Assembly: GCA_016190825.1 (NCBI GenBank)
Contig: JACPPV010000023.1
Coordinates: 62,001 to 126,000, forward strand
Source of the DNA: Chloroflexota bacterium
GTDB taxonomy: Bacteria > Chloroflexota > Dehalococcoidia > Dehalococcoidales > UBA2162
Reading direction: 5' to 3'
DNA: 64,000 bases
The translations under genes were made by a program, and so were the position numbers. Positions 1-64,000 of this stretch are shown here, one piece after another. Position 1 is the stretch's first letter. Each line of letters begins with the position of its first letter. Below the pieces are notes generated by a model. The model did not search any database. It had not been told where the DNA came from and was given only the letters and a program-made list of their open reading frames with translations.

Positions 1-303
1 AAGTCGGCCATGGCGGTTGTCATGCCGATGTACGTAAGTGACTGGGCATCCCGGAAGGAACCAGTTGCTACGACTGAACCTCAGGCAGAGGCCCCGGCCG
101 ACGCGGGGATTCCGGAACAGACGGATGAGGTAGTGGAAGAGGCAATCGAAGGAGAGGCCCAAACTGAGCCATCCGTTTCCAGCGAAGCTGGGGCAGGTGA
201 GCCGCAGGAAGCCGAACCAGAGCCGGAAATAGCCCCACCGCCTGCGGAAAGCGCAGTCGAGCCGCGGCCAAGGGGAAGACGGCGAAAAGGGCGGCAGGAA
301 TAA
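1..303 (+). CDS. C-terminal part of an acidic hypothetical protein
   Basis: The frame is open from base 1, so the gene probably starts outside the window; the first internal ATG is at base 10. After a short start (SDWASRKEPV) the product is dominated by Glu, Ala and Pro and ends in a strongly basic tail (RPRGRRRKGRQE). No domain is recognised. It lies just before a gene resembling phage hypothetical proteins, so it may belong to the same prophage remnant; that is inference from position only. Low-complexity composition makes any homology call unsafe. Confidence 0.4.
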   Translation, partial: KSAMAVVMPMYVSDWASRKEPVATTEPQAEAPADAGIPEQTDEVVEEAIEGEAQTEPSVSSEAGAGEPQEAEPEPEIAPPPAESAVEPRPRGRRRKGRQE

Positions 304-310
304 CACCTTT

Positions 311-336
311 GGGGGAGCCCCACCCCGGGCTCCCCC
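311..336 (+). terminator. GC-rich stem-loop after the first gene
   Basis: GGGGGAGCCC (311-320) pairs perfectly with GGGCTCCCCC (327-336) around a 6-base loop. It begins just after the stop at 303. There is no clear T-run afterwards, so it may be an imperfect terminator or an RNA-processing hairpin. Confidence 0.4.
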
Positions 337-368
337 TTCCCCTTATTAAGGGGAAAAGGAGTCAAAGA

Positions 369-868
369 ATGGCAGAGACAGAAGAAAAGGAGAACCGAGC
401 CAGGCAAAACGCAAAATGCGCACTCGAAAACATCATCGCCGTGATTAAGCACCTGGAACACCGTCGGGAGTGCGACGGCGAATATTGCAACCTGAGCGAC
501 CAAGAGATTTTCAAAGGCATCAACGTCCTTTATAGGGAAGGCATGAAGGCCACCGAGGAAGAAAAACAAGAATATCATGACGAGGAAAACGCACTGCAGA
601 TGATCCAGGACGATCCTTTGTCCATCGAAGTACGTTCCGGGTGGCATACGCCAGGTGAAGCGGGAGAATCAATGGAGTATTACATCCTGCTCGGCACCGG
701 CGGGCCGGCCCTTCGCATCATCGGCGATCTCGGTGAGCACAATACCCCTGAAAGCGCCCATCTGGAATATCAGGACTGGTTCACGTCCTGGGAGCGTACT
801 ACCTGGAGACCGAAGAAGAACGTCAGGCAGTGCTCACCTATGCGCAGCAATTCTACTATGGCGAGTGA
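369..868 (+). pseudogene. Phage-type hypothetical protein with a frameshift
   Basis: The start is ATG 369, with AAGGAG about 10 bases upstream. The first 140 or so residues are a charged helical part followed by a segment (YILLGTGGPALRIIGDL, then LEYQDWFTSWER) that resembles a family of small phage hypothetical proteins. After about base 795 the original frame turns into unrelated sequence. The frame beginning at 797 reads YYLETEEERQAVLTYAQQFY and stops at 866-868, which is how I would expect this family to end. One base therefore seems to have been lost near 795, either as a mutation or a sequencing error. Family assignment is from memory of similar phage proteins and has no assigned function. 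Confidence 0.5.
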
Positions 869-888
869 GGGAGGGAGACACGCAACAG

Positions 889-1263
889 ATGAATTACCAA
901 GCAACAGGTAACCGCCTGCGTTCAAAACGCTATTCGGTCCAATTCAAGCACTTGTTCACCGCAGCCCAATCTAACTGTTCACCGGCGACACGATGGGTTG
1001 TGCCAAAATGTTCTTTTTCCTCGCCCGATCGAGTCCTTGATTGGGGCTGGACCAAGGTGGAGACGTTTCAGACCACCGACGGGACAAGCCACCGTAGTGA
1101 GATTCTTTCGCCCAGCGAATGGAGTTACTTCCGTTTCATCGAAGAAGCGGTTGACAGCGTAAACCGAAAGTGCTACAAACTTAATCATCTGGCTCGATTG
1201 AAGGCGGTGGTTTTGATGACTGCGGGGCAGGAGTCACGGGTGCGCTTTGACAATCGCGGATAG
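889..1263 (+). CDS. Hypothetical protein, possibly chimeric
   Basis: A 124-codon ORF begins 20 bases after the preceding frameshifted gene. Its first residues (MNYQATGNRLRSKRYSVQFK) look like the start of a small phage protein; the rest does not resemble anything I know. The sequence just before the ATG (gggagggagacacgcaacag) holds a GGAGGG rather far upstream. The ORF could be a remnant fused to unrelated DNA, or not a gene at all. Confidence 0.25.
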   Translation: MNYQATGNRLRSKRYSVQFKHLFTAAQSNCSPATRWVVPKCSFSSPDRVLDWGWTKVETFQTTDGTSHRSEILSPSEWSYFRFIEEAVDSVNRKCYKLNHLARLKAVVLMTAGQESRVRFDNRG

Positions 1264-1353
1264 GCCCCGGAATGACCTGGCATGTCCACCTTTGAGGTTC
1301 GCGGGGCACTGCTGTGCCGTCAGAACCCCAGTCAGGAAGGAGAGGTTCCACCG

Positions 1354-3240
1354 ATGGTCCCAAGGTTGGCTCCGTTCAGGCGATTTGGCCTGCAGACGCG
1401 TATCATGCTCTACGTAACAATAGGGCTGGCCGTCATGTTTGGTGGGTTCACTTACGTTGGGTTTCTTTCACTCAGGCAAGCCACGGAACAGGTGTACCTG
1501 GAACGCCTGAGCGCGGCGTATACAACGGCAGGCGTGCTCCAGAGGGATTTTCTGCATGTAGCTCGAGACATGGATGAGATCTCCGCGGACCTCTTTACGG
1601 GGGATGCTGAACATCTCAAGACAACGGCGCAAGGCTTGTTGAGCCATCTTTCCGGGACAGACCCATTTCCATTCTTTCGGGTTACCGGCATCTGGGTGCT
1701 TTCGGGAGAAGGTGTAATATGGGCCGTAGCCGGCGAACCCGGTGTCAGCTCAAGTGAACAGGTCGGACGGATAGCGTCTTCGGCTTCCAGGCTGGGGAAC
1801 AGCCAGTTCGTGGTGATTCCGGCGGTAGGCGCCACACCGGGCGCAGTCTCATTCGGGACGATAATTGCAGAAGTGGCCGACCCGTTGGATTCAGACGTAA
1901 TGCTCATCGCTGCTCACATCGCTTCCATTAACAGTGTGGCTCCTTACGTGCCTGCTACCTATTGGCGGATTGAGCCGAACACAACAGCCACTGCCGCCGG
2001 AAAGATTGACAGTCAAGCCGCTTACCACGTTGAGGTGGTTGATGCCAACGGATTCACCGTGCTGGGTATCGGGGGAGAAGAGAGTCCCGGGAAAACCAGC
2101 AGTCATTTTCCTGCCATTCGAAGTCTCGTAGAGCGGGGGCAGGCCGGCACCATGCTGCACAAGCCGTCTCCCGCCGACGTTTTCAAACCGCACGTCATGT
2201 CTGTTGTGCCGCTGGGGTCTTCCCCATTCTATGTCATTCAGGAGCAATCAGCCGATGTTGCGCTGGCATTGCCCATAGAACTGCGTTCTCGTGTTCTTCT
2301 CGTGGCGTTGTTTGGCTTTGCGGCGGCGCTTTCGATAGCCTGGATCACCACGAGACAGGTGGTCAAGCCTATTGAGCGACTCACAGCGGCAGCTCAGTAC
2401 ATGTCGATGGGCGATCTTGATAGTCCGATCAAAGTGCCTGCCCAGGACGAAGTGGAGAGACTGGCTGAAAGTCTCGAATCGATGCGGCAGCAGTTGAGGG
2501 ATGCCTACCAGAAAATCAGCCGTGCAAACGAAGAGCTGGAATCGCGGATAAACGAGCGAACAACGCGACTGACTGAGGTTCTCGGCAGGGTCATATCCGC
2601 CCAGGAGGAAGAACGCCGCAGGCTGGCACGGGAACTCCATGACGAAACGGCCCAGACCATCGGCGCATTGTCAATCGCCCTTGATCGTGCCCGTCTTGAC
2701 CTTCAAGGCGCTTCGCCAGATGCCGTCGAGCGGATTCAGGAGGCGCAGAATGCTGTAAGGCGGTTATTGGACGAGATACGCCGCCTCATTCTGGACCTTC
2801 GTCCAATAGCGCTCGAGGACCTCGGCCTTGTACCCGCGATCAGGTGGTACGCGGAATCGCATCTGCAGGAACGGGGTATACAGACGGCGATTGAGACACA
2901 CCAGCTTGCAGCGAGGCTGCCTGAGCATCTGGAGATATCTCTCTTTCGCATCGTTCAGGAAGCCATTAACAACATCGCCCGGCATGCCCGGGCGCAGCAA
3001 GCAAGCATTCGGCTTCTCCTCCAGAATTCGGTGGCCCGTATCGAGGTTACCGACGACGGCCAGGGCTTCAACGTGGAAGACGTGCTCAAGCCCCATCTCT
3101 CGGGCCGGGGGGTTGGGCTTATGGGCATGCAAGAGCGGGCGCGTCTTCTCGGCGGTCGCTTCAACATTCGCTCAGAGCCGGGGAAGGGCACGCACGTCAC
3201 GGTAGAAGTTCCGATTCCAATGGCAGAGGAGAAGCGGTAA
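1354..3240 (+). CDS. Membrane sensor histidine kinase, NarL/LiaS (HisKA_3) type
   Basis: ATG 1354 follows GAAGGAGAG at a normal distance; an earlier in-frame ATG at 1282 lacks such a site. The product of 628 residues has a transmembrane segment at about 16-40, an extracytoplasmic sensor region of about 270 residues, a second transmembrane segment at about 310-330 and a HAMP linker. A coiled coil follows, then a HisKA_3 dimerisation domain with ARELHDETAQTIGAL (phospho-accepting His429) and a HATPase domain with the N box (VQEAINNIARHA), DDGQGF and GVGLMGMQERA. It should autophosphorylate in response to an external signal and pass phosphate to the regulator that starts one base after its stop. 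The sensed signal cannot be read from the sequence. Confidence 0.9.
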   Translation: MVPRLAPFRRFGLQTRIMLYVTIGLAVMFGGFTYVGFLSLRQATEQVYLERLSAAYTTAGVLQRDFLHVARDMDEISADLFTGDAEHLKTTAQGLLSHLSGTDPFPFFRVTGIWVLSGEGVIWAVAGEPGVSSSEQVGRIASSASRLGNSQFVVIPAVGATPGAVSFGTIIAEVADPLDSDVMLIAAHIASINSVAPYVPATYWRIEPNTTATAAGKIDSQAAYHVEVVDANGFTVLGIGGEESPGKTSSHFPAIRSLVERGQAGTMLHKPSPADVFKPHVMSVVPLGSSPFYVIQEQSADVALALPIELRSRVLLVALFGFAAALSIAWITTRQVVKPIERLTAAAQYMSMGDLDSPIKVPAQDEVERLAESLESMRQQLRDAYQKISRANEELESRINERTTRLTEVLGRVISAQEEERRRLARELHDETAQTIGALSIALDRARLDLQGASPDAVERIQEAQNAVRRLLDEIRRLILDLRPIALEDLGLVPAIRWYAESHLQERGIQTAIETHQLAARLPEHLEISLFRIVQEAINNIARHARAQQASIRLLLQNSVARIEVTDDGQGFNVEDVLKPHLSGRGVGLMGMQERARLLGGRFNIRSEPGKGTHVTVEVPIPMAEEKR

Positions 3241-3900
3241 ATGGAAAAGATTCGCATTCTGGTGGCCGATGATCATACTCTTATCCGGCGGGGCATAGTT
3301 GGTCTGCTCAACTCACAGCCGGATATGGAGGTTCTCGAAGAGGCGGGAACGGGGGAAGAGGCGGTTTCGAAGGCACTTGTATGCAAACCGGATGTAGTCC
3401 TGATGGATATCGGCATGCCCGGGATCTATGGCCTTGAGGCTACGCGAGCTATAAAGAAGCAACTCCCCGAAGTGCAGGTGCTGGTCCTCACCATGCATGA
3501 TCGGGAAGACTATCTTTTTCAGGCTCTCAGGGCCGGGGCATCGGGGTATGTTCTGAAAGGCGCCGATATCCAGGATTTGCTGGCGGCTGTGCGGTGTGTT
3601 CACCGAGGAGAGGTGTACCTTTTCCCTATCGTTGCCAAAAAGTTGCTGGCCGACTACCTGCGCCGGGTTGAGAGCGGAGAGGACGCGGCGACTTACGACG
3701 GTTTGACAAATCGGGAGCGAGAAGTATTGCAGCTTATTGCCCAGGGTGAAACTTTACCCCAGGTCGCAGAAACGCTCCATGTAAGCCTCCATACGGCCCA
3801 AACGCACCGGGACAACATCATGACGAAGCTGGGTCTTCACAACCGTATTGAGCTTGTGAAGTACGCAATAAAGAGAGGACTGATCTCGCTGGACACATGA
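3241..3900 (+). CDS. NarL/LuxR-family response regulator
   Basis: The ATG directly follows the kinase stop, so the two genes are co-transcribed and probably translationally coupled. The 219-residue protein has an N-terminal receiver domain with the acidic pair DD (10-11), the phospho-acceptor Asp56 in VVLMDIGMP and the later Thr/Lys region (LTMHDR, GYVLKG). A C-terminal LuxR-type helix-turn-helix (LTNREREVLQLIAQG, then HRDNIMTKLGLHNR) completes it. It is the DNA-binding partner of the upstream kinase. A terminator closes the pair. Target genes are unknown; the cytochrome gene immediately downstream is a candidate. Confidence 0.93.
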   Translation: MEKIRILVADDHTLIRRGIVGLLNSQPDMEVLEEAGTGEEAVSKALVCKPDVVLMDIGMPGIYGLEATRAIKKQLPEVQVLVLTMHDREDYLFQALRAGASGYVLKGADIQDLLAAVRCVHRGEVYLFPIVAKKLLADYLRRVESGEDAATYDGLTNREREVLQLIAQGETLPQVAETLHVSLHTAQTHRDNIMTKLGLHNRIELVKYAIKRGLISLDT

Positions 3901-3932
3901 AATCCGCCGGGCCGATGTATCGCTGCGTTGCC

Positions 3933-3959
3933 GCCCTACTAAGAAATAGGGCGTTTTTT
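3933..3959 (+). terminator. Rho-independent terminator after the two-component pair
   Basis: GCCCTA (3933-3938) pairs with TAGGGC (3947-3952), followed by six T (3954-3959). It sits 33 bases after the regulator stop. Confidence 0.7.
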
Positions 3960-4047
3960 CTGCTTGCTCCTGCAAACGACTGATAGCCTTCTGCGCTCCG
4001 TCAGGATACACTGAGTCCGGGTAAAATCAATGAATAAGAGGTGATCC

Positions 4048-4851
4048 ATGAAAAGAAAATTACTGTTTTCTGGGGCAGCCGTGGTGATTATTGCCGCGGC
4101 CATTCTTGTGCTGGGAGCCTGTGGGCAACCTGCGCCGACGACGCCTACTCCTACGCCCACACCGACTCCCACAACACCCGCTCCGGCCACTGTAGCCCTG
4201 GGAGGGAAGCTGTATGACAACTGGATAAGTGCGGCAAACGTGGCAACTCCCCCGGGGAATTCGCCACTTTGGGCGACTCAAACGACCAATAAAAGGACCG
4301 GCAGGGACACCTGGCGATGCAAGGAGTGCCACGGCTGGGACTATTTAGGTAAGGACGGCGCCTATAGCAAGGGTTCGCATCTCACCAGCTTCACCGGGGT
4401 GCGCAGCGCTGCCACCACCAAGACCATAGCTGAGCTGACCGCCATACTCAAGGGATCAGCCAATTCCAACCACAATTTTTCTACTTACCTTAATGATGCG
4501 CAGATAACCGCCCTGGCTTCTTTCCTTAAAGAAGGAGCAACCATAGATGAAAAACAGTATATTGACTATACCACCAAGAAACCTAAGGTGGCCGATGCCG
4601 CTAAGGGCAAAGGGCTTTACGATAGCCGCTGTGCCGCCTGTCATGGGGCAGATGGCAAGACGCTCAATTTCGGGGATGCCGAAGAGCCTGAGTATGTGGG
4701 AACGTTAGCCCTGGACAATCCCTGGGAGTTCATCCACAAGGTCCGGTTCGGTCAGCCGGGGGCTCCCATGCCTTCTGCCGTCGAGCAGAATTGGAGCATT
4801 CAGGACATACTGGATATTCTGGCTCATACCCAGACCCTTCCTGGGAAATAA
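4048..4851 (+). CDS. Diheme cytochrome c lipoprotein
   Basis: ATG 4048 follows an AGAGGTG site. The N-terminus is a lipoprotein signal (hydrophobic stretch ending in LGAC, predicted lipidated Cys at about 26) and then a Thr/Pro-rich spacer, as in surface-tethered proteins. Two c-type heme motifs are visible: CKECH (Cys91-Cys94-His95) and CAACH (Cys195-Cys198-His199). The second domain resembles cytochrome c class I (GLYDSRCAACHGADG). The 267-residue protein probably carries electrons at the outer face of the membrane. It stands alone between two terminators, so its redox partner is not evident. Confidence 0.88.
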   Translation: MKRKLLFSGAAVVIIAAAILVLGACGQPAPTTPTPTPTPTPTTPAPATVALGGKLYDNWISAANVATPPGNSPLWATQTTNKRTGRDTWRCKECHGWDYLGKDGAYSKGSHLTSFTGVRSAATTKTIAELTAILKGSANSNHNFSTYLNDAQITALASFLKEGATIDEKQYIDYTTKKPKVADAAKGKGLYDSRCAACHGADGKTLNFGDAEEPEYVGTLALDNPWEFIHKVRFGQPGAPMPSAVEQNWSIQDILDILAHTQTLPGK

Positions 4852-4876
4852 TCTGCTGGGCAAAGACTGCTTAGAG

Positions 4877-4920
4877 AGAGATAGCCTGGAGAGATTCAAC
4901 CTCTCCAGGCTATCTCTTTT
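4877..4920 (+). terminator. Strong rho-independent terminator after the cytochrome gene
   Basis: A perfect 17-bp stem (4877-4893 with 4901-4917) and a 7-base loop end in TTTT. It begins 26 bases after the cytochrome stop. Confidence 0.9.
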
Positions 4921-4960
4921 GGACAGATTCCAGCGGGATCACGGCATCCCGACGGGAATT

Positions 4961-5065
4961 TCAATTCACAACTCTGGACAACGCCTCTCGCCCCGCTGCA
5001 AAACGATTTCGCCATATTCCCACACTGTGGTTGGACAGGCCCACTTCTTCAATGTTGATTTCCAT
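4961..5065 (-). pseudogene. Short IS630-like helix-turn-helix remnant
   Basis: On the minus strand ATG 5065 follows a strong GGAGGT site and encodes 34 residues. Part of it, EVGLSNHSVGIWRNRFAAG, resembles the N-terminal helix-turn-helix of IS630-family transposases (pattern S..SV..WR.RF..G). It stops at once, and another frame also stays open, so this is at best a decayed fragment. The rest of the gap from 4921 to 5268 shows no gene. Confidence 0.3.
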
Positions 5066-5268
5066 CAGTCACCTACCTCCTTCATTCATCGTATCAGAAC
5101 AAGACCAAAACGAGCGGTGCGGCGTTTCATACACCAGCAAAATAGTCCCATCGAACGATTGACGCGTCATTTCACGGGCACAATAATAGGGATGACCCTT
5201 TTAGTAATCCGTGTCGGCTAGTCGGGAGTAAGCGGCACAGCCTTCGCGTGGCCAAAAGGAGTACCCAA

Positions 5269-7590
5269 TTGAAAATCAAACCTCGTTTCGCTCTATCCGT
5301 AGCGCTTACCGTTATCATGGGATTGATCTCGGTGATCCAGGCATCTGAGCCGGTTTCGGCGGCACCGGAATTCGAATCAACTGAGATCCCTGAACAAGCC
5401 AGAGGAGCGATCGTCGGAGATGTCCGGGGTGATGGGCAAAACAGGATTGTCATCGGTGGCGCCAGCTCAGGCAATGTGTCCGTCTATTCCTGGCAGGGTG
5501 GCGCCTACGTCAAGGAGTGGGAGGGCGAGGTGCTGGCGGGCGCTGAGATCATCCCGACGGCGATTGGAGATGCAGATAATGATGGCCGGCCTGAGTTCCT
5601 AGCAATTGTCTTTCCGACGCCGAGCTTCTGGCCCAGCAACGGCACAATCTATATGTACAGGTGGAACGGAATCACCTACCAGCAGGTACTCGTCCAGCAG
5701 CTTGCGCCTTCAGCCGGCTACATGCCTGCGGCAATTGCGGACCTGGATGGGGACGGCTCGAACGAGCTAATTATCGATGAGGGTCATTCGCTCAGCGTAT
5801 ATAAGTACTCATCCGCTCTCGGAGTCTTCGAACTGGTGTGGAGAGCGCCTGGAGCGGACCCCATGGGTCTTCTGCAGATTACCGCCGGTGATGTTGATGG
5901 CGATGGCAGGTCGGAAGCTATCGGCGCATTCCCCTGGGCGGAATCAGGGAAGCTAGTGGTCGTTGGCTACAATGGCACCGGCTATGCGGTAGAGGCAACA
6001 ATCACCGATTTCCCGTTGCCGCTGGGTGGGGCTGATGCCGTAGACCTGGATGGCGATGGAGTAGCTGAGATCGTTACCGGGACGTTTAACGTGCTGGCCC
6101 CGAAGTACCCTGTATTCGTCGTTAAATACATCGGGGGTAATTACCTTGTGCAGCAAGTTTATACGTCCGGCACGGGGACTTTCCATGTCCATCACGGAGA
6201 TATTGACGGGGATCGCAGGCCCGAAGCGAGCGTTCTGTTGAACACGAACCGTGCTTTGGTAGTCGAGTACGACGGAGCTTACCAAGCCTATGAAGTACCG
6301 TATGGTGGCTTTTACGCCTCTGTCTTTGGCGATATGGCTGATGTGGACAGCGATGGCTACGCCGAGATAATCGCAGCGTCTTGGGGAGGAGTCCGCATCG
6401 CCGGCGTGGTAGGGACGACCCCGCGAATCTTGAATCTCGGTCCAATCTATTCGCTGACGCCTGACATCAATCCGGTTGGTATTCCACACACGGTTGAGGT
6501 CAACCTCGGTACCCTGCCACCACCGCTTCCCTCGCCGCTGGCCGGGATTCCCATTGTCTTTCAGGTCGAAAGGGGACCCATTGGCAGTATGATCATAATA
6601 ATGTCCGAGACTGTTCTTACCGATGACACGGGGAAGGCGACCTTTACCTACTCAAACCCCGTGGAAGGCGTGGACAGAATCAAGGCCTACATTGATGCCA
6701 ATAGAAACGGACAGATGGATACGGGCGAGCCTCAGTCCACCAATTTCACCATCAAGGCTTGGATCAGCAACTTCGTGACCGGAGGCGGAAATATCCAGGT
6801 GGACAAAAAGGTAGCCTGGACATTTTCCGGGACGGTAGGGGTCCTGCCTGAAGGTGGCTCTGTCGGCAAGATAACGATCATTGACCACGACAACAAGATA
6901 ACCTATACTCTTGACGAATTCATTGTCCTTGTCTTCTCCGATGACCCTCTTCTTACCGATGCCACATCGCCGGAGGCCAGTCACAATACCGCGCGCTTCA
7001 GGGGAAGGGGAACAAGGAGCAGCGATGGCGCCCGAATCGAGATGATGGTATTGATGCAGGACAACGCCGAGCCGGGAGCAGGAGATGACAGGATAGCGGT
7101 GGAAATAGCCAGAGTCAACGGCGCTGTTAACGTCATTCCCTTGATAGGTAGAGTATTTGTCCCTGAGTCTTTTCCTCCGCCTCCACCACCGCCACCACAG
7201 CCGGAATACGTTATCATCAGCGGAGGCAACATCCAGGTACATGACTTGGAGCCGCTGCCTGTTCCCCCGCCCCCGCCTCCACCCCCGATCGTTCCGGCCG
7301 CCCCGTCAGCTCTGGTTGCTGTTGCCGCCGGCGCCACGCGAGTCGATCTCGCCTGGGTGGACAGTTCGAACAACGAGTTCGGGTTTCGCCTCGAGCGGGC
7401 CACCGTCGAAACGTTCTTGGAGGGGCTGTCTGTCTTTACCCTCCCGGCTAACATCACGACCTTCAGTGACACTACGGTAGTTCCCGGGACCCGCTACTTC
7501 TACCGGGTTCTTGCCTTTAATGACGCCGGTGATTCATCCTTCTCGAACGTTGCGTCAGTAATCACGCCCGCTCCCCCGCCTCCGCCTTGA
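5269..7590 (+). CDS. Secreted FG-GAP/VCBS repeat protein with C-terminal fibronectin III domain, 3' truncated
   Basis: TTG 5269 is chosen because AAGGAG (5256-5261) lies at ideal spacing; GTG 5248 would put that site inside the gene. The product (773 residues) has a signal peptide (MKIKPRFALSVALTVIMGLI, then cleavage near VSAAPEF). Seven or so FG-GAP-like repeats follow, with Ca-binding DxDxDG motifs (DLDGDG, DVDGDG, DIDGD, DVDSDG), then an Ig-like region, proline-rich linkers and a fibronectin III domain (PSALVAVAAGATRVDLAWVD). It ends in PAPPPPP just where an oppositely oriented cheB fragment begins, and the stop codon lies in cheB sequence. The true C-terminus is probably missing. It is likely an extracellular adhesion or surface protein. 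Confidence 0.8.
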   Translation: MKIKPRFALSVALTVIMGLISVIQASEPVSAAPEFESTEIPEQARGAIVGDVRGDGQNRIVIGGASSGNVSVYSWQGGAYVKEWEGEVLAGAEIIPTAIGDADNDGRPEFLAIVFPTPSFWPSNGTIYMYRWNGITYQQVLVQQLAPSAGYMPAAIADLDGDGSNELIIDEGHSLSVYKYSSALGVFELVWRAPGADPMGLLQITAGDVDGDGRSEAIGAFPWAESGKLVVVGYNGTGYAVEATITDFPLPLGGADAVDLDGDGVAEIVTGTFNVLAPKYPVFVVKYIGGNYLVQQVYTSGTGTFHVHHGDIDGDRRPEASVLLNTNRALVVEYDGAYQAYEVPYGGFYASVFGDMADVDSDGYAEIIAASWGGVRIAGVVGTTPRILNLGPIYSLTPDINPVGIPHTVEVNLGTLPPPLPSPLAGIPIVFQVERGPIGSMIIIMSETVLTDDTGKATFTYSNPVEGVDRIKAYIDANRNGQMDTGEPQSTNFTIKAWISNFVTGGGNIQVDKKVAWTFSGTVGVLPEGGSVGKITIIDHDNKITYTLDEFIVLVFSDDPLLTDATSPEASHNTARFRGRGTRSSDGARIEMMVLMQDNAEPGAGDDRIAVEIARVNGAVNVIPLIGRVFVPESFPPPPPPPPQPEYVIISGGNIQVHDLEPLPVPPPPPPPPIVPAAPSALVAVAAGATRVDLAWVDSSNNEFGFRLERATVETFLEGLSVFTLPANITTFSDTTVVPGTRYFYRVLAFNDAGDSSFSNVASVITPAPPPPP

Positions 7591-8098
7591 TAGCCCTCAA
7601 GCCGAGCGTGCCGTCAGTGCCTGTGCCGGAGAGTATGATTGCAATGGCGTCGGCGCCCCGCTCTTTAGCCAGGGAGCGCAGGAAGAAGTCTACCGGCAGC
7701 CTCAGCCCCCGAGATTCTTTTATCTCCTCCAAGTATAAAGCGTCGTCCTGTGTCCCCATGTTCTTGTCAGGCGGAATCAGGTAGATAGAGTTTGGCTCCA
7801 CCTTCATACCATCCGCAGCCATGCGCACCGGCATCTTGGTCAGGCGGGACATAATCTCCGGCATGGAGCTGTGCCGGGCAGGGTCGAGGTGCTGCACGAT
7901 GACAAACGCCATACCGCTGTCCGGCGGCATCTTTTTGAAGAACTGTTCGATGGCTTCCAGCCCGCCGGCGGAAGCGCCGATGCCGACGATGGGAAATACC
8001 TTTCCAGGTGAAACCGTTGCCATTTCGGCGGTTGCCGGAGACTTCTCTCTCGCGATATTCTGCCCGTTACGCTTGCTTCTCTTTTTTTCTACAGCCAT
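7562..8098 (-). pseudogene. CheB-type methylesterase domain, C-terminally truncated (CheB/CheR hybrid type)
   Basis: ATG 8098 follows a GGAAG site. After a basic leader the protein shows the CheB methylesterase fold with its catalytic residues: Ser in GIGASAGG, His in VQHLDP and Asp in SGTGTDGTLG. The wording MAFVIVQHLDP and RGLRLPVDFFLRSLA is typical of the long CheB-CheR-PAS-kinase hybrids rather than of standalone CheB. The sequence breaks off after LGLRAIKAE and ends AGERA-stop, where relatives continue with EGG and further domains. The break coincides with the end of the FG-GAP gene at about 7576-7590. No chemotaxis genes are nearby. Confidence 0.75.
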
Positions 8099-8384
8099 GT
8101 GCACTTCCAATGCTCGAGCATGTACAGGAATTCGTTGCTCGGGGTATTTACAAGATATTTTAGCATGGTTTGCAAACATAAACATGACACGGCTGTAAGA
8201 ACAGTGGTCCCCTAGCTGTCCCGACGAGAGAAGTCTCTTGTCGAGGCTAAGCCGAGTCGTGATGGAGACCCCCTCTCCAGACCTTTCCAAGCCCCGGTTC
8301 TCTCTGCCCAGTTTTTTTGTTCTGCACGAACCATCTTTTCGTGCAGCGCGCTGCATCTCACATAAGACACTGTCGTCATTTGTG

Positions 8385-8888
8385 TCAAGGAACGATCTCG
8401 CCGGCCAGGATATCCGTCACTGGCCGTTTGAGCGCTTTGGCGATTGCCACAAGTGTTTCATATCTCGGCGACTGCTCACCGTTCTCAATACGGACCTGCG
8501 TCACTCTTCCGATTCCAGCAGCTACGGCAAGCTCCAGTTGGGTCATACCAGCCGCCTCCCGAATAGCCCGAATACGTTCACCCAGGGATTCCCTGTCCGC
8601 GGCGGCAACGACCTCCACCTTCGATTGGTAGGTAGAATCGCAATAGTGACGCGCGAAGTCCCACGGCAACTCGACAGTCTTCCCATTTGCGCCACGGATA
8701 TTAACCTGGTACGGATTAGGCAGCTCGATGCCTGTCAGCTCTGACAGATTTCCAACTTTGGGAATATCGGAGAAAGGAATTACCCCCTTGCACCCATCGG
8801 CAAAGGTTAGCTCGACGCCATTCTTTGTCGTGACCGCATGAGTCATCATACGCTCGGCATTCTTAACACGCGCTACTAACATGCCCAT
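8385..8888 (-). CDS. DUF2442 protein fused to an XRE helix-turn-helix (antitoxin-like)
   Basis: ATG 8888 follows GGGAGG. The first 75 or so residues look like DUF2442 (VELTFADGCKGVIPFSDI, LPNPYQVNIRG). The C-terminal half is an XRE/Cro helix-turn-helix (LGERIRAIREAAGMTQLELA, then ENGEQSPRYETLVAIAKAL). In bacteria DUF2442 proteins usually sit directly after a DUF4160 gene, as here, and the pair is thought to act as a toxin-antitoxin-like module; the HTH would make this partner the repressor. It is the second gene of the pair, about 30 bases after the first. A palindrome in the promoter (9155-9172) is a likely operator. Confidence 0.8.
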   Translation of the reverse strand: MGMLVARVKNAERMMTHAVTTKNGVELTFADGCKGVIPFSDIPKVGNLSELTGIELPNPYQVNIRGANGKTVELPWDFARHYCDSTYQSKVEVVAAADRESLGERIRAIREAAGMTQLELAVAAGIGRVTQVRIENGEQSPRYETLVAIAKALKRPVTDILAGEIVP

Positions 8889-8917
8889 ATCTACCTCCCA
8901 TGAATCCTGTCCCACTC

Positions 8918-9127
8918 CTACCGAATAGCCACAGCATGCTTTTGATACGCCGCCAGTATACTTCGGTAATCGCCGGGTGGCGGGTTCTCCATAAACCGTC
9001 CGCTATTGAGTTCCAAACGACATACATCCTCGTTGCCGACCCATACATGAACGTGGGGAGGCTCGAAGTCATTTTCCCGTGTGTACACCACAAGACGGAA
9101 CTGACCTTCTTCTGCGACGGTTGGCAT
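8918..9127 (-). CDS. DUF4160 domain protein (toxin-like partner)
   Basis: The start is taken as ATG 9127 (MPTVAEEGQFRLVVYTREND), which matches the usual DUF4160 start; an upstream in-frame start at 9145 adds six residues. The 69-residue product has the family's PPHVHVWVGNED motif. DUF4160 genes are commonly paired with DUF2442 antitoxin-like genes, and that partner lies immediately downstream. The biochemical activity of the family is not established. Expression probably starts at the TTGACA promoter around 9174-9179 (minus strand) and is controlled by the palindrome inside it. Confidence 0.8.
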   Translation of the reverse strand: MPTVAEEGQFRLVVYTRENDFEPPHVHVWVGNEDVCRLELNSGRFMENPPPGDYRSILAAYQKHAVAIR

Positions 9128-9154
9128 AGTCCTCCCTGAAACCACTTAATATCA

Positions 9155-9179
9155 TGTATCAGTAACGATACATTGTCAA
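9155..9179 (-). promoter_or_regulatory. Promoter and palindromic operator of the DUF4160/DUF2442 pair
   Basis: On the minus strand TTGACA (9179-9174) is followed by the palindrome TGTATC-GTTACT-GATACA (9172-9155), which fills the -35/-10 spacer. A -10-like CATGAT or GATATT follows. A repressor bound to the palindrome would block the promoter; the XRE domain of the second gene is the natural candidate. Confidence 0.55.
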
Positions 9180-9320
9180 GTAGCAATATTGGAATCCGCA
9201 ATGCTAATGGGCGACAAAAAGCTGTTGCAGCGCCGGAATCAAGCCTTTCTTCTCAAACAAAGGTTCGGGAACTGTTCCCCAAAGCCCAGTTTTCTCATTG
9301 CGAATTTGTTCACAGTCTTC

Positions 9321-9818
9321 TTAGTGGTTGCGGCGAAGTACATATCGCCACCCTTCTTGCCACCCAAAAGGTGCAGTCACAATATCGGATAAAGCCTTTC
9401 CAGATACGAGAACATCAAGGGCCCAACGTGTGGCCGAGTGTCCGATAATAACCACTCGCTTGTTATCCCACTCGCGCAATAGGTCATTTAGGAGGTCTTC
9501 GACACGTTTAACAACATCAAGGTAGCTCTCTCCCGAAGGGTAGGGTTCATCAATGTGTTTAGCCCGTTCCAATTCTAATTGAGCGATAGGCACGCCATTT
9601 GGAGTTCCATAGTTACACTCCCGCAGACGTTCGTCTGTATGAAGGGGAACTCCAGAACCTCCAAATGCAATGTTAGCCGTTTCAACAGCCCGAGCCAGGT
9701 CAGACGTAAAAACCACATCAATTCGTTCGTTCAGTCTACGTTCTCCGAGTTCCCTTGCCAGTTGTTTACCCTTCTCTGATAAGCAGCTACCTAGCCAACC
9801 TGACGCAACTCGTTTCAT
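9321..9818 (-). pseudogene. Histidine phosphatase superfamily protein lacking its catalytic N-terminus
   Basis: The 165-residue product starts MKRVASGWLGSCLSEKGKQL and shows the rest of the phosphoglycerate mutase-like fold: FTSDLARAVETA, the acidic LRECNYGTPNG and the second catalytic His in VVIIGHSATRWALD. The N-terminal strand carrying the nucleophilic RHG motif is absent. Upstream the frame meets a stop at once, and I could not find the motif in another frame. It is likely a 5'-truncated or frameshifted gene, unless it belongs to a variant subfamily. A complete relative lies at 44542-45198. Confidence 0.6.
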
Positions 9819-9930
9819 ACCTCACACCCGTAAACGATTTGAATGTGGGGAAGGATACATTCGGCGAGTTGTGAGCCGTCAACAGCGCTAGAATATGGTT
9901 ATATATGATGCCTTCTTCCAAAAATCTCTT

Positions 9931-10335
9931 CTAAAGGCCGGTCTTCATCCCGCGCATCCAGTTGTTCATCTCATTCTCGCTTACCCCGCCTTTAGTGGCG
10001 GCTTGAGCGTACAACTTGGATTGGCTTAATTCGTCTTTCGTTACTATATTTTCCAGGAAGTGATCGAAGACCGGGTTCACCCACCGGTGAAGCCAGCGGA
10101 AAGTGGCCGACTTCTCCTTCAGGGCTACCTTGTAGAACCGAATACAATCATAGCAGGCGGGAGTGCGGACTATGTACTCTCCCGTATTGACGTGATGCGC
10201 ACGAGCCAGGAAACGCATTCCCGCCTTCAAAGGTTCGCGCAGCAGGCGAAACCAGGGGGCGCGCCGGTAGGCAATGTTAACCAGCTTCAGCGTGCAGTTG
10301 CCGCAGACGGCGTTCTTGAGTGGCGTATTCATCAA
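9931..10335 (-). CDS. Hypothetical protein with two CxxC motifs, coupled to a TauE-type permease
   Basis: The 134-residue protein is not recognised. It has two Cys pairs, VCGNC near the N-terminus and CYDC around residue 60, which could bind a metal or form disulfides. The remainder is basic and aromatic (FRWLHRWVNPVFDHFLENIV) without an obvious membrane segment or signal. Its ATG overlaps the end of the permease gene by four bases, so the two are translated together and may act together. Membership of an operon makes it a real gene; function is unknown. Confidence 0.6.
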   Translation of the reverse strand: MMNTPLKNAVCGNCTLKLVNIAYRRAPWFRLLREPLKAGMRFLARAHHVNTGEYIVRTPACYDCIRFYKVALKEKSATFRWLHRWVNPVFDHFLENIVTKDELSQSKLYAQAATKGGVSENEMNNWMRGMKTGL

Positions 10336-11117
10336 AGCAGCCCCGTTGCCAGCCCGACTCCGACCACAAGCAGCATGACGCCGACGATATATTGCACGGA
10401 ATGCAGGGTTACCTTCTTCACTAGACGCGCTCCAATAAACGACCCGATAAAGGCAAAGAAAATGCCAAGCAGCACCAGCCTCCAGATATCCCCGCTGATT
10501 TGGGTAAAACTGGCCGCATAGAAGGCGGCGCCGTACACTAGAAGGCGTACCAGGTCAACAATAAAAGCAACGACTCCGTTCGTGCCGACGAAGGCCTTTG
10601 TATCCAGTCCGCTCTTTATGAGGAAAGCAGAACGCATGGCCCCCTGGTTACCGGAGAGCCCGCCAAAGAAGCCCGATAATATGCCACCCAGCGGCAGGTA
10701 TTTCCGGTCAAAAGCGAGTTTCTGTAATCTCGGTACGAGGTCGAACATGGCGAAACCGATTATCAATACGCCAACGACGAGTTTGACCGCAGTCACACCA
10801 AATTCCCGCTCGCCGATTTGATAGGATATGACGGCCGGGATACCTGATAGCCGGATAAGTAACGAGGCACCGAGGATGGCTGCCAGAGCGGCGGTGATGG
10901 CAAAACGGATGACCACTCCCCAGTCCGCGTTGCGCCCCGTCAGGACTACTTTAAAAATGTTGTTAGCCAGGTGAACCACGGCAGTGGCAGCTATTGCCAC
11001 CGGTATCGGGAAGAAGAGGGCAAAAGCCGGCATGAGCACCGTCCCCAGGCCGAAACCGGAGAAAAGTGTCAAAGAAGAAACAAAAAGTGCTACCGCGGAG
11101 ATGACGATGTATTCCAT
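10332..11117 (-). CDS. TauE/SafE-family sulfite/anion permease-like membrane protein
   Basis: The 261-residue protein consists of seven or eight hydrophobic helices. Family features include an N-terminal GFGLGTVLMPAFALFFPIP and the repeated-half motif GGILSGFFGGLSGNQGAMRS. TauE/SafE (DUF81) proteins are proposed exporters or importers of sulfonates, sulfite or sulfoacetate; substrate cannot be told here. The gene heads a two-gene transcript, with the CxxC protein overlapping by four bases. Confidence 0.85.
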   Translation of the reverse strand: MEYIVISAVALFVSSLTLFSGFGLGTVLMPAFALFFPIPVAIAATAVVHLANNIFKVVLTGRNADWGVVIRFAITAALAAILGASLLIRLSGIPAVISYQIGEREFGVTAVKLVVGVLIIGFAMFDLVPRLQKLAFDRKYLPLGGILSGFFGGLSGNQGAMRSAFLIKSGLDTKAFVGTNGVVAFIVDLVRLLVYGAAFYAASFTQISGDIWRLVLLGIFFAFIGSFIGARLVKKVTLHSVQYIVGVMLLVVGVGLATGLL

Positions 11118-11469
11118 TCAATTATTATCCTCTCTGTTCATGATTTAGCCCGGGAACAGGTTTCCTAACATCTTATCGCTATGCAATAACGTTATTCGCC
11201 AATAATAAACCGCAACGACACCCCGCGTCAACTCCCCGATTCCGGCCATAGAGAGTCCCTGATAGAATTGGTTGGTTATGATGCCTTCATGGTAGATGAG
11301 TCCCGTTGCCCTCAGCGCCAGCGGCTTTGAGCAGGTTGTAAGAACGGTTCGGCTACGGTACGATTGGCTCACCTTACACCGGGACAGTAACCGAACCGTG
11401 TCTGTTCGCCGTCTGCCACGTATTGATTTCTGGCGGGCGCCGTGGCCCAACAGCATAATACGTCGGGGC

Positions 11470-11569
11470 CTTTCCGACGCCTCAGCGATGGTTACTCGTG
11501 ATTCATCACCATGTCTACCGCTTCTTTTTGGAATTCCGGCGTATACTGTCTTCTCTTCTGCTCGGTCAA
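11470..11569 (-). mobile_element. IS3-family transposase OrfA remnant
   Basis: On the minus strand TTG 11569 follows AGGAGGTGTTCAG and encodes EQKRRQYTPEFQKEAVDMV, the characteristic start of IS3-type OrfA. The frame then breaks near 11505; the adjacent frame continues ESRVTIAEASER, as expected for the next helix. Nothing recognisable follows. Bases 11611-11637 read, on the minus strand, TGGGGTCTAACAAAACAGAC, which may be the old terminal repeat. The remaining DNA of the 11118-11890 gap shows no gene. Confidence 0.6.
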
Positions 11570-11890
11570 CTGAACACCTCCTGTCGCTCATTTTACTCGA
11601 CTCTTCTCGAGGTGTCTGTTTTGTTAGACCCCATCAGTGCCCGATTCTCCTTGCCCGTCCAATCCCTAACTGAACTCTTAGGAGCCACAGCGCAACTCAA
11701 CCTCACGAAAACAGGCATTCCTTTTGGACTATCCTTTTCGGACTACCCATTTCGGACGAGGACTTTCTGGTCATATTGTTCTCCCCAAAATTATCCCTCT
11801 GAAGAATACCCGCATCTGATGTTATGCAACAGAATGATATATGTCGAGATCATCTGACACATATCAATAACTTTGAGGAAATGTTGAGAC

Positions 11891-12091
11891 GTGCCGGTAA
11901 TATTCGGAAATCAGAAATACTACCGAACAAAGGAAGTTTGTGAGATTGCTGGAGTCAGCCGCTCGACTCTGTGGCGATGGATGAAAGCCGGGATTCTGAA
12001 GGACTCGGCAAGGAAAGACAGACGTGGATGGAGATTGTTCACGGAGGCAGATGTCAAAATCATTCAGGATGAGGCCCAAAGGGTCAGGTAG
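11891..12091 (+). CDS. Small MerR/excisionase-type helix-turn-helix protein
   Basis: GTG 11891 begins a 66-residue product made almost wholly of a winged-helix DNA-binding domain (YYRTKEVCEIAGVSRSTLWR, then GWRLFTEADVKII). This is the HTH_17/MerR-like fold found in excisionases and small regulators. Its stop is two bases before the SipW peptidase start, so it very probably regulates, and is co-transcribed with, the SipW/TasA-like genes. No effector domain is present. Confidence 0.8.
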   Translation: MPVIFGNQKYYRTKEVCEIAGVSRSTLWRWMKAGILKDSARKDRRGWRLFTEADVKIIQDEAQRVR

Positions 12092-12093
12092 AG

Positions 12094-12714
12094 ATGTTCT
12101 TGCCGAAGGCCCCGATTATTAATCAGGTTGGTGATGGCAAACAGATGAAAAAGAGGCTTGCGCAGACATCGTCACGGAGGGATTCACGGAATCGAAAGCA
12201 TTTATTTGCGAGGATACTCCGCGGGGCGGTGACTTGGATTCTTATTTTTATCGTTGCCGGGATGGTGTTCGTCTACCTGTCACCGGATTATGACATGTCT
12301 GTTGTGAAAAGCGAAAGCATGAAGCCATCCATAGAAATGGGAGACCTGATAATAACCGGCCGGCCGGGCGGATTTCCCGGGTATGACATTAGACCCGGGA
12401 CAATAGTCTCGTACCGCATTGGAGAGAGTATCGTTACCCACAGGGTGCTATCGGCCGATCCTGAGAATGGCATATTTGTGACGAAGGGGGATGCCGTAGA
12501 AGACCCTGATCCACAGCCGATCCACATATCTCAGATAGTCGGAGTCTACCTTTTCGGGATATCGAAACTGGGTTACCTGTCCTACTTTCTGCACACCAGG
12601 GTGGGCTGGTTCTTGTTGGTCATACTTCCGGCCGCGGTGCTGGTGGGCTTCATCATAAGAGCAATCATTAAGGAATCGTTATCAACCCCGAAATCCCGGT
12701 CTGAGGAGGGCTAA
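12094..12714 (+). CDS. SipW-type (archaeal/ER-like) signal peptidase I
   Basis: A 206-residue membrane protein with a transmembrane helix at about 45-63, a catalytic region and a second membrane helix near the C-terminus (GWFLLVILPAAVLVGFIIRA). The Ser nucleophile is in SESMKP (Ser75). The place taken by the usual Lys general base holds His in VTHRVL (His116), and KGDAVEDPDP supplies Asp. This Ser-His-Asp arrangement is that of SipW and the eukaryotic/archaeal enzymes, not of the LepB type. SipW processes TasA/CalY-like proteins, which are encoded directly downstream. A later start at ATG 12145 is possible. Confidence 0.9.
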   Translation: MFLPKAPIINQVGDGKQMKKRLAQTSSRRDSRNRKHLFARILRGAVTWILIFIVAGMVFVYLSPDYDMSVVKSESMKPSIEMGDLIITGRPGGFPGYDIRPGTIVSYRIGESIVTHRVLSADPENGIFVTKGDAVEDPDPQPIHISQIVGVYLFGISKLGYLSYFLHTRVGWFLLVILPAAVLVGFIIRAIIKESLSTPKSRSEEG

Positions 12715-12783
12715 ACATGTGTACTTGATGATCATATCAATAACCCGCTTGTATCCAGTCAAAATCATTTCAAGGAGAACAAG

Positions 12784-13443
12784 TTGAAAAGAATATTCGG
12801 TTTGTCAATAGCGGCTTTCCTCATCATCAGTCTTGTGGCTGGAGGTACTTATGCCTTCTTCAGTGATACAGAGACCTCCAGCAACAACCAGTTCAGCGCA
12901 GGCACTCTTGATCTCAAGTTGTCTGACGCCAATGAGGCGGACCAGGATGGCGTAACCGCCAGCTTCGGCAGCAGCGCTTTGAAGCCTGGTGATACCATGG
13001 GACCGTCAACCATTACCCTCAAAAACACCGGCACCGTAACCGCCAGCCATGTAGACATCAAGTTCCAGAACACGGTTACGGATAATCCAAGCTATAATGA
13101 GGCCGACCTCGGCGCCAATATTGCCGACATGAGCACGCTGCTGACTGTCTCCGCCTTGAGTTATGGCGCCACTGACCTGCTCAGCAAGACCGCCGGCGTT
13201 TTCGATAATGCCTATATTGAGGCGGCGGACAATGCCGGGAACAACGATGGCGCTATCACCCTGAACGAACTGAACAATGTCATCATCCAGAGTCTGACGG
13301 CGCCGGCTGCTAATAACGGCACCGTTGTGTTTTCCATTACCCTTAACATTGCCTCCACCGTAGGCAATGGAATACAGGGCGACATTGTGAGCGTGACTGT
13401 GACCTTCGGTCTGTACCAGGATTCCAGCCAGCACCTGAGCTAA
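12784..13443 (+). CDS. SipW-dependent TasA/CalY-like fibre protein 1
   Basis: TTG 12784 follows AAGGAG at ideal spacing. The N-terminus is a SipW-type signal peptide (FLIISLVAGGTYAFFSDTET) in which cleavage is expected before or within TYAFFSDTE. The mature part begins SNNQFSAGTLDLKL, typical of TasA/camelysin proteins, followed by a beta-rich domain (KPGDTMGPSTITLKNTGTVT) of about 190 residues. Such proteins form extracellular fibres or biofilm matrix in Bacillus. It is the first of three SipW-type substrates here. A stem-loop follows the gene. Confidence 0.85.
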   Translation: MKRIFGLSIAAFLIISLVAGGTYAFFSDTETSSNNQFSAGTLDLKLSDANEADQDGVTASFGSSALKPGDTMGPSTITLKNTGTVTASHVDIKFQNTVTDNPSYNEADLGANIADMSTLLTVSALSYGATDLLSKTAGVFDNAYIEAADNAGNNDGAITLNELNNVIIQSLTAPAANNGTVVFSITLNIASTVGNGIQGDIVSVTVTFGLYQDSSQHLS

Positions 13444-13460
13444 CAGGGCCCAATCCTGCG

Positions 13461-13488
13461 AGTAGTGGGCTCGAAAGGGCCCACTACT
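13461..13488 (+). terminator. Stem-loop between the two TasA-like genes
   Basis: AGTAGTGGGC (13461-13470) pairs perfectly with GCCCACTACT (13479-13488). There is no T-run, so it may attenuate transcription or stabilise the upstream mRNA, giving different amounts of the two fibre proteins. Confidence 0.55.
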
Positions 13489-13524
13489 TATCCTGTTCGT
13501 AATGAGTAGCGTGAAGAGAATGAG

Positions 13525-14151
13525 ATGGTGAAGAAACCAGTCGGTTTAACCCTGGCTGTTTTGCTCATTGTGGGCATCACTGCCGGCGTCTGGGCTTATT
13601 TCAGCGATACCGAGACCTCAATGAGCAATAGCCTGACTTTCGGGACGCTGGACCTCAAAATCAACGGGGGTGACGCAGCCGTTACTACATTAACTGTCAG
13701 TAACGCGGCGCCAGGTGAAAGCGGCAGCGCCAGCAGCACAATAACCAATATCGGTACTTTGAGCAGCGAGCTGGATATCACCTTTTCGGCAATTACCAAC
13801 ACAGGTGGTGTCATCGGGGAGTTTGGTGACGGAGTTGGCAATCTCGGTGCCGTTACCGAGATGACTGTCTTTATTGACGCAGACCAGGACGGGACATGGA
13901 GCTCCGGGGATAAAGGGCTCAAGTCGGACGGGACCACTTATCCAAAGAACCCTTCGTACCCGCAATTATTATACGCTACCATGAATAGCTACAGTGGCCG
14001 GAGGTGGGATTCTGTGAAGACCATGAACGGTAATGACCCGGATAATTTCACCATTATATGGCGCATTCCCAGCAATACTGGCAACACCATCCAGGGTGAT
14101 AGCGTCAGCTTTAACATAACCTTTACGTTGGAACAATCCAATGCTGACTGA
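13525..14151 (+). CDS. SipW-dependent TasA/CalY-like fibre protein 2
   Basis: The 208-residue product has the same plan as its upstream neighbour: a SipW-type signal (VLLIVGITAGVWAYFSDTET), the mature start SNSLTFGTLDLKING, and a beta-rich domain with alternating Gly, Ser and Thr (SNAAPGESGSASSTITNIGT). It contains the Asp-rich stretch DADQDGTWSSGDKG, which could bind calcium. It is a paralogue of protein 1 rather than a copy, so the two may be major and minor subunits of one fibre. Confidence 0.83.
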   Translation: MVKKPVGLTLAVLLIVGITAGVWAYFSDTETSMSNSLTFGTLDLKINGGDAAVTTLTVSNAAPGESGSASSTITNIGTLSSELDITFSAITNTGGVIGEFGDGVGNLGAVTEMTVFIDADQDGTWSSGDKGLKSDGTTYPKNPSYPQLLYATMNSYSGRRWDSVKTMNGNDPDNFTIIWRIPSNTGNTIQGDSVSFNITFTLEQSNAD

Positions 14152-14256
14152 CCTTGCAATCCGGAAAGACCAGCGGTCAAGACAGCGTTTGGGCTTTCAA
14201 GACGGTAGTATCACCGTTACTATGACATCACGCGAACCAATAGACGGAGGTAAATT

Positions 14257-14538
14257 TTGGCCGTTGTAAAGCGAGAGGGGCACATTAACGACCGTGAACT
14301 CGGCCTGGTCCATGCGCTCGCTGAAAAGACTCGTCTTCTGCGACAAAAAGAAAGAGAGTTGGAAGCACTGAACAATCTTTTTGTCGAATGCCTGAATCAA
14401 CGCTTTGAAACCGCCGAAACTTACGGACGTCTTATCAATATCATTATCAGAGCGGCTGAGGAGATTCGCAATCTAGCCAAGGAAGCCGAACCATACCGGG
14501 TGGAATATTCTCAGGGCAGGCAGGAAGGCGCCAAGTGA
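14257..14538 (+). CDS. Small coiled-coil protein within the SipW/TasA-like cluster
   Basis: TTG 14257 lies behind a strong GGAGG. The 93-residue protein is charged and helical (LAEKTRLLRQKERELEALNN, then RLINIIIRAAEEIRNLAKEA) with no signal peptide or membrane segment. It is not recognised. Its position between the fibre genes suggests a cytoplasmic role in expression or assembly, which is a guess. Confidence 0.6.
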   Translation: MAVVKREGHINDRELGLVHALAEKTRLLRQKERELEALNNLFVECLNQRFETAETYGRLINIIIRAAEEIRNLAKEAEPYRVEYSQGRQEGAK

Positions 14539-14619
14539 TATCTTTCGTTCTGGTAGCCGTTCGGACCAAGGTTCGGCTTTGTTCCTCGCCGAGTGATTCA
14601 GTGCTTTCAGAAGTGTGAT

Positions 14620-16056
14620 ATGAATAGATATTCCTGGCTCATGTTCGGGGGCGTCATCGCAATACTGGCACTGGCGATTCGCGTTGGTGTTACCGGCGCG
14701 CTCTTCAGCGACACCGAAATCAGCGCAGATAATAGCTTTCAGGGATGGACTTCCAACCAGTGGGTGCAAACCACGCAGGCGGATTTTCAAGCCGGAGTTT
14801 TGTCACAGGTAGATGCTACGAGCAGCCCTGGAGACGTTAAGCTGGCGGCTACCGCTGATAACGTAACCGACACATTTAACGATGAAACCTGGATTGCTTC
14901 CGGAAGTAATCTTACTGTTTTTGGCGGGCAGGTCAAACTCTCCAGCACCAGCGTTACCGAAACTCTTCGTCCCAACGGCGTCGGCAGCTTAACAGAAATC
15001 ACCTATACAACACCGTCTTCTCAGCCACACTGGAGTATGGTAGATGAAGCAACTTCAGATGATGATACTACCCAGGTTTGGAGCGTGACTCAAGCTTATC
15101 AAACAGACCTCTATGCTCTATCGGATACGACTCTGACAGGAACAATAAATAAAGTGACGGTGTACATCCGTGTCATGGGACAAGATATAGCCTCGTATCA
15201 CGCTCTGGCCAGGGAAGCTATCAGGACCAACGGCACAAACTTTTTTGGAACCGAGCATGTTCTACCTGCTACCTGGACCAATTACTCCTACGAATGGACG
15301 ACCAACCCCTATACGGGGAACCCCTGGACCTGGGCAGAGATTAACGCGCTTGAAGCAGGTGTTTCTATTGGTTATCAAAACACAGGTTACTACAGTCGTT
15401 GCACTCAGGTCTATGCTGTTGTTGATTACACCGCTTTCAATTCGTCAGGGACGCTGACCTCCACAAACTTACTAGCGGGACAAAGCGTTGCCAGTATAAA
15501 CAGCTTTGGATACAATGCCTCGGCAATTCCATCGGGAACCAGCTTGGAGGTGCAGTTCTCGCAGGATAATACTAACTGGTACAACTCATCAGGTAATTCA
15601 GGTGGCTGGGATACCCTGTCTCAAGGAACAAGTAACATCAGCCTCTCTGCTCTGGCCTGGTCTGGAGCTAACTTTTATTACAAAATGCAATTCACCTCCG
15701 ACGGAACTGCCACTCCTGTTCTGGATGAGATAAGCGTTAATTATTCCTCCACCTATCCCAGCTCGGGCACTATTGCTTCCCAGGTCCTGGATACCGGAGT
15801 TGCTGAGGCTGGGTGGAATAGCCTGTTCTGGGATGAAACACTGCAAGCCTCTACCAACATCACCTTTGAGGTCAGGGCATCTGATACCGCGTTTCTCAAA
15901 GACGCGGCTACCCCGTCATGGACTTCGGTTGGGGGAACCTCCCCGGTAACTTCAGGGCTGCCTCCAGGAAGATACAAGCAGTGGCGGGCAACCTTGATTA
16001 CCTCGGATACATCCAAAACCCCAACCTTACATGAGGTCAGGGCTTATTATTATTGA
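14620..16056 (+). CDS. Large secreted protein with SipW-type signal and beta-sandwich repeats
   Basis: ATG 14620 is preferred to GTG 14593 because it places the hydrophobic signal (WLMFGGVIAILALAIRVGV) at the N-terminus. The signal is followed by GALFSDTEISADNSFQ, the SipW processing signature, so this is the third predicted substrate of the peptidase. The remaining 440 or so residues are Thr/Ser/Asn/Trp-rich and beta-predicted, without Cys clusters or a catalytic motif that I can see. Short repeated phrases (SQVLDTGVAEAGWNSLFWDE) recall surface proteins with carbohydrate-binding-like sandwiches. It may be an adhesin displayed on the fibre. Confidence 0.75.
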   Translation: MNRYSWLMFGGVIAILALAIRVGVTGALFSDTEISADNSFQGWTSNQWVQTTQADFQAGVLSQVDATSSPGDVKLAATADNVTDTFNDETWIASGSNLTVFGGQVKLSSTSVTETLRPNGVGSLTEITYTTPSSQPHWSMVDEATSDDDTTQVWSVTQAYQTDLYALSDTTLTGTINKVTVYIRVMGQDIASYHALAREAIRTNGTNFFGTEHVLPATWTNYSYEWTTNPYTGNPWTWAEINALEAGVSIGYQNTGYYSRCTQVYAVVDYTAFNSSGTLTSTNLLAGQSVASINSFGYNASAIPSGTSLEVQFSQDNTNWYNSSGNSGGWDTLSQGTSNISLSALAWSGANFYYKMQFTSDGTATPVLDEISVNYSSTYPSSGTIASQVLDTGVAEAGWNSLFWDETLQASTNITFEVRASDTAFLKDAATPSWTSVGGTSPVTSGLPPGRYKQWRATLITSDTSKTPTLHEVRAYYY

Positions 16057-16254
16057 AGGGAAGGAACAACATACTGCTGACAAATGAGTGAGAAACTGGC
16101 AAAAAGTAGACTGCTGGGTACATGGCTCGCTGTCCGAGTTGCGGAGCTGTGACGTTTTTCGATAACCCGATACTTCCTAAAAGGGTAGAATTTGGCGGTA
16201 AGCTTTGCCCGCACCAATTGGAGAGGAAACCATGCCGTGGCGGGCTCGCGGCCG

Positions 16255-17556
16255 TCAGACCTGTCTAGCCAGTTTGCTGGTGGTTATGTTCACGTATAGT
16301 ATCAGTATGCCTTCCGGTACCGGCTCGATGTGGATGTCAAACCAGCGCCTGGCGCCATCGGGATAAACCACTTCAGTCTCTAATTCCTGGGGGACCCGTT
16401 TTTCCATGGACTCTTTCATTCTGGCGTAAATCTCTTGCCCCTCTATGCCGGGCAAGACTTCCTGTGGGGTGCGGCCGATGATCTGTTCCCTGGTCAACCG
16501 TCCTTGACGGGCAACAGCCTCATTCGCATACGTGTAGCGCCAGTTGAAGTCGAGAAGCAGGCAGCCCTCCAGCATACTATCGAGGATACTCCGGAAGCGC
16601 AGTTCACTTTCTCTAAGCGTCTGTTCTATCTGTTTCCGCTGCGTGATATCAAGTACGATACCCCGGATGCCAACCACTTGCCCCGCTCGCTGAATCGGTG
16701 CGCTGTGCACGACCGCGGCAAAGGTAGTACCATCCCGTGTTTGAAGCAGATATTCCTCTGGCCCGATGTCTTCCTGCTCAAGGACCCTGCCAAACCTCTG
16801 CCTGGCGAACGCCAGGTATCCCGGAAAGACGAAGTTGAATACGCTGATGCCGCGTGCGATATCGTCCGGGGTGAGGCTGAAAGCGACCAGGCCTTCCTTG
16901 TTGGCATAAGTGATTCTGCCCTGAGCGTCTGACTCGAAGACAATCTCCGGAAGCAGATCGGCCAGGTCCCGGTATCTCTGCTCACTTTCCTGCAAGGCCT
17001 TCTCGGCTCGCTTACGTTCGGTGATGTCCGCCACCGAGATACGGTAGACCAGGTTTGACTTCTCGAATGTTAGGACCGTCTGCAACTGGGCGTGAAAAAC
17101 TCTGTCATCGCCACAATGCATCTCAACCTCGGTGCTTAGCCGCTGTCCTGTTTCGGCGATTTCCTTGAGGTAAGAATGAAGCGCCTCGTGATACTGCGGT
17201 TCTACCAGGCTTGGAAACTGTTCATTTACCAGCTTCGCCCGGGAAATACCTACCATATCACAGCCGGTGATATTTACGCTGAGAATGAATCCGCGGCGGT
17301 CAACATTGAAGTATCCCACCGGGGCAAAGTCAAAAAGATCAACGGACTGCTTGCGGGATTCTTCAAGTTCTGCCTGGTCCCGGCGGAGCGCCTCGACCTG
17401 TGTCTCCAGTTCACCCTGCCGGACCACAAGAGCACCAAGCAGCTTTTGGACTTCCGCGGCAGGCATCCTGGCAAAATCTTCAGCAGGCAGCGCGATAGCT
17501 CTGTTCGCCTGGTCTCGCAGCCCGTTCATGCTGCCGGGTCCCCTTTCACTACTCAT
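16255..17556 (-). CDS. Three-PAS-domain signalling protein without a kinase domain
   Basis: ATG 17556 overlaps the end of the regulator gene upstream, indicating translational coupling. The 433-residue protein starts with a helical segment (VRQGELETQVEALRRDQAEL). Three PAS/PAC units follow, each closed by the usual sequence (VADITERKRAEKAL, VLDITQRKQIEQTL and a final YVNITTSKLARQV-stop). Such chains normally lead into a histidine kinase or GGDEF domain, but here the gene ends straight after the third PAS. Either it is a standalone sensor feeding the neighbouring regulator, or its output domain has been lost at about 16255. Confidence 0.8.
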   Translation of the reverse strand: MSSERGPGSMNGLRDQANRAIALPAEDFARMPAAEVQKLLGALVVRQGELETQVEALRRDQAELEESRKQSVDLFDFAPVGYFNVDRRGFILSVNITGCDMVGISRAKLVNEQFPSLVEPQYHEALHSYLKEIAETGQRLSTEVEMHCGDDRVFHAQLQTVLTFEKSNLVYRISVADITERKRAEKALQESEQRYRDLADLLPEIVFESDAQGRITYANKEGLVAFSLTPDDIARGISVFNFVFPGYLAFARQRFGRVLEQEDIGPEEYLLQTRDGTTFAAVVHSAPIQRAGQVVGIRGIVLDITQRKQIEQTLRESELRFRSILDSMLEGCLLLDFNWRYTYANEAVARQGRLTREQIIGRTPQEVLPGIEGQEIYARMKESMEKRVPQELETEVVYPDGARRWFDIHIEPVPEGILILYVNITTSKLARQV

Positions 17557-18010
17557 GCCCCTCCTCCATCTGCTTGATTGGCGGAGATTCGTTGATGTCC
17601 AGCCAGAACAGTCCCAGCCGATACACCGCCTCGGCGAATTCGTCAAAGTCCACCGGTTTGCCAACATAGGCGTTGGCGCCCATGGCATAGCTGTTGGCGA
17701 TATCAACCTCTTCTTTCGAAGCGGTCAGGATCACTACTGGCAGGTACTTGGTCCGCAGGTCTGCCCGCACCCTTTTTAACACTTCAAAACCGTTCACCCG
17801 GGGCATCTTCAGGTCAAGGAGCGTCAACTCCGGCGTGTCGTTCAGGTTACGTCCGGCATATTTGCCGGTGCCAAACAGGTAGTCGAGGGCCTCATCGCCA
17901 TCCCAGGCGACAACAACCTGGGCTACCATGTTACTTTTTTTCAGCGCCCGCTGGATCAGGAACACATCGTGTTCATTGTCGTCGACGAGCAAAATGGTCT
18001 TTTCTTTCAT
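17549..18010 (-). CDS. Single-domain response regulator (Rcp1/CheY-like)
   Basis: The 153-residue protein is only a receiver domain: acidic VDDNEHD near the N-terminus, phospho-acceptor Asp in [18 protein letters not shown], Thr in [10 protein letters not shown] and Lys in [11 protein letters not shown]. The long loop between the second helix and third strand is typical of the Rcp1 type that partners phytochrome or PAS-containing kinases. Its ATG overlaps the stop codon of the kinase fragment (ATGA), so kinase, regulator and PAS protein form one transcript. No output domain is present. Confidence 0.9.
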
Positions 18011-18150
18011 GCTTTGTCTATCCTCCCATTATTGTGACCGAGCGTGAAATAGAACGTGGCACCCTCGCCGGTTTCCCCTTCGGCCCATATGCTTCCATTG
18101 TGGCGCTTTATTATCCGCTGGACGGTGACCAGACCGATGCCTGCCCGGGG
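18007..18150 (-). pseudogene. C-terminal end of a histidine kinase (HATPase G2 box), cut at the junction
   Basis: On the minus strand the frame reads [20 protein letters not shown], then [18 protein letters not shown] and a stop at 18009-18007. This is the conserved last part of a HATPase_c domain. The gene must have come from the right, but from 18150 onward the sequence belongs to a baseplate gene on the other strand. The stop overlaps the ATG of the regulator. Only about 46 codons remain, so the kinase cannot be functional as read. Confidence 0.85.
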
Positions 18151-18820
18151 CAGCGCCAATGCCGAATCGAGAGAGGAGGTACGTCTCTATGCTCCCCAAG
18201 CCTTCCGCACCCAGAAGCGGGCGGTTACCGCGGCTGATTACTCGTTCGTGGCTTCACTTCATCCGGAAGTGCAGAAGGCGGAAGCCACGTTACGCTGGAC
18301 GGGCAGCTGGCACGCCATGTTCATCACCGTGGACAGAAAAGACGGTCTTAAAGTGGATGAGTCTTTTGAATCGGAGCTGCTGGACTTCATCAACCGCTTT
18401 CGGCTGGCCGGCCATGATATTGAAATCGAACCTCCGGTGTCCGTCCCGTTGGATATTATCGTGACGGTCTGCGTAAGTGAGGGATACTTCAGGGACAGGG
18501 TAAAGCAATCGCTCTTGGAGGCTTTCAACAGCCGTGACCTGCCGGACGGGAGGCGAGGCTTTTTCCACCCCGACAACTTCACCTTCGGCCAGCCTGTCTA
18601 CCTCAGCCAGGTAATCAGCACGGCGATGCGCATCCCCGGAGTCATGTGGGTGGACCTGAGCGGCGAGGAAAACAGGTTCCAACGCTGGGGAGAAAGCGCC
18701 CACAAGGAGGTTGAGGAGGGGCGGATCACAATGGGACGGCTGGAGATCGCCCGGCTGGACAATGATCCCAGCGCCCCTGAAAACGGCAAGATTGAATTTA
18801 TCATGGAAGGCGGCCTATGA
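18134..18820 (+). pseudogene. Baseplate J-like protein, C-terminal fragment
   Basis: About 225 residues remain of a much larger baseplate assembly protein: from [12 protein letters not shown] through [16 protein letters not shown] and HPEVQKAEATLRWTGSW to the stop at 18818-18820. The wording is typical of the larger of two tandem baseplate J-like proteins in extracellular contractile injection systems. No start codon with a ribosome site exists at the left edge; the frame simply runs into antisense of a kinase gene. The N-terminal part, normally several hundred residues, is missing. The stop overlaps the next baseplate gene by ATGA. Confidence 0.8.
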
Positions 18821-21735
18821 GCATACTCTGCGACCGCGGGGATCCCTGTCCCGGTTGCGAGAAACCGGCTGAGGCTGCCCGTTATAATGCCCCCTCGCTG
18901 CCGGCGATTTCTTACCGGCTGGGGACGCATGGTCGGTTCTTTGAGCAAATGCTCGACCGGATTCATACAAACGAACTGCTGCGCCAGCAGCTGACCACGC
19001 GCGATCGCGATGATTTCAGCATCGCCCTGCTGGATGGCTGGGCGGTAGTCCTGGATGTCCTTACCTTTTACCAGGAACGGATTGCCAACGAAGGGTTCCT
19101 CCGCACCGCCACCGAACGCCGCTCGGTGCTGGAAATGGCGCGTACCATCGGCTACGAGTTGAACCCCGGCCTGGTTGCCAGCACCTACCTTGCCTTCACC
19201 GTTGATGATACCGATCCCAACTATGCCACCGTCAAGATGCCGCAGGGCGTCCAGGTGCAGAGTATTCCGGCACAGGGACAACTGCCGCAGACCTTTGAGA
19301 CCTCCGAAGACTTCGAGGCCCACGTCCAGTGGAACGAGTTGAAGCCGCGCTCGACTCGCCACCAAACGCTGGGCATCGGCAGCGATGGTAAACTCTACTT
19401 GTTGTCCCTGGTGGATACCGGCACCACCTCGGCCAGGAAAGCCGGTGATTTCTACCTGGTCAACCCCGATCCTTTCCTGAAAAATTCTGACAGTGTACTG
19501 GCGGTGGAAGTAAATCAGGTCTATCTCCGGGGAGTGGCTACAAACCTCCACCCCGGTGACCTGCTCCTGCTGATGGGGAAGAAAGGCGCTTCCACGGAGG
19601 CCGTTGTCCGGCACCTTGCCGGCGTTGACGCAGACAAAGAACTGGACCGGACCGTGGTCCGGCTTGCCGGAGTAACGGCACCCGCCGGCAAGGTGCCGGA
19701 GAAGACCGTAAAGCAGGACTTTTCAGTCGCCAGTGGCCTGCGGTTCAACACCGGGTCTATCGCCGCGCATGTTCTCCATAAGGACATCGGCGAGGAGACG
19801 TTGCAGGCGCTCATGACGGTGAACAGGTGGGATAGCGGCGAACTGATGAAGCACGTAACCGCGGTGCAGGCGGCCGGCGCTTCGCTCTCTGAGGACCAGG
19901 GCGTCTTCGCTCTGCGTGAGTACGTTGGGTTCTTCGGCAGTAACGCTCCCGGCTATAACAAGTCAATCTCGGAGAACTATTCCCCAAGCTGGGATACCAG
20001 TGGCTGGGAGATATGGAAGAACTACCCTGACGGGAAATACTATTCCAGCATTGAAGATTACCGCGCTGATGTCTACCTGGAAAGAAAGGTGGAAGGCATT
20101 GGGAAGGGTGGCTGGGTGCTCTTCGACTCCCCGTACCTTGATGGCGGCCAGTTGGCCCACAAATACCTAGTTTATCAGGTGGATGATACCACGGACCAGT
20201 CTATCACCGGTTTTTCACTCAGCGGCAAGACCACCGGCCTGAAGCTGAAAACACTGACCGGAAGCCTCCTGCTTGATCCAGACAAGAGCAACCTCAATAA
20301 GCTCAAAGTGCGTAACACCTCCGTTCACGCCCGGAGCGAGGCTCTCGGACTGACTGACCTGCCCGTGGAGGAAGACCTGGAGGCGGAAGGCACCGATTCC
20401 ATCGGGAAACCGGTGACGACCGGCGTCTCAAGCATCAAACTTGACACTATTGTGCTCGGCCTGCGGGCCGGCCAGCCCGTCATAGCCAATGGCGAGCTGG
20501 CCGATGCTGCCGGGGTCATCGCCCATGAGACCGCGCTCTTGAAAGAGGTCGTCCACAGCCGGGGCTTTACCATAATCTACCTCGAAAAGGCACTGAAATA
20601 CCGTTACTTGCGAGATACGGTCACCATCAATGCCAATGTGGTCACGGCTACTCATGGGGAAACGGCGAATGAGGTGCTGGGGAGTGGGGACGGCACCAGT
20701 ACCAACCAGGGTTTCGTCCTGAAGAAACCTGCCCTGACCTATGTCCCTGCCTCCACGGCCAGCGGCGCCGAAAGCACCATGAGGGTGATGGTAGACGGCA
20801 TCGAGTGGGACCAGGCGCTTTCCCTCTACAATATCGGCCCCAACCGCCAGAGCTATGTTGTCCGCCTGGACAACGATGGTGCGGTGAACATCACCTTCGG
20901 CGATGGCAAGCAGGGAACGCGTCTGCCCACAGGCCAGGAAAACATCATGGCTACCTACCGTTCGGGCATCGGCGCTGCCGGGAATGTGGCCGCAGACAGC
21001 ATCAAGCTATTGAAGACCCGTTCGCAGGGCATTCGCAGCGTTAACAATCCCATTGCCGCGTCTGGTTCCCAGGAACCGGAGATCCTGGACAATGCGCGTA
21101 CCAACGCTCCCCGTACCGTGCTGACGATGGAGCGCATTGTCTCGCTGAAGGACTACGAGGACTTTGCCCGCACCTATGCCGGTATCGGTAAGGCACAGGC
21201 GGTCATTCTCTGGAACGGCAAAACCGAGATGGTGCATCTCACCATCGCCGCTTCAAATGGAGATACCGTTGACCCCGGTTCCGTAACCTACCGGCGTCTC
21301 AGCGAGGCCATTGATACCTATCGCGATCACCTGGCCATGGTGCAGGTAGATACCTTCGAGAAGCGCTTGTTCCGGGTCAAGGCCAAACTGCTGATAAACA
21401 GGAAATATACTGTGGTGGAAGTGCTGGAAGAAGCGGAAATCGCTCTGAAAGAAGCCTTCTCCTTCGGGAAGAGGGATTTCGGGCAGCCGGTGACCTCGGC
21501 TGAGGTTATCAGCATTCTTCAGCAGGTGGCCGGTGTCACGGCGGTGGACCTGGACAAGCTGTATTTGACTGATGCCGCCTACGTAAATGATACCCTCCTG
21601 GGCCCATCCCAGACCCAGCCTCCCCCGGTATTGCCCTCTTTAATCGCCAGATGGCCGGAGGGAGGCGCCTTCCAGAAAGCTGTGCTGCTACTCATCAATC
21701 CCTTTGGAATTACCCTTGAGGAGCAAGAGCAATGA
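18817..21735 (+). CDS. Putative baseplate assembly protein (eCIS/phage-tail-like)
   Basis: The 972-residue protein starts MSILCDRGDPCPGCEKPAEA and SISYRLGTHGRFFEQMLDR-like sequence, then DGWAVVLDVLTFYQERIANE, a signature of the 'putative baseplate assembly protein' family found in contractile injection gene sets. The C-terminal third (ERIVSLKDYEDFARTYAGIG, VSFGDGKQGTRLPTG-like central strand, TSAEVISILQQVAGV) is baseplate J-like. It should form the wedge that links the tail tube to the fibres. The gene overlaps both neighbours by four bases, as expected for a tightly coupled operon. The upstream partner is a truncated paralogue. Confidence 0.85.
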   Translation: MSILCDRGDPCPGCEKPAEAARYNAPSLPAISYRLGTHGRFFEQMLDRIHTNELLRQQLTTRDRDDFSIALLDGWAVVLDVLTFYQERIANEGFLRTATERRSVLEMARTIGYELNPGLVASTYLAFTVDDTDPNYATVKMPQGVQVQSIPAQGQLPQTFETSEDFEAHVQWNELKPRSTRHQTLGIGSDGKLYLLSLVDTGTTSARKAGDFYLVNPDPFLKNSDSVLAVEVNQVYLRGVATNLHPGDLLLLMGKKGASTEAVVRHLAGVDADKELDRTVVRLAGVTAPAGKVPEKTVKQDFSVASGLRFNTGSIAAHVLHKDIGEETLQALMTVNRWDSGELMKHVTAVQAAGASLSEDQGVFALREYVGFFGSNAPGYNKSISENYSPSWDTSGWEIWKNYPDGKYYSSIEDYRADVYLERKVEGIGKGGWVLFDSPYLDGGQLAHKYLVYQVDDTTDQSITGFSLSGKTTGLKLKTLTGSLLLDPDKSNLNKLKVRNTSVHARSEALGLTDLPVEEDLEAEGTDSIGKPVTTGVSSIKLDTIVLGLRAGQPVIANGELADAAGVIAHETALLKEVVHSRGFTIIYLEKALKYRYLRDTVTINANVVTATHGETANEVLGSGDGTSTNQGFVLKKPALTYVPASTASGAESTMRVMVDGIEWDQALSLYNIGPNRQSYVVRLDNDGAVNITFGDGKQGTRLPTGQENIMATYRSGIGAAGNVAADSIKLLKTRSQGIRSVNNPIAASGSQEPEILDNARTNAPRTVLTMERIVSLKDYEDFARTYAGIGKAQAVILWNGKTEMVHLTIAASNGDTVDPGSVTYRRLSEAIDTYRDHLAMVQVDTFEKRLFRVKAKLLINRKYTVVEVLEEAEIALKEAFSFGKRDFGQPVTSAEVISILQQVAGVTAVDLDKLYLTDAAYVNDTLLGPSQTQPPPVLPSLIARWPEGGAFQKAVLLLINPFGITLEEQEQ

Positions 21736-23888
21736 GCGATTCGGATAACAATCGGCTGTATGAATTGCTGCCCGCCGTCTACCGTATCCGCGATGCGGAA
21801 AAGGGTGAGCCCTTGCGTTCCTTGCTCAGCATTATCGAGGAGCAGGCAGAGGCTATCCGGCTCGATATAGATGGCCTCTACCGTGACTGGTTCATCGAGA
21901 CCTGCGCCGACTGGGTGGTCCCCTACATCGGTGACATGGTGGGCAACAGACCTCTGCACGAGATCAAACAGCTACGCCGGAGAGATGTCGCCAAGACGAT
22001 CTATTACCGTCGCCGCAAGGGCACCGCTGCCATGCTGGAGGAGATGGCACGGGATGTTACCGGCTGGGGCGCCCATGTGGTCGAGTTCTTCCAACTGCTG
22101 GGCTGGACCCAGAATTTGAACCATCTGCGACGGAAACCGGCTGAGCCTGCAGAACCACCTAGTCCGCTATCGGTGGACTGCGTGGGCACGGTAAACCTGC
22201 GAAGCCGGGACACTCTTGACTGTCTGGACGGCCCCTTTGACATCATAAGCCATAACGTGGATATTCGCCCCATCACCACCCACGAAGGCTGGTACAATAT
22301 CCGTAAGATCGGCTTTTTCCTGTGGCGTCTGAACCCGTATCTCCTGTCCAATGTCCCCCCGCGTCTCCTGGCCGGACATCCGGGCTTTTGTACTTTCAGC
22401 AGGCTGGGTAACCGGGCGCCCCTGTTCACCGAACCGCTTCGAGAGGCGGTGAGCCACGCTCTGATTGGCGAGACGCAGGTGCCCGGGCCAATCCGTCCCC
22501 TTGCCTTCGAACGTGACCTTGATGCCTACCGGAAAGAGCCACCCGCGGAGCCGGGCAACAGCGATTACTACGGCCCGGACCGTAGTGTTAGCATCGTCAA
22601 AGACGGCAAGAAGGTGCCTCCAGAGAATATCATCGGTATGGACCTGTGCCAGCTTGGACGCCCTCCCGCTGGCAGGATAGCTGTGGATGTCAAGAACGGC
22701 CTGCTGAGCTTTGCCGAAGGGGAGGAACCTTCGGACCCGAATGATTTAAGCAAATTCAGGGTTACTTGCACCTACGGCTTCAGCGCTGATATGGGCGGCG
22801 GACCCTACGAGCGGCGCCGGGATATGGTGGAGCCGGAGACGGAGGTCACGCTTATCGATGTGGCAAAGGGCACTGCCGTGGACACAATCCAGAAAGCCCT
22901 GGCCCGGTGGAGCACTGCCGGCAAACCACATTGCGTGATCACTGTCCGTGACAACGGAGTATACGGCGGCAATGTTGATATAGCGTTGCCCGAAGACGGA
23001 TGGCTCGCGCTCCAGGCAGCCAACGGCGTCTGGCCAAATATCCGCCTAGTGGGCGTTTCCAGCCTGAGCGTTGCCGTCGGTACGGCCACACTGGTACTGG
23101 ATGGATTCTTGATTGAAGGCGCATTTGAAATGAGTGGGGGGCTGGACATTACCGTGCAACACTGCACCATTGTGCCGGGGCGGATGCTGAAATTTTCCGG
23201 CAAGGCCGTGTATCCCGACCGCGATAGCCTGATAGTGGGCGCCGTTTCAGAAGACCTCGCGGTAGCCATCAGGAAGAGCATACTGGGCCCGATAAGAATG
23301 CCTGCGGACAGCCGGGGACTGAGCCTTGAGGATAGCATTGTTCAGGCGCTTCCGCAGGGTGACGGCGAATTGGACTTTGCCATTGCCGGGAATGACGCAG
23401 GGACCGAACCCGGCCCGCCCGTGCATGTCATACGTAGCACCATAGTCGGGGCAGTTTTCGTCAAAGAGATGGTGATGGCATCTGAGGCGCTGTTCACCCG
23501 GCGCGTGACCGTGCAAAGACAGCAGCAAGACTGTGTCCGTTTCAGCTATGTTCCGGCCGGTTCGCTGACCCCCCGGCGCTATCGCTGCCAGCCGGACCTC
23601 GCCCTTGAGGCAGAAAGTGAAAGGCTGAAAAGGGACCTTACCGCCGCGGAGACGGATCTGATTCTGGCTCGACTGGAGCCGCAGTTTACCTCGATGCGCT
23701 ACGGCGAGCCCGCATATGCCCAGCTCGGTCCGTCCTGCGCCCCGGAAATCCGTACCGGCGCCGAGGATGGGGCGGAGATGGGTGCTTTTTGCTCTTTGAA
23801 ACAGCCTCAGCGGGAGGCCAATCTGCGTATCCGGCTGGAGGAATACCTGCCATTCGGATTGGAGGCAGGATTCATCTACGTAACTTAA
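21732..23888 (+). CDS. Tail protein I-like protein with beta-helix region
   Basis: The 718-residue protein begins with a tail protein I (P2 gpI)-like domain: YELLPAVYRIRDAEKGEPLR, DGLYRDWFIETCADWVVPYI and a basic RRDVAKTIYYRRRKGTAAML. From about residue 370 comes a parallel beta-helix-like stretch (TIQKALARWSTAGKPHCVIT; GGLDITVQHCTIVPGRMLKF), followed by a Cys-containing end. In tail machines gpI joins the baseplate to the receptor-binding fibre. The ATG overlaps the preceding stop. Fusion of gpI with a beta-helix is common in the eCIS-type sets, so the protein may itself contact the target surface. Confidence 0.82.
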   Translation: MSDSDNNRLYELLPAVYRIRDAEKGEPLRSLLSIIEEQAEAIRLDIDGLYRDWFIETCADWVVPYIGDMVGNRPLHEIKQLRRRDVAKTIYYRRRKGTAAMLEEMARDVTGWGAHVVEFFQLLGWTQNLNHLRRKPAEPAEPPSPLSVDCVGTVNLRSRDTLDCLDGPFDIISHNVDIRPITTHEGWYNIRKIGFFLWRLNPYLLSNVPPRLLAGHPGFCTFSRLGNRAPLFTEPLREAVSHALIGETQVPGPIRPLAFERDLDAYRKEPPAEPGNSDYYGPDRSVSIVKDGKKVPPENIIGMDLCQLGRPPAGRIAVDVKNGLLSFAEGEEPSDPNDLSKFRVTCTYGFSADMGGGPYERRRDMVEPETEVTLIDVAKGTAVDTIQKALARWSTAGKPHCVITVRDNGVYGGNVDIALPEDGWLALQAANGVWPNIRLVGVSSLSVAVGTATLVLDGFLIEGAFEMSGGLDITVQHCTIVPGRMLKFSGKAVYPDRDSLIVGAVSEDLAVAIRKSILGPIRMPADSRGLSLEDSIVQALPQGDGELDFAIAGNDAGTEPGPPVHVIRSTIVGAVFVKEMVMASEALFTRRVTVQRQQQDCVRFSYVPAGSLTPRRYRCQPDLALEAESERLKRDLTAAETDLILARLEPQFTSMRYGEPAYAQLGPSCAPEIRTGAEDGAEMGAFCSLKQPQREANLRIRLEEYLPFGLEAGFIYVT

Positions 23889-23944
23889 GACACTCCATAG
23901 ATTGCCCGCGCAAGTACGCGGGTGAACCGAACCCGGAGGTGATT

Positions 23945-26900
23945 ATGAAAGGTGATTTCACAAGGTTTACCCATGATGTCAGAAAACACTATTCCGGCGT
24001 CCTGCAACAGCAAGGCCGTGTCAGCCTCGATGCCGATTGGAACGAGGCGGTACAGATACAGGACTATCTCCGCCTCACCGGCAACCGGGATATCATCGGC
24101 CGATGCGGCGTGCCGGATAACACGAAAAATGGCTTTATGATTGCCCGCTCGGCGGACAATTCACAGCTAATACTCAAGAGCGGTGATGCGACCCCCGCCC
24201 GCATCTATGTCGATGGCATCATGTGTCAGATGGAAAAGGACGTGGCGATACCCAACCCCGGAGGCAGCGGCACTTATCTTGCTTACCTGGATGTATGGCA
24301 GCGCCACATAACGGTGGTTGAAGATGGCGATCTGGCTGAAGTGGCCCTGGGCGGCCCCGATACTACTACCCGTATAAAGACAGAATGGCAGGTCAGGCTG
24401 AAGGACATCTCCGCTGACCTTCAGAAGGGGGTACTCGACCTCAAGAAATTCTGCTGCGGGGAGTATGTCTGGTTGCCGGAGGAATATGCTAGCACGGGGA
24501 AGTTGGCCGCCCGCGCCGAACAGCCTGAGGCTAAAGAAGAGATCTGTGAGGTAGGGGCGAGGGGAGGCTACCGGGGGCTGGAGAACCGGCTTTACCGGGT
24601 GGAGATCCATAACGGGGGAAATCCCGCCACCGGCTCAGTGACTTTCAAGTGGTCGCGCGATAACGGCTCGGTGGTCTTCCCCGTTGAGACGATCGAATAC
24701 AAGGCGGGCAAGTCTACGGTCATCCTTAAACAATCGGGCAGCGATGATGTTCTCACCCTGCATGTGGGTGACTGGGTTGAAATCTCAGACGACCAGAATG
24801 ACCTGGCTCTGAAAACCGGAATCCTGGCGCAGGTGGCTAAGGGCTCGGACATGTCCAAGGGGCTGGTGGTGCTGGAGACGGACGTCTCTGCTTACCAGAC
24901 TCTTGACCATCAGAAGCTCCGGCGCTGGGACCAGAAGGACAGCAGCGAGTTACCCCTCACCGGCGGCACAATCAAGATAACCGCGGACACCTGGATTCCG
25001 CTGGAAGAAGGGGTTGAGGTCTGCTTTAAGACAGGGATATACCAGCCCGGTGATTACTGGCTCATCCCCGCCCGCACCAGGCTACGGGATGTCCTCTGGG
25101 ACGTGGAGGGAAATAGTCCTGTGTTCGAGAGCCTCCACGGCACCGAACATCATTACTGCGCCTTGGCGGCAGTGGAGCTCGGTGACAAGGTATGGGGACA
25201 GCCGGAAGACCTCCGCCATGTGTTCTTTCCTCTTAGCCAGCTCGGCAAGAGTTGCTGTACCACCGTACGCCCCGGAGAAAGCATCCAACGGGCGATAGAT
25301 TGTGCGATAGCCTCCGGGGGCGGCTGTATTTGCCTCTGTAAGGGTGTTCACCATGTGGAGGGCCCCTTGCGACTGGAAAAGGCGCAGAACCTGGTTATCT
25401 GCGCCGAGACCGCCGCCACGGTGGTGCATTTCAAGGGTACGGATGAAGACGGGGAAGGTGGTTTTGTTCTCAAGGGGTGCAAGGGTGTTTCCATAACCGG
25501 AATGCTAATCGTCGGCGATGATGTGCCGTCCCTCGTTAGCATCAAGGGCAGCGTGGAATCTCTGCCGAACCTTGATGTCACATTGGAGAGCGTTTCCATG
25601 TTCAACCGCACCTTCAAGAAAGGAGATGCCCCGGGTAGCAACTGCGCCATCAGGGTGGGACATGCCGGGCATATAAACATCGAAAATTGCCGTATCATGG
25701 CAGAGAATGGCATCATCTCCCTGTTTGGGGACAGCCTGCCGGATGCCGGCATCCTGGAGAACGCGGAGATAGTCAAGACTATCAGCCGTGATTCCATGAT
25801 GGAGCACTCCATAGCCCCTGAATTTACCAAGGCCAAGCTCAACTATGGCATCGGGGTGTACCAGCTCAGTCTGAAGGACTCCATCGTCCTCTTTAGGGAA
25901 TACGGGGTTTGGGCGCTCAAGTGCGTCGGCTGGAGCCTGGAGGACAGCCGGATTACGGCCTTGCCGCAAACAAAGATGGGGTGGCCGGTGGTTCTTGATT
26001 CGAAGATTCAGTATCAGACCATCCTGGACTATCTGCAAGAGGCGCGCTTCAGTGAATCCATGTCAGCCACCGGTACGGCCGTAAAGTCCCTTATCTGGAA
26101 GGATTGTCATGTAACGGGCTGCACGATGAGCGGCGCTGCCGGCATGAATGTCGCCCTGTGGCTGGGCGGCAAAGCGGCTGAAAACAGTATCAGGGCCGCA
26201 TACGGGCTGCTTGCCCTGTGGCTTCATGATGCAGTGTGGAGCGGCAACACCACAGAATGCGAGAATTCCGGCATGGCTGTATGCGGCAGCTTTCGCTCTC
26301 GCATAGAGGGCAATCTGGTCCGCGGGGGCGTCGGGCTAGAGAATTACGCCCTGGCAAAATGGCTCGGTGATTTCGATTCCTATCTCGATGAGATTGTCAG
26401 GGCTTACAACATGGGTGGCGGCAAGGCGGGTGCTCCGATAGCCCTGTGGGTGCTGCTGGAAGAAGTCTGCAAACGGCTTAACCTTACTGAATTGACGGAC
26501 GCGCTTCAGGAGCTGCTGGATTCCTTTGAGAATTACAACGGTATCCCGGTGCTGCTTCTTGCCAGCGTTAATCTCTACTCTGAGCTAGGTAGCATTGCCA
26601 AAGCCTCAGCCGGGATTCCTGTGCCGGTCATCGGCCTCAAGGTCAGGGGCAATGAGATCGAAGCCGCCAGCGGTGTCCATCTGAGAAACTTCATTCCCAT
26701 AGCCGGACTGGGCATCAGCGGCAACCGTATACAGGCGCTAAAGGGGCAGGCGGTCCTGGTTAAGGCCAACCCTTATACCATTAACCCTTACGCTGTTATC
26801 GTGATTTGGCGGTTCGTCTACCGGGCGTTACCTTCCATATTCAAAAAGCTCGGGGTCGCCATCTCTTCGAGGGCTGAGGTCAGAAACCTGACGGCGGAGC

Positions 26901-28612
26901 GGAAGGCGGCGGTCGCAAAGGTGTTCGAGGGGTTGGAGAAGATTATCTCAGACCTGAACGGCGTTATCGAACCTATCCTCGAGGCCGACTACCGGATTGA
27001 TGGCAACTCCATTCGCAGTCGCCGTACAGCCATTGAGACCAATATCTTTGAAATGGCCATCCGGAATAATCACGTGACCATGGAGGAAAGCGACTATTCA
27101 AATAAAGAGGCAGTGGACATCATTGAAGTGCTGGATAAGCACGATATCACCAGAGACCTGGCGAATGGGATGAGGCTGCGCTCCAGGATAGAGATGGAGG
27201 GTTCCATCGAAGAGGTGACATTGTCGGAGGAGAACAAGAGCGAACTCATCGGGCTGTCTGTCGAGATCAAGGAGAAGACGAGCCGGACTGACTTGCAGAA
27301 AGGAGCCACTGAGCTTCGTGAAGCAGTGGAAAAGGGCGATGTCAGCCGGGTAGATGGTGCTTTGTCCGGGATGGTTGATGCCCTGGAAGGATACGTGGAT
27401 GATTGCGGCATCTGGATAAAGGGCGCCGGTTGCCGGGTGGTGGGCAATCAGGTGGTGGTTCCGCCGGATGCCGACCCCACAACATGGTCGCAGGGGGGTA
27501 TCCGCTTCTGGGATGATGAGGGAAGCCCGATTTGGTTCCTTGCTCTTTTGGTGCAGATGTTGCAGGTGTACCTTCCGGAAATGGAAATCTCCTCTCTGCT
27601 GGGAGTATCGGAGACGCTCATCGACAATAATGAGGTAGTTCGCGGCGCCGGCCATGGCGTTGAGATCAACGGGATAGTCGATATGCCGTTCGGCATGGGG
27701 CTGGTTGATATTAAGATCCGGGGTAATCAGATACAGGAAATGGCCGGGGCCGGGATCGCTTTTGATGAAAAGAGCCTCACCATCGGGGCGGACGTTGAGG
27801 GGAACCGCATCCTCGACTGCGGCAGCCCTGCTCTGACCGCCATCGTGGACAAGAAGGGCGGGCTGGTGCTCCGTAGCACCGCCGGCTGCCGCATCCTGAA
27901 TAATCGCATCCGGTGCAGCAGTAACCTGGAAAAGAGCACCGGAATCTTTGCCATAGATTTGCAGAAGGTGTTCGGGTTGACCGTGGCGAACAATCACCTG
28001 CAGCACGCCGAAGTCAGTGGTTACCAGTTCGAGACCGGCAAGGACCTCATGGGGCGGCTGGTTTCAGATGTTGATCTGTTCGGTCTGGCAGTGGCAAACC
28101 TATGCGGCTGTATCCGGCTTTCGGAGTTGCAGGGAGAGGCTGCAATTCAGAATAATGATATGCTGATTTCGAAAGGGTTGGGGGTGGGGCTGGTGATGGG
28201 CATTGATGTTAGCACAACTGAGTTCTGGAACGTGGCTACAGAAGGCATCGAGATGAAAGCAAGGTTCATCAGCCTTACCGAGAATGTCAGCAGACGTACG
28301 GGTGGAACGACTGCAGCTATTCCGGCCACCTCCGGCGTACAGGGTAACCACTTCGAGTCCCTGGTTGGCAGCCCGTTCTTCGCCTTCGTGATCGCCGGTT
28401 TGCAGGATTTGAACTTCTCCGGTAATAACGTGCGTTCCCGGACGGAGACATTTTCGCCCGGGTATATTTTGCAGGTCATCCGTGGAGTGGTGAACAACAA
28501 CATGCTGGATACGCTGTCGCTGAACATGGGATCCGGAGTGGTCGCGGGCAATGTCACTAATATACCCGTTGCCATTCCGGCGGGGGTGACCGGGGGGCTG
28601 AACAGTCCATAA
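23945..28612 (+). CDS. Giant DUF6519 protein with right-handed beta-helix (probable tail fibre)
   Basis: ATG 23945 follows CCCGGAGGTG; the longer frame upstream runs through the preceding gene and has no ribosome site. The 1555-residue product opens with the DUF6519 signature (MKGDFTRFTHDVRKHYSGVL, then QQGRVSLDADWNEA). After about residue 440 it becomes a pectate lyase-like, right-handed beta-helix (RPGESIQRAIDCAIASGGGC). Many rungs follow in which Asn-rich turns recur (GNRIQALKGQ, GNQVVVPPD, NNRIRCSSN, GNVTNIPVA). This architecture is that of phage and injection-system tail spikes. It is the longest gene in the window and is probably the target-binding part of the apparatus. Confidence 0.8.
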   Translation: MKGDFTRFTHDVRKHYSGVLQQQGRVSLDADWNEAVQIQDYLRLTGNRDIIGRCGVPDNTKNGFMIARSADNSQLILKSGDATPARIYVDGIMCQMEKDVAIPNPGGSGTYLAYLDVWQRHITVVEDGDLAEVALGGPDTTTRIKTEWQVRLKDISADLQKGVLDLKKFCCGEYVWLPEEYASTGKLAARAEQPEAKEEICEVGARGGYRGLENRLYRVEIHNGGNPATGSVTFKWSRDNGSVVFPVETIEYKAGKSTVILKQSGSDDVLTLHVGDWVEISDDQNDLALKTGILAQVAKGSDMSKGLVVLETDVSAYQTLDHQKLRRWDQKDSSELPLTGGTIKITADTWIPLEEGVEVCFKTGIYQPGDYWLIPARTRLRDVLWDVEGNSPVFESLHGTEHHYCALAAVELGDKVWGQPEDLRHVFFPLSQLGKSCCTTVRPGESIQRAIDCAIASGGGCICLCKGVHHVEGPLRLEKAQNLVICAETAATVVHFKGTDEDGEGGFVLKGCKGVSITGMLIVGDDVPSLVSIKGSVESLPNLDVTLESVSMFNRTFKKGDAPGSNCAIRVGHAGHINIENCRIMAENGIISLFGDSLPDAGILENAEIVKTISRDSMMEHSIAPEFTKAKLNYGIGVYQLSLKDSIVLFREYGVWALKCVGWSLEDSRITALPQTKMGWPVVLDSKIQYQTILDYLQEARFSESMSATGTAVKSLIWKDCHVTGCTMSGAAGMNVALWLGGKAAENSIRAAYGLLALWLHDAVWSGNTTECENSGMAVCGSFRSRIEGNLVRGGVGLENYALAKWLGDFDSYLDEIVRAYNMGGGKAGAPIALWVLLEEVCKRLNLTELTDALQELLDSFENYNGIPVLLLASVNLYSELGSIAKASAGIPVPVIGLKVRGNEIEAASGVHLRNFIPIAGLGISGNRIQALKGQAVLVKANPYTINPYAVIVIWRFVYRALPSIFKKLGVAISSRAEVRNLTAERKAAVAKVFEGLEKIISDLNGVIEPILEADYRIDGNSIRSRRTAIETNIFEMAIRNNHVTMEESDYSNKEAVDIIEVLDKHDITRDLANGMRLRSRIEMEGSIEEVTLSEENKSELIGLSVEIKEKTSRTDLQKGATELREAVEKGDVSRVDGALSGMVDALEGYVDDCGIWIKGAGCRVVGNQVVVPPDADPTTWSQGGIRFWDDEGSPIWFLALLVQMLQVYLPEMEISSLLGVSETLIDNNEVVRGAGHGVEINGIVDMPFGMGLVDIKIRGNQIQEMAGAGIAFDEKSLTIGADVEGNRILDCGSPALTAIVDKKGGLVLRSTAGCRILNNRIRCSSNLEKSTGIFAIDLQKVFGLTVANNHLQHAEVSGYQFETGKDLMGRLVSDVDLFGLAVANLCGCIRLSELQGEAAIQNNDMLISKGLGVGLVMGIDVSTTEFWNVATEGIEMKARFISLTENVSRRTGGTTAAIPATSGVQGNHFESLVGSPFFAFVIAGLQDLNFSGNNVRSRTETFSPGYILQVIRGVVNNNMLDTLSLNMGSGVVAGNVTNIPVAIPAGVTGGLNSP

Positions 28613-28642
28613 GAGGAGCACAAGAATTGGAGGGTAGTGAAA

Positions 28643-29077
28643 ATGGTGAGCGAAAACAAAGGTCTTGACATCGCAAAGCTGGCAAGGGACATTGCCGCTG
28701 ACATTAATAAGCTGGACAAGGTCGCTTCAGAAAAGGGCGGACTGAAAGACCTGAAAAGTATAGACCTGTCTCCCTTGCTGAAGGGCGCTGCCGCCAGGTC
28801 GCTGAGGACGGCGACCGACCGGCTGAAGAAGACGGCGGCAGAGTCCTCCAGGAAAAATCGGATTGCGACGGAAAAGGTCTCCGATCAGATAGAAAGCTCC
28901 CTGAAAGAGCGGCGGGAGAGGGTGGTCTCCGGCCTTGAAAAGCTGGGCAAGACCAGCATCAAGGATGACGCTGGGGCGAAGACGATTTTGAACCGCGTAT
29001 CGGCGGATGCGGACCTCAGCAACCGCCGTATCAGTGAGCTCCGTGCCGACAGGAAAATAAGGGCCAGAAAGATTTAG
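28643..29077 (+). CDS. Small basic helical protein ending the injection-system operon
   Basis: ATG 28643 has GGAGGG at the right distance; the GTG at 28637 is too close to it. The 144-residue product is Lys/Arg/Ser-rich and almost wholly helical (LRTATDRLKKTAAESSRKNR, EKVSDQIESSLKERRERVVS), with no signal or membrane segment. It lies 30 bases after the tail-fibre gene in the same direction. It could be a chaperone, a tail-length or capping protein, or cargo. I do not recognise its family. Confidence 0.65.
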   Translation: MVSENKGLDIAKLARDIAADINKLDKVASEKGGLKDLKSIDLSPLLKGAAARSLRTATDRLKKTAAESSRKNRIATEKVSDQIESSLKERRERVVSGLEKLGKTSIKDDAGAKTILNRVSADADLSNRRISELRADRKIRARKI

Positions 29078-29162
29078 TATTATGGACTGTGGCTTGGGAT
29101 ATTGTATTGGCCTGGATGACCTGGTACCAAGTTGCCTGAAAAGGCGTAATTATCTAATTGTT

Positions 29163-29255
29163 CGTCCTTGAGCTTGTCGAAGGGCGTTCATGGTTTCCTT
29201 CGGCTTAGCTCAGAGCTTGCCCCGTACTTGATACGGGGACAGGCTAACACCTCGC
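29163..29255. repeat. Dispersed repeat (TTGTCGAAGG family), copy 1
   Basis: The sequence CCTTGAGCTTGTCGAAGG, then GTTCATGGTTTCCTTCGGCT and a CAGAGCTTG end is found again inverted at 52575-52640. A palindrome CCCCGTACTTGATACGGGG (about 29220-29240) follows. No gene is seen in 29078-29350. Confidence 0.7.
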
Positions 29256-29350
29256 CACGAACGGTGCGCAAGAGAGCACCATATAATGCAACTAAGTACG
29301 AGTTTATGCTTGTCTTCAATTTGGGGTGAATACCATTCAGGAGCACACGT

Positions 29351-30085
29351 GTGACCACAAGCCAGCAGGATGATTCTAAGACTTCAGGACGGCCATCAGT
29401 AATTCGGGCCGTTAAGACCTATCTGAATTTCTTTTCCCTGGTTGTGCTCGTCGTCGAGGCGGGCCTGGGAGCCATAGCCTTAACGGCTCTGGGCACCGTG
29501 CAGCTGGTGGCTGTCTACTCGATGGCCCTCGTAATCTTGGCGCTGATCGTCGTGGTGTCGCTATTTGCCGCCAAAAAGCCTGAAGTTCTTTTGCAGTCGG
29601 TGGGCGATACCGGGCATTTAAGGGACTTCACCAGGGCTATCACCGGTCACTGGTGGGAGCGCATAACGCCGGATGACCGCTCGTCGTTGAGCTACGTCAT
29701 CATCAGCCCGTATCTGCCGACCAATACGGTGATGCTTCACGGCAGGGTATTCAATGCGAAGGGTGAGGAATCCGCGAAATGGGATACCGTCGCAACCTGC
29801 ATAGACGTCGGGAAAAGGAAGGTATTCTACTACTGGAACGGGCACCATTTCAGCAAACCCGGCGAGCCATGGGAGGGCTTCGGGGAAATATCTTTTTACG
29901 AATCTGAAGGAAAGGTCACGAGCGGCGGAGGACTGTATTCAGATACCAACCTCACCGATGTGAAAACGACAACCAGAAAAGCCGCAAAATTTCAACGCAG
30001 TACAGAAGAAGAAACCCGTATCATGAGGGATGAAAACCGGGAGTTGGTTGAAGCTCTTGTCCGCAGCAAGCTGGGAATTGGCTAG
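29351..30085 (+). CDS. Two-transmembrane protein with a beta-rich cytoplasmic domain
   Basis: The GTG start at 29351 gives a 244-residue protein. Two hydrophobic helices lie at about 26-48 and 51-73, then a soluble domain of about 120 residues rich in beta strands (LSYVIISPYLPTNTVMLHGR; KVFYYWNGHHFSKPGEPWEG; GKVTSGGGLYSDTN) and a charged helical tail. This layout resembles the 2TM plus beta-barrel proteins related to Cap15, which bind cyclic nucleotides and rupture membranes in anti-phage defence. The match is by shape only; no nucleotide cyclase gene is near. It may just as well be a component or target protein of the preceding operon. Confidence 0.5.
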   Translation: MTTSQQDDSKTSGRPSVIRAVKTYLNFFSLVVLVVEAGLGAIALTALGTVQLVAVYSMALVILALIVVVSLFAAKKPEVLLQSVGDTGHLRDFTRAITGHWWERITPDDRSSLSYVIISPYLPTNTVMLHGRVFNAKGEESAKWDTVATCIDVGKRKVFYYWNGHHFSKPGEPWEGFGEISFYESEGKVTSGGGLYSDTNLTDVKTTTRKAAKFQRSTEEETRIMRDENRELVEALVRSKLGIG

Positions 30086-30179
30086 CCTTCTGCCGGGAAG
30101 AATAGCAATTACCCGATTTGACCCGGTGTGGTAGCATCGACGGGTTAGAAGAATCAGGGTGGTCTGTATGTAGCAGGGT

Positions 30180-30305
30180 GCTGAGAAAGCCTTTTTGGGT
30201 TCGTCTCTCCCTTTGAAAAAGAGCCTGTCGAGGAGGGACTAAGGGGGATTTCCAGGTTTAATATCCCTCTCAACCTCTCTTTAGGAAAGAGAGAGGAAAC
30301 CACCT
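30180..30305. repeat. Low-complexity dispersed repeat region
   Basis: Fragments such as TCTCCCTTTGAAAAAGAG, AAGGGGGATTTCCAGG and CAACCTCTCTTTAGG resemble the common intergenic 'CCCTCAACCTCTCTTT' repeat. A related piece is at about 38928-38960. It lies between the 2TM gene and the convergent Ig/CARDB gene, with no coding sequence. Confidence 0.4.
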
Positions 30306-30337
30306 GACCTGATTCGTCGTCAACCTGCTGGATTCGC

Positions 30338-31768
30338 TTAACCTTTTGGATATTGAGGGATCGGGAACGTATCTGGCACTCTCACCGTGATAGACTCCTC
30401 GTTGTTTCCCTCGTCGCTCTCCTCTACACGACAATAGGGTGGCTGCAACTCATCGCCGAGGCAGCTATCGGCGGTTATCCGCAGATTGACAGTCAAACCA
30501 CCGAATTCAGTACCGGGACCTATGTTTACATCGCCCTCAAAGACCACCTCGGCTCCGGCGGGAAGTGGACCGTCCGTAAACGGATACCATATACTGTTCT
30601 GGCCGGGTACAGTGAAAGGCCTCACAGAATACGGTTCGCCCGGCTCCTGGCCCTCTACCGCTACCTTGAATCTGCCGGCGGTAGCGTTGCCCTTGTTCCA
30701 GACCACCACGCGCACTGGTGCGAGGATATTACCCCCTTTCAGTCTGAGCGGGCCCGTGACTTCGAAACCGCTCACCACCAGGTCGGGGCCAAGGACTTGC
30801 GGCTTAGGGAGCGCCGGTATCTCAATCGTGCCCTCTTCGGGGAAGCTCTGGTTCCCGGCTCCATCCCGCGCGATGGCGCTGTAACGAACAGTCGAACCCG
30901 CGGGGTATGGGCCGCCCAGGTATTTTAACGAGGAAGATGGCTCTTCTTTCTCCAGGCGGCCGTTAACGGTCAACTGTACCCACTCGATTCCTGAGTCATC
31001 AGTAGCCTCAACCGTAATACTGACCGTCCGTAGACGCGGGTCCAGAAATGGAGATATCGATAGTTTCGGCGGCATACGGTCAACCGGTGGTGGCGACTGC
31101 GGAAGCGGCCACTCATCCTCCTCAATGCCCTCGTTTCCCGCCAGGTCCCACGCCCTTGCGGTGTAGCTGACAGCAGTCATACCCTCCGGATATGGGCCGC
31201 CCGTGTATTCCAGCGGGGAGGCGCCTCCTTGTTCCACCACCTCCCCCTCAACGGCTAGCTCTATCCAGTCCACTCTCCGGTTGTCGGACGCTTCCACCGT
31301 GAAAGTTACTGTCCGCTCATGCCCCGGGCGCGCAGTCACCCAAACTTCCGGAGGCTCGCGGTCCACGATGATTATCCATGCAAGACCGCCAATCACAAGG
31401 GTAAATGCCACGACGGTGGGCCACATCAGAGGCCCCGCCATTTTAGCCAGGGTCTTCTTCAGACCGTATCTGAACTCCCGCTCTATGTCCCCCACCAGTT
31501 GCTGCCGCCCCGCGCCCGGCTCAGTTACCTGCCGGGCGGCTTTTTTGGCGTGTTCGTCCAGCAGCCTGTCAATCTTTTCCTCGGAGAGTTTCCTGATTTT
31601 CTCTTGAAGCCGCCGGAAGGCGCTCTCCTTGAGTTCGTCTTTGATCTCCCTGGCGGCCCTTCGCGTGCCTGCCCTGGCTATTCGGTAAACGATATCGCCC
31701 ACCACTTCCCTGGCGATATTCTTGACCGGCTCTTTCACCCTGTTCTTGAGTTCGTCCGTCTCCGCCAT
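30338..31768 (-). CDS. Membrane-anchored protein with two Ig-like domains and a CARDB domain
   Basis: The 476-residue protein has a charged helical cytoplasmic part (1-110), one transmembrane helix (about 114-135), then two Ig-like domains. Domain 1 contains SPLEYTGGPYPEGMTAVSYT with ARAWDLAGNEG, and domain 2 contains SSLKYLGGPYPAGSTVRYSA with ARDGAGNQS, a clear tandem duplication. A CARDB-like domain (about 330-470) with VVWNKGNATAGRFKV follows. The C-terminus faces outside. It looks like a surface scaffold whose cytoplasmic helix may bind the partner gene product encoded just upstream (31786-32328). It converges with the injection-system operon, so a shared role is possible but unproved. 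Confidence 0.75.
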   Translation of the reverse strand: MAETDELKNRVKEPVKNIAREVVGDIVYRIARAGTRRAAREIKDELKESAFRRLQEKIRKLSEEKIDRLLDEHAKKAARQVTEPGAGRQQLVGDIEREFRYGLKKTLAKMAGPLMWPTVVAFTLVIGGLAWIIIVDREPPEVWVTARPGHERTVTFTVEASDNRRVDWIELAVEGEVVEQGGASPLEYTGGPYPEGMTAVSYTARAWDLAGNEGIEEDEWPLPQSPPPVDRMPPKLSISPFLDPRLRTVSITVEATDDSGIEWVQLTVNGRLEKEEPSSSLKYLGGPYPAGSTVRYSAIARDGAGNQSFPEEGTIEIPALPKPQVLGPDLVVSGFEVTGPLRLKGGNILAPVRVVVWNKGNATAGRFKVAVEGQEPGEPYSVRPFTVPGQNSIWYPFTDGPLPAGAEVVFEGDVNIGPGTEFGGLTVNLRITADSCLGDELQPPYCRVEESDEGNNEESITVRVPDTFPIPQYPKG

Positions 31769-31785
31769 CGCTGCTCTCCCGGGCG

Positions 31786-32328
31786 TTAACCGCCCGCGTG
31801 TGTCAGGCGTTCTTCGAATGACTTGAGTTCCTTGTCCAGGGCATCCTCCAGTGCCACCTGTAGTCCTTCGAACAACTCGCGAACAAACGGGTTATCAGGC
31901 AGCCTGCCGCCGATGTCCCTGATAGCGCGCTGGTGAGCCTGCCTGAGCAAACCAGTCAAATGGCTTATTTCTTCGCCGCTTAAACTGGCGTTCCGCTGCT
32001 TCAACTGGTCAATGATGCGGTCGCAAACCGAGCGGACATAGGCCTCGGCAGGCCCGCTGAAAACGTTTTTGGAGCTTTCCCGTACCGAGACCCTCACCGC
32101 ATTTTCGCTTACTTCTTCTAGCATTAGCGCGAGGTCAATGTCACCGCCGCCACCCAGGTCTCCAGCAAGGATATCTCTGAAAGCCTCTTTGCCCGCCTTC
32201 TTTATTCCCTGTGAAGCGCCTTCTCTGGCCCCCTCAAGGATTCCTTCAATCATTCCTTTCTGAATGTTTTGGAGCCTATTCTGTTCGTCTGCGATTATTT
32301 GTTCCGTATTACTAATATCTATCGGCAT
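31786..32328 (-). CDS. Hypothetical helical protein paired with the Ig/CARDB protein
   Basis: The 180-residue product is acidic and helical throughout (ADEQNRLQNIQKGMIEGILE, VSENAVRVSVRESSKNVFSG, FEGLQVALEDALDKELKSFE). Gly-rich bits such as GDLGGGGDID split it into two halves. No signal or membrane segment is visible. It precedes the membrane-anchored Ig/CARDB gene by 17 bases on the same strand, so the two are one transcription unit. I do not recognise its family. Confidence 0.65.
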   Translation of the reverse strand: MPIDISNTEQIIADEQNRLQNIQKGMIEGILEGAREGASQGIKKAGKEAFRDILAGDLGGGGDIDLALMLEEVSENAVRVSVRESSKNVFSGPAEAYVRSVCDRIIDQLKQRNASLSGEEISHLTGLLRQAHQRAIRDIGGRLPDNPFVRELFEGLQVALEDALDKELKSFEERLTHAGG

Positions 32329-32510
32329 GGCAATAAATCTCGCCCTTCCATTATCCGCCTGTATGGGCCTGTTGTCAACACGGGAGACCGGGTGTCTTCA
32401 GGAAGACATAGACAAAAAGAGACAATAAGAGAAAGATAAGAGACAAAAGATACGGCATTTTTTGCTTTCCGGCTGGCCCGGCAACGAACTGGTATGCTCC
32501 CCCACCCCAT

Positions 32511-32549
32511 AAAAAAGGCGGAAGGTGCGCTGCTAGTGCGCCTCCCGCC
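32511..32549 (-). terminator. Rho-independent terminator of the minus-strand transcript
   Basis: GGCGG (32517-32521) and part of AGGTGCGC pair with GCGCCT and CCGCC (32545-32549) around a short loop. Read on the minus strand the hairpin ends in six T (32516-32511). It lies 20 bases after the stop of the 87-residue ORF. Confidence 0.7.
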
Positions 32550-32568
32550 ACTTTTATATCAGCTGTCC

Positions 32569-32832
32569 TCATCGGTCGCGGTCTCTCCGGCTCGCCTGTA
32601 CCTCGCGCTCACGGAATCTTTCCGGGAACTCCCGTTCTTCTATTTCCTCGATGAGGTCCTCCAGGTCTTCTATGTCAAGGGCTCTTCTGAGCAGAAATCT
32701 CCGCAGGCCAAGGCCGAGTTCGATCTTGATAGTGTCTACGTTATTCTCTATGTTGCGCCTTCGAAGAATATCTCTGACGTCAAACCTGAACTCGTCGAGG
32801 AGGTCTTCAAGTTCGAAGTCCCGGAACAGCAA
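32569..32832 (-). CDS. Small, highly charged helical protein downstream of tRNA-Lys
   Basis: An 87-residue ORF with TTG start at 32832 is almost wholly Arg, Glu, Asp, Leu, Ile and Phe. The repeated wording FRDFELEDLLDEFRFDVRDI and LDIEDLEDLIEEIEEREFPE suggests an amphipathic helical repeat. The frame also extends upstream without a stop (LQFRDLLLFRSLGFRQFLLF), so the true start is uncertain. A good terminator follows it, which favours this strand over the overlapping plus-strand ORF. Function unknown. Confidence 0.45.
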   Translation of the reverse strand: MLFRDFELEDLLDEFRFDVRDILRRRNIENNVDTIKIELGLGLRRFLLRRALDIEDLEDLIEEIEEREFPERFREREVQASRRDRDR

Positions 32833-32900
32833 GAACTGGCGGAACCCGAGGCTTCTGAAGAGGAGCAGGTCTCTGAACTGAAGTCGCGCTCAATACCAAG

Positions 32901-32973
32901 TAGGCCGTGCAGGACTCGAACCTGCGACCAACGGATTAAAAGTCCGATGCTCTACCAACTGAGCTAACGGCCC
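32901..32973 (-). tRNA. tRNA-Lys (anticodon TTT)
   Basis: The minus-strand sequence folds as a cloverleaf. It has a GGGCCGT/ACGGCCT acceptor stem with one G-U pair, a D arm TAGCTCAGTTGGTAGAGC, an anticodon loop with CTTTTAA and a T arm GGTTCGAGTCC. The discriminator base is A and CCA is not encoded. Confidence 0.95.
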
Positions 32974-33091
32974 GAAAGCATCACTATTTTATCTTCTCCG
33001 ATTGTGTTTTGTAAACATCGCCGGCTGTTGACAAATTCCGGCAATCCGGTAACATAATCACAATAACAAACCAGTAAGAGGGAGGTATAGA

Positions 33092-33460
33092 ATGCTTTGC
33101 CCGAAATGTACCCACTCCAATCCGGACGAGAACAATTTCTGTGGTAACTGCGGCACAGCGCTACTATCTGGTGGGCGCATAACGCTGAAAGACATTCTGG
33201 ACGCGGGACTACTTAAAGCTGGCGATGAGTTGACCATTAAGCTGAGGGGACAAGAAATGAAGGCCAAGCTTCTGGATGATGGCAAAATAGAGTACCAGGA
33301 AAAGGTCTATGATGGTCCGCTGGCTTGCGCCACCGCAGTCAGGGGACAGGCTTGCGATGGCTGGTTCTGCTGGAACGCCCTGGACCATGCCACCAACCGC
33401 AGCTACTCGCTCAGCCATTATCGCGGCGCGCTGCTGAGGAAAAGGGGGCAAAGGAGCTAG
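33092..33460 (+). CDS. Zinc ribbon fused to a RAMA domain
   Basis: ATG 33092 follows GGGAGGT. Residues 1-25 form a zinc ribbon with Cys3, Cys6, Cys17 and Cys20 (CPKC...CGNC). Residues 30-105 match the RAMA (restriction enzyme adenine methylase associated) domain: ITLKDILDAGLLKAGDELTI, then LLDDGKIEYQEKVYDGPLAC and GWFCWNALD. RAMA domains are usually fused to nucleases or methyltransferases and are thought to read modified DNA; here there is no enzyme domain and no such gene nearby. It probably acts as a DNA- or zinc-binding adaptor. Confidence 0.75.
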   Translation: MLCPKCTHSNPDENNFCGNCGTALLSGGRITLKDILDAGLLKAGDELTIKLRGQEMKAKLLDDGKIEYQEKVYDGPLACATAVRGQACDGWFCWNALDHATNRSYSLSHYRGALLRKRGQRS

Positions 33461-34138
33461 CGGGTTGCCATTGTTTCTAACGTAGCCAGCCTCTAAACAC
33501 TATCATTTCGGCACCATATCGCGGCATGGAGTAACTTCGGCGGGAATTTACTTCTCTGACTGGATTTCAGTTTTCGTGTCGCGTCTCGCCCTGTATTTGA
33601 TACAAAGCACAGTAACTTAGTTGTGCTATCGTTAATTATAAACGCATGGGAGCACAACTATAAATGAGCCAAAGACTCTCGTTGAAGCAATTAAATACTT
33701 CTTTGCCCCCGATGTTTGCCTGAATTTCGTGGTTAGCCTGCGCTGGCCGGACGGTGTATTGAGGAAACCTTGACCGGAAAGACGAAATGAGCTATTGTCT
33801 TGACTACCCTACCACTGGCCGCTTTTGACCCGCCCACAAGTGGCCGGTTTTAGTGCCCCGTGACACGAGGAACCCCTATTATTCTTGTCTGTTAACAAAT
33901 TCAGCGTCGCGAAGTTTACACTGAACGGAGTGAACGTGTTCCCCAGAGTGACATCTGATACAGCTCTATCGGGAAGGGGTCTGGGGATGGGTATCTACCA
34001 CACAGGCATGGTATGCCGAGGCGCTGTAGGGCGGGCCGGAGATTTCAGTTCTCCCTGACACTCGTCTGAACTTAACGTCAAAAGCATTCTCATTTAGGAG
34101 ACGCGATGCCTCCAAGCAATGATATCTGAATATCAATC
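33461..34138. other. Gene-free stretch with a possible IS21-type end remnant
   Basis: No credible gene lies here. Near 33810-33855 two direct repeats, CACTGGCCGCTTTTGACCC and AAGTGGCCGGTTTTAGTGCCC-like, recall the repeated TGGCCGnTTTT units at IS21-family ends. No transposase is present, so at most it is a scar. The remainder shows no other structure that I can support. Confidence 0.3.
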
Positions 34139-34225
34139 AGATATATCGTGATATATCGAATAGCTTGACAAACCTGCTCCAACGATAGTAAGATAATGGT
34201 ATCTCGATATATCGTGTTATATCAA
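34139..34225 (+). promoter_or_regulatory. Promoter and tandem operators of the PadR/ABC operon
   Basis: TTGACA (34165-34170) and TAAGAT (34189-34194) lie 18 bases apart. Flanking them are two similar AT-rich inverted sites, ATATATCGTGATATATCG (34141-34158) and CTCGATATATCGTGTTATAT (about 34202-34221). PadR proteins bind such palindromes; two sites around one promoter suggest autorepression released by an exported compound. Confidence 0.6.
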
Positions 34226-34244
34226 GGGAAAGGAAGAATTCAGA

Positions 34245-34754
34245 ATGTCTTACCGGCGCTATCCGCTCTCATCAAGGCCCCGCACTGAGGGACCATTTCG
34301 CCGTGGGTTTCTAAAACATATCATACTTCATTACCTGGAGGAGCGGCCGCGCCATGGATACGAGATCATCAAGGCGCTGGAGGAGCGTTTTCATGGACTG
34401 TATGTGCCCAGCGCCGGCTCAGTTTATCCCACACTGCAGATGCTTGGGGAACTGGGCTTTGTCACTTCAGTTGAGCAGGAAGGAAAGAGGGTGTACACCA
34501 TAACTGAAGCGGGCCAGCGTTTTATCGCCGAACACAAGGACCAACAAAAAGGCATTCTGGAGCATCTGGGATGGGTGTCCCCCGAGAATATCGGTGACCT
34601 GGGCAGGACACTGGGCGAGTTTGATAAGCTAGCCGAACTCCTGAGCCGTGGGATCCGCCGGCTGGACACGGGAAAGCTGGAGCAATTACGCCGGGTCATT
34701 TCCCGCGCGCATGAAGATATGGAGGGTATCTTAAGGACTCAAGCACCAAAATGA
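34245..34754 (+). CDS. PadR-family transcriptional regulator
   Basis: ATG 34245 follows AAAGGAAG. The 169-residue protein has the PadR winged helix (FLKHIILHYLEERPRHGYEI, then LYVPSAGSVYPTLQMLGELG and YTITEAGQRFIAEHK). A C-terminal helical dimerisation part (VSPENIGDLGRTLGEFDKLA) completes it. Its stop overlaps the ATG of the first ABC transporter gene, and such pairs normally regulate their own drug exporter. The palindromes upstream are its probable operators. Confidence 0.92.
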   Translation: MSYRRYPLSSRPRTEGPFRRGFLKHIILHYLEERPRHGYEIIKALEERFHGLYVPSAGSVYPTLQMLGELGFVTSVEQEGKRVYTITEAGQRFIAEHKDQQKGILEHLGWVSPENIGDLGRTLGEFDKLAELLSRGIRRLDTGKLEQLRRVISRAHEDMEGILRTQAPK

Positions 34755-36499
34755 AAGTTCTACTTAGACTGGGAATTTTCGCCAGAAAATACTGGGGATT
34801 GTTAGCCCTTGCTTTTCTGTGTCTCCTTGCCAGTACGGCTTTCAGCCTGATTGTCCCCAGGATGCTGGGCCGTGGTATTGATGTTGTACTTAGTTCGGGA
34901 GATCGCAGCTTTCTCGTAGTTGCCGCGGCAGTTGTCATTGGCGCCGCTGTCTTGCGCGGACTAACCGGCTATGGGAATACCTACCTGGCCCAGCTTGTCT
35001 CTCAGAAGACGTCCTACGACCTCAGAAATGCCCTTTTCGAGCGATTGCAGCGGCTAAGCTTCGCCTACCACGACAAAGTGCAAACTGGTCAACTCATGTC
35101 CAGGGCGACTGTAGATGTCGAGGCGGTACGCATATTCTTTGGTATGGGTTTGCTCGGGATTCCCCAGACCGTAATCCTGTTTATTGTCATCGCCACCATT
35201 CTGGTCATGATGGACTGGAAGCTTGCGTTGTTATCTCTCCTTTTTATGCCGGCGATCGCTTGGCGTGCTATCAAAGTCAGCCAGAGGCTTGTCCCCATCT
35301 GGCTCAAGGTGCAGCAGCTGATGGGCGCCCTCGGGACAACTTTACAGGAAAGCCTGACGGGGGTGCGAGTGGTTAAAGCCTTCGCCAATGAGCAGGGTGA
35401 AAGCCGGAAATTCTCCACTGATGCCAGGGTTCTTTACGATACAGACATTGATGCCACCCGTCAGATGGCCGTAAATATGCCGATGATGCTATTTCTGCTC
35501 AGCTTGCCTGTTTCCCTTATCCTCTGGTATGGCGGACGCCAGGTCATCACCCAGCAGCTTACCCTTGGAGATTTGACCCAGTTCATTCTCTACCTGGGAA
35601 TGCTGGCTTCGCCCGTCCGTCGCCTGGGATTCCTCGTTATGAACCTTTCCCGCACGGTATCCGCCGGGCAGAGGATACTGGAAATACTTGACACCGAAAC
35701 GCAGGTCAAGGAAAAGCCGGGCGCCGTTGAGTTCGGCAAGGTTAAGGGGCAGGTGACCTTTGATAACGTTAGCTTCGGATATGATGTGATGAGCCCGACC
35801 TTGAAGAACGTCACTTTTGACGTTCAGCCGGGAAAGCTTGTGGCTTTGCTGGGAGGCTCGGGGAGCGGCAAGAGCACAATAGCAAATCTCATCCCAAGGT
35901 TCTATGACGTCAGCGCCGGGCGGATCATGGTAGACGGCGTTGACGTGCGGGATGTGACCTTGAACTCTTTACGCCGGAACGTGGGAATAGTGCAGCAGGA
36001 CATCTTTCTCTTCTCCGCCACCATCAGGGAAAACATCGCCTACGGCGCGCTTAATGCCAGTATGGAAGACATCATTGCTGCCAGCAAGGCTGCCCACCTG
36101 CATGACTTCATTGCCGGCCTGCCTGAAGGTTACGATACCTGGGTGGGTGAACGAGGCGTCACCCTTTCCGGCGGAGAGAAACAGCGGCTCGCCATTGCCC
36201 GCACCCTTCTCGTCAATCCACGCATTCTCATACTTGATGATTCCATGTCTTCCGTTGATGCGCAGACAGAGCGCCTCATTCGTGAAGCTCTGGCAAAACT
36301 CATCAAGGGGCGAACCACCTTTATCATTACCCACCGCTTACCCATAATCAGAAATGCCGACCTGATCCTGATGCTGAAAAACGGTGAGATAGTGGAGAAG
36401 GGTAAGCATAACGAGCTGATGGCTAAAAGGGGGCTTTACCACCAGATATACCAGACCCAACTGGCCGCAAGCGAGGGAAAGGAGTTGGCCGAAGAATGA
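34751..36499 (+). CDS. ABC exporter half-transporter with degenerate catalytic site
   Basis: The 582-residue protein has a six-helix transmembrane domain (about 1-310) and a nucleotide-binding domain. Walker A is GGSGSGKST and the signature LSGGEKQ is canonical. Walker B reads ILILDDSMSSVD, with Ser in place of the catalytic Glu, the mark of the degenerate site in heterodimeric exporters such as TM287/288 and BmrCD. The H-loop is ITHRLP. Overlap with padR (ATGA) and the second half-transporter 68 bases downstream show an operon. It should pair with that protein to export lipids, drugs or peptides. Confidence 0.92.
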   Translation: MKVLLRLGIFARKYWGLLALAFLCLLASTAFSLIVPRMLGRGIDVVLSSGDRSFLVVAAAVVIGAAVLRGLTGYGNTYLAQLVSQKTSYDLRNALFERLQRLSFAYHDKVQTGQLMSRATVDVEAVRIFFGMGLLGIPQTVILFIVIATILVMMDWKLALLSLLFMPAIAWRAIKVSQRLVPIWLKVQQLMGALGTTLQESLTGVRVVKAFANEQGESRKFSTDARVLYDTDIDATRQMAVNMPMMLFLLSLPVSLILWYGGRQVITQQLTLGDLTQFILYLGMLASPVRRLGFLVMNLSRTVSAGQRILEILDTETQVKEKPGAVEFGKVKGQVTFDNVSFGYDVMSPTLKNVTFDVQPGKLVALLGGSGSGKSTIANLIPRFYDVSAGRIMVDGVDVRDVTLNSLRRNVGIVQQDIFLFSATIRENIAYGALNASMEDIIAASKAAHLHDFIAGLPEGYDTWVGERGVTLSGGEKQRLAIARTLLVNPRILILDDSMSSVDAQTERLIREALAKLIKGRTTFIITHRLPIIRNADLILMLKNGEIVEKGKHNELMAKRGLYHQIYQTQLAASEGKELAEE

Positions 36500-36566
36500 T
36501 CTGTCATGCCTGCGCTGAGCATATTCGCTACATTCAATGTAAACTCCACCGAAGTGAGGTAATCTA

Positions 36567-38435
36567 ATGAGTATGTGGCACGGCGGATGGGCCGGCGCAC
36601 ACCGGGGGGGACCGCCACCAACAAGTAGAGGGCAGCACGGCGCACTTGATGCCGAATATGACGGTGATATCCTGGGCGCGCCCTATGACGCCCGGGTAAT
36701 AAGACGTTTGCCCAAATATCTGGCCCCCGTCAAAGGTTGGTTGGCACTGGGAACGTTTGGCATATTATTGCGCTCGGCTGCCAGCCTTTTGGTGCCCTTC
36801 CTCGTGGCGATAACCACGGACCGCTTCATTCTGACAAGAGACTTTTCCGGGCTCAATATCATGGTAATCGCCTTCATCGGCGCCAACCTGTTTATGTGGC
36901 TCGGGCAATACCTGGAGTCACTGTTCCTGGCGTATGCTGGTGAATCCATCCTCTTCCGCCTGCGCACCGAGATGTTCGACCACCTGCACCGGCAGCCACT
37001 GAGTTTCTTCGACCATAACAAGGTGGGCAAGCTCATGTCTCGCGTGCAGAACGATATCAGCCAGGTGCAGGAACTGGTCACCAACGATATCATCAGCATC
37101 ATCACCAGCGCCCTGATGCTTATTGCCATCGCGGCGTTCATGATAGCCATGAACCCGTCTCTCGCCCTGATTACCTTGGTTGTGGTGCCGGCACTGGGCA
37201 TTATTATGTTCATCTGGCAGAAATATGCCCTCCGTGCCTTCCTCCGCGTGCGGGAGGCGATAGCTCAGGTGAACGACCAGTTCCAGGAAAACATCTCCGG
37301 GGTAAGGGTCGCGCAAAGTATGTCCAGGGAAAGGGTCAACATCCAGCAATTTGAAGGCGTAAACCAGGCCAATTTAAGAGCAAATGTCGGCGCCGCCAGG
37401 CTTCAAGCCATGATGATGCCGACGGTCGAGATACTCACCAACGTTGCTTTTGCTATCGTCCTCGTCGTCGGCGGGTTCCAGGTACTGGATGGAGTAGCAA
37501 AGCCTGGCGTCATGCTGGGTTTCCTGCTGTATATCCAGCGTTTCTTCCAGCCGGTACAGGAAATGGCAGGTCTCTACACCGAGCTTCAGCGGGGGATGGC
37601 ATCCGGAAATCGTATCTTTGAGCTTCTCGATATCAGGCCGGAGATCACTGACAGCCGTGATGCTATAGAACTACCCGCGGTAAAGGGAGAAGTCCGGTTT
37701 GATGGGGTGTCTTTCGCTTATGAACCGGGGAACGAGATACTCCACGATATCAACCTGAAAATCAATCCAGGGGAGACCGTTGCGATTATTGGACGGACCG
37801 GCGCGGGCAAAAGCAGTCTGACTGGCCTTATTGCACGCTTCTATGAAGTTGAAAAAGGGAAGATAACAATTGATGGCTACGATATCCGCTCGGTGAGCCA
37901 GCAATCACTACGGCGCCAGATTGGAGTCGTGCCTCAGGAGCCCTTCCTTTTCTCCGGCACCATTGAGGAAAACATCCGCTACGGCCATCCCGGGTCTGAC
38001 CACGATGACGTTGTCAATGCTGCCAAAGCCGTCGGCGCGCACGAGTTTATTGTTCACCTGGAAGAGGGCTACGATACGTCCGTGGGGGAAAGAGGCGGCA
38101 GTCTCAGTGCTGGACAGCGACAGCTTGTCTGCCTGGCACGGGCAATGCTGGCTAGTCCACCGATTCTGATACTTGACGAGGCCACGTCAAGCGTAGATAC
38201 GACAACGGAAAGGATAATGCAGCGTTCCTTGAGGCGTCTGGCAAAGGGGCGCACTTGCATCATAATCGCTCACCGTCTTTCCACGGTGACCAGCACCGAC
38301 CGTATTATTGCCCTGGAGCATGGCAGAATCGTGGAGATGGGTACTCACAGGGAGCTTCTAGCAAAACGCGGGCTTTATTACGAGATGTTCGGCGCCCTCG
38401 CCGCCCAGGACCTGCAACCCGGGCTTGCTTCATGA
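36567..38435 (+). CDS. ABC exporter half-transporter, catalytic partner
   Basis: ATG 36567 follows GAGGTAAT. This 622-residue protein has an N-terminal Gly-rich extension, a six-helix domain (about 60-350) and an NBD with GRTGAGKSS, an altered signature LSAGQRQ, and an intact Walker B ILILDEATSSVD with the catalytic Glu. The switch His is in IAHRLS. Its Walker A/B and the LSGGE of the partner would form the single hydrolytic site, while the LSAGQ motif and the Ser-bearing Walker B form the degenerate one. The two genes therefore complement each other. Confidence 0.92.
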   Translation: MSMWHGGWAGAHRGGPPPTSRGQHGALDAEYDGDILGAPYDARVIRRLPKYLAPVKGWLALGTFGILLRSAASLLVPFLVAITTDRFILTRDFSGLNIMVIAFIGANLFMWLGQYLESLFLAYAGESILFRLRTEMFDHLHRQPLSFFDHNKVGKLMSRVQNDISQVQELVTNDIISIITSALMLIAIAAFMIAMNPSLALITLVVVPALGIIMFIWQKYALRAFLRVREAIAQVNDQFQENISGVRVAQSMSRERVNIQQFEGVNQANLRANVGAARLQAMMMPTVEILTNVAFAIVLVVGGFQVLDGVAKPGVMLGFLLYIQRFFQPVQEMAGLYTELQRGMASGNRIFELLDIRPEITDSRDAIELPAVKGEVRFDGVSFAYEPGNEILHDINLKINPGETVAIIGRTGAGKSSLTGLIARFYEVEKGKITIDGYDIRSVSQQSLRRQIGVVPQEPFLFSGTIEENIRYGHPGSDHDDVVNAAKAVGAHEFIVHLEEGYDTSVGERGGSLSAGQRQLVCLARAMLASPPILILDEATSSVDTTTERIMQRSLRRLAKGRTCIIIAHRLSTVTSTDRIIALEHGRIVEMGTHRELLAKRGLYYEMFGALAAQDLQPGLAS

Positions 38436-38483
38436 TATGATTAAAGAACCAAACATGATTTGATATCCATAAGGAGGGAAAAG

Positions 38484-38735
38484 ATGCCAAAGTTCATCGA
38501 TCACCACCCAATGCCGAACCTGCCGCCAGGGGCCATGCAAATGATGAAACGAGCCGCCGAAACCAAACAGGCTGACGCCAATGGTGTGACGCCGCATAAC
38601 GTGTTCGTGGGCGCCGATGGCACGGCCTTCTGCTATACAGAAGCCGCTAACGCCCAGGCTGTCATAAAGTCACACGCCGCTATGGGTGTGACCCTTTCTC
38701 CCAGCCAAATTACCGAAGTTAAAAGCCTGCTTTAA
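38484..38735 (+). CDS. DUF4242 (nickel-binding-like) small protein
   Basis: The start at 38484 has a strong AAGGAGG. The 83-residue product (MPKFIDHHPMPNLPPGAMQM, then NVFVGADGTAFCYTEAANAQ and VIKSHAAMGV) resembles DUF4242, whose Streptomyces member SCO4226 binds nickel. It is a ferredoxin-like fold of unknown role. It lies 48 bases after the ABC transporter and may be read through from it. Confidence 0.65.
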   Translation: MPKFIDHHPMPNLPPGAMQMMKRAAETKQADANGVTPHNVFVGADGTAFCYTEAANAQAVIKSHAAMGVTLSPSQITEVKSLL

Positions 38736-38769
38736 TATCCTGAGTCAGAAGTCCTTTACAAAAAGATAG

Positions 38770-38965
38770 TACGCTACACCGTTTCGACTAAGAATGTACT
38801 CCTGTCATTGCAAGCATGTTCCCTGCTGCGTGCCTCGCAATGACGAAAAACTGTATAGCCATCTTGCAACTCACGTATTTTCTCTTCCCCTGTGGAGGAG
38901 GATTAAGGCGAGGGGTAGTCTATTTCACCCTCATCCTAATCTTCTCACCTCAAGGGGAGAAGGGA
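38770..38965. repeat. Dispersed intergenic repeats
   Basis: Pieces such as CCTGTCATTGCAAGCATG with CTCGCAATGACG (about 38802-38843) and CCCTCATCCTAATCTTCTC with CAAGGGGAGAAGG (about 38929-38966) are typical of short palindromic repeats scattered through genomes of this kind. No gene is seen. Confidence 0.45.
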
Positions 38966-38999
38966 CAAGATGTTGCATAAGTATTTTTGCAAGTTGGCA

Positions 39000-39818
39000 C
39001 TAGCTCTGCAACTGGCATTTTGGGCAGAAGTAGGTGCCGCGGCCCCGGACAGCAATGCGCTCTATCGGCGTGCCGCATTGGCAGCACGGCTCGCCGCGCT
39101 GGTGCGCCACCCTGAACTCGATGTGGGCTGTCCCTTTCGAACCATCCGGGCGAAAATAGTTCTCTACGCTAGCGCCTTTGTTCTCAATCCCTGCCCGCAA
39201 AACATCAATAATGGCGCGGTGAAGGTATCTCACTTCATCCGGTGTCAGGCTGGCGCCGGTCCTCAGTGGATGAATCTTTGCCCGAAAAAGGGTCTCATCA
39301 GCGTACATATTGCCGATGCCGGCGATGATGTTCTGGTCGCAGAGGATTGCCTTAATCGGGGCTTTTCGCCCGGCCAGAATCTCAGCCAGGAGCGCGGGAG
39401 TAAATCCCGGTTCGAGCGGCTCCGGTCCGAGGTCGCCAACCACACTACTTGTATCTTTGACCAGCTGCATCATGCCGAATTTGCGAGGGTCGCGGAAGAA
39501 TATTCGGGAACCGTCATCCAGTTCGATGATGGCCCGGGTGAAACGCGGCGGTTCGGACAAGTCACGGCTGACAATCAGCGCACCGGTCATTTTAAGATGT
39601 ATAACCAGCCAGTCTTCTCCATTGAGGCGGATGAGCAGATACTTACCGCGACGGGACAGGCTGGTTATTTTCCGCCCGGTAAGGCGGGAGCGGAACTCGT
39701 CCAGCGAAGGCTGGCGCACCATTTTCTCCCAGAGAAGGGTCACGCCTGTAATCGTGCGCCCTATGATGATGGGCGTCAGCTCATTTTTTATGGTCTCAAC
39801 TTCCGGCAGTTCAGGCAT
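39000..39818 (-). CDS. mutM: Formamidopyrimidine-DNA glycosylase
   Basis: The 272-residue enzyme starts MPELPEVETIKNEL; the N-terminal Pro2 is the catalytic nucleophile and Glu3 the proton donor. The lysine of SRRGKYLLIRL, the helix-two-turn-helix region (DQNIIAGIGNMYADETLFRA) and a C-terminal zinc finger (CCQCGTPIERI with CPKCQ) are intact. It removes 8-oxoguanine and lyses the strand in base excision repair. It sits downstream of polA and PAP2 on the same strand but after a gap of about 100 bases. Confidence 0.96.
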   Translation of the reverse strand: MPELPEVETIKNELTPIIIGRTITGVTLLWEKMVRQPSLDEFRSRLTGRKITSLSRRGKYLLIRLNGEDWLVIHLKMTGALIVSRDLSEPPRFTRAIIELDDGSRIFFRDPRKFGMMQLVKDTSSVVGDLGPEPLEPGFTPALLAEILAGRKAPIKAILCDQNIIAGIGNMYADETLFRAKIHPLRTGASLTPDEVRYLHRAIIDVLRAGIENKGASVENYFRPDGSKGTAHIEFRVAHQRGEPCCQCGTPIERIAVRGRGTYFCPKCQLQS

Positions 39819-39912
39819 CGTTACTTAACCGCTCGTGTTTTGTAGCAGGGCAAGGAGTAACTTCCAACTGTATGTGGTTCCTTTCAGTTTTCAGATTACG
39901 ATGTTCAGATTG

Positions 39913-40704
39913 TCATGTCCAAAACGAAGGATCAACAAGATATTTGACCCCTGTCTGTCCACCATATATCAAAAAGTATAGATCAACAACGCTCGGTCTG
40001 ATTTGCCTAGCTACGCTATAAAGTTGAATGTCCCTAACAACCTTTCTTAAATTTTTGTCGCCAGTCTCCGATGTTACCATGTTGCCCATCTTGGCGACTT
40101 TCATCACTATCATGTCAGGCTTGACGCAGTCATATCCAACAGTAAGAAGAAAATGGAGGAGACTTGTCACGCGCCCAAAGAAGGGCATTTCTACTCTGTT
40201 CATGGTGTGCAACAGGTCGTTGAAGCCTTGCCAGAACCTTTCAATATCAGACTCGGATCGTAGGATTAGTGGAATCCTCGTTCGTTCGAGCAATTCAATG
40301 AAAGAACCGTATTCTGTCTCAATAGAACGAAGGGATTTTGCACAGCCGATAATCGCTGCGATCTTCTTTTTGAACCTAATTGCGCTAACGACTTTCCAAT
40401 ACTTAGCTTCAATGATAGCGGGTTTTAGTATACAGACTTGCTCCACCTCAAAATTGTCAAAAACTGTTTCAAAAACATCTGTAGACAACAAATTCGACAC
40501 CAATCTGGCTTGTGCATTCTGGCTGTAGGCTATCAGCTCCGCAAATGTCCGCAATGTTTCGCGGTCGTTTCGAAGTGAATTGGGCGTTCTCCTTGCACGC
40601 TCACTGATTTCTTGGGAGAATTTCGGCTCGTTTCCCGCTGCATCGATCTTCCTTCGGATAAGGTCAATATACTCGAAGGTTTGGCTGTGCTGAGTGTTCA
40701 CCAT
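39913..40704 (-). CDS. Hypothetical protein, possibly helix-rich DNA glycosylase-like
   Basis: A 263-residue protein that I do not recognise. It is helical with the conserved-looking stretch RVTSLLHFLLTVGYDCVKPD and RQIRPSVVDLYFLIYGG. The first of these recalls the helix-hairpin-helix and metal-binding parts of base-excision glycosylases, but no catalytic motif is clear. It lies between mutM and the phosphatase gene on the same strand, which fits a repair link but proves nothing. No signal or membrane segment is present. Confidence 0.5.
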   Translation of the reverse strand: MVNTQHSQTFEYIDLIRRKIDAAGNEPKFSQEISERARRTPNSLRNDRETLRTFAELIAYSQNAQARLVSNLLSTDVFETVFDNFEVEQVCILKPAIIEAKYWKVVSAIRFKKKIAAIIGCAKSLRSIETEYGSFIELLERTRIPLILRSESDIERFWQGFNDLLHTMNRVEMPFFGRVTSLLHFLLTVGYDCVKPDMIVMKVAKMGNMVTSETGDKNLRKVVRDIQLYSVARQIRPSVVDLYFLIYGGQTGVKYLVDPSFWT

Positions 40705-40728
40705 CGCTTTTTCCTCTGCAACACGGTA

Positions 40729-41190
40729 CTAACCTCCTCTATTTTTCGCTTTTCTCTCATACAGCACAACTGCCGGCGCAAGAATGAGTGCGCCCAGAAT
40801 AAGGCTGCCGAATACGTCGAGTGGCCAGTGCATCCCAAGATGGATACGGGATGTGCCAGTAAAGAGGATGGCCAGTGTCAGCCCCGACCGCAAGATTATA
40901 AGCAGTAGGCGTGACTTAATCAATTCCGGCGTCAGATAAAAAAGGAAGCCGTAAAAGGACATGGCAAAAAGGGTATGTCCGCTTGGGAAGCCCGTTTCAT
41001 CCATTCCGTCTCCCGGGCGAGGGCGGGCGATGAGCATTTTTAACAGCCAGCCAACCAGCGACGCCGAACCTGTCAGGGCCACAACAAAAACAGCTTCGAG
41101 TCTTCTGCTGATGACGAACAGCCAGCCGGCGGCCGCGCTGGCAATAACTCCCGCCGGTACTGCGTTGCCCAGAAATGTGAGTGCCAGCAT
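40729..41190 (-). CDS. PAP2-type phosphatase, true start probably at an ATA codon upstream
   Basis: The protein shows the three PAP2 motifs: KMLIARPRP, PSGHT and SRIHLGMHWPLDV, with Lys, Ser-Gly-His and His/Asp of the vanadium-haloperoxidase-like active site. From ATG 41190 it has 153 residues, but the frame is open upstream to at least 41352 and encodes ARLVSYGFFLALFVALGYLA, a fitting first transmembrane helix, so about 54 codons are missing from this start. No ATG, GTG or TTG is present in the extension. A GGGGAG site sits in front of an ATA codon (41352-41350) overlapping the polA stop. It probably dephosphorylates lipid phosphates. Confidence 0.75.
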   Translation of the reverse strand: MLALTFLGNAVPAGVIASAAAGWLFVISRRLEAVFVVALTGSASLVGWLLKMLIARPRPGDGMDETGFPSGHTLFAMSFYGFLFYLTPELIKSRLLLIILRSGLTLAILFTGTSRIHLGMHWPLDVFGSLILGALILAPAVVLYERKAKNRGG

Positions 41191-41348
41191 GGTGATATGG
41201 AATGGCGGCCAATTGATGCTCTGCAGCCACGCGCTCGTAGCGGTTTCTCCTGGAAAAAGGTAGTCCTGGCGTGCCAGGTAGCCCAGTGCAACAAAAAGGG
41301 CCAGAAAAAAGCCATATGATACCAGGCGAGCCTTCGTTATCCCGGCAG

Positions 41349-44096
41349 CTATTTCAGCTCTCCCCAGTTGCGGCCGCTCTTGATGTCTACCCGGAGGGGG
41401 ATGCTCAGCCTGACTGCCGTGGTCATGACCTCCGGCACCAGGCGGGCCATATCCTCGACTTCCTCCTCCGGCACCTCGAACAGAAGCTCGTCATGGACCT
41501 GGAGGAGCATCTTGCTTTTCGAATGGCGGCGCTGCATCTCGTCGTAGAGCTTGACCATGGCCACCTTAATAATGTCGGCGGAGGTGCCCTGCACGGGCAT
41601 ATTGATCGCCATCCTCTCGGCGGCTTCCCTGACCTGGCGGTTGGCGGAGTTTATTTCAGGAATGGAGCGTCTCCGTCCCAGTAATGTCTGGACGTAGCCC
41701 TTTTTCCGCGCCCATTGCTTCGTGCCTTCCAGGTATTGCTTTACGCCGGGGTACTTTTCGAAGTAGGCGGTGATGAACCGTCCCGCTTCCTCCCGGGAGA
41801 GGTCGGTTGCCTGCTCGAGCCCGTACTCGCTCATGCCATAGATAACGCCGAAGTTGACCGTCTTTGCCAGCCGCCGCATATCGGGCGTGACCTGTGAGAC
41901 CTCGACGCCAAAAAGCTGGGCTGCTGTTGCGGCATGGACGTCCTCATCCTTGTTGAAGGCCTCAAGCAATCGGGCGTCCTGGGATAGGTGCGCCAGCGAC
42001 CGCAGGTCAATCTGGGAATAGTCGCCGCCGAGGAGTTTGCAGCCGGGGGGCACGATGAATGCCTGCCTGATGCGCTGGCCCAGTTCTGTCCGGATAGGGA
42101 TGTTCTGCAGGTTGGGGTCGCTGGAGGAAAGCCGCCCGGTGGCGGTCCTGGTCTGGTTGAAGCTGGTATGCACGCGGCCGGTCTTGGGGTTGATGAGCCC
42201 GGGCAGGGCATCGATGTAGGTGCTTTTCAGTTTGGCAAGTTGGCGGTATTCCAGGATACGTTCGATGACCGGGTGGACTCCCCGCAGTTCTTCCAGTATC
42301 TCGGCACCGGTGGAATAGCCTCCCCTTCCTCTCCTTCCGGCGGGCAGCCTCAGTTCCTGGAACAGCACCCCGCTCAACTGCTGGGGCGAGTTGATATTGA
42401 ACTGGTGGCCAACGTGGCCGTATATCTCCCCTTCCAGCTTGAGCAGTTGTCCGCCCAGCTCCTTTGACATCTGCCTGAGCAAGCCGATATCAAGGTAGAC
42501 GCCGCTCCGCTCCATGTGTATTAGCACCGGTATCAGGGGCATCTCGACATCGGCAAACAACTCCCACAGTCCCGTCTCCCGTAGCTCTTTGCCGAGCAAC
42601 TCAGTCAGCCGGAAGGTCATATCGGCGTCAGCGCAAGCGTAGTCGTCGGCCTTATCAGCGGGTACCTGTGACATCGGAATTTGCTTTCTTCCTTCGCCGA
42701 TAAGCTCGGTGATCGGGGTCATCTCAATGCCCAGGCGGGTGAAGGCGAGGGCTTTCAGACCCAAGCTCTTTTCGCTCAGAAGATAGCCGGCCACCATGGA
42801 ATCAAAAACGACGTTGTTGACGGTCATTCCGTGCTCCGCCAGCACCGTCATATCGAACTTGGCGTTGTGGGCGAACTTTGTCGTGGAAGCGCCAGCCAGG
42901 ACCGGTTTCAGCCGCTCCAGGACCTGTTCCAGCGGCAATTGCTCCGGCTGCCCGAGTCCGACATGTCCCACCGGGATGTAATACGCTTCACCAAATGCGG
43001 GCGAAAATGAGAGACCCACAAGCTGCGCGGATATCGCGTCCAGCCTATCCGTCTCCAGGTCAAAGGCGAAAGACCCGACTTCTGATAGCCTCGTGAGCAG
43101 ATGGTCTAGCCCGGCGGCTGAATTCACCATGTGGTAATTCGTGATTATCGATTCGGCTCTGGCAGGGGTTTCGTGGGCAATCTCTGCCGTTTCCGGGAGC
43201 TTTGATAGCAGGCTGAAAAACTCGAGCTCGCGGAAAAGCTCGGTGACCTTACTTCGATCATAATGACTGAAACGGCACTCATCAAGATTGAGCGTGACAG
43301 GCACTTCCGTGACGATGGTGGCCAGCTTCTTGCTCTGGTGTGCCCCCGCCGAATTGTCTCGCAGCAACGCCTGGAGCTTCAGCGGTGTTACTCCATCAAT
43401 GTGTGCGTAGATATCCTCAACCGTGCCGAATTGCCGGATAAGTTTGGCGGCGGTCTTTTCGCCGATGCCCGGTACGCCCGGGATGTTGTCCGATGAATCA
43501 CCCATCAACGCCTTGAAATCGGCGATTTGCTCTGGCTTGACTCCATACTTCTCGAAGACCGTATTTGCATCGTAGAGGACAGTATCGCTGAAGGTGCCCC
43601 TCGGCTTCGGGTAGAGCACGCGCACATGTGGGCTGACGAGTTGCATCGTATCGGCGTCCCCGGTGACGATGATGGTATTGATGCCCTGTTCGCCCGCCTG
43701 GCGGCTGAGAGTGCCGAGGACGTCGTCAGCCTCATACCCGTCAATTTCAAATATCGGAATATGGAAGGCATCAACCAACTGCCTGACACGTCCAAACTGG
43801 CCTACCAGGTCTTCCGGTGTTTTGGGCCGGTGCGCCTTGTATTCAATAAACATCTCATGGCGAAAGGTCGGAGCGGCTTTGTCAAAGGCGATTGCCCAGT
43901 GCGTGGGTTTCAGGTCGTTGACCGTCTTCATCAGCATCTGGGCGAAGCCGTAAACGGCGCTGACAAGCTCGCCGGTACGGCTTACCGTCAGCGGCTTCAC
44001 GTTCTGAAAGGCATGGAAGGCGCGGTGGACGATGCCGTGGCCATCGAAAAGCACCAGCAGTGGCTTGTCCTGAGCTTGTCGAAGGGGCTCTTGCAT
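41349..44096 (-). CDS. polA: DNA polymerase I
   Basis: The 915-residue polymerase has all three domains. The 5' nuclease (about 13-290) shows DGHGIVHRAFHAF, GDADTMQLVSP and ADFKALMGDSSDNIPG. The 3'-5' exonuclease (about 330-510) keeps its metal residues in FDLETD, HNAKFD and YACADADMTF, so proofreading looks intact. The polymerase has motifs DYSQIDLRSLAHL, KTVNFGVIYGMSEYG and QVHDELLFEVP. It fills gaps in repair and removes Okazaki primers. The first 12 residues (MQEPLRQAQDKP) come from a dispersed repeat that has entered the gene start. Confidence 0.96.
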   Translation of the reverse strand: MQEPLRQAQDKPLLVLFDGHGIVHRAFHAFQNVKPLTVSRTGELVSAVYGFAQMLMKTVNDLKPTHWAIAFDKAAPTFRHEMFIEYKAHRPKTPEDLVGQFGRVRQLVDAFHIPIFEIDGYEADDVLGTLSRQAGEQGINTIIVTGDADTMQLVSPHVRVLYPKPRGTFSDTVLYDANTVFEKYGVKPEQIADFKALMGDSSDNIPGVPGIGEKTAAKLIRQFGTVEDIYAHIDGVTPLKLQALLRDNSAGAHQSKKLATIVTEVPVTLNLDECRFSHYDRSKVTELFRELEFFSLLSKLPETAEIAHETPARAESIITNYHMVNSAAGLDHLLTRLSEVGSFAFDLETDRLDAISAQLVGLSFSPAFGEAYYIPVGHVGLGQPEQLPLEQVLERLKPVLAGASTTKFAHNAKFDMTVLAEHGMTVNNVVFDSMVAGYLLSEKSLGLKALAFTRLGIEMTPITELIGEGRKQIPMSQVPADKADDYACADADMTFRLTELLGKELRETGLWELFADVEMPLIPVLIHMERSGVYLDIGLLRQMSKELGGQLLKLEGEIYGHVGHQFNINSPQQLSGVLFQELRLPAGRRGRGGYSTGAEILEELRGVHPVIERILEYRQLAKLKSTYIDALPGLINPKTGRVHTSFNQTRTATGRLSSSDPNLQNIPIRTELGQRIRQAFIVPPGCKLLGGDYSQIDLRSLAHLSQDARLLEAFNKDEDVHAATAAQLFGVEVSQVTPDMRRLAKTVNFGVIYGMSEYGLEQATDLSREEAGRFITAYFEKYPGVKQYLEGTKQWARKKGYVQTLLGRRRSIPEINSANRQVREAAERMAINMPVQGTSADIIKVAMVKLYDEMQRRHSKSKMLLQVHDELLFEVPEEEVEDMARLVPEVMTTAVRLSIPLRVDIKSGRNWGELK
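44064..44085. repeat. TTGTCGAAGG-type repeat inside the polA start
   Basis: CTTGTCCTGAGCTTGTCGAA lies at 44064-44083 within the first codons of polA. Related copies are at 29163, 52575 and 62686. Its translation gives RQAQDKP, which is absent from the usual polymerase N-terminus. Confidence 0.75.
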
Positions 44097-44103
44097 AGCC
44101 TAA

Positions 44104-44535
44104 TTATAGCAGAGGGTTATGGATAGCGGTAACGGTTCGTAAGCCCATTAATTTCAGCGCCCTTCTGGCTTCCGTCCTCAATCTCTTTTTGTTCGTGCCA
44201 AAAAACAGATGGCTGGGGCAGCGGCAGTCGCTCGAGCCGAAGCCGGAAATTGAGTCAAACCGTTCGGCAAGCGCCATAGCGATGGCGCACTCCGTCCGGC
44301 TTGCGCTCTTCGCGAGGATGACGCCGGTGACTTCCGCGTGCTCCAGCAGATAATCGATGTGCCAGTGCCGCTTCTTGTCCTTCCTCAGGTGGCGGTTCAC
44401 CCTGGCCTCCAGTCCATTCATGGCCGAGCCGACATAGGCATAGTGGCCGCGCTGGAAAACGGCGCTTCGATTGCGCCCGAAACTGAGGGTCATGCCTATG
44501 GGCAAATGCAGGAGGAGAACGTAACTTCCCTTCAC
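44104..44535 (-). CDS. DUF123/GIY-YIG-like nuclease domain protein
   Basis: The 143-residue protein resembles the DUF123 branch of the GIY-YIG fold: GSYVLLLHLPIGMTLSFGRN and FQRGHYAYVGSAMNGLEARV (in place of GIY and YIG), then NRHLRKDKKRHWHIDYLLEH and CAIAMALAERF. Cys-rich GSSDCRCPSHLFF is typical. It lies between the histidine phosphatase and polA with 6- and 7-base gaps, so it is co-transcribed and may process DNA ends. Its exact substrate is not known. Confidence 0.8.
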   Translation of the reverse strand: MKGSYVLLLHLPIGMTLSFGRNRSAVFQRGHYAYVGSAMNGLEARVNRHLRKDKKRHWHIDYLLEHAEVTGVILAKSASRTECAIAMALAERFDSISGFGSSDCRCPSHLFFGTNKKRLRTEARRALKLMGLRTVTAIHNPLL

Positions 44536-44541
44536 TGCCCG

Positions 44542-45198
44542 CTAAAAATCCCTCAACTGCATTTTCTTAAGCGGCTTCAGGAAAGACGTATCATTGTGCC
44601 TGGTGAGGACAAACCGCCGTGGCAAGCTCACGGCAGGCCGCCTGTTTTCATACGTGAAGGCGGTCAAGCCGCAGGTGTCCAGCCGGATATTCCAGAAGTG
44701 GGAGTTGTCCAGCCCCAGCAGGGCGCAAATAAGAACTTTATTGACTACGCGGTGGGATACGAGCGTGACCGTGCCCCGGTGTTTTACAACCACCTCGTTG
44801 ACCAGGCTGACGGCTCTATCCCTGACATCGTCCAGTGTTTCGCCCCCGGGTGGGCTCACCTTCTCAGGGTGATTTTCCCATCGGGTGTAAAGCTCAGGGT
44901 ATCTTTCGCTGACCTCTTTAAGGGGCAGACACTCCCAGTCGCCAAAGTCCATATCAGTCAACGCCGGGGTCACTCCCACCTTGAGGTGATGAAGGTTGGC
45001 TATTGTCTCGGCCGTTCTAACCGCCCGCTTCAGCGGACTTGAATACACGGCTTCGATTGTGGCATTTCGCAGGTATTCGGCCAGAAGCTTTGCCTGTTCG
45101 AGGCCGGTGTCGTTTAGTTCAATATCGGCCCGCCCACGGAATACCTCTTCGATATTCCACTGCGTTTCCCCGTGACGGACAAGCAGAATTTCAGTCAT
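44542..45198 (-). CDS. Histidine phosphatase superfamily protein
   Basis: The 218-residue protein has the full set: MTEILLVRHGETQWN with the catalytic His, YSSPLKRAVRTAETIANLHH, acidic TDMDFGDWECL, and the second His in VTLVSHRVVNKV. This family includes phosphoglycerate mutases, alpha-ribazole phosphatases and phosphatases of unknown substrate. Nothing here tells which. It is three bases from the membrane-protein gene and 6 bases from the GIY-YIG gene. Confidence 0.9.
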   Translation of the reverse strand: MTEILLVRHGETQWNIEEVFRGRADIELNDTGLEQAKLLAEYLRNATIEAVYSSPLKRAVRTAETIANLHHLKVGVTPALTDMDFGDWECLPLKEVSERYPELYTRWENHPEKVSPPGGETLDDVRDRAVSLVNEVVVKHRGTVTLVSHRVVNKVLICALLGLDNSHFWNIRLDTCGLTAFTYENRRPAVSLPRRFVLTRHNDTSFLKPLKKMQLRDF

Positions 45199-45200
45199 TT

Positions 45201-45782
45201 TTAGAACCAGCCGAGGGGGATTGGCTTACGGAACGCCCGCCAGGCAAACAGCGCCGCTAAGATGATGAAGACGGCTGTCACCCACGGAGCCAGGCTCCAG
45301 CTCAGCGTTACGCCGAATATAAGTCCGCTCAAAACGAAGAAGAGGCAGGTAGCAGACAGCCGTTTGCGGCGTGTCCGAAGGGCGACGAGGCCTGGCCGCT
45401 GGTTGGCAGGGACTTCCTGTCCGGGTTTCAAATTTCCAATAGTCTTTTCGATCTGCGGCTGAATAGTGAAATGAACGTAGCTGAGCAGGGTAGTAAGGAC
45501 GGTAAAGACGACCAGCTTGGCGATGAGCGCCCAGCTAGCCCAAACCCATCCGCGGGACCAAACGAGGAGAACGCCGGTCACCAGGATAACGGCGAGGTAG
45601 GCGTAGCAGCGGGCTGGCTGGTTCTTGATGATATTTTCCATGTAGCGGTCAGTGTTGTAACCAGGGGGAACGGTGAAGCGCGCCCGTTCATTGACCACCA
45701 CGAGCAGATAGAGCGGCGCCGCCATAAACAGCATTGCTATCAGATGCAGCAACAGGACAATAGCTTTTATCTCTGGAGACAT
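45201..45782 (-). CDS. Small polytopic membrane protein (DUF2269/CopD-like)
   Basis: ATG 45782 has GAGGAGG at ideal distance; a longer frame from 45884 lacks one. The 193-residue protein has four or five hydrophobic helices (IKAIVLLLHLIAMLFMAAPL, YLAVILVTGVLLV, LIAKLVVFTVLTTLLSYV and two near the C-terminus). It loosely resembles DUF2269 and CopD-like integral membrane proteins, but there is no conserved metal motif. It opens the transcript that runs on to polA. Confidence 0.65.
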   Translation of the reverse strand: MSPEIKAIVLLLHLIAMLFMAAPLYLLVVVNERARFTVPPGYNTDRYMENIIKNQPARCYAYLAVILVTGVLLVWSRGWVWASWALIAKLVVFTVLTTLLSYVHFTIQPQIEKTIGNLKPGQEVPANQRPGLVALRTRRKRLSATCLFFVLSGLIFGVTLSWSLAPWVTAVFIILAALFAWRAFRKPIPLGWF

Positions 45783-45981
45783 AAATATACCTCCTCTCCA
45801 TTTTGTGGCAGCTATTAAAGCAGGTTTTGCACGAAAAGTAAAGATTTGAGCGGATACGCTCTTCCGAGATACATGATAAGACAAAAGTGGATGCCGTCAG
45901 GCGGATGGCTGATAGCGGCCTCTCACTTCTACCCTTTGGTTGCCATTTCATGATATACTTTGAACCTAACAGGGGGTTGAT

Positions 45982-46923
45982 TTGAAGGGGAAGGACCTGC
46001 TCTCAATATGCGACCTTACCGCTGAAGACATCGGTGGGCTCATCGCTGATGCTGCGGAAATGAAAGCCAGAGGTACTGCGCTTTCGGCGCTCGATGGAAA
46101 AATCCTCGCCCTCGTTTTCGAGAAGCCGTCGCTGCGAACACGGGTCAGTTTTGAGGTGGCAATGAGGCAATTGGGCGGGCAGGCTATCTACCTGTCCCCG
46201 GCGGAGGTTGGGTTGGGGCAACGTGAGTCTGTAGCCGATGTCGCCCGCGTGTTGAGCGGCTTTGTCAGTGCTATCGCCGCCCGTACTTTTTCACACGGGA
46301 CGCTGGAGACATTGGCCAGCTATTCCGAAGTTCCGGTAATCAATGCCCTGTCAGACCTGGAGCATCCCTGCCAAGCACTCGGTGATCTTCTTACCATGTT
46401 TGAGAAAAAAGGAGAAGTGCAGGGTCTGACGATTGCCTATGTGGGCGATGGGAACAACGTAGCGCACAGTCTGCTCCTGGCGGCAACTCTTTGTGGGGCG
46501 AATTTCAGGATCGCTTCTCCGCCAGGCTATGAGGTCAATGAAAAGATATTGAATGTGGCTCTGAATTATGCCCGGGAAAGCGGCGTGGAGATATTGTGTA
46601 CGGAAGAGCCGCACATTGCCGTCAGTGACGCAGACGTGGTCTATACCGATGTATGGACGAGCATGGGACAGGAGGCTGAAGCGGAAGTGCGGCGACAGGT
46701 ATTTGCAAAATATCAAGTGAACGGGGCACTGCTCTGTTTAGCGAAAGAAGATGCGATTGTGATGCACCCGTTGCCGGCGCATCGCGGGGAAGAAATTACC
46801 GATGAAGTCATGGAATGCCTGCAGTCGGTGGTCTTTGACCAGGCGGAGAATCGGATGCACGCCCAAAAGGCATTGCTGCTTCGCCTGCTCGGAGCTTCGG
46901 GGAAACCGGTAAAACGCCGATAA
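45982..46923 (+). CDS. argF: Ornithine carbamoyltransferase
   Basis: TTG 45982 with AGGGGG upstream gives the usual 313-residue enzyme. The carbamoyl-phosphate loop is EKPSLRTRVSFEVAMRQLGG, with downstream RTFSHGTLETLA and ALSDLEHPCQALGDLLTM. The ornithine-side SMG loop is VWTSMGQEAE. The Cys-containing HCLP motif of most enzymes reads HPLPAHRGEEI here. It converts ornithine and carbamoyl phosphate to citrulline. It lies apart from the argJBDGH run, 116 bases before der. Confidence 0.95.
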   Translation: MKGKDLLSICDLTAEDIGGLIADAAEMKARGTALSALDGKILALVFEKPSLRTRVSFEVAMRQLGGQAIYLSPAEVGLGQRESVADVARVLSGFVSAIAARTFSHGTLETLASYSEVPVINALSDLEHPCQALGDLLTMFEKKGEVQGLTIAYVGDGNNVAHSLLLAATLCGANFRIASPPGYEVNEKILNVALNYARESGVEILCTEEPHIAVSDADVVYTDVWTSMGQEAEAEVRRQVFAKYQVNGALLCLAKEDAIVMHPLPAHRGEEITDEVMECLQSVVFDQAENRMHAQKALLLRLLGASGKPVKRR

Positions 46924-47038
46924 GGATGTTCCTCTGCCAACTCCGGTCTGGCAGCAACTTGGTCAGGACATTTCGGTCGGGAACTAATGTCAATGCTCTT
47001 ATGCCGAACAAAACGCAAGACCGAGGCGACTACCTCCA

Positions 47039-48352
47039 ATGGTTAAACCCCTGGTGGCAGTTGTCGGGCGGCAAAACGTCGGCAAATCCACTCTTCTTAA
47101 CCGGATGGCCGGCGAGCAGGTTGCCATCGTTGAAGACCTGCCGGGAACAACGCGAGACCGTGTTATGGTGAGTATTTCCTGGCGGGGAAGGGAACTTGTA
47201 GCGGTTGATACGGGTGGCCTTGAGCTAAAGCCTGAAACCGCCGTTGCCCAGAAGGTGAAAGAGCAGGTTGGTATGGCCCTTGTCGAAGCGGATTTAATCA
47301 TCTTCGTGGTGGATGTCCGTGATGGCGTGATGCCGTTAGACCTGGAGATTGCTGCCATGCTCCGCAAGGTGGGCAAGCCGATATTGCTGGTTGCCAATAA
47401 GGCTGATAACGTCCAGATGGAAGCCAGGGCCGCCGAGTTCTACGAGCTTGGTCTGGGTGATCCCCTGGCAATTTCCGCCTACCATGCCAGGGGAACAGCC
47501 GAGCTTCTGGACAAAATTATCGCCCTGGTACCGTCACCACCGGCTGTTGGCGCTGAAGCTGAAGTGGTGAAAGTGGCTGTCGCCGGGCGTTCCAATGTTG
47601 GTAAATCAATGCTGGTAAATGCCATTCTAGGTGCAGAGCGGGTCATAGTTAATGAAACACCGGGGACGACCCGTGACGCTGTGGACACACAGTTTGACTT
47701 TCAGGGAAAAAGTATGTTACTAATTGACACTGCTGGAATCAGGCGGCGGGGACGGGTGGAGGCCGGGATAGAACGTTACAGCGTTCTTCGCGCCCTCAGG
47801 GCGATTGACCGTGCCGATGTGGTCTTGCTTGTTCTTGATGGAGCTGAAGGAGTCACTGACCAGGACCTGCATGTTGCTGCCTACGTCCGGGAGGCGGTTA
47901 AAGGAATGGTGCTGGTCGTCAACAAATGGGACCTGGTGGTAGAAAAGAACAAACTCCAGTGGGAACGGTACATCAGGAACCGGATAAAGTTTGCATCTTA
48001 CGCCCCGATAGTATATACTGCTGCAAAATTTAAACAAGGGGTAGACGGGGTAATGCCGGTGGTGTGCCAGGTCTACCAGGAGAGAATGAAGCGGTTGCCT
48101 ACGGCTGAGGTCAATAGCGTGGTCCAGCAGGCGGTTGCCGCGCACAGCCCGCCGCGTCGTGGAGCTAAGCAGTTGAAGATTTTATATGCCACCCAGGCGG
48201 AGGTGAATCCGCCGTCTTTTGTCTTCTTCGTAAATGACGCCAAGCTTCTCCATTTCTCTTATCGCCGTTACCTGGAAAACAAGCTGCGCGAGTCGTTTGG
48301 CTTTTTCGGAACTCCCCTGCGTCTAATATTCAAAGCAAGAGGTGAGTCATGA
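47039..48352 (+). CDS. der: Ribosome biogenesis GTPase Der (EngA)
   Basis: The 437-residue protein has two tandem GTPase domains, G1 in GRQNVGKSTLLNRM and GRSNVGKSMLVNAI. G3 is DTGGLE and DTAGIR, and G4 is NKAD and NKWD. A C-terminal KH-like domain ends YRRYLENKLRESFGFFGTPL. Der acts in 50S subunit assembly. Its end overlaps the plsY start by four bases, and this pairing is often conserved. Confidence 0.97.
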   Translation: MVKPLVAVVGRQNVGKSTLLNRMAGEQVAIVEDLPGTTRDRVMVSISWRGRELVAVDTGGLELKPETAVAQKVKEQVGMALVEADLIIFVVDVRDGVMPLDLEIAAMLRKVGKPILLVANKADNVQMEARAAEFYELGLGDPLAISAYHARGTAELLDKIIALVPSPPAVGAEAEVVKVAVAGRSNVGKSMLVNAILGAERVIVNETPGTTRDAVDTQFDFQGKSMLLIDTAGIRRRGRVEAGIERYSVLRALRAIDRADVVLLVLDGAEGVTDQDLHVAAYVREAVKGMVLVVNKWDLVVEKNKLQWERYIRNRIKFASYAPIVYTAAKFKQGVDGVMPVVCQVYQERMKRLPTAEVNSVVQQAVAAHSPPRRGAKQLKILYATQAEVNPPSFVFFVNDAKLLHFSYRRYLENKLRESFGFFGTPLRLIFKARGES

Positions 48353-49041
48353 TTGTTGCCAAGTTTGTTGCGGTACTTATTTTCGCATATTTAGTCGGAG
48401 CTATTCCGTTTGGAGTGTTGATCGGGCGACGTTTTGCCAGGGTGGATGTGAGGGACTACGGAAGCGGCAAGATGGGAGCTACCAATGTGGCGCGGGTAGC
48501 AGGCAAGAAGGTCGGGCTCGCGGTGATGGTCATGGACCTGCTGAAGGGGGTGATTGCCGTTGGCGCGGCGTGGGTTGCCTACCGGGGCGGGCACTGGGTG
48601 TTCGCTGGCTCATGGGAATGGTGGCTGGTGAGAAGCGCTCCAATTCTGGCGGCCTTGGCGGCTATGGCCGGACACAACTGGCCGGTATTTCTAAATTTTC
48701 GCGGCGGGCGGGGTGTAGCCACGTTTTTTGGCGGGCTGGCGGCTTTATGTCCGCCGGTGGCCCTTCTCGGGGGACAAATTACTTTGCTCAGCGTTGGTCT
48801 GACCCGCTATGTCTCGCTTGGCTCGATAGCTGGCACAGCCGGTACCTTCGCTATCCTGCTCCCTCTTACCATTCTGAACGGATTTCCGGTTGAATATCTG
48901 ATATATTCCCTCATTGGCACGATCGCTATCATCGTTACACATCGGGATAATATTGCGCGGCTCCTCGCCGGCACCGAGCGCAGGTTTGGCGAAAAGGCGC
49001 TGGTGGAGGATTCTCCGCAGACCAATAAGAATAGCGGGTAA
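48349..49041 (+). CDS. plsY: Acyl-phosphate:glycerol-3-phosphate acyltransferase
   Basis: The 230-residue membrane protein has about five helices and the PlsY motifs: YGSGKMGATNVAR (motif 1, usually SGNIGATN), GHNWPVFLNFRGGRGVATFF (motif 2) and THRDNIARLLAGTE (motif 3). It transfers an acyl group from acyl-phosphate to glycerol-3-phosphate in phospholipid synthesis. It overlaps der and lies 3 bases before gpsA, whose product makes its substrate. A DAK2/DegV pair at 59-61.7 kb could supply acyl-phosphate. Confidence 0.95.
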   Translation: MIVAKFVAVLIFAYLVGAIPFGVLIGRRFARVDVRDYGSGKMGATNVARVAGKKVGLAVMVMDLLKGVIAVGAAWVAYRGGHWVFAGSWEWWLVRSAPILAALAAMAGHNWPVFLNFRGGRGVATFFGGLAALCPPVALLGGQITLLSVGLTRYVSLGSIAGTAGTFAILLPLTILNGFPVEYLIYSLIGTIAIIVTHRDNIARLLAGTERRFGEKALVEDSPQTNKNSG

Positions 49042-49044
49042 CTC

Positions 49045-50106
49045 ATGCCCAAGATTGGCATCATTGGCACTACTTCCTGGGGAATTACGCTGGGGGTAAT
49101 GCTGGCCCGCAAGAAGGTAGACGTGCGCCTGTGGGCGCGCACGGACCAGGAAGCGGCTCAGCTTACCAGGGACGGTCCGGGTTCGGTGACGGTTCCCCCG
49201 GGTTTCAAATTTCCCCCATCTTTGTCCGTGACCAGCTCCTTGCGGGACGCGTTGAAAGGTGCCCAGGCGGTTATCCTGGCAGTCCCCTCTCAGAGCATGC
49301 GGCATAACATCAGGCTGGCTGCTGAATATCTGGAAGGTTCTACTCTGATAGTGAGCGCAGCTAAGGGACTGGAGAGTGACAGCGGCAAACGCATGTCACA
49401 GGTGATTGCCGATGAAATCCAGCCCCGTCTCATGCCAAATATCTGCGTTCTTTCCGGGCCAAATCTCGCTCAGGAAATTATTGATAACCGGCCAGCGGCT
49501 ACCGTAGTTGCGGCGGAGAAAGAAACCGCAGCCAGAAAAATGCAGAAGTTTTTGACCACTCCCACCTTTTGCGTTTACACCCATACCGATGTCACCGGCG
49601 TGGAGCTTGGGGGATCGCTGAAGAACATCATCGCGCTTGGAGCGGGTATCGCGGATGGACTTGGTTATGGAGACAATGCCAAGGCGGCGTTGATTACGCG
49701 AGGGCTGACTGAGATGACTGCGCTGGGGGTAGCTCTCGGGGCTAACCCGCTCACTTTTTCCGGCCTGGCCGGCCTGGGTGATTTAATTGCTACCTGTGCC
49801 AGCACGTTGAGCCGCAACCATTACGTTGGTATGGAGTTGACCAAGGGTCGCCCGCTACAGGAGATTACTACTACTATGGTCGGTGTGGCTGAAGGGGTAA
49901 CTACCACTCCTGTGGTCTACAGGATTGCCCGCCAGATGGGGCTGGCGATGCCGATTACGGAGGCAATGCACCGTGTCCTTTACGAAGGGGCCAATCCGTG
50001 CCAGGCGGCGGTTGACCTTATGGGGGCGCATGCAAATCATGAGCTGGCCGGACGCAAGTGGCGGCTCTTTTCTTTCCTGCGCCGCCGGCCTTCCCGGTCA
50101 CGATAG
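49045..50106 (+). CDS. gpsA: Glycerol-3-phosphate dehydrogenase [NAD(P)+]
   Basis: The 353-residue enzyme begins with the nucleotide-binding fold in which the glycine motif reads GTTSWGITLG. It contains VPSQSMRHNI, SGPNLAQEI and the catalytic Lys region GGSLKNIIALGAGIADGLGY. The C-terminal domain has FSGLAGLGDLIATC and SRNHYVGMELTKGR. It reduces dihydroxyacetone phosphate to glycerol-3-phosphate for PlsY, encoded 3 bases upstream. The last 20 residues (KWRLFSFLRRRPSRSR) are unusually basic. Confidence 0.95.
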   Translation: MPKIGIIGTTSWGITLGVMLARKKVDVRLWARTDQEAAQLTRDGPGSVTVPPGFKFPPSLSVTSSLRDALKGAQAVILAVPSQSMRHNIRLAAEYLEGSTLIVSAAKGLESDSGKRMSQVIADEIQPRLMPNICVLSGPNLAQEIIDNRPAATVVAAEKETAARKMQKFLTTPTFCVYTHTDVTGVELGGSLKNIIALGAGIADGLGYGDNAKAALITRGLTEMTALGVALGANPLTFSGLAGLGDLIATCASTLSRNHYVGMELTKGRPLQEITTTMVGVAEGVTTTPVVYRIARQMGLAMPITEAMHRVLYEGANPCQAAVDLMGAHANHELAGRKWRLFSFLRRRPSRSR

Positions 50107-50140
50107 ATGGCTGTTCACTTGTGCCAAATGAGACGGTAGC

Positions 50141-51217
50141 TTACTTGTCTTTCCCCTCGGAATCAAAGGTTTTCGCCAATTCCTCAAGCAGGCGGCGCTG
50201 TTCCCTGGTTAGCGAATCCGGGGTCACCACTTTGATGATGACAAACTGGTCGCCGCGACCCCGCCCGTTAAGATGGGGGATACCCATGTTCTTGAGCCGG
50301 AGGACATGCCCTGCCTGACTGCCCGGCGGGACCTTCAGCCTGGCTTTATCCTTGAGGGTCGGCACCTCTACTTCTGTTCCGAGCGCTGCCTGGGCGAAAT
50401 TGATTGGCAGCTCATAGTGGATATCATCACCCTCCCGCTTGAAGAACTCATGCGTTTCGACGGCGATGGTGATATAGAGGTCGCCGGGTGAGCCGCCCCT
50501 GGCGCCGGCCTCTCCTTCTCCGCTGAGTCGCAAGCGGGAGCCATTGTCTACGCCGGCCGGAATCTGGACCATGATGTGGCGCAGTTGCTTCTCTTTGCCG
50601 GTCCCTTTGCATTGCTGGCAAGGCTTGGTGACGATTCTGCCCTCTCCGCGGCATTGGGGACATGTCGAGATGTTGGTGAAGCGGCCGAAGATACTTTGCT
50701 GCACGTGGCGGACCTGCCCGGTGCCGCCGCAGCCGGGACATCGCGTCGGTTGGCTGCCGGGGGCGGAGGCAGTGCCGTGACAAAGGGAGCAATATTCGGT
50801 ACGCAAAACACTTATTTCTTTTTCAACACCGGAAGCAGCTTCATAGAGCGTGAGAGCGATGTCATGGCTGAGGTCACGCCCCCGCTGCGGCGCCTGGCGG
50901 GCGGCTGTAGCTGCGCCACCGAAAAAGACATCGAAGATATCCCCGATGCCGCCAAAAGCGTCCGCACCGAAGGGCTGCTGACGGAAAATATCCTCGGCGC
51001 CGCCTCGGCCAAAGCGGTCATAGGCAGAGCGCTTATCCCGGTCGGAGAGCACTTCATAGGCTTCGTTGAGCTCTTTGAACTTCTGCTCCGCCTCCGGCTC
51101 ACGGTTATGGTCGGGGTGATATTTGAAAGCCAGCTTGCGGAAAGCTGTTTTTATTTCGTCATCGGTTGCTTCCCGGCTCACGCCGAGAACATCATAATAA
51201 TCGCGTTTCGTAGGCAT
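50141..51217 (-). CDS. dnaJ: Chaperone DnaJ
   Basis: The 358-residue protein has the J domain with FKYHPDHN (HPD motif), a short Gly/Phe-rich linker ([19 protein letters not shown]) and four zinc repeats ([30 protein letters not shown]). A C-terminal substrate-binding domain with [17 protein letters not shown] completes it. It delivers substrates to DnaK and stimulates its ATPase. No dnaK or grpE is adjacent, and it converges with gpsA. Confidence 0.97.
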
Positions 51218-51301
51218 GGATTTTTCCTTTTCTTGAGCGTGCAGTCATGGCCACACGATCTCATATTATAGCAGGTTCGGCTGAGATGATGTATTATTTT
51301 C

Positions 51302-51721
51302 ATGGCAAATCGCGGCTATCGTTTTGCAGGAGAGATCGTGGTTTTCTTCATAATCTTTGCCTCGTTGTTGCTTGTCGGGGGTACGTGCTGGCTCATATTT
51401 CTTCGAAGGTGGCTTCTTTGGTTCACCAGAAAAATGAACACGGAGCAGAAAGCGGCAGTGTTTTCCTCTACGCGGTTAGGACGACTGGCACTCTGGCGGC
51501 TAAGGATGTCGGGAATCTTACAAATTGCTCTGGGTTTGTCTTTGTTGGCTGCGATTCTGCCGTTTGGCTTCTTGGAACATATTCCGGGTTTCGTCTTTAT
51601 TATTCTGGTGGCATTACCGATTGTATCTGGAATGATATTGGTTCGAGTCGCAGTTATGCAAATGAGGAAGCAAAATGCCAGTCAAGCCGACAGGGGGGGA
51701 GAACCCAGCAAGAACCAGTGA
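51302..51721 (+). CDS. Small membrane protein of unknown function
   Basis: The 139-residue ORF has three hydrophobic helices (FAGEIVVFFIIFASLLLVGG near the N-terminus, ILQIALGLSLLAAILPFGFL and FVFIILVALPIVSGMILVRV) joined by basic segments, which favours it over a longer overlapping ORF lacking any pattern. It starts 84 bases from divergent dnaJ and ends just before the convergent FAH gene. No family recognised. Confidence 0.5.
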   Translation: MANRGYRFAGEIVVFFIIFASLLLVGGTCWLIFLRRWLLWFTRKMNTEQKAAVFSSTRLGRLALWRLRMSGILQIALGLSLLAAILPFGFLEHIPGFVFIILVALPIVSGMILVRVAVMQMRKQNASQADRGGEPSKNQ

Positions 51722-51729
51722 CAAGCATC

Positions 51730-52488
51730 TTATCTCTGGACCACGTAGTTCCTGAGAACGCCGATTGGCTCTATCCTTATTTCAATCGTGTCACCCGGTT
51801 TCATCGGGCCGATGCCGCTTGGAGTGCCGGTGGCAATAACATCGCCGGGCAGAAGCGTCATAACATGAGATATGAAACTGACCAGCTCCGGAACAGGGAA
51901 CACCAGGTCGGTGGTGCTTCCCCGCTGCTTGAGCTCGCCGTTTAGATATGTCTCCAGCATAACGTTTCGCGGGTCGAGTTCTGTCTCGATACACGGTCCG
52001 ATGGCAGCGAAAGTATCGAAACCTTTGGCTCGCGTCCATTGCCCGTCACGGGACTGCAGGTCACGGGCGGTCACGTCATTGAAACAGGCATACCCCAGGA
52101 CGTAGCTCAGAGAGTCTCGGACTGACACGCGCCTTGCCCTTTTCCCTATGACAACCGCCAGCTCGCCTTCAAAGTCGACCCTTTCCGAAGAAGGCGGGTA
52201 GTCAATATCTTCTTCATGGCCGATGATAGCCGTGGGGGGTTTGAGGAAGATCAAGGGATTTTCAGGAATCGGCTGGCTGAGTTCCCGGGCATGGGAACGG
52301 TAGTTGAGTCCGAGTGCTACAATCTTGGAAGGCAGGCACGGGGCAAGCAGTCTGACATCTTTCAACAGGTAAAGCTCACCGACTGGCCTGGCGTTGCGGA
52401 ATGGCGTACCTGAAAACGCATCAATGTGTTCGCTGTGTAGGATGCCGTATCTTTTCCGGCGGCCGGCGGCAAAACGAACAATCTTCAT
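51730..52488 (-). CDS. Fumarylacetoacetate hydrolase-family protein
   Basis: The 252-residue protein has the FAH core: ALGLNYRSHARELSQPIPEN, FLKPPTAIIGHEEDIDYP, the metal residues in FEGELAVVIGKRAR, NDVTARDLQSRDGQWTRAKG, and the final TGTPSGIGPMKPGDTIEI. These match 2-hydroxyhepta-2,4-diene-1,7-dioate isomerase/hydrolase and acylpyruvase relatives. The substrate cannot be told. It is divergent from argJ, with a repeat between the two. Confidence 0.92.
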   Translation of the reverse strand: MKIVRFAAGRRKRYGILHSEHIDAFSGTPFRNARPVGELYLLKDVRLLAPCLPSKIVALGLNYRSHARELSQPIPENPLIFLKPPTAIIGHEEDIDYPPSSERVDFEGELAVVIGKRARRVSVRDSLSYVLGYACFNDVTARDLQSRDGQWTRAKGFDTFAAIGPCIETELDPRNVMLETYLNGELKQRGSTTDLVFPVPELVSFISHVMTLLPGDVIATGTPSGIGPMKPGDTIEIRIEPIGVLRNYVVQR

Positions 52489-52574
52489 GAGTAAAGTAGT
52501 TTAGCGGGCTTAGTTGCCATTTGCAAGTTTTTTGTTGAGGTCGTTTTGCAAGCTATCCAGGCCGTTCGCGATGA

Positions 52575-52640
52575 GCTAGCCTGTCCTGAGCCAAGCCGAA
52601 GGAAACCATGAACGGTCCTTCGACAAGCTCTCAGGGCGAG
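52575..52640. repeat. Dispersed repeat (TTGTCGAAGG family), inverted copy 2
   Basis: CTGTCCTGAGCCAAGCCGAA, then GGAAACCATGAACGGTCCTT and CGACAAGCTCTCAGG is the reverse complement of the element at 29163. It sits in the FAH-argJ intergenic space. Confidence 0.75.
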
Positions 52641-52698
52641 CGGAATTTGTAAACAATCTTTTTGCTTCGCACCAGTTCGGTGTGATATATTCTCTATC

Positions 52699-53919
52699 GT
52701 GGAAACCAGCGAGATCAAGTTCATGGGAGGGGGTACGGTCACCTCGCCGCAGGGGTTCCATGCCGGTGCGACGAGCGCTGGAATAAGAAAGAAGGCTGAG
52801 CTCAGTCTCGACCTCGGCATTCTGTTTTCGGAGGCGCCCTGTGCCGTAGCTGGCGTGCTGACCACGAGCCGGATCAAATCAGCCCCGGTGATGCTGTGCC
52901 AGGAAAGGCTGGCACGGGGGCAGGGCATGGCTATCGTGGCGAACAGCGGCTGCGCCAACGCCTATACCGGAAAGCAAGGACTGGCTGACGCCTGCGAAAT
53001 GGCGAAGGCGGCGGCATTTGCCCTGGGCATTGACGCGGATGATGTGTTTGTAGCAAGCACCGGCGTCACGGGCAAACCTTTGCCGCTCGATATCATCAAG
53101 GATGGGATCCGCAAGATTGCCTTGTCTCCCGATGGTGGGCACGAGATGGCAAGGGCTATCATGACCACGGACACCGTGCCCAAAGAGACGGCGGTGAACG
53201 TGCGTAAAGATAGTGTGACTTTTACCATCGGCGGAATCGCCAAAGGGTCGGGCATGATACACCCGGATATGGCGACAATGCTTGCATTCCTGACGACCGA
53301 TGCCGCGGTGGAGCCGTTATTTTTGCGCGGGGCGCTCAAGCGGGCAGCAGATGTTTCATTCAATATGGTCTCTGTTGACGGGGACACCAGTCCGAGCGAC
53401 ACCGTTTTGCTGATGGCTAACGGGCTGGCAAAAAACGAGCCGATATCAGAGAGAAGTGCGATAGCGGACATTTTCGAGCGAGCACTGACAGAGGTTTGCG
53501 TCTATCTTACGAAAGCCATTGCCCGTGATGGCGAAGGAGCCACCAGGCTCATCGAGGTGAAGGTGGAGGGTGCCGCTACCGTGGTTGATGCCAGGCTCGC
53601 GGCGAGGACTATCGCCGGCTCATCTCTGGTCAAAGCCGCCGTCTATGGCGGCGATCCCAACTGGGGACGCATTGTTGCCGCGGCGGCGCGCAGCGGGGCA
53701 AAAATAATTGAGTCCAGCCTCGACCTCAATATAGGCAAAATAGGGGTGCTTCGGAGTGGCAACACCCTTGCCTTTCGTGAGGCCGATGTGGCCGAAGTTT
53801 TCAAGGGAAGCGAGGTGCTGGTCAGGCTAAATCTGAACCTGGGTACCGGTTCAGCTACTGCCTGGGGTTGCGACCTTACCCCCGAATATGTCAACATTAA
53901 CAGTCAGTATATGACGTAG
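52699..53919 (+). CDS. argJ: Bifunctional ornithine acetyltransferase / N-acetylglutamate synthase
   Basis: GTG 52699 gives 406 residues. The self-cleavage site is GSGMIHPDMATML, in which Thr is the new N-terminal nucleophile; GATSAGIRKK and NSGCANAYTGKQG are typical upstream motifs. Downstream GGDPNWGRIVAAAARSG and the C-terminal TPEYVNINSQYMT are in place. It recycles the acetyl group from acetylornithine onto glutamate, so a separate ArgA-type enzyme is not required. It opens the argJ-B-D-G-H run. Confidence 0.95.
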   Translation: METSEIKFMGGGTVTSPQGFHAGATSAGIRKKAELSLDLGILFSEAPCAVAGVLTTSRIKSAPVMLCQERLARGQGMAIVANSGCANAYTGKQGLADACEMAKAAAFALGIDADDVFVASTGVTGKPLPLDIIKDGIRKIALSPDGGHEMARAIMTTDTVPKETAVNVRKDSVTFTIGGIAKGSGMIHPDMATMLAFLTTDAAVEPLFLRGALKRAADVSFNMVSVDGDTSPSDTVLLMANGLAKNEPISERSAIADIFERALTEVCVYLTKAIARDGEGATRLIEVKVEGAATVVDARLAARTIAGSSLVKAAVYGGDPNWGRIVAAAARSGAKIIESSLDLNIGKIGVLRSGNTLAFREADVAEVFKGSEVLVRLNLNLGTGSATAWGCDLTPEYVNINSQYMT

Positions 53920-53930
53920 AGACGAAGTAG

Positions 53931-53996
53931 CAAGTAACAAGAGCCAAGTGGCAAAAGCCAAAGGACAGATGTTTGCTACTTGATACTTGTTACTTG
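53931..53996. repeat. Inverted repeat between argJ and argB
   Basis: CAAGTAACAAG (53931-53941) pairs perfectly with CTTGTTACTTG (53986-53996) around a 44-base loop. Similar AAGTACCAGG/ACCTTG-rich sequence lies at about 61745-61865. It looks like a miniature dispersed element rather than a terminator, because it has no T-run. Confidence 0.6.
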
Positions 53997-54009
53997 GTAG
54001 GTGCAGAAA

Positions 54010-54801
54010 ATGGACAATACAATCGTAGTCAAGATTGGCGGGTCAACCTTGGGCAGCCATGATACCACCATCGAGGATATTGTCACGCTGCAAAAACAGG
54101 GGAAAAGGGTGGTAGTGGTGCACGGGGGCGGCAAGGTGATTACCGAGTGGCTGGCAAAGCAAAACATCGCCAGCCTGTTTGTCCGCGGGGAGCGGGTTAC
54201 CGATCTGCTTTCTCTCGAGGTCGTGGTTGCTGTGCTCGCCGGGCTGGTGAACAAGGAAATTGTCGCCGCCATCAACTCGGCGGGAGGAAGGGCGGCCGGC
54301 ATCAGTGGCATTGATGGCGCGTTGCTCGAAGGTAAGGCGCGCGAGCCGGAAATGGGCTATGTTGGCACTGTGACCAGGGTGAACCTGACTTTGCTGGATA
54401 TGCTCCTGATGACCCGTTTCGTTCCGGTGATTGCGCCTATCGGGTTGAACGCTTTCCAGGATTTGCCCGGCGCACCAAAGGCGCTTAACATTAATGCTGA
54501 TACGGCGGCGGGCGAGATTGCCGCGGCGCTTGGCGCAGAAAGGCTGGTCTTCCTTACCGATGTCCCCGGCATTCTGGATGGGTCGGGAAAACTGCTAAGG
54601 GAGCTGTCTCCGTCGGAGGCGGGGGATTTGATCGATTCGGGGGTGGCTTCCGGTGGGATGATTCCCAAGGTACGAGCCGGTCTCCGGACGCTGTCTGTCG
54701 GAGGGACGGCGTGTATTATTGATGGGAGGGAACCGCATGCTTTGCTCAGGGAAATCGAAGGGCAGAGCAGCGGGACGACGCTGCGGGGGGAAATAAGATG
54801 A
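54010..54801 (+). CDS. argB: Acetylglutamate kinase
   Basis: ATG 54010 with AGGTG at the right distance is preferred to GTG 54001, which would be inside that site. The 263-residue amino-acid kinase has VVKIGGSTLG, VVVVHGGGKVI, LNINADTAAGEIAAALGAE, and FLTDVPGILDG. It phosphorylates N-acetylglutamate, the second step of the pathway. Its end overlaps argD by four bases. Confidence 0.95.
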   Translation: MDNTIVVKIGGSTLGSHDTTIEDIVTLQKQGKRVVVVHGGGKVITEWLAKQNIASLFVRGERVTDLLSLEVVVAVLAGLVNKEIVAAINSAGGRAAGISGIDGALLEGKAREPEMGYVGTVTRVNLTLLDMLLMTRFVPVIAPIGLNAFQDLPGAPKALNINADTAAGEIAAALGAERLVFLTDVPGILDGSGKLLRELSPSEAGDLIDSGVASGGMIPKVRAGLRTLSVGGTACIIDGREPHALLREIEGQSSGTTLRGEIR

Positions 54802-55985
54802 GCAAATGGCCTGAAGTTGAACGCAAGTACCTGATGCACACCGTTGACCGGGTGCCGGTGGTGCTGGTAAAGGGCGAGGGGGCGCGCGTCTGGGATGAAA
54901 CCGGGCGTGAATATCTTGACTTCGTTGCCGGGTGGGCGGTCAATAGCCTGGGACATTGTCACCCGGAAGTGGTGAAAGCGATCACCGAGCAGGCACAAAC
55001 GCTTATCCAGACATCGAACCAGTTCTACACTGTGCCCCAGCTTTGTCTCGCTGAATTGCTGGTGAAGCACAGCAAGCTGCAGAAGGTCTTTTTTTGCAAC
55101 AGCGGCGCCGAGGCGAATGAGGGAGCTGTCAAGCTGGCGCGGCGCTACGGCAAGCTCCATCTGAATGGTGCTTATGAGGTGATCACGGCGGCCGGCTCGT
55201 TTCATGGTCGTACGCTGGCGATGGTTGCCGCCACGGCCCAGGCCAGGCATCAGCAACCCTACATTCCTTTGCCGGGCGGATTTGTCAATGTGGCTTTCGA
55301 TGACGTAGAGGCGATAAAGGCGGCCACCACGGCCAGGACCTGCGCCGTGATGCTGGAGCCGATACAGGGAGAAAGCGGGGTAAATCTGCCTTCAGATAGC
55401 TACCTGGCTGCGGTGCGTGCCTGGTGCGACGAAAAAGGCATCCTCCTCATACTCGATGAGATTCAGACCGGCATCGGGCGGACGGGCAAACTCTTTGCGT
55501 ATGAGCACTACGGCATTGAGCCGGATATTATGACGCTTGCCAAGGGGCTGGCGAACGGCGTCCCCATCGGCGCCATCATGGCAAAGGACAGGGCGGCTGT
55601 CTTCAGCCCCGGAGAGCATGGTTCCACCTTCGGTGGCAATCCTCTTGCCTGCGCGGCCGGCTGCGCCACGGTAGGTTTCATAATTGAACATGATATTCCA
55701 GAACACGCAAAGGGCGTGGGACGATATTTCAAAATCGGGCTGCGGCAGCTACAGAAGAGGTTCCCTTTTATTACCGAGGTCCGGGGGCGGGGCCTGCTCC
55801 TCGCCATTGAATTCAACTCTGATATTGCACAGAAACTGGCCATGGCTTGCCTCGAGCGCGGTCTGCTGGTCAACCGGGTAAAGCCAAACGCACTGCGCTT
55901 TATGCCGCCTCTCACAATTGGCCCCGACGAAGTTGATCGCGCGCTTGATATCCTGGAAAGAGCGCTGGCGAGCGTGTCATGTTAA
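54798..55985 (+). CDS. argD: Acetylornithine aminotransferase
   Basis: The 395-residue class III aminotransferase contains FVAGWAVNSLGHCHPEVVKA, NSGAEANEGAVKLARR, the PLP region ILDEIQTGIGRTGKLFAYE, and the Schiff-base Lys in TLAKGLANGVPIGA. The stretch GSTFGGNPLACAAG also matches. It makes acetylornithine from acetylglutamate semialdehyde. It is followed by argG after 13 bases. Confidence 0.95.
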   Translation: MSKWPEVERKYLMHTVDRVPVVLVKGEGARVWDETGREYLDFVAGWAVNSLGHCHPEVVKAITEQAQTLIQTSNQFYTVPQLCLAELLVKHSKLQKVFFCNSGAEANEGAVKLARRYGKLHLNGAYEVITAAGSFHGRTLAMVAATAQARHQQPYIPLPGGFVNVAFDDVEAIKAATTARTCAVMLEPIQGESGVNLPSDSYLAAVRAWCDEKGILLILDEIQTGIGRTGKLFAYEHYGIEPDIMTLAKGLANGVPIGAIMAKDRAAVFSPGEHGSTFGGNPLACAAGCATVGFIIEHDIPEHAKGVGRYFKIGLRQLQKRFPFITEVRGRGLLLAIEFNSDIAQKLAMACLERGLLVNRVKPNALRFMPPLTIGPDEVDRALDILERALASVSC

Positions 55986-55998
55986 CGGAGGGTCTTTA

Positions 55999-57261
55999 AT
56001 GTCGGAAAAAGTAGTGCTGGCATACAGCGGCGGACTGGATACATCAGTCGCTATCCAGTGGCTCAAGGAGAAATATGGCGTCGATGTCATCGCCGTGACC
56101 ATAGATGTGGGCAATGAGAAGGATTTTTCTGCCGTCAGGCAAAAGGCGCTGAAGGTCGGCGCCATCAAGGCTATCGTGGTTGATGCTAAGAAAACTTTCG
56201 TTGACCATTTCGTTTTTCCGGCCCTGCAGGCGGGTGCGGTCTATGAGGGACAGTATCCCCTGGCTACGGCCCTGTCCCGCCCGCTAATGGCAAAGCTGCT
56301 GGCGGACGCCGCGCTTGAGGAGGGCGCCTCGGCAGTGGCGCACGGCTGCACCGGCAAGGGCAACGACCAGGTAAGGTTCGAGGTGGGCATCAACGCCCTC
56401 GCCCCGCATTTGAGGATAATCGCCCCCGCCCGCGAGTGGGGGATGACCCGCGAGCAGACGATCAATTATGCCGTGCGCAACGGAATCCCCGTTCCCATTA
56501 CCGTCTCCAGCCCTTACTCTATTGACGAGAACCTGTGGGGCAAGAGCATCGAGTGCGGCGCCCTGGAAGACCCCTGGGTGGAACCACCCGAAGATGCCTA
56601 TACCTGGACAAAGTCGGTGGCGAAAACCCCGGATAAGCCGGATTACGTGGAAATCGGTTTTGCGGAAGGCATTCCCCTTTCCATCGATGGGAAAGACCTG
56701 GATGGTGTTAGCTTGCTCCAGCAGTTGAATGAACTTGCCGGACGGCATGGTGTCGGCAGAATCGATCATGTCGAAGACCGGTTGGTCGGTATCAAATCCA
56801 GGGAAATCTATGAGGCGCCAGCCGCCACCGTACTGCTTCAGGCGCACCAGGCTCTGGAAGCGCTCGTCCTATCCAAGGACCAGCTCCGCTTCAAACAGAA
56901 GGCGGCCATTGAGTATGCCGACCTCATCTATAACGGTCTCTGGTTTACCCGGTTCCATCTTGATCTGGCGGCCTACGTGAAGAGTACGCAACGCTTCGTA
57001 ACCGGCACGGTGCGTGTCAAACTGTTCAAGGGAACCTCCAGCGTTGTTGGCCGCAAGTCGCCGTACTCTCTTTATAACCTGAGCCTGGCAACCTATGACA
57101 AGGGCGATAAATTCGACCAGAGTGCGTCCGTTGGCTTCATTCACATCTGGGGGTTGCCGGTGCGGAATCAAGCCCAGATTCAATTGCTCGGACAGGAAGA
57201 TGGGCCTCTGGGGCTTTCCGCCTCCAGGTCTAAACCAAGGGGCAAAAAGGCCGGCAAATGA
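55999..57261 (+). CDS. argG: Argininosuccinate synthase
   Basis: ATG 55999 follows GGAGGGT; the frame upstream is argD sequence. The 420-residue enzyme has the ATP loop [34 protein letters not shown] and the ATP/citrulline segment [17 protein letters not shown]. It condenses citrulline and aspartate. Its end overlaps argH by four bases. Confidence 0.97.
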
Positions 57262-58655
57262 GTCAGATTCGCGGTCGCTTTCGCAAGGCGGCTGATAAGA
57301 CGGCGGCAGCCTACACCGCCTCCATTTCCTTTGACCAGCGTCTTTACGTCGAAGACATTGCCGGCTCGATTGCCCATGCCCGCATGCTCGGAAAACAGGG
57401 AATTATCTCCCCCGAAGAGGCTGAGACCATCGTCAAATGTCTGCAGGAAATCAAGGATGAGATCGAGCAGGGCAAGTTCCGATTCAGGACAGAGCTGGAA
57501 GACATCCACATGAGCATCGAGGCCAGGCTTGTCGAGAAGGTGGGGGAGGCGGGGGGCAAGCTCCATACTGCCCGCTCCCGCAATGACCAGGTTGCCCTGG
57601 ATATGCGCCTTTACACAAAAAAGGTGATTGCGGAGACTTTGCTCAGGCTCAAAGGCCTTCAGCAGGCGCTGGTTGAGGTTGCCGAAACAAATCGGGATGT
57701 GGTTATGCCGGGATACACGCACCTTCAGCGCGCCCAGCCCGTCCTGCTGGCGCACCATCTGCTGGCGTATTTCGAGATGCTCCAGCGTGATGCTGATAGG
57801 TTCGGTGACTGCCTGAAGCGTGCTGATGTCATGCCCCTGGGAAGCGGCGCTTTGGCCGGCGTGGCTCACGATATTGACCGCGATTTTGTCGCTAAGGAGC
57901 TTGGTTTCAGCAGCGTGAGTCGGAACAGCATGGATGCCGTGGCCGACCGTGATTTCATCCTGGAATACGAAGCGGCGGCGAGTATCTGCATGATGCACCT
58001 GTCCCGGCTGGCTGAGGAGATAATCCTCTGGTCTTCCGCCGAGTTCGATTTCATCGAGCTTGATGATGCCTATGCCACCGGTTCGAGCATAATGCCCCAG
58101 AAGAAGAATCCTGATATCGCTGAGCTGTCGCGCGGCAAGACCGGGCGGGTGTACGGCAACCTGATGGCGCTGCTTACCACCATGAAGGGATTGCCCCTGG
58201 CTTATAACCGGGATATGCAGGAAGACAAAGAGGGCTTCTTTGACACGGTGGATACGCTTCTGTCCACCCTGGAAGTGTTTGCCGGCATGGTCAAAACATT
58301 GCGGATAAAGCCGGAGAAGATGCGGCAGGCGCTTGATAAAGGATACCTCCTCGCCACCGATCTGGCGGATTACCTGGTGAAAAAGGGCGCGGCCTTCCGC
58401 TTATCCCACGGTATTGTCGGCAAACTGGTCAGCTATGCCTTGTCTAAAGGAATATCTCTCGGGGAACTGAGCCTGGATGAATACAGGAGATTCTCTCCGC
58501 TCTTCGCGGATGATGTCCACGAAATAACCGCGGAAGCATCAATGGCTGCCAGGAACGCTAAGGGCGGCACTGCTCCGGAGCAGGTTGTCCAGGCGCTGGC
58601 GGAAGCCAGGAAAACTCTGGAAATGCCCCGGCGGCGGAAGAAAGCCTCGATATGA
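57258..58655 (+). CDS. argH: Argininosuccinate lyase
   Basis: The 465-residue fumarase-superfamily enzyme has [20 protein letters not shown], the conserved [17 protein letters not shown], and the signature loop [20 protein letters not shown] with the catalytic Ser. It cleaves argininosuccinate to arginine and fumarate, the last step. No argC or argR is in the window. The next gene is the convergent rpmB. Confidence 0.97.
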
Positions 58656-58744
58656 GGCGACCAGACCAGTTAGCCATCAATTAACTATCTGGTATTGTCC
58701 CGATACATCGGGATGCCACCAAACATCCCTTGGAATTATCGTTG

Positions 58745-58951
58745 TCAGGCAACCGTAGCTGCTGCCTGCTTCCCGAGCAGCCTGTTCTGCGTGCGCAGGC
58801 ACCTCGTGCACAGGTACATCCTGGTTGGCTTTCCACCCAGTGGGATAGTTACACGGTGAACATTGGGTTCTGAACGTTTGGCCGTCCGCCGCTTTGAGTG
58901 GCTGACGTTATGTCCGAACAAAGGTGTTTTAGCACACAGTTCGCATTTCAA
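58745..58951 (-). CDS. rpmB: 50S ribosomal protein L28, zinc-binding form
   Basis: TTG 58951 lies behind AAGGAGAGG. The 68-residue protein has CELC at the start and CTRC near the end, the Cys4 zinc set of the C+ form, and the L28 signature GHNVSHSKRRTAKRSEPNVH. It is divergent from the next gene and convergent with argH. Confidence 0.95.
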   Translation of the reverse strand: MKCELCAKTPLFGHNVSHSKRRTAKRSEPNVHRVTIPLGGKPTRMYLCTRCLRTQNRLLGKQAAATVA

Positions 58952-59046
58952 TGTATCCTCTCCTTGACCACTGGTCCGGTTTACAGTAAGATTGCAACGA
59001 AATATGCTATCACAGCCAGAGGTTGCCTGGCAAGGGCAGGGTTAAT

Positions 59047-60681
59047 ATGGGGAAGATTGATTCGATCAGCGGGCAGGACCTGAGAGATATGTTCTCCACG
59101 GCTACAAGCTGGTTGGAAAAAAGTGCGGCGGATATTGATGCCTTGAATGTCTTCCCCGTTCCGGATGGGGATACGGGGACAAATATGCTTTTGACGATGC
59201 GCTCCAGCATTGAAGAGGCTTACCGCGCCCCTGACTCCAGCGCTTCGGCGGTAGTCCAGGGAATCGCCCATGGAGCACTCATGGGGGCAAGGGGCAACAG
59301 TGGGGTGATCCTTTCACAGATATGGCGTGGGCTGGCCCAGGGTCTGAAAAATAACGAATCGATTACTGCGGCTGACCTGGCTAACGCCCTCCAGCAGGCG
59401 GCTACTACCGCCTATAACGGGATCAATAACCCGGTTGAAGGCACGATTCTTACCGTGATAAAGGATGTAGCCGCTGTAGCGCGGGCACAGGTGAAAAGGG
59501 GTGATAATGATCTGGTCTCAATGATGGAAGCCGTGGTTGAGGCTGCCAGCGAATCGGTAGCGAATACGCCTAATCTGCTGCCCGTTTTGCGGAAAGCCGG
59601 GGTTGTGGATGCCGGAGGTCAAGGCCTCTACGTCCTGCTGGATGGCATCCTTCGTCACCTGAGGGGTGAAGCCGAGCAGATGCAGTTCCGCAAGCCTCAG
59701 ATCATCCCGAGCAATCTGCCCCAGCCGGTGCACGCCAACCGCTCGGCGACTGTGCTTGAAGTGCCTTACGGATATTGCACCGAATTCATGTTGAAAGGGG
59801 AAAAGCTTGCTGCGGATGCGATAAGAACGAAGCTCAAGAAAAAAGGAGAATCGTTGATTGTCGTCGGCGACGAGAGCGTGGTAAGGGTCCATATCCATAC
59901 CATCGACCCGGGAAGCATTATTCGTTACGGGACATCCCTCGGGACGCTCCACCAGGTCAGCATGCGCAATATGGACGAGCAGTACCAGGACTTCATCGAG
60001 ATGCAGAAAGAGCGTGGTCCAGCTGTTGAAATAGCTACGGTTGCTGTTGTCGCCGGGGATGGTCTGGCTGACGTCTTCACCAGCCTCGGGGTGGGAGCGA
60101 TTGTGCCTGGTGGGCAGACGATGAACCCCAGCACCAAGGAGATACTCCAGGCGGTAAATTCCCTGGCATCTGACAAGGTTATTATTCTGCCGAATAACAA
60201 AAACATAGTGATGACTGCCCAGCAGGTGCTCTCGTTGACCACGAGGGGAATTGAGATTGTGCCAACGGAGTCGGTCCCGCAGGGCATCGCTGCCCTTCTG
60301 GCTTTCGACTACGAGGCTGATTTCGAGACTAACGTCCAGCGGATGAGCGAGGCAAAATCGCGCGTGAAGACGATTGAGATTACCCGCGCGGTACGCCCGG
60401 CCCGGATGGGCAAATTAAGCATCAAGAAGAAGCAGGTTATCGGTCTGCTGGATGGGGAACTCCTGACAGCAGGCAACGATCCACTAGATGTTCTCGACAA
60501 AACCCTCTCGAAACTCTGCATGGATGCCACGCAGGTCGTAACCATCTATTACGGCGCTGACAGTTCAGCCGGGGAAGCTGAACAGATAAGCGAGCGTATC
60601 CGGAAGCAATATCCCGGGCTTCAGATTGAGGTCGTTCGCGGAGGTCAGCCGCATTACAACTACATTGTATCCATCGAGTAA
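59047..60681 (+). CDS. DAK2-domain kinase of the YloV/FakA type
   Basis: ATG 59047 follows AGGG; the earlier TTG lacks a site. The 544-residue protein begins with a dihydroxyacetone-kinase-like ATP domain (DALNVFPVPDGDTGTNMLLT, then GARGNSGVILSQIWRGLA). A middle domain (YCTEFMLKG) and a C-terminal part (IIILPNNKNIVMTAQQV-like) follow. In Gram-positive bacteria the same architecture is FakA, which with FakB phosphorylates fatty acids. A DegV/FakB-like gene lies next, which supports that reading, though the two are not proven partners here. Confidence 0.85.
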   Translation: MGKIDSISGQDLRDMFSTATSWLEKSAADIDALNVFPVPDGDTGTNMLLTMRSSIEEAYRAPDSSASAVVQGIAHGALMGARGNSGVILSQIWRGLAQGLKNNESITAADLANALQQAATTAYNGINNPVEGTILTVIKDVAAVARAQVKRGDNDLVSMMEAVVEAASESVANTPNLLPVLRKAGVVDAGGQGLYVLLDGILRHLRGEAEQMQFRKPQIIPSNLPQPVHANRSATVLEVPYGYCTEFMLKGEKLAADAIRTKLKKKGESLIVVGDESVVRVHIHTIDPGSIIRYGTSLGTLHQVSMRNMDEQYQDFIEMQKERGPAVEIATVAVVAGDGLADVFTSLGVGAIVPGGQTMNPSTKEILQAVNSLASDKVIILPNNKNIVMTAQQVLSLTTRGIEIVPTESVPQGIAALLAFDYEADFETNVQRMSEAKSRVKTIEITRAVRPARMGKLSIKKKQVIGLLDGELLTAGNDPLDVLDKTLSKLCMDATQVVTIYYGADSSAGEAEQISERIRKQYPGLQIEVVRGGQPHYNYIVSIE

Positions 60682-60810
60682 CCAGCAGGGTTACAATCGG
60701 CTTCTCGAAATCCGCCTTATCCTCTTCTCAGGAGGAGAGTGTTGAAACAGTCTTCGGGAATCCGGCCAGGCAAGCGAGGATGAATTATCGCTAAAGGAAG
60801 GAATTAATAA

Positions 60811-61653
60811 ATGACAGTCAAAATAGTCACCGACAGCCTATCAGACATTACCAGCGATGTTGCCCGAGAAATCGGTGTGACCGTGGTGCCGCTAACCGTA
60901 ATCTTCGGTCACGAATCATTTCTCGACCGGGTGACGATTACCACCGATGAATTTTACCGTCGGCTGATCCACGAGACAACCTGGCCGACTACCACCCAGC
61001 CGACGCCCAAGGCTTTTGCCGATGTCTATGATGAGCTAGCAGGGGAGACTGATGAAATCCTGGTGGTTACCCTCTCCTCAAAGCTCAGCGGCACCTATCA
61101 GTCGGCGCTGAGCGCAAAGAGTATGGTGACGAAGAAATGCCGCGTGGAAGTGATAGACTCGCAATCGGTGGCCATGGGACTGGGGTTGATTGTGATAGCT
61201 GCCGCCAAGAAGGCTAAGGAGGGGACCAAGCTGGACGCAATGGTGGATTTTGTCCATGACGCCATTTCCCGTTCGCATCTCATTATTTATTTCGATACCC
61301 TGAAATATCTCGCTAAGGGCGGGCGTATCGGCAAAGCTCAGGGTATGCTGGGCGCCCTTCTTTCGGTAAAACCGATACTTACCGTTAAGGAAGGTGAGAT
61401 AGCTCCCGTGACCCGGGTGCGGTCGCTGGCTGCCGGTATGGATTATCTTTATAATGTGGCCGCCGGCTACTCCGGCATTGATGGACTGGCGGTGGAGTAT
61501 ACTACCAATCCCGCCGATGCCGACCAGTTGATGCACCGGCTCAACGCGATTTTCCCGAAGGAACGTATGTACCGCTCATCGGTGAGCCCGGTGATCGGCA
61601 CCTACGCCGGTCCCGGTGCCCTGGCGTTGACCGTCCTCGAAGCGGAAAAGTAG
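60811..61653 (+). CDS. DegV/FakB-family fatty-acid-binding protein
   Basis: ATG 60811 follows GGAAGGAA. The 280-residue protein shows the DegV pattern: KIVTDSLSDITSDVAREIG, the EDD/DegV motif TTQPTPKAFADVYDELAG, LSSKLSGTYQSALSAKSM, GGRIGKAQGMLGALLSVKPI and a C-terminal SPVIGTYAGPGAL. These proteins bind a fatty acid and present it to FakA, giving acyl-phosphate that PlsY can use. It is 129 bases after the DAK2 gene on the same strand. Confidence 0.87.
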   Translation: MTVKIVTDSLSDITSDVAREIGVTVVPLTVIFGHESFLDRVTITTDEFYRRLIHETTWPTTTQPTPKAFADVYDELAGETDEILVVTLSSKLSGTYQSALSAKSMVTKKCRVEVIDSQSVAMGLGLIVIAAAKKAKEGTKLDAMVDFVHDAISRSHLIIYFDTLKYLAKGGRIGKAQGMLGALLSVKPILTVKEGEIAPVTRVRSLAAGMDYLYNVAAGYSGIDGLAVEYTTNPADADQLMHRLNAIFPKERMYRSSVSPVIGTYAGPGALALTVLEAEK

Positions 61654-61664
61654 GCGGTTGTACC

Positions 61665-61880
61665 GAAATCCGAAGTGCGAAATCCAAAATTCGAAACAGG
61701 ACGAGACCCCGGGTTTCGGGGAACAAGAACCAACAATGGCCGGAGCATCAAGTACCAGGTGGCAGGTGACAAACATGAGGGGGCGCTATCTCAGTTTCGA
61801 CTTTAACACTTGATATTCGTCGCTTGTAACTTGTTTATTGTTTCGTGTACCTTGTACCTTGTTGGTTTCTGGTTAGAATT
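61665..61880. repeat. Repeat-rich region between degV-like gene and recG
   Basis: AAATCCGAAGTGCGAAATCC and GAACCAACAATGGCCG resemble short intergenic repeats; AAGTACCAGGTGGCAGGTGA and TACCTTGTACCTTGTTGG recall the argJ-argB element. No gene is seen before TTG 61929. Confidence 0.4.
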
Positions 61881-61928
61881 TCGATATTCGTTTTTCGGAT
61901 TTGTCCCTGTGCTATGGAGTCTGAACCT

Positions 61929-64000
61929 TGCCGCTAAACGTTGAATCCCTTCTCAAGATAATCGAACTGGAGAGCAAGAAGGGTTATCAGGACTCGGCGG
62001 TGATCGGCGGCATGGACAAGTTTCTGCGCAACTGGGCTGCCCGGGCGCAGGAGTCTCTTACCTCCCCCCATCTCCTGCGCCAATTCAAAAAGCTTCGTTT
62101 CGCCGATTCAGGTTACTCCGCGATGACGGCGGAAGAGCGCCGGCAGTGGCTAGAAAGCGTTGTGGGTTTCGTAAACGGAGTAGGTGCGGAAAATGCCAAA
62201 CAGGAGACTAAGCCGGTTCATCCAGTTCGCCGTATCGCTCCCCTCCCGAAAGCTCGGGATACAACGCCCGACCAGCCGCTCGATTCGCCTATTACCGGCG
62301 TCCGTGGCATCAGCGCCGGCATGGCAAGCAAGTTCAACAGGCTCGGTGTCAAGACCATCAGGGATTTAGTTTATTTCTTTCCCTACCGCCACCTGGATTA
62401 TAGCCAGAGGAAGACCATTTCCCAGCTCGTCGAAGGTAAGGAAGAAACAATCGTCGCCAATATTTGGCAGGCTCAGGCGGTCAATCTTGGCGGCAGGCGT
62501 AGCACTGAAGCCATTGTCGGCGATGAGACGGGAAATGTCCGCGTGGTCTGGTTCAATAATCCTTACCTGGTGAAACAGCTTCCTACTAATGCCCGGCTGA
62601 TCATCAGCGGCCGGGTGGGACTGTTCAGGGGGAGACATGTCTTTGAGTCGCCGGAGTGGGAGCTCCTGGAAGATAAGGACTCGGCCTCTTCGACTTTGCT
62701 CAGGACAGCCCCTTCGGCAGGCTCAGGACAGGTCCATGCTGGGCGGCTTGTGCCCATGTATCATCTCACTGCCGGGCTTTATCCGCGCCAGGTGAGAAAA
62801 CTGATGAAAGAGGTCGTTGACCGGTGGACTGTGCAGGTGGAGGATTTTCTGCCGCAGTCGTTGCGGGAGCGCTGCAGTCTGCTCGATTTGGCCGAGGCAC
62901 TCCGGCAGGCGCATTTTCCGGAAGATGAAAAGGTGAAGGACAACGCCCGCATACGCCTGGCTTTTGACGAGCTATTCTTGCTTCAGCTGGGGGTGCTGGG
63001 GAAAAAGAGGGCCTGGCAAGAGGACCGGCCCGGTAATCCTCTATCTGCTGATAAGCGGGTGCTTTCAAACTTTCTGGGTTCCCTGCCCTTCGCACTGACC
63101 AGTGCTCAGAACCGGGTGCTTGGGGAGATTCTCTCCGATCTGGAAAAGCCATGTGCCATGTCCCGCCTCCTCCAGGGGGAGGTGGGCAGCGGAAAGACGG
63201 TCGTCGCGGCGGCTGCCCTATTGATCGCGGCGGCGAATGGCTACCAGTCGGCGCTGATGGCACCCACTGAAATCCTGGCCGGGCAGCACTTCGCTACTAT
63301 TTCCCGGCTTTTCGCAGGCGCCGGTCACCTGGAGGCACAGACAGATTCCCTCTATCGCTACTCCGGTATCCTCGTGCGTCCAATTACCGTGGTTGTGCTC
63401 ACCGGTGACATGACCGCAGCGAAAAAGCGGGAGCTGCGAAAGCAGATTGCGAGTGGCGAAGTTGACATTGTCATTGGTACCCATGCCCTCATCCAGAAGG
63501 ATGTGACCTTCCATAAGCTCGGTGTAGCGGTTGTCGACGAGCAGCACCGTTTCGGAGTGACCCAGCGTTCCGCGCTCCGGCAGCAGGGGTTCAATCCGCA
63601 TATGCTGGTGATGACCGCCACCCCTATTCCCCGCACCCTCGCCCTGACCCTCTACGGAGACCTTGATCTTTCGGTGATTGATGAACTGCCGCCCGGCAGG
63701 CAGACCATCAGGACAAGGTGGCTGAAGCCGGAGCAGCGGGAGAGCGCCTACGCCTTTATCCGCAAGCAGGTAGCCGCTGGACGCCAGGCGTTCATTATCT
63801 GCCCGCTGGTGGAGGAATCGGAGGCGGTCCAGGCAAAGGCGGCAACTGCCGAGTTCGAGCGCCTGTCACGGGAGGTCTTCCCTGACCTCCGGCTGGGCCT
63901 GCTGCACGGTCGTATGTCCGCCGCTGAAAAAGATGCGGTGATGCTGGCTTTCCGCTCTGGCGAGATCGAAATCCTGGTCGCCACACCGGTGGTGGAGGTG
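61929..64000 (+). CDS. recG: ATP-dependent DNA helicase RecG, 3' end beyond the window
   Basis: TTG 61929 starts a frame open to the window end (about 690 codons). After an N-terminal helical part comes the wedge/OB domain (GVRGISAGMASKFNRLGVKT; VYFFPYRHLDYS). The helicase domain has Walker A in LQGEVGSGKTVVAAAALL, MAPTEILAGQHF, VIGTHALIQKDV and the DExH box VVDEQHRFGVTQRS. Motif III follows as MTATPIPRTLALTLYGDLD. RecG reverses stalled forks. Between the wedge and the linker, residues about 250-268 (SSTLLRTAPSAGSGQ) are a translated dispersed repeat. Confidence 0.95.
62686..62730. repeat. TTCGACTTTGCTCAGGACA-type repeat inside recG
   Basis: CTCTTCGACTTTGCTCAGGA followed by CAGCCCCTTCGGCAGGCTCA is a double copy of the CTTCGACAAGCTCAGG-type repeat. 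It is in frame with recG and encodes SSTLLRTAPSAGSGQ. Confidence 0.75.

Follow-up and report, generated by a model that had tools for sequence, protein, structure and literature searches.

The window analyzed here is a stretch of 64,000 nucleotides, bases 62001 to 126000 of a 232-kb contig from a Chloroflexota genome. The genome, probably metagenome-assembled, comprises 1.82 Mb in 41 contigs and is 91% complete and 0.25% contaminated. In the window, an FG-GAP/fibronectin type III (Fn3) frame on the forward strand and a CheB frame on the reverse strand run tail to tail and share 29 bp at their ends (Table 1). The junction, at positions 7562 to 7600, was confirmed to be real in the sequence. The first-pass annotation had described an FG-GAP/fibronectin protein ending in a proline run directly opposite the end of CheB, and the two frames indeed read ITPAPPPPP-TGA and AIKAEAGERA, respectively.

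Table 1. Features at the meeting point of the FG-GAP and CheB genes (window positions)
Feature	Position	Strand	Basis
CheB methylesterase domain, truncated; N-terminal part remaining from a CheB-CheR-PAS fusion gene	7562..8098	-	Pfam PF01339 1-136/174, E 4.8e-44; relatives' alignment to residue 175
FG-GAP repeat protein, secreted, one C-terminal fibronectin type III domain	5248..7590 (alternative start 5275)	+	Pfam FG-GAP_3, FG-GAP, fn3; ORF
Shared block CCCCGCCTCCGCCT, candidate microhomology of the junction	7574..7587	.	Codon positions; family columns
Stop codon (TGA) of the FG-GAP frame, opposite CheB codons 170-171	7588..7590	+	Sequence

The CheB frame starts with ATG at 8098, runs without an internal stop, and terminates at TGA (7564-7562). 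The motifs GASAGG, QHLDP, and GTGTDG, which we take to hold the catalytic Ser, His, and Asp, align with the solved CheB structure 1A2O, and this alignment extends no further than residue 294 of 349. As the Pfam match is confined to the profile positions given in Table 1, a complete methylesterase domain is absent. For comparison, 87 CheB relatives were aligned, 80 from the genome collection and the remainder from the same order. In 82 of them, the alignment extended exactly to residue 175 (codon 7576-7574), the G of KAEAG, after which the frame reads ERA-stop from FG-GAP DNA. The break had previously been placed after AIKAE; the break itself is real, but homology runs two residues longer, to AIKAEAG. 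A relative with the same end was sought and none was obtained (0/87), while 77 of the 87 continued for at least 300 further residues. Among the shorter relatives, some were cut by contig ends, some were stand-alone CheB proteins with a completed domain, and others ended or broke further on. Because family homology stops at residue 175 while no relative ends there, the CheB gene is, judged from its family, truncated.

The usual continuation past residue 175 in the relatives was (V/L)(V/A)LVQ(D/E)PxxAKFDxMPRSAI, and, where the sequence permitted, the typical extra length was ∼700 amino acids, comprising the rest of CheB, CheR, and PAS. Three full-length relatives of the same order were found to carry CheB, CheR_N, CheR, PAS_10, and further PAS domains, with no kinase domain detected in any of the three. 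The expectation that this type of CheB continues into CheR, PAS, and kinase domains was thus borne out in these three for CheR and PAS but not for the kinase. At the locus itself, no CheR_N or CheR follows CheB in frame, the stop lying three residues beyond residue 175.

On the other strand, the FG-GAP repeats scored above the Pfam cutoff (FG-GAP_3, 86 bits; FG-GAP, 30.9 bits), and the stop codon of this frame sits opposite conserved CheB residues. Since the stop lies inside CheB DNA, the gene's own stop has been lost. Whether coding sequence was lost with it is a separate matter. The FG-GAP protein had no relative in a scan of the genome collection. Many of the Fn3 homologues carry on beyond Fn3 into a linker rich in Pro or Gly, a further Fn3 domain, or a membrane anchor. 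The nearest Fn3 homologue (60% identical; genome G014, contig C73) ends naturally at SNVATVTTPAP-stop, almost the same residue, with another secreted-protein gene, not CheB, directly after it, which indicates that little or no FG-GAP protein need be missing. Loss of FG-GAP coding sequence beyond the present stop is therefore possible at most. Both genes had been described as cut; this stands for CheB, whereas for the FG-GAP gene the loss of its own stop stands, coding loss is no more than a possibility, and the G014 homologue goes part of the way to refuting it. In this same genome, an Fn3 domain with a long Gly run occurs at the right end of another locus (L111; G000:C37:60000-65168) in a protein that by eye resembles a multicopper oxidase and is cut by the contig end.

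The block common to both ends encodes Pro codons on the forward strand and codons of KAEAG on the reverse strand, in agreement with the earlier proposal that it could belong to either gene. It measures 12 bp by strict matching (7576-7587) and 14 bp with wobble positions (7574-7587), lengths that express its fit to the two gene families. The sequence CCGCCTCCGCC, compatible with both genes, is not rare and occurs in 11 copies across the 1.8-Mb genome. When the antisense of the same five CheB codons was read in the proline frame in 82 relatives, four Pro were found in none and two or three Pro, out of 4 codons, in 53, suggesting that CheB DNA is predisposed to resemble a proline run at this block. 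No parental sequence was found. A terminator scan between the two overlapping ends was negative, and a repeat search of positions 1 to 20000 returned a single weak inverted pair elsewhere and no terminal repeat at the junction. An exact search of viral contigs for the junction gave no match, as expected for chromosomal DNA, and a literature search for precedents of the mechanism and of misassembly yielded nothing used here.

The genome was then searched for the remainder of the CheB gene. No CheR (PF01739), second CheB, or chemoreceptor (MCP) was found anywhere in it, and the stretch that lies beyond the junction point in a full-length relative returned generic PAS matches only. With no chemoreceptors, the CheB gene is left without an evident chemotaxis substrate. 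A PAS protein at 16255-17706 was considered as the missing half and rejected as unsupported, as its three PAS domains come without CheR and it is encoded beyond the start of CheB. This reverse-strand gene ends about nine residues past its last PAS domain, has no kinase domain, and may be another truncated sensor gene. The junction was not found in a second species or strain, nor was a relative found in which the convergent pair is still intact. In the neighborhoods of eight CheB relatives from the order, none of the window's FG-GAP, HTH, phosphatase, or TauE genes recurred, synteny being limited to generic kinase, regulator, and PAS matches.

Two further features of the window were recorded. 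The frame at 309-911 appears to shift near 800, where the neighboring frame (∼790-870) reads YYLETEEERQAVLTYAQQFYYGE-stop and resembles the natural continuation, possibly reflecting a frameshift or a sequence error. At 18817-28612, a Baseplate J-like protein and a large DUF6519/beta-helix protein occur in a row and may form a phage-tail-like or contractile injection gene cluster.

From these data we infer, with a probability of roughly 0.6, that the CheB gene became a pseudogene when a single deletion, or illegitimate recombination to the same effect, joined two convergent genes, perhaps at the shared block. Before this, the FG-GAP/Fn3 gene would have had a CheB-CheR-PAS fusion gene as its convergent neighbor, or the two would have been brought together. 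One event would then have taken away the 3' portion of CheB (∼2.4 kb, as estimated from full-length relatives), the intergenic DNA, and at least the FG-GAP stop codon. The breakpoint would fall within the 12- to 14-bp block, and since this block reads both as Pro codons and as CheB codons, the event would probably have proceeded through paired short direct repeats. The presumed outcome would be a nonfunctional CheB gene that retains the Ser, His, and Asp motifs but is missing the final 38 of the 174 profile positions along with the whole of CheR, next to an FG-GAP protein now stopped by a codon from antisense CheB DNA. The tail-to-tail geometry requires one deletion only. That a genuine rearrangement took place, mostly in the form of a simple deletion, appears quite probable.

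The main competitor is an assembly or library chimera, in which unrelated stretches were joined at the short GC-rich block and both genes continue elsewhere in the cell. This is the less likely origin, yet it is a serious one: the genome is fragmented, the join sits in a low-complexity block and recurs in no second genome or conserved neighborhood, and Fn3 genes break contigs here, the Fn3 gene of C37 leaving its contig ∼200 bp past the Fn3 domain. After a misjoin, however, the CheB-CheR remainder should turn up elsewhere in an assembly that is 91% complete; its absence from every other contig leans toward a real deletion, and no other contig was found to continue the FG-GAP gene. The usual assembler word lengths also exceed a 12- to 14-bp overlap. 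The arms on either side of the junction are long (69.6 and 162.8 kb) and not separable by tetranucleotide composition, their distance ranking at the 62nd and 81st percentiles among adjacent chunks of the genome. At the 7.6-kb scale, the distance of the right arm from the genome mean ranked at the 94th percentile, which counts against a deletion. With the remainder absent and the composition not discordant, the indirect evidence leans toward a real deletion.

An insertion or inversion that carried FG-GAP DNA into the CheB gene would leave the same end structure, and none of the eight CheB neighborhoods revealed an ancestral gene order; it is nevertheless improbable, as no CheR or other CheB-gene remainder marks a second breakpoint in the genome and the junction lacks a terminal repeat. 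The open frame and the motifs kept relative to 1A2O could also suit a functional stand-alone CheB with a new C terminus. The 38 missing profile positions, the lack of any relative with this end, and a genome without CheR and MCP make this very hard to credit. Slightly less credible still is a maintained arrangement of overlapping ends, in which a shortened esterase of the CheB type would be made opposite the 3' end of the gene for the secreted FG-GAP protein. As a caution for annotation, the CheB call should be labeled a truncated pseudogene, and chemotaxis adaptation enzymes should not be credited to the genome; if the misjoin were true, the contig would have to be split near 7580.

Compared with known systems, residues 34 to 175 of the fragment are ∼47 to 63% identical to CheB-CheR-PAS fusions (PF01339, PF03705, PF01739, and PAS_10), with conserved catalytic motifs, whereas the fragment stops after profile position 136, without CheR or PAS, and carries a new three-residue tail. 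The FG-GAP protein has the signal-peptide-like N terminus, FG-GAP repeats, C-terminal Fn3 domain, and Pro-rich tail of the FG-GAP/fibronectin type III surface proteins found in its order, but differs in that it ends in PAPPPPP with a stop from antisense CheB DNA. Deletions between short direct repeats, a form of illegitimate recombination, produce pseudogenes, and the junction is like them in having a short block common to both sides and two 3' ends lost in one putative step, whereas the use of the repeat is here putative. The locus is an ordinary case of a gene decaying through rearrangement, with a join made during assembly as the less likely origin, and holds no new biology.
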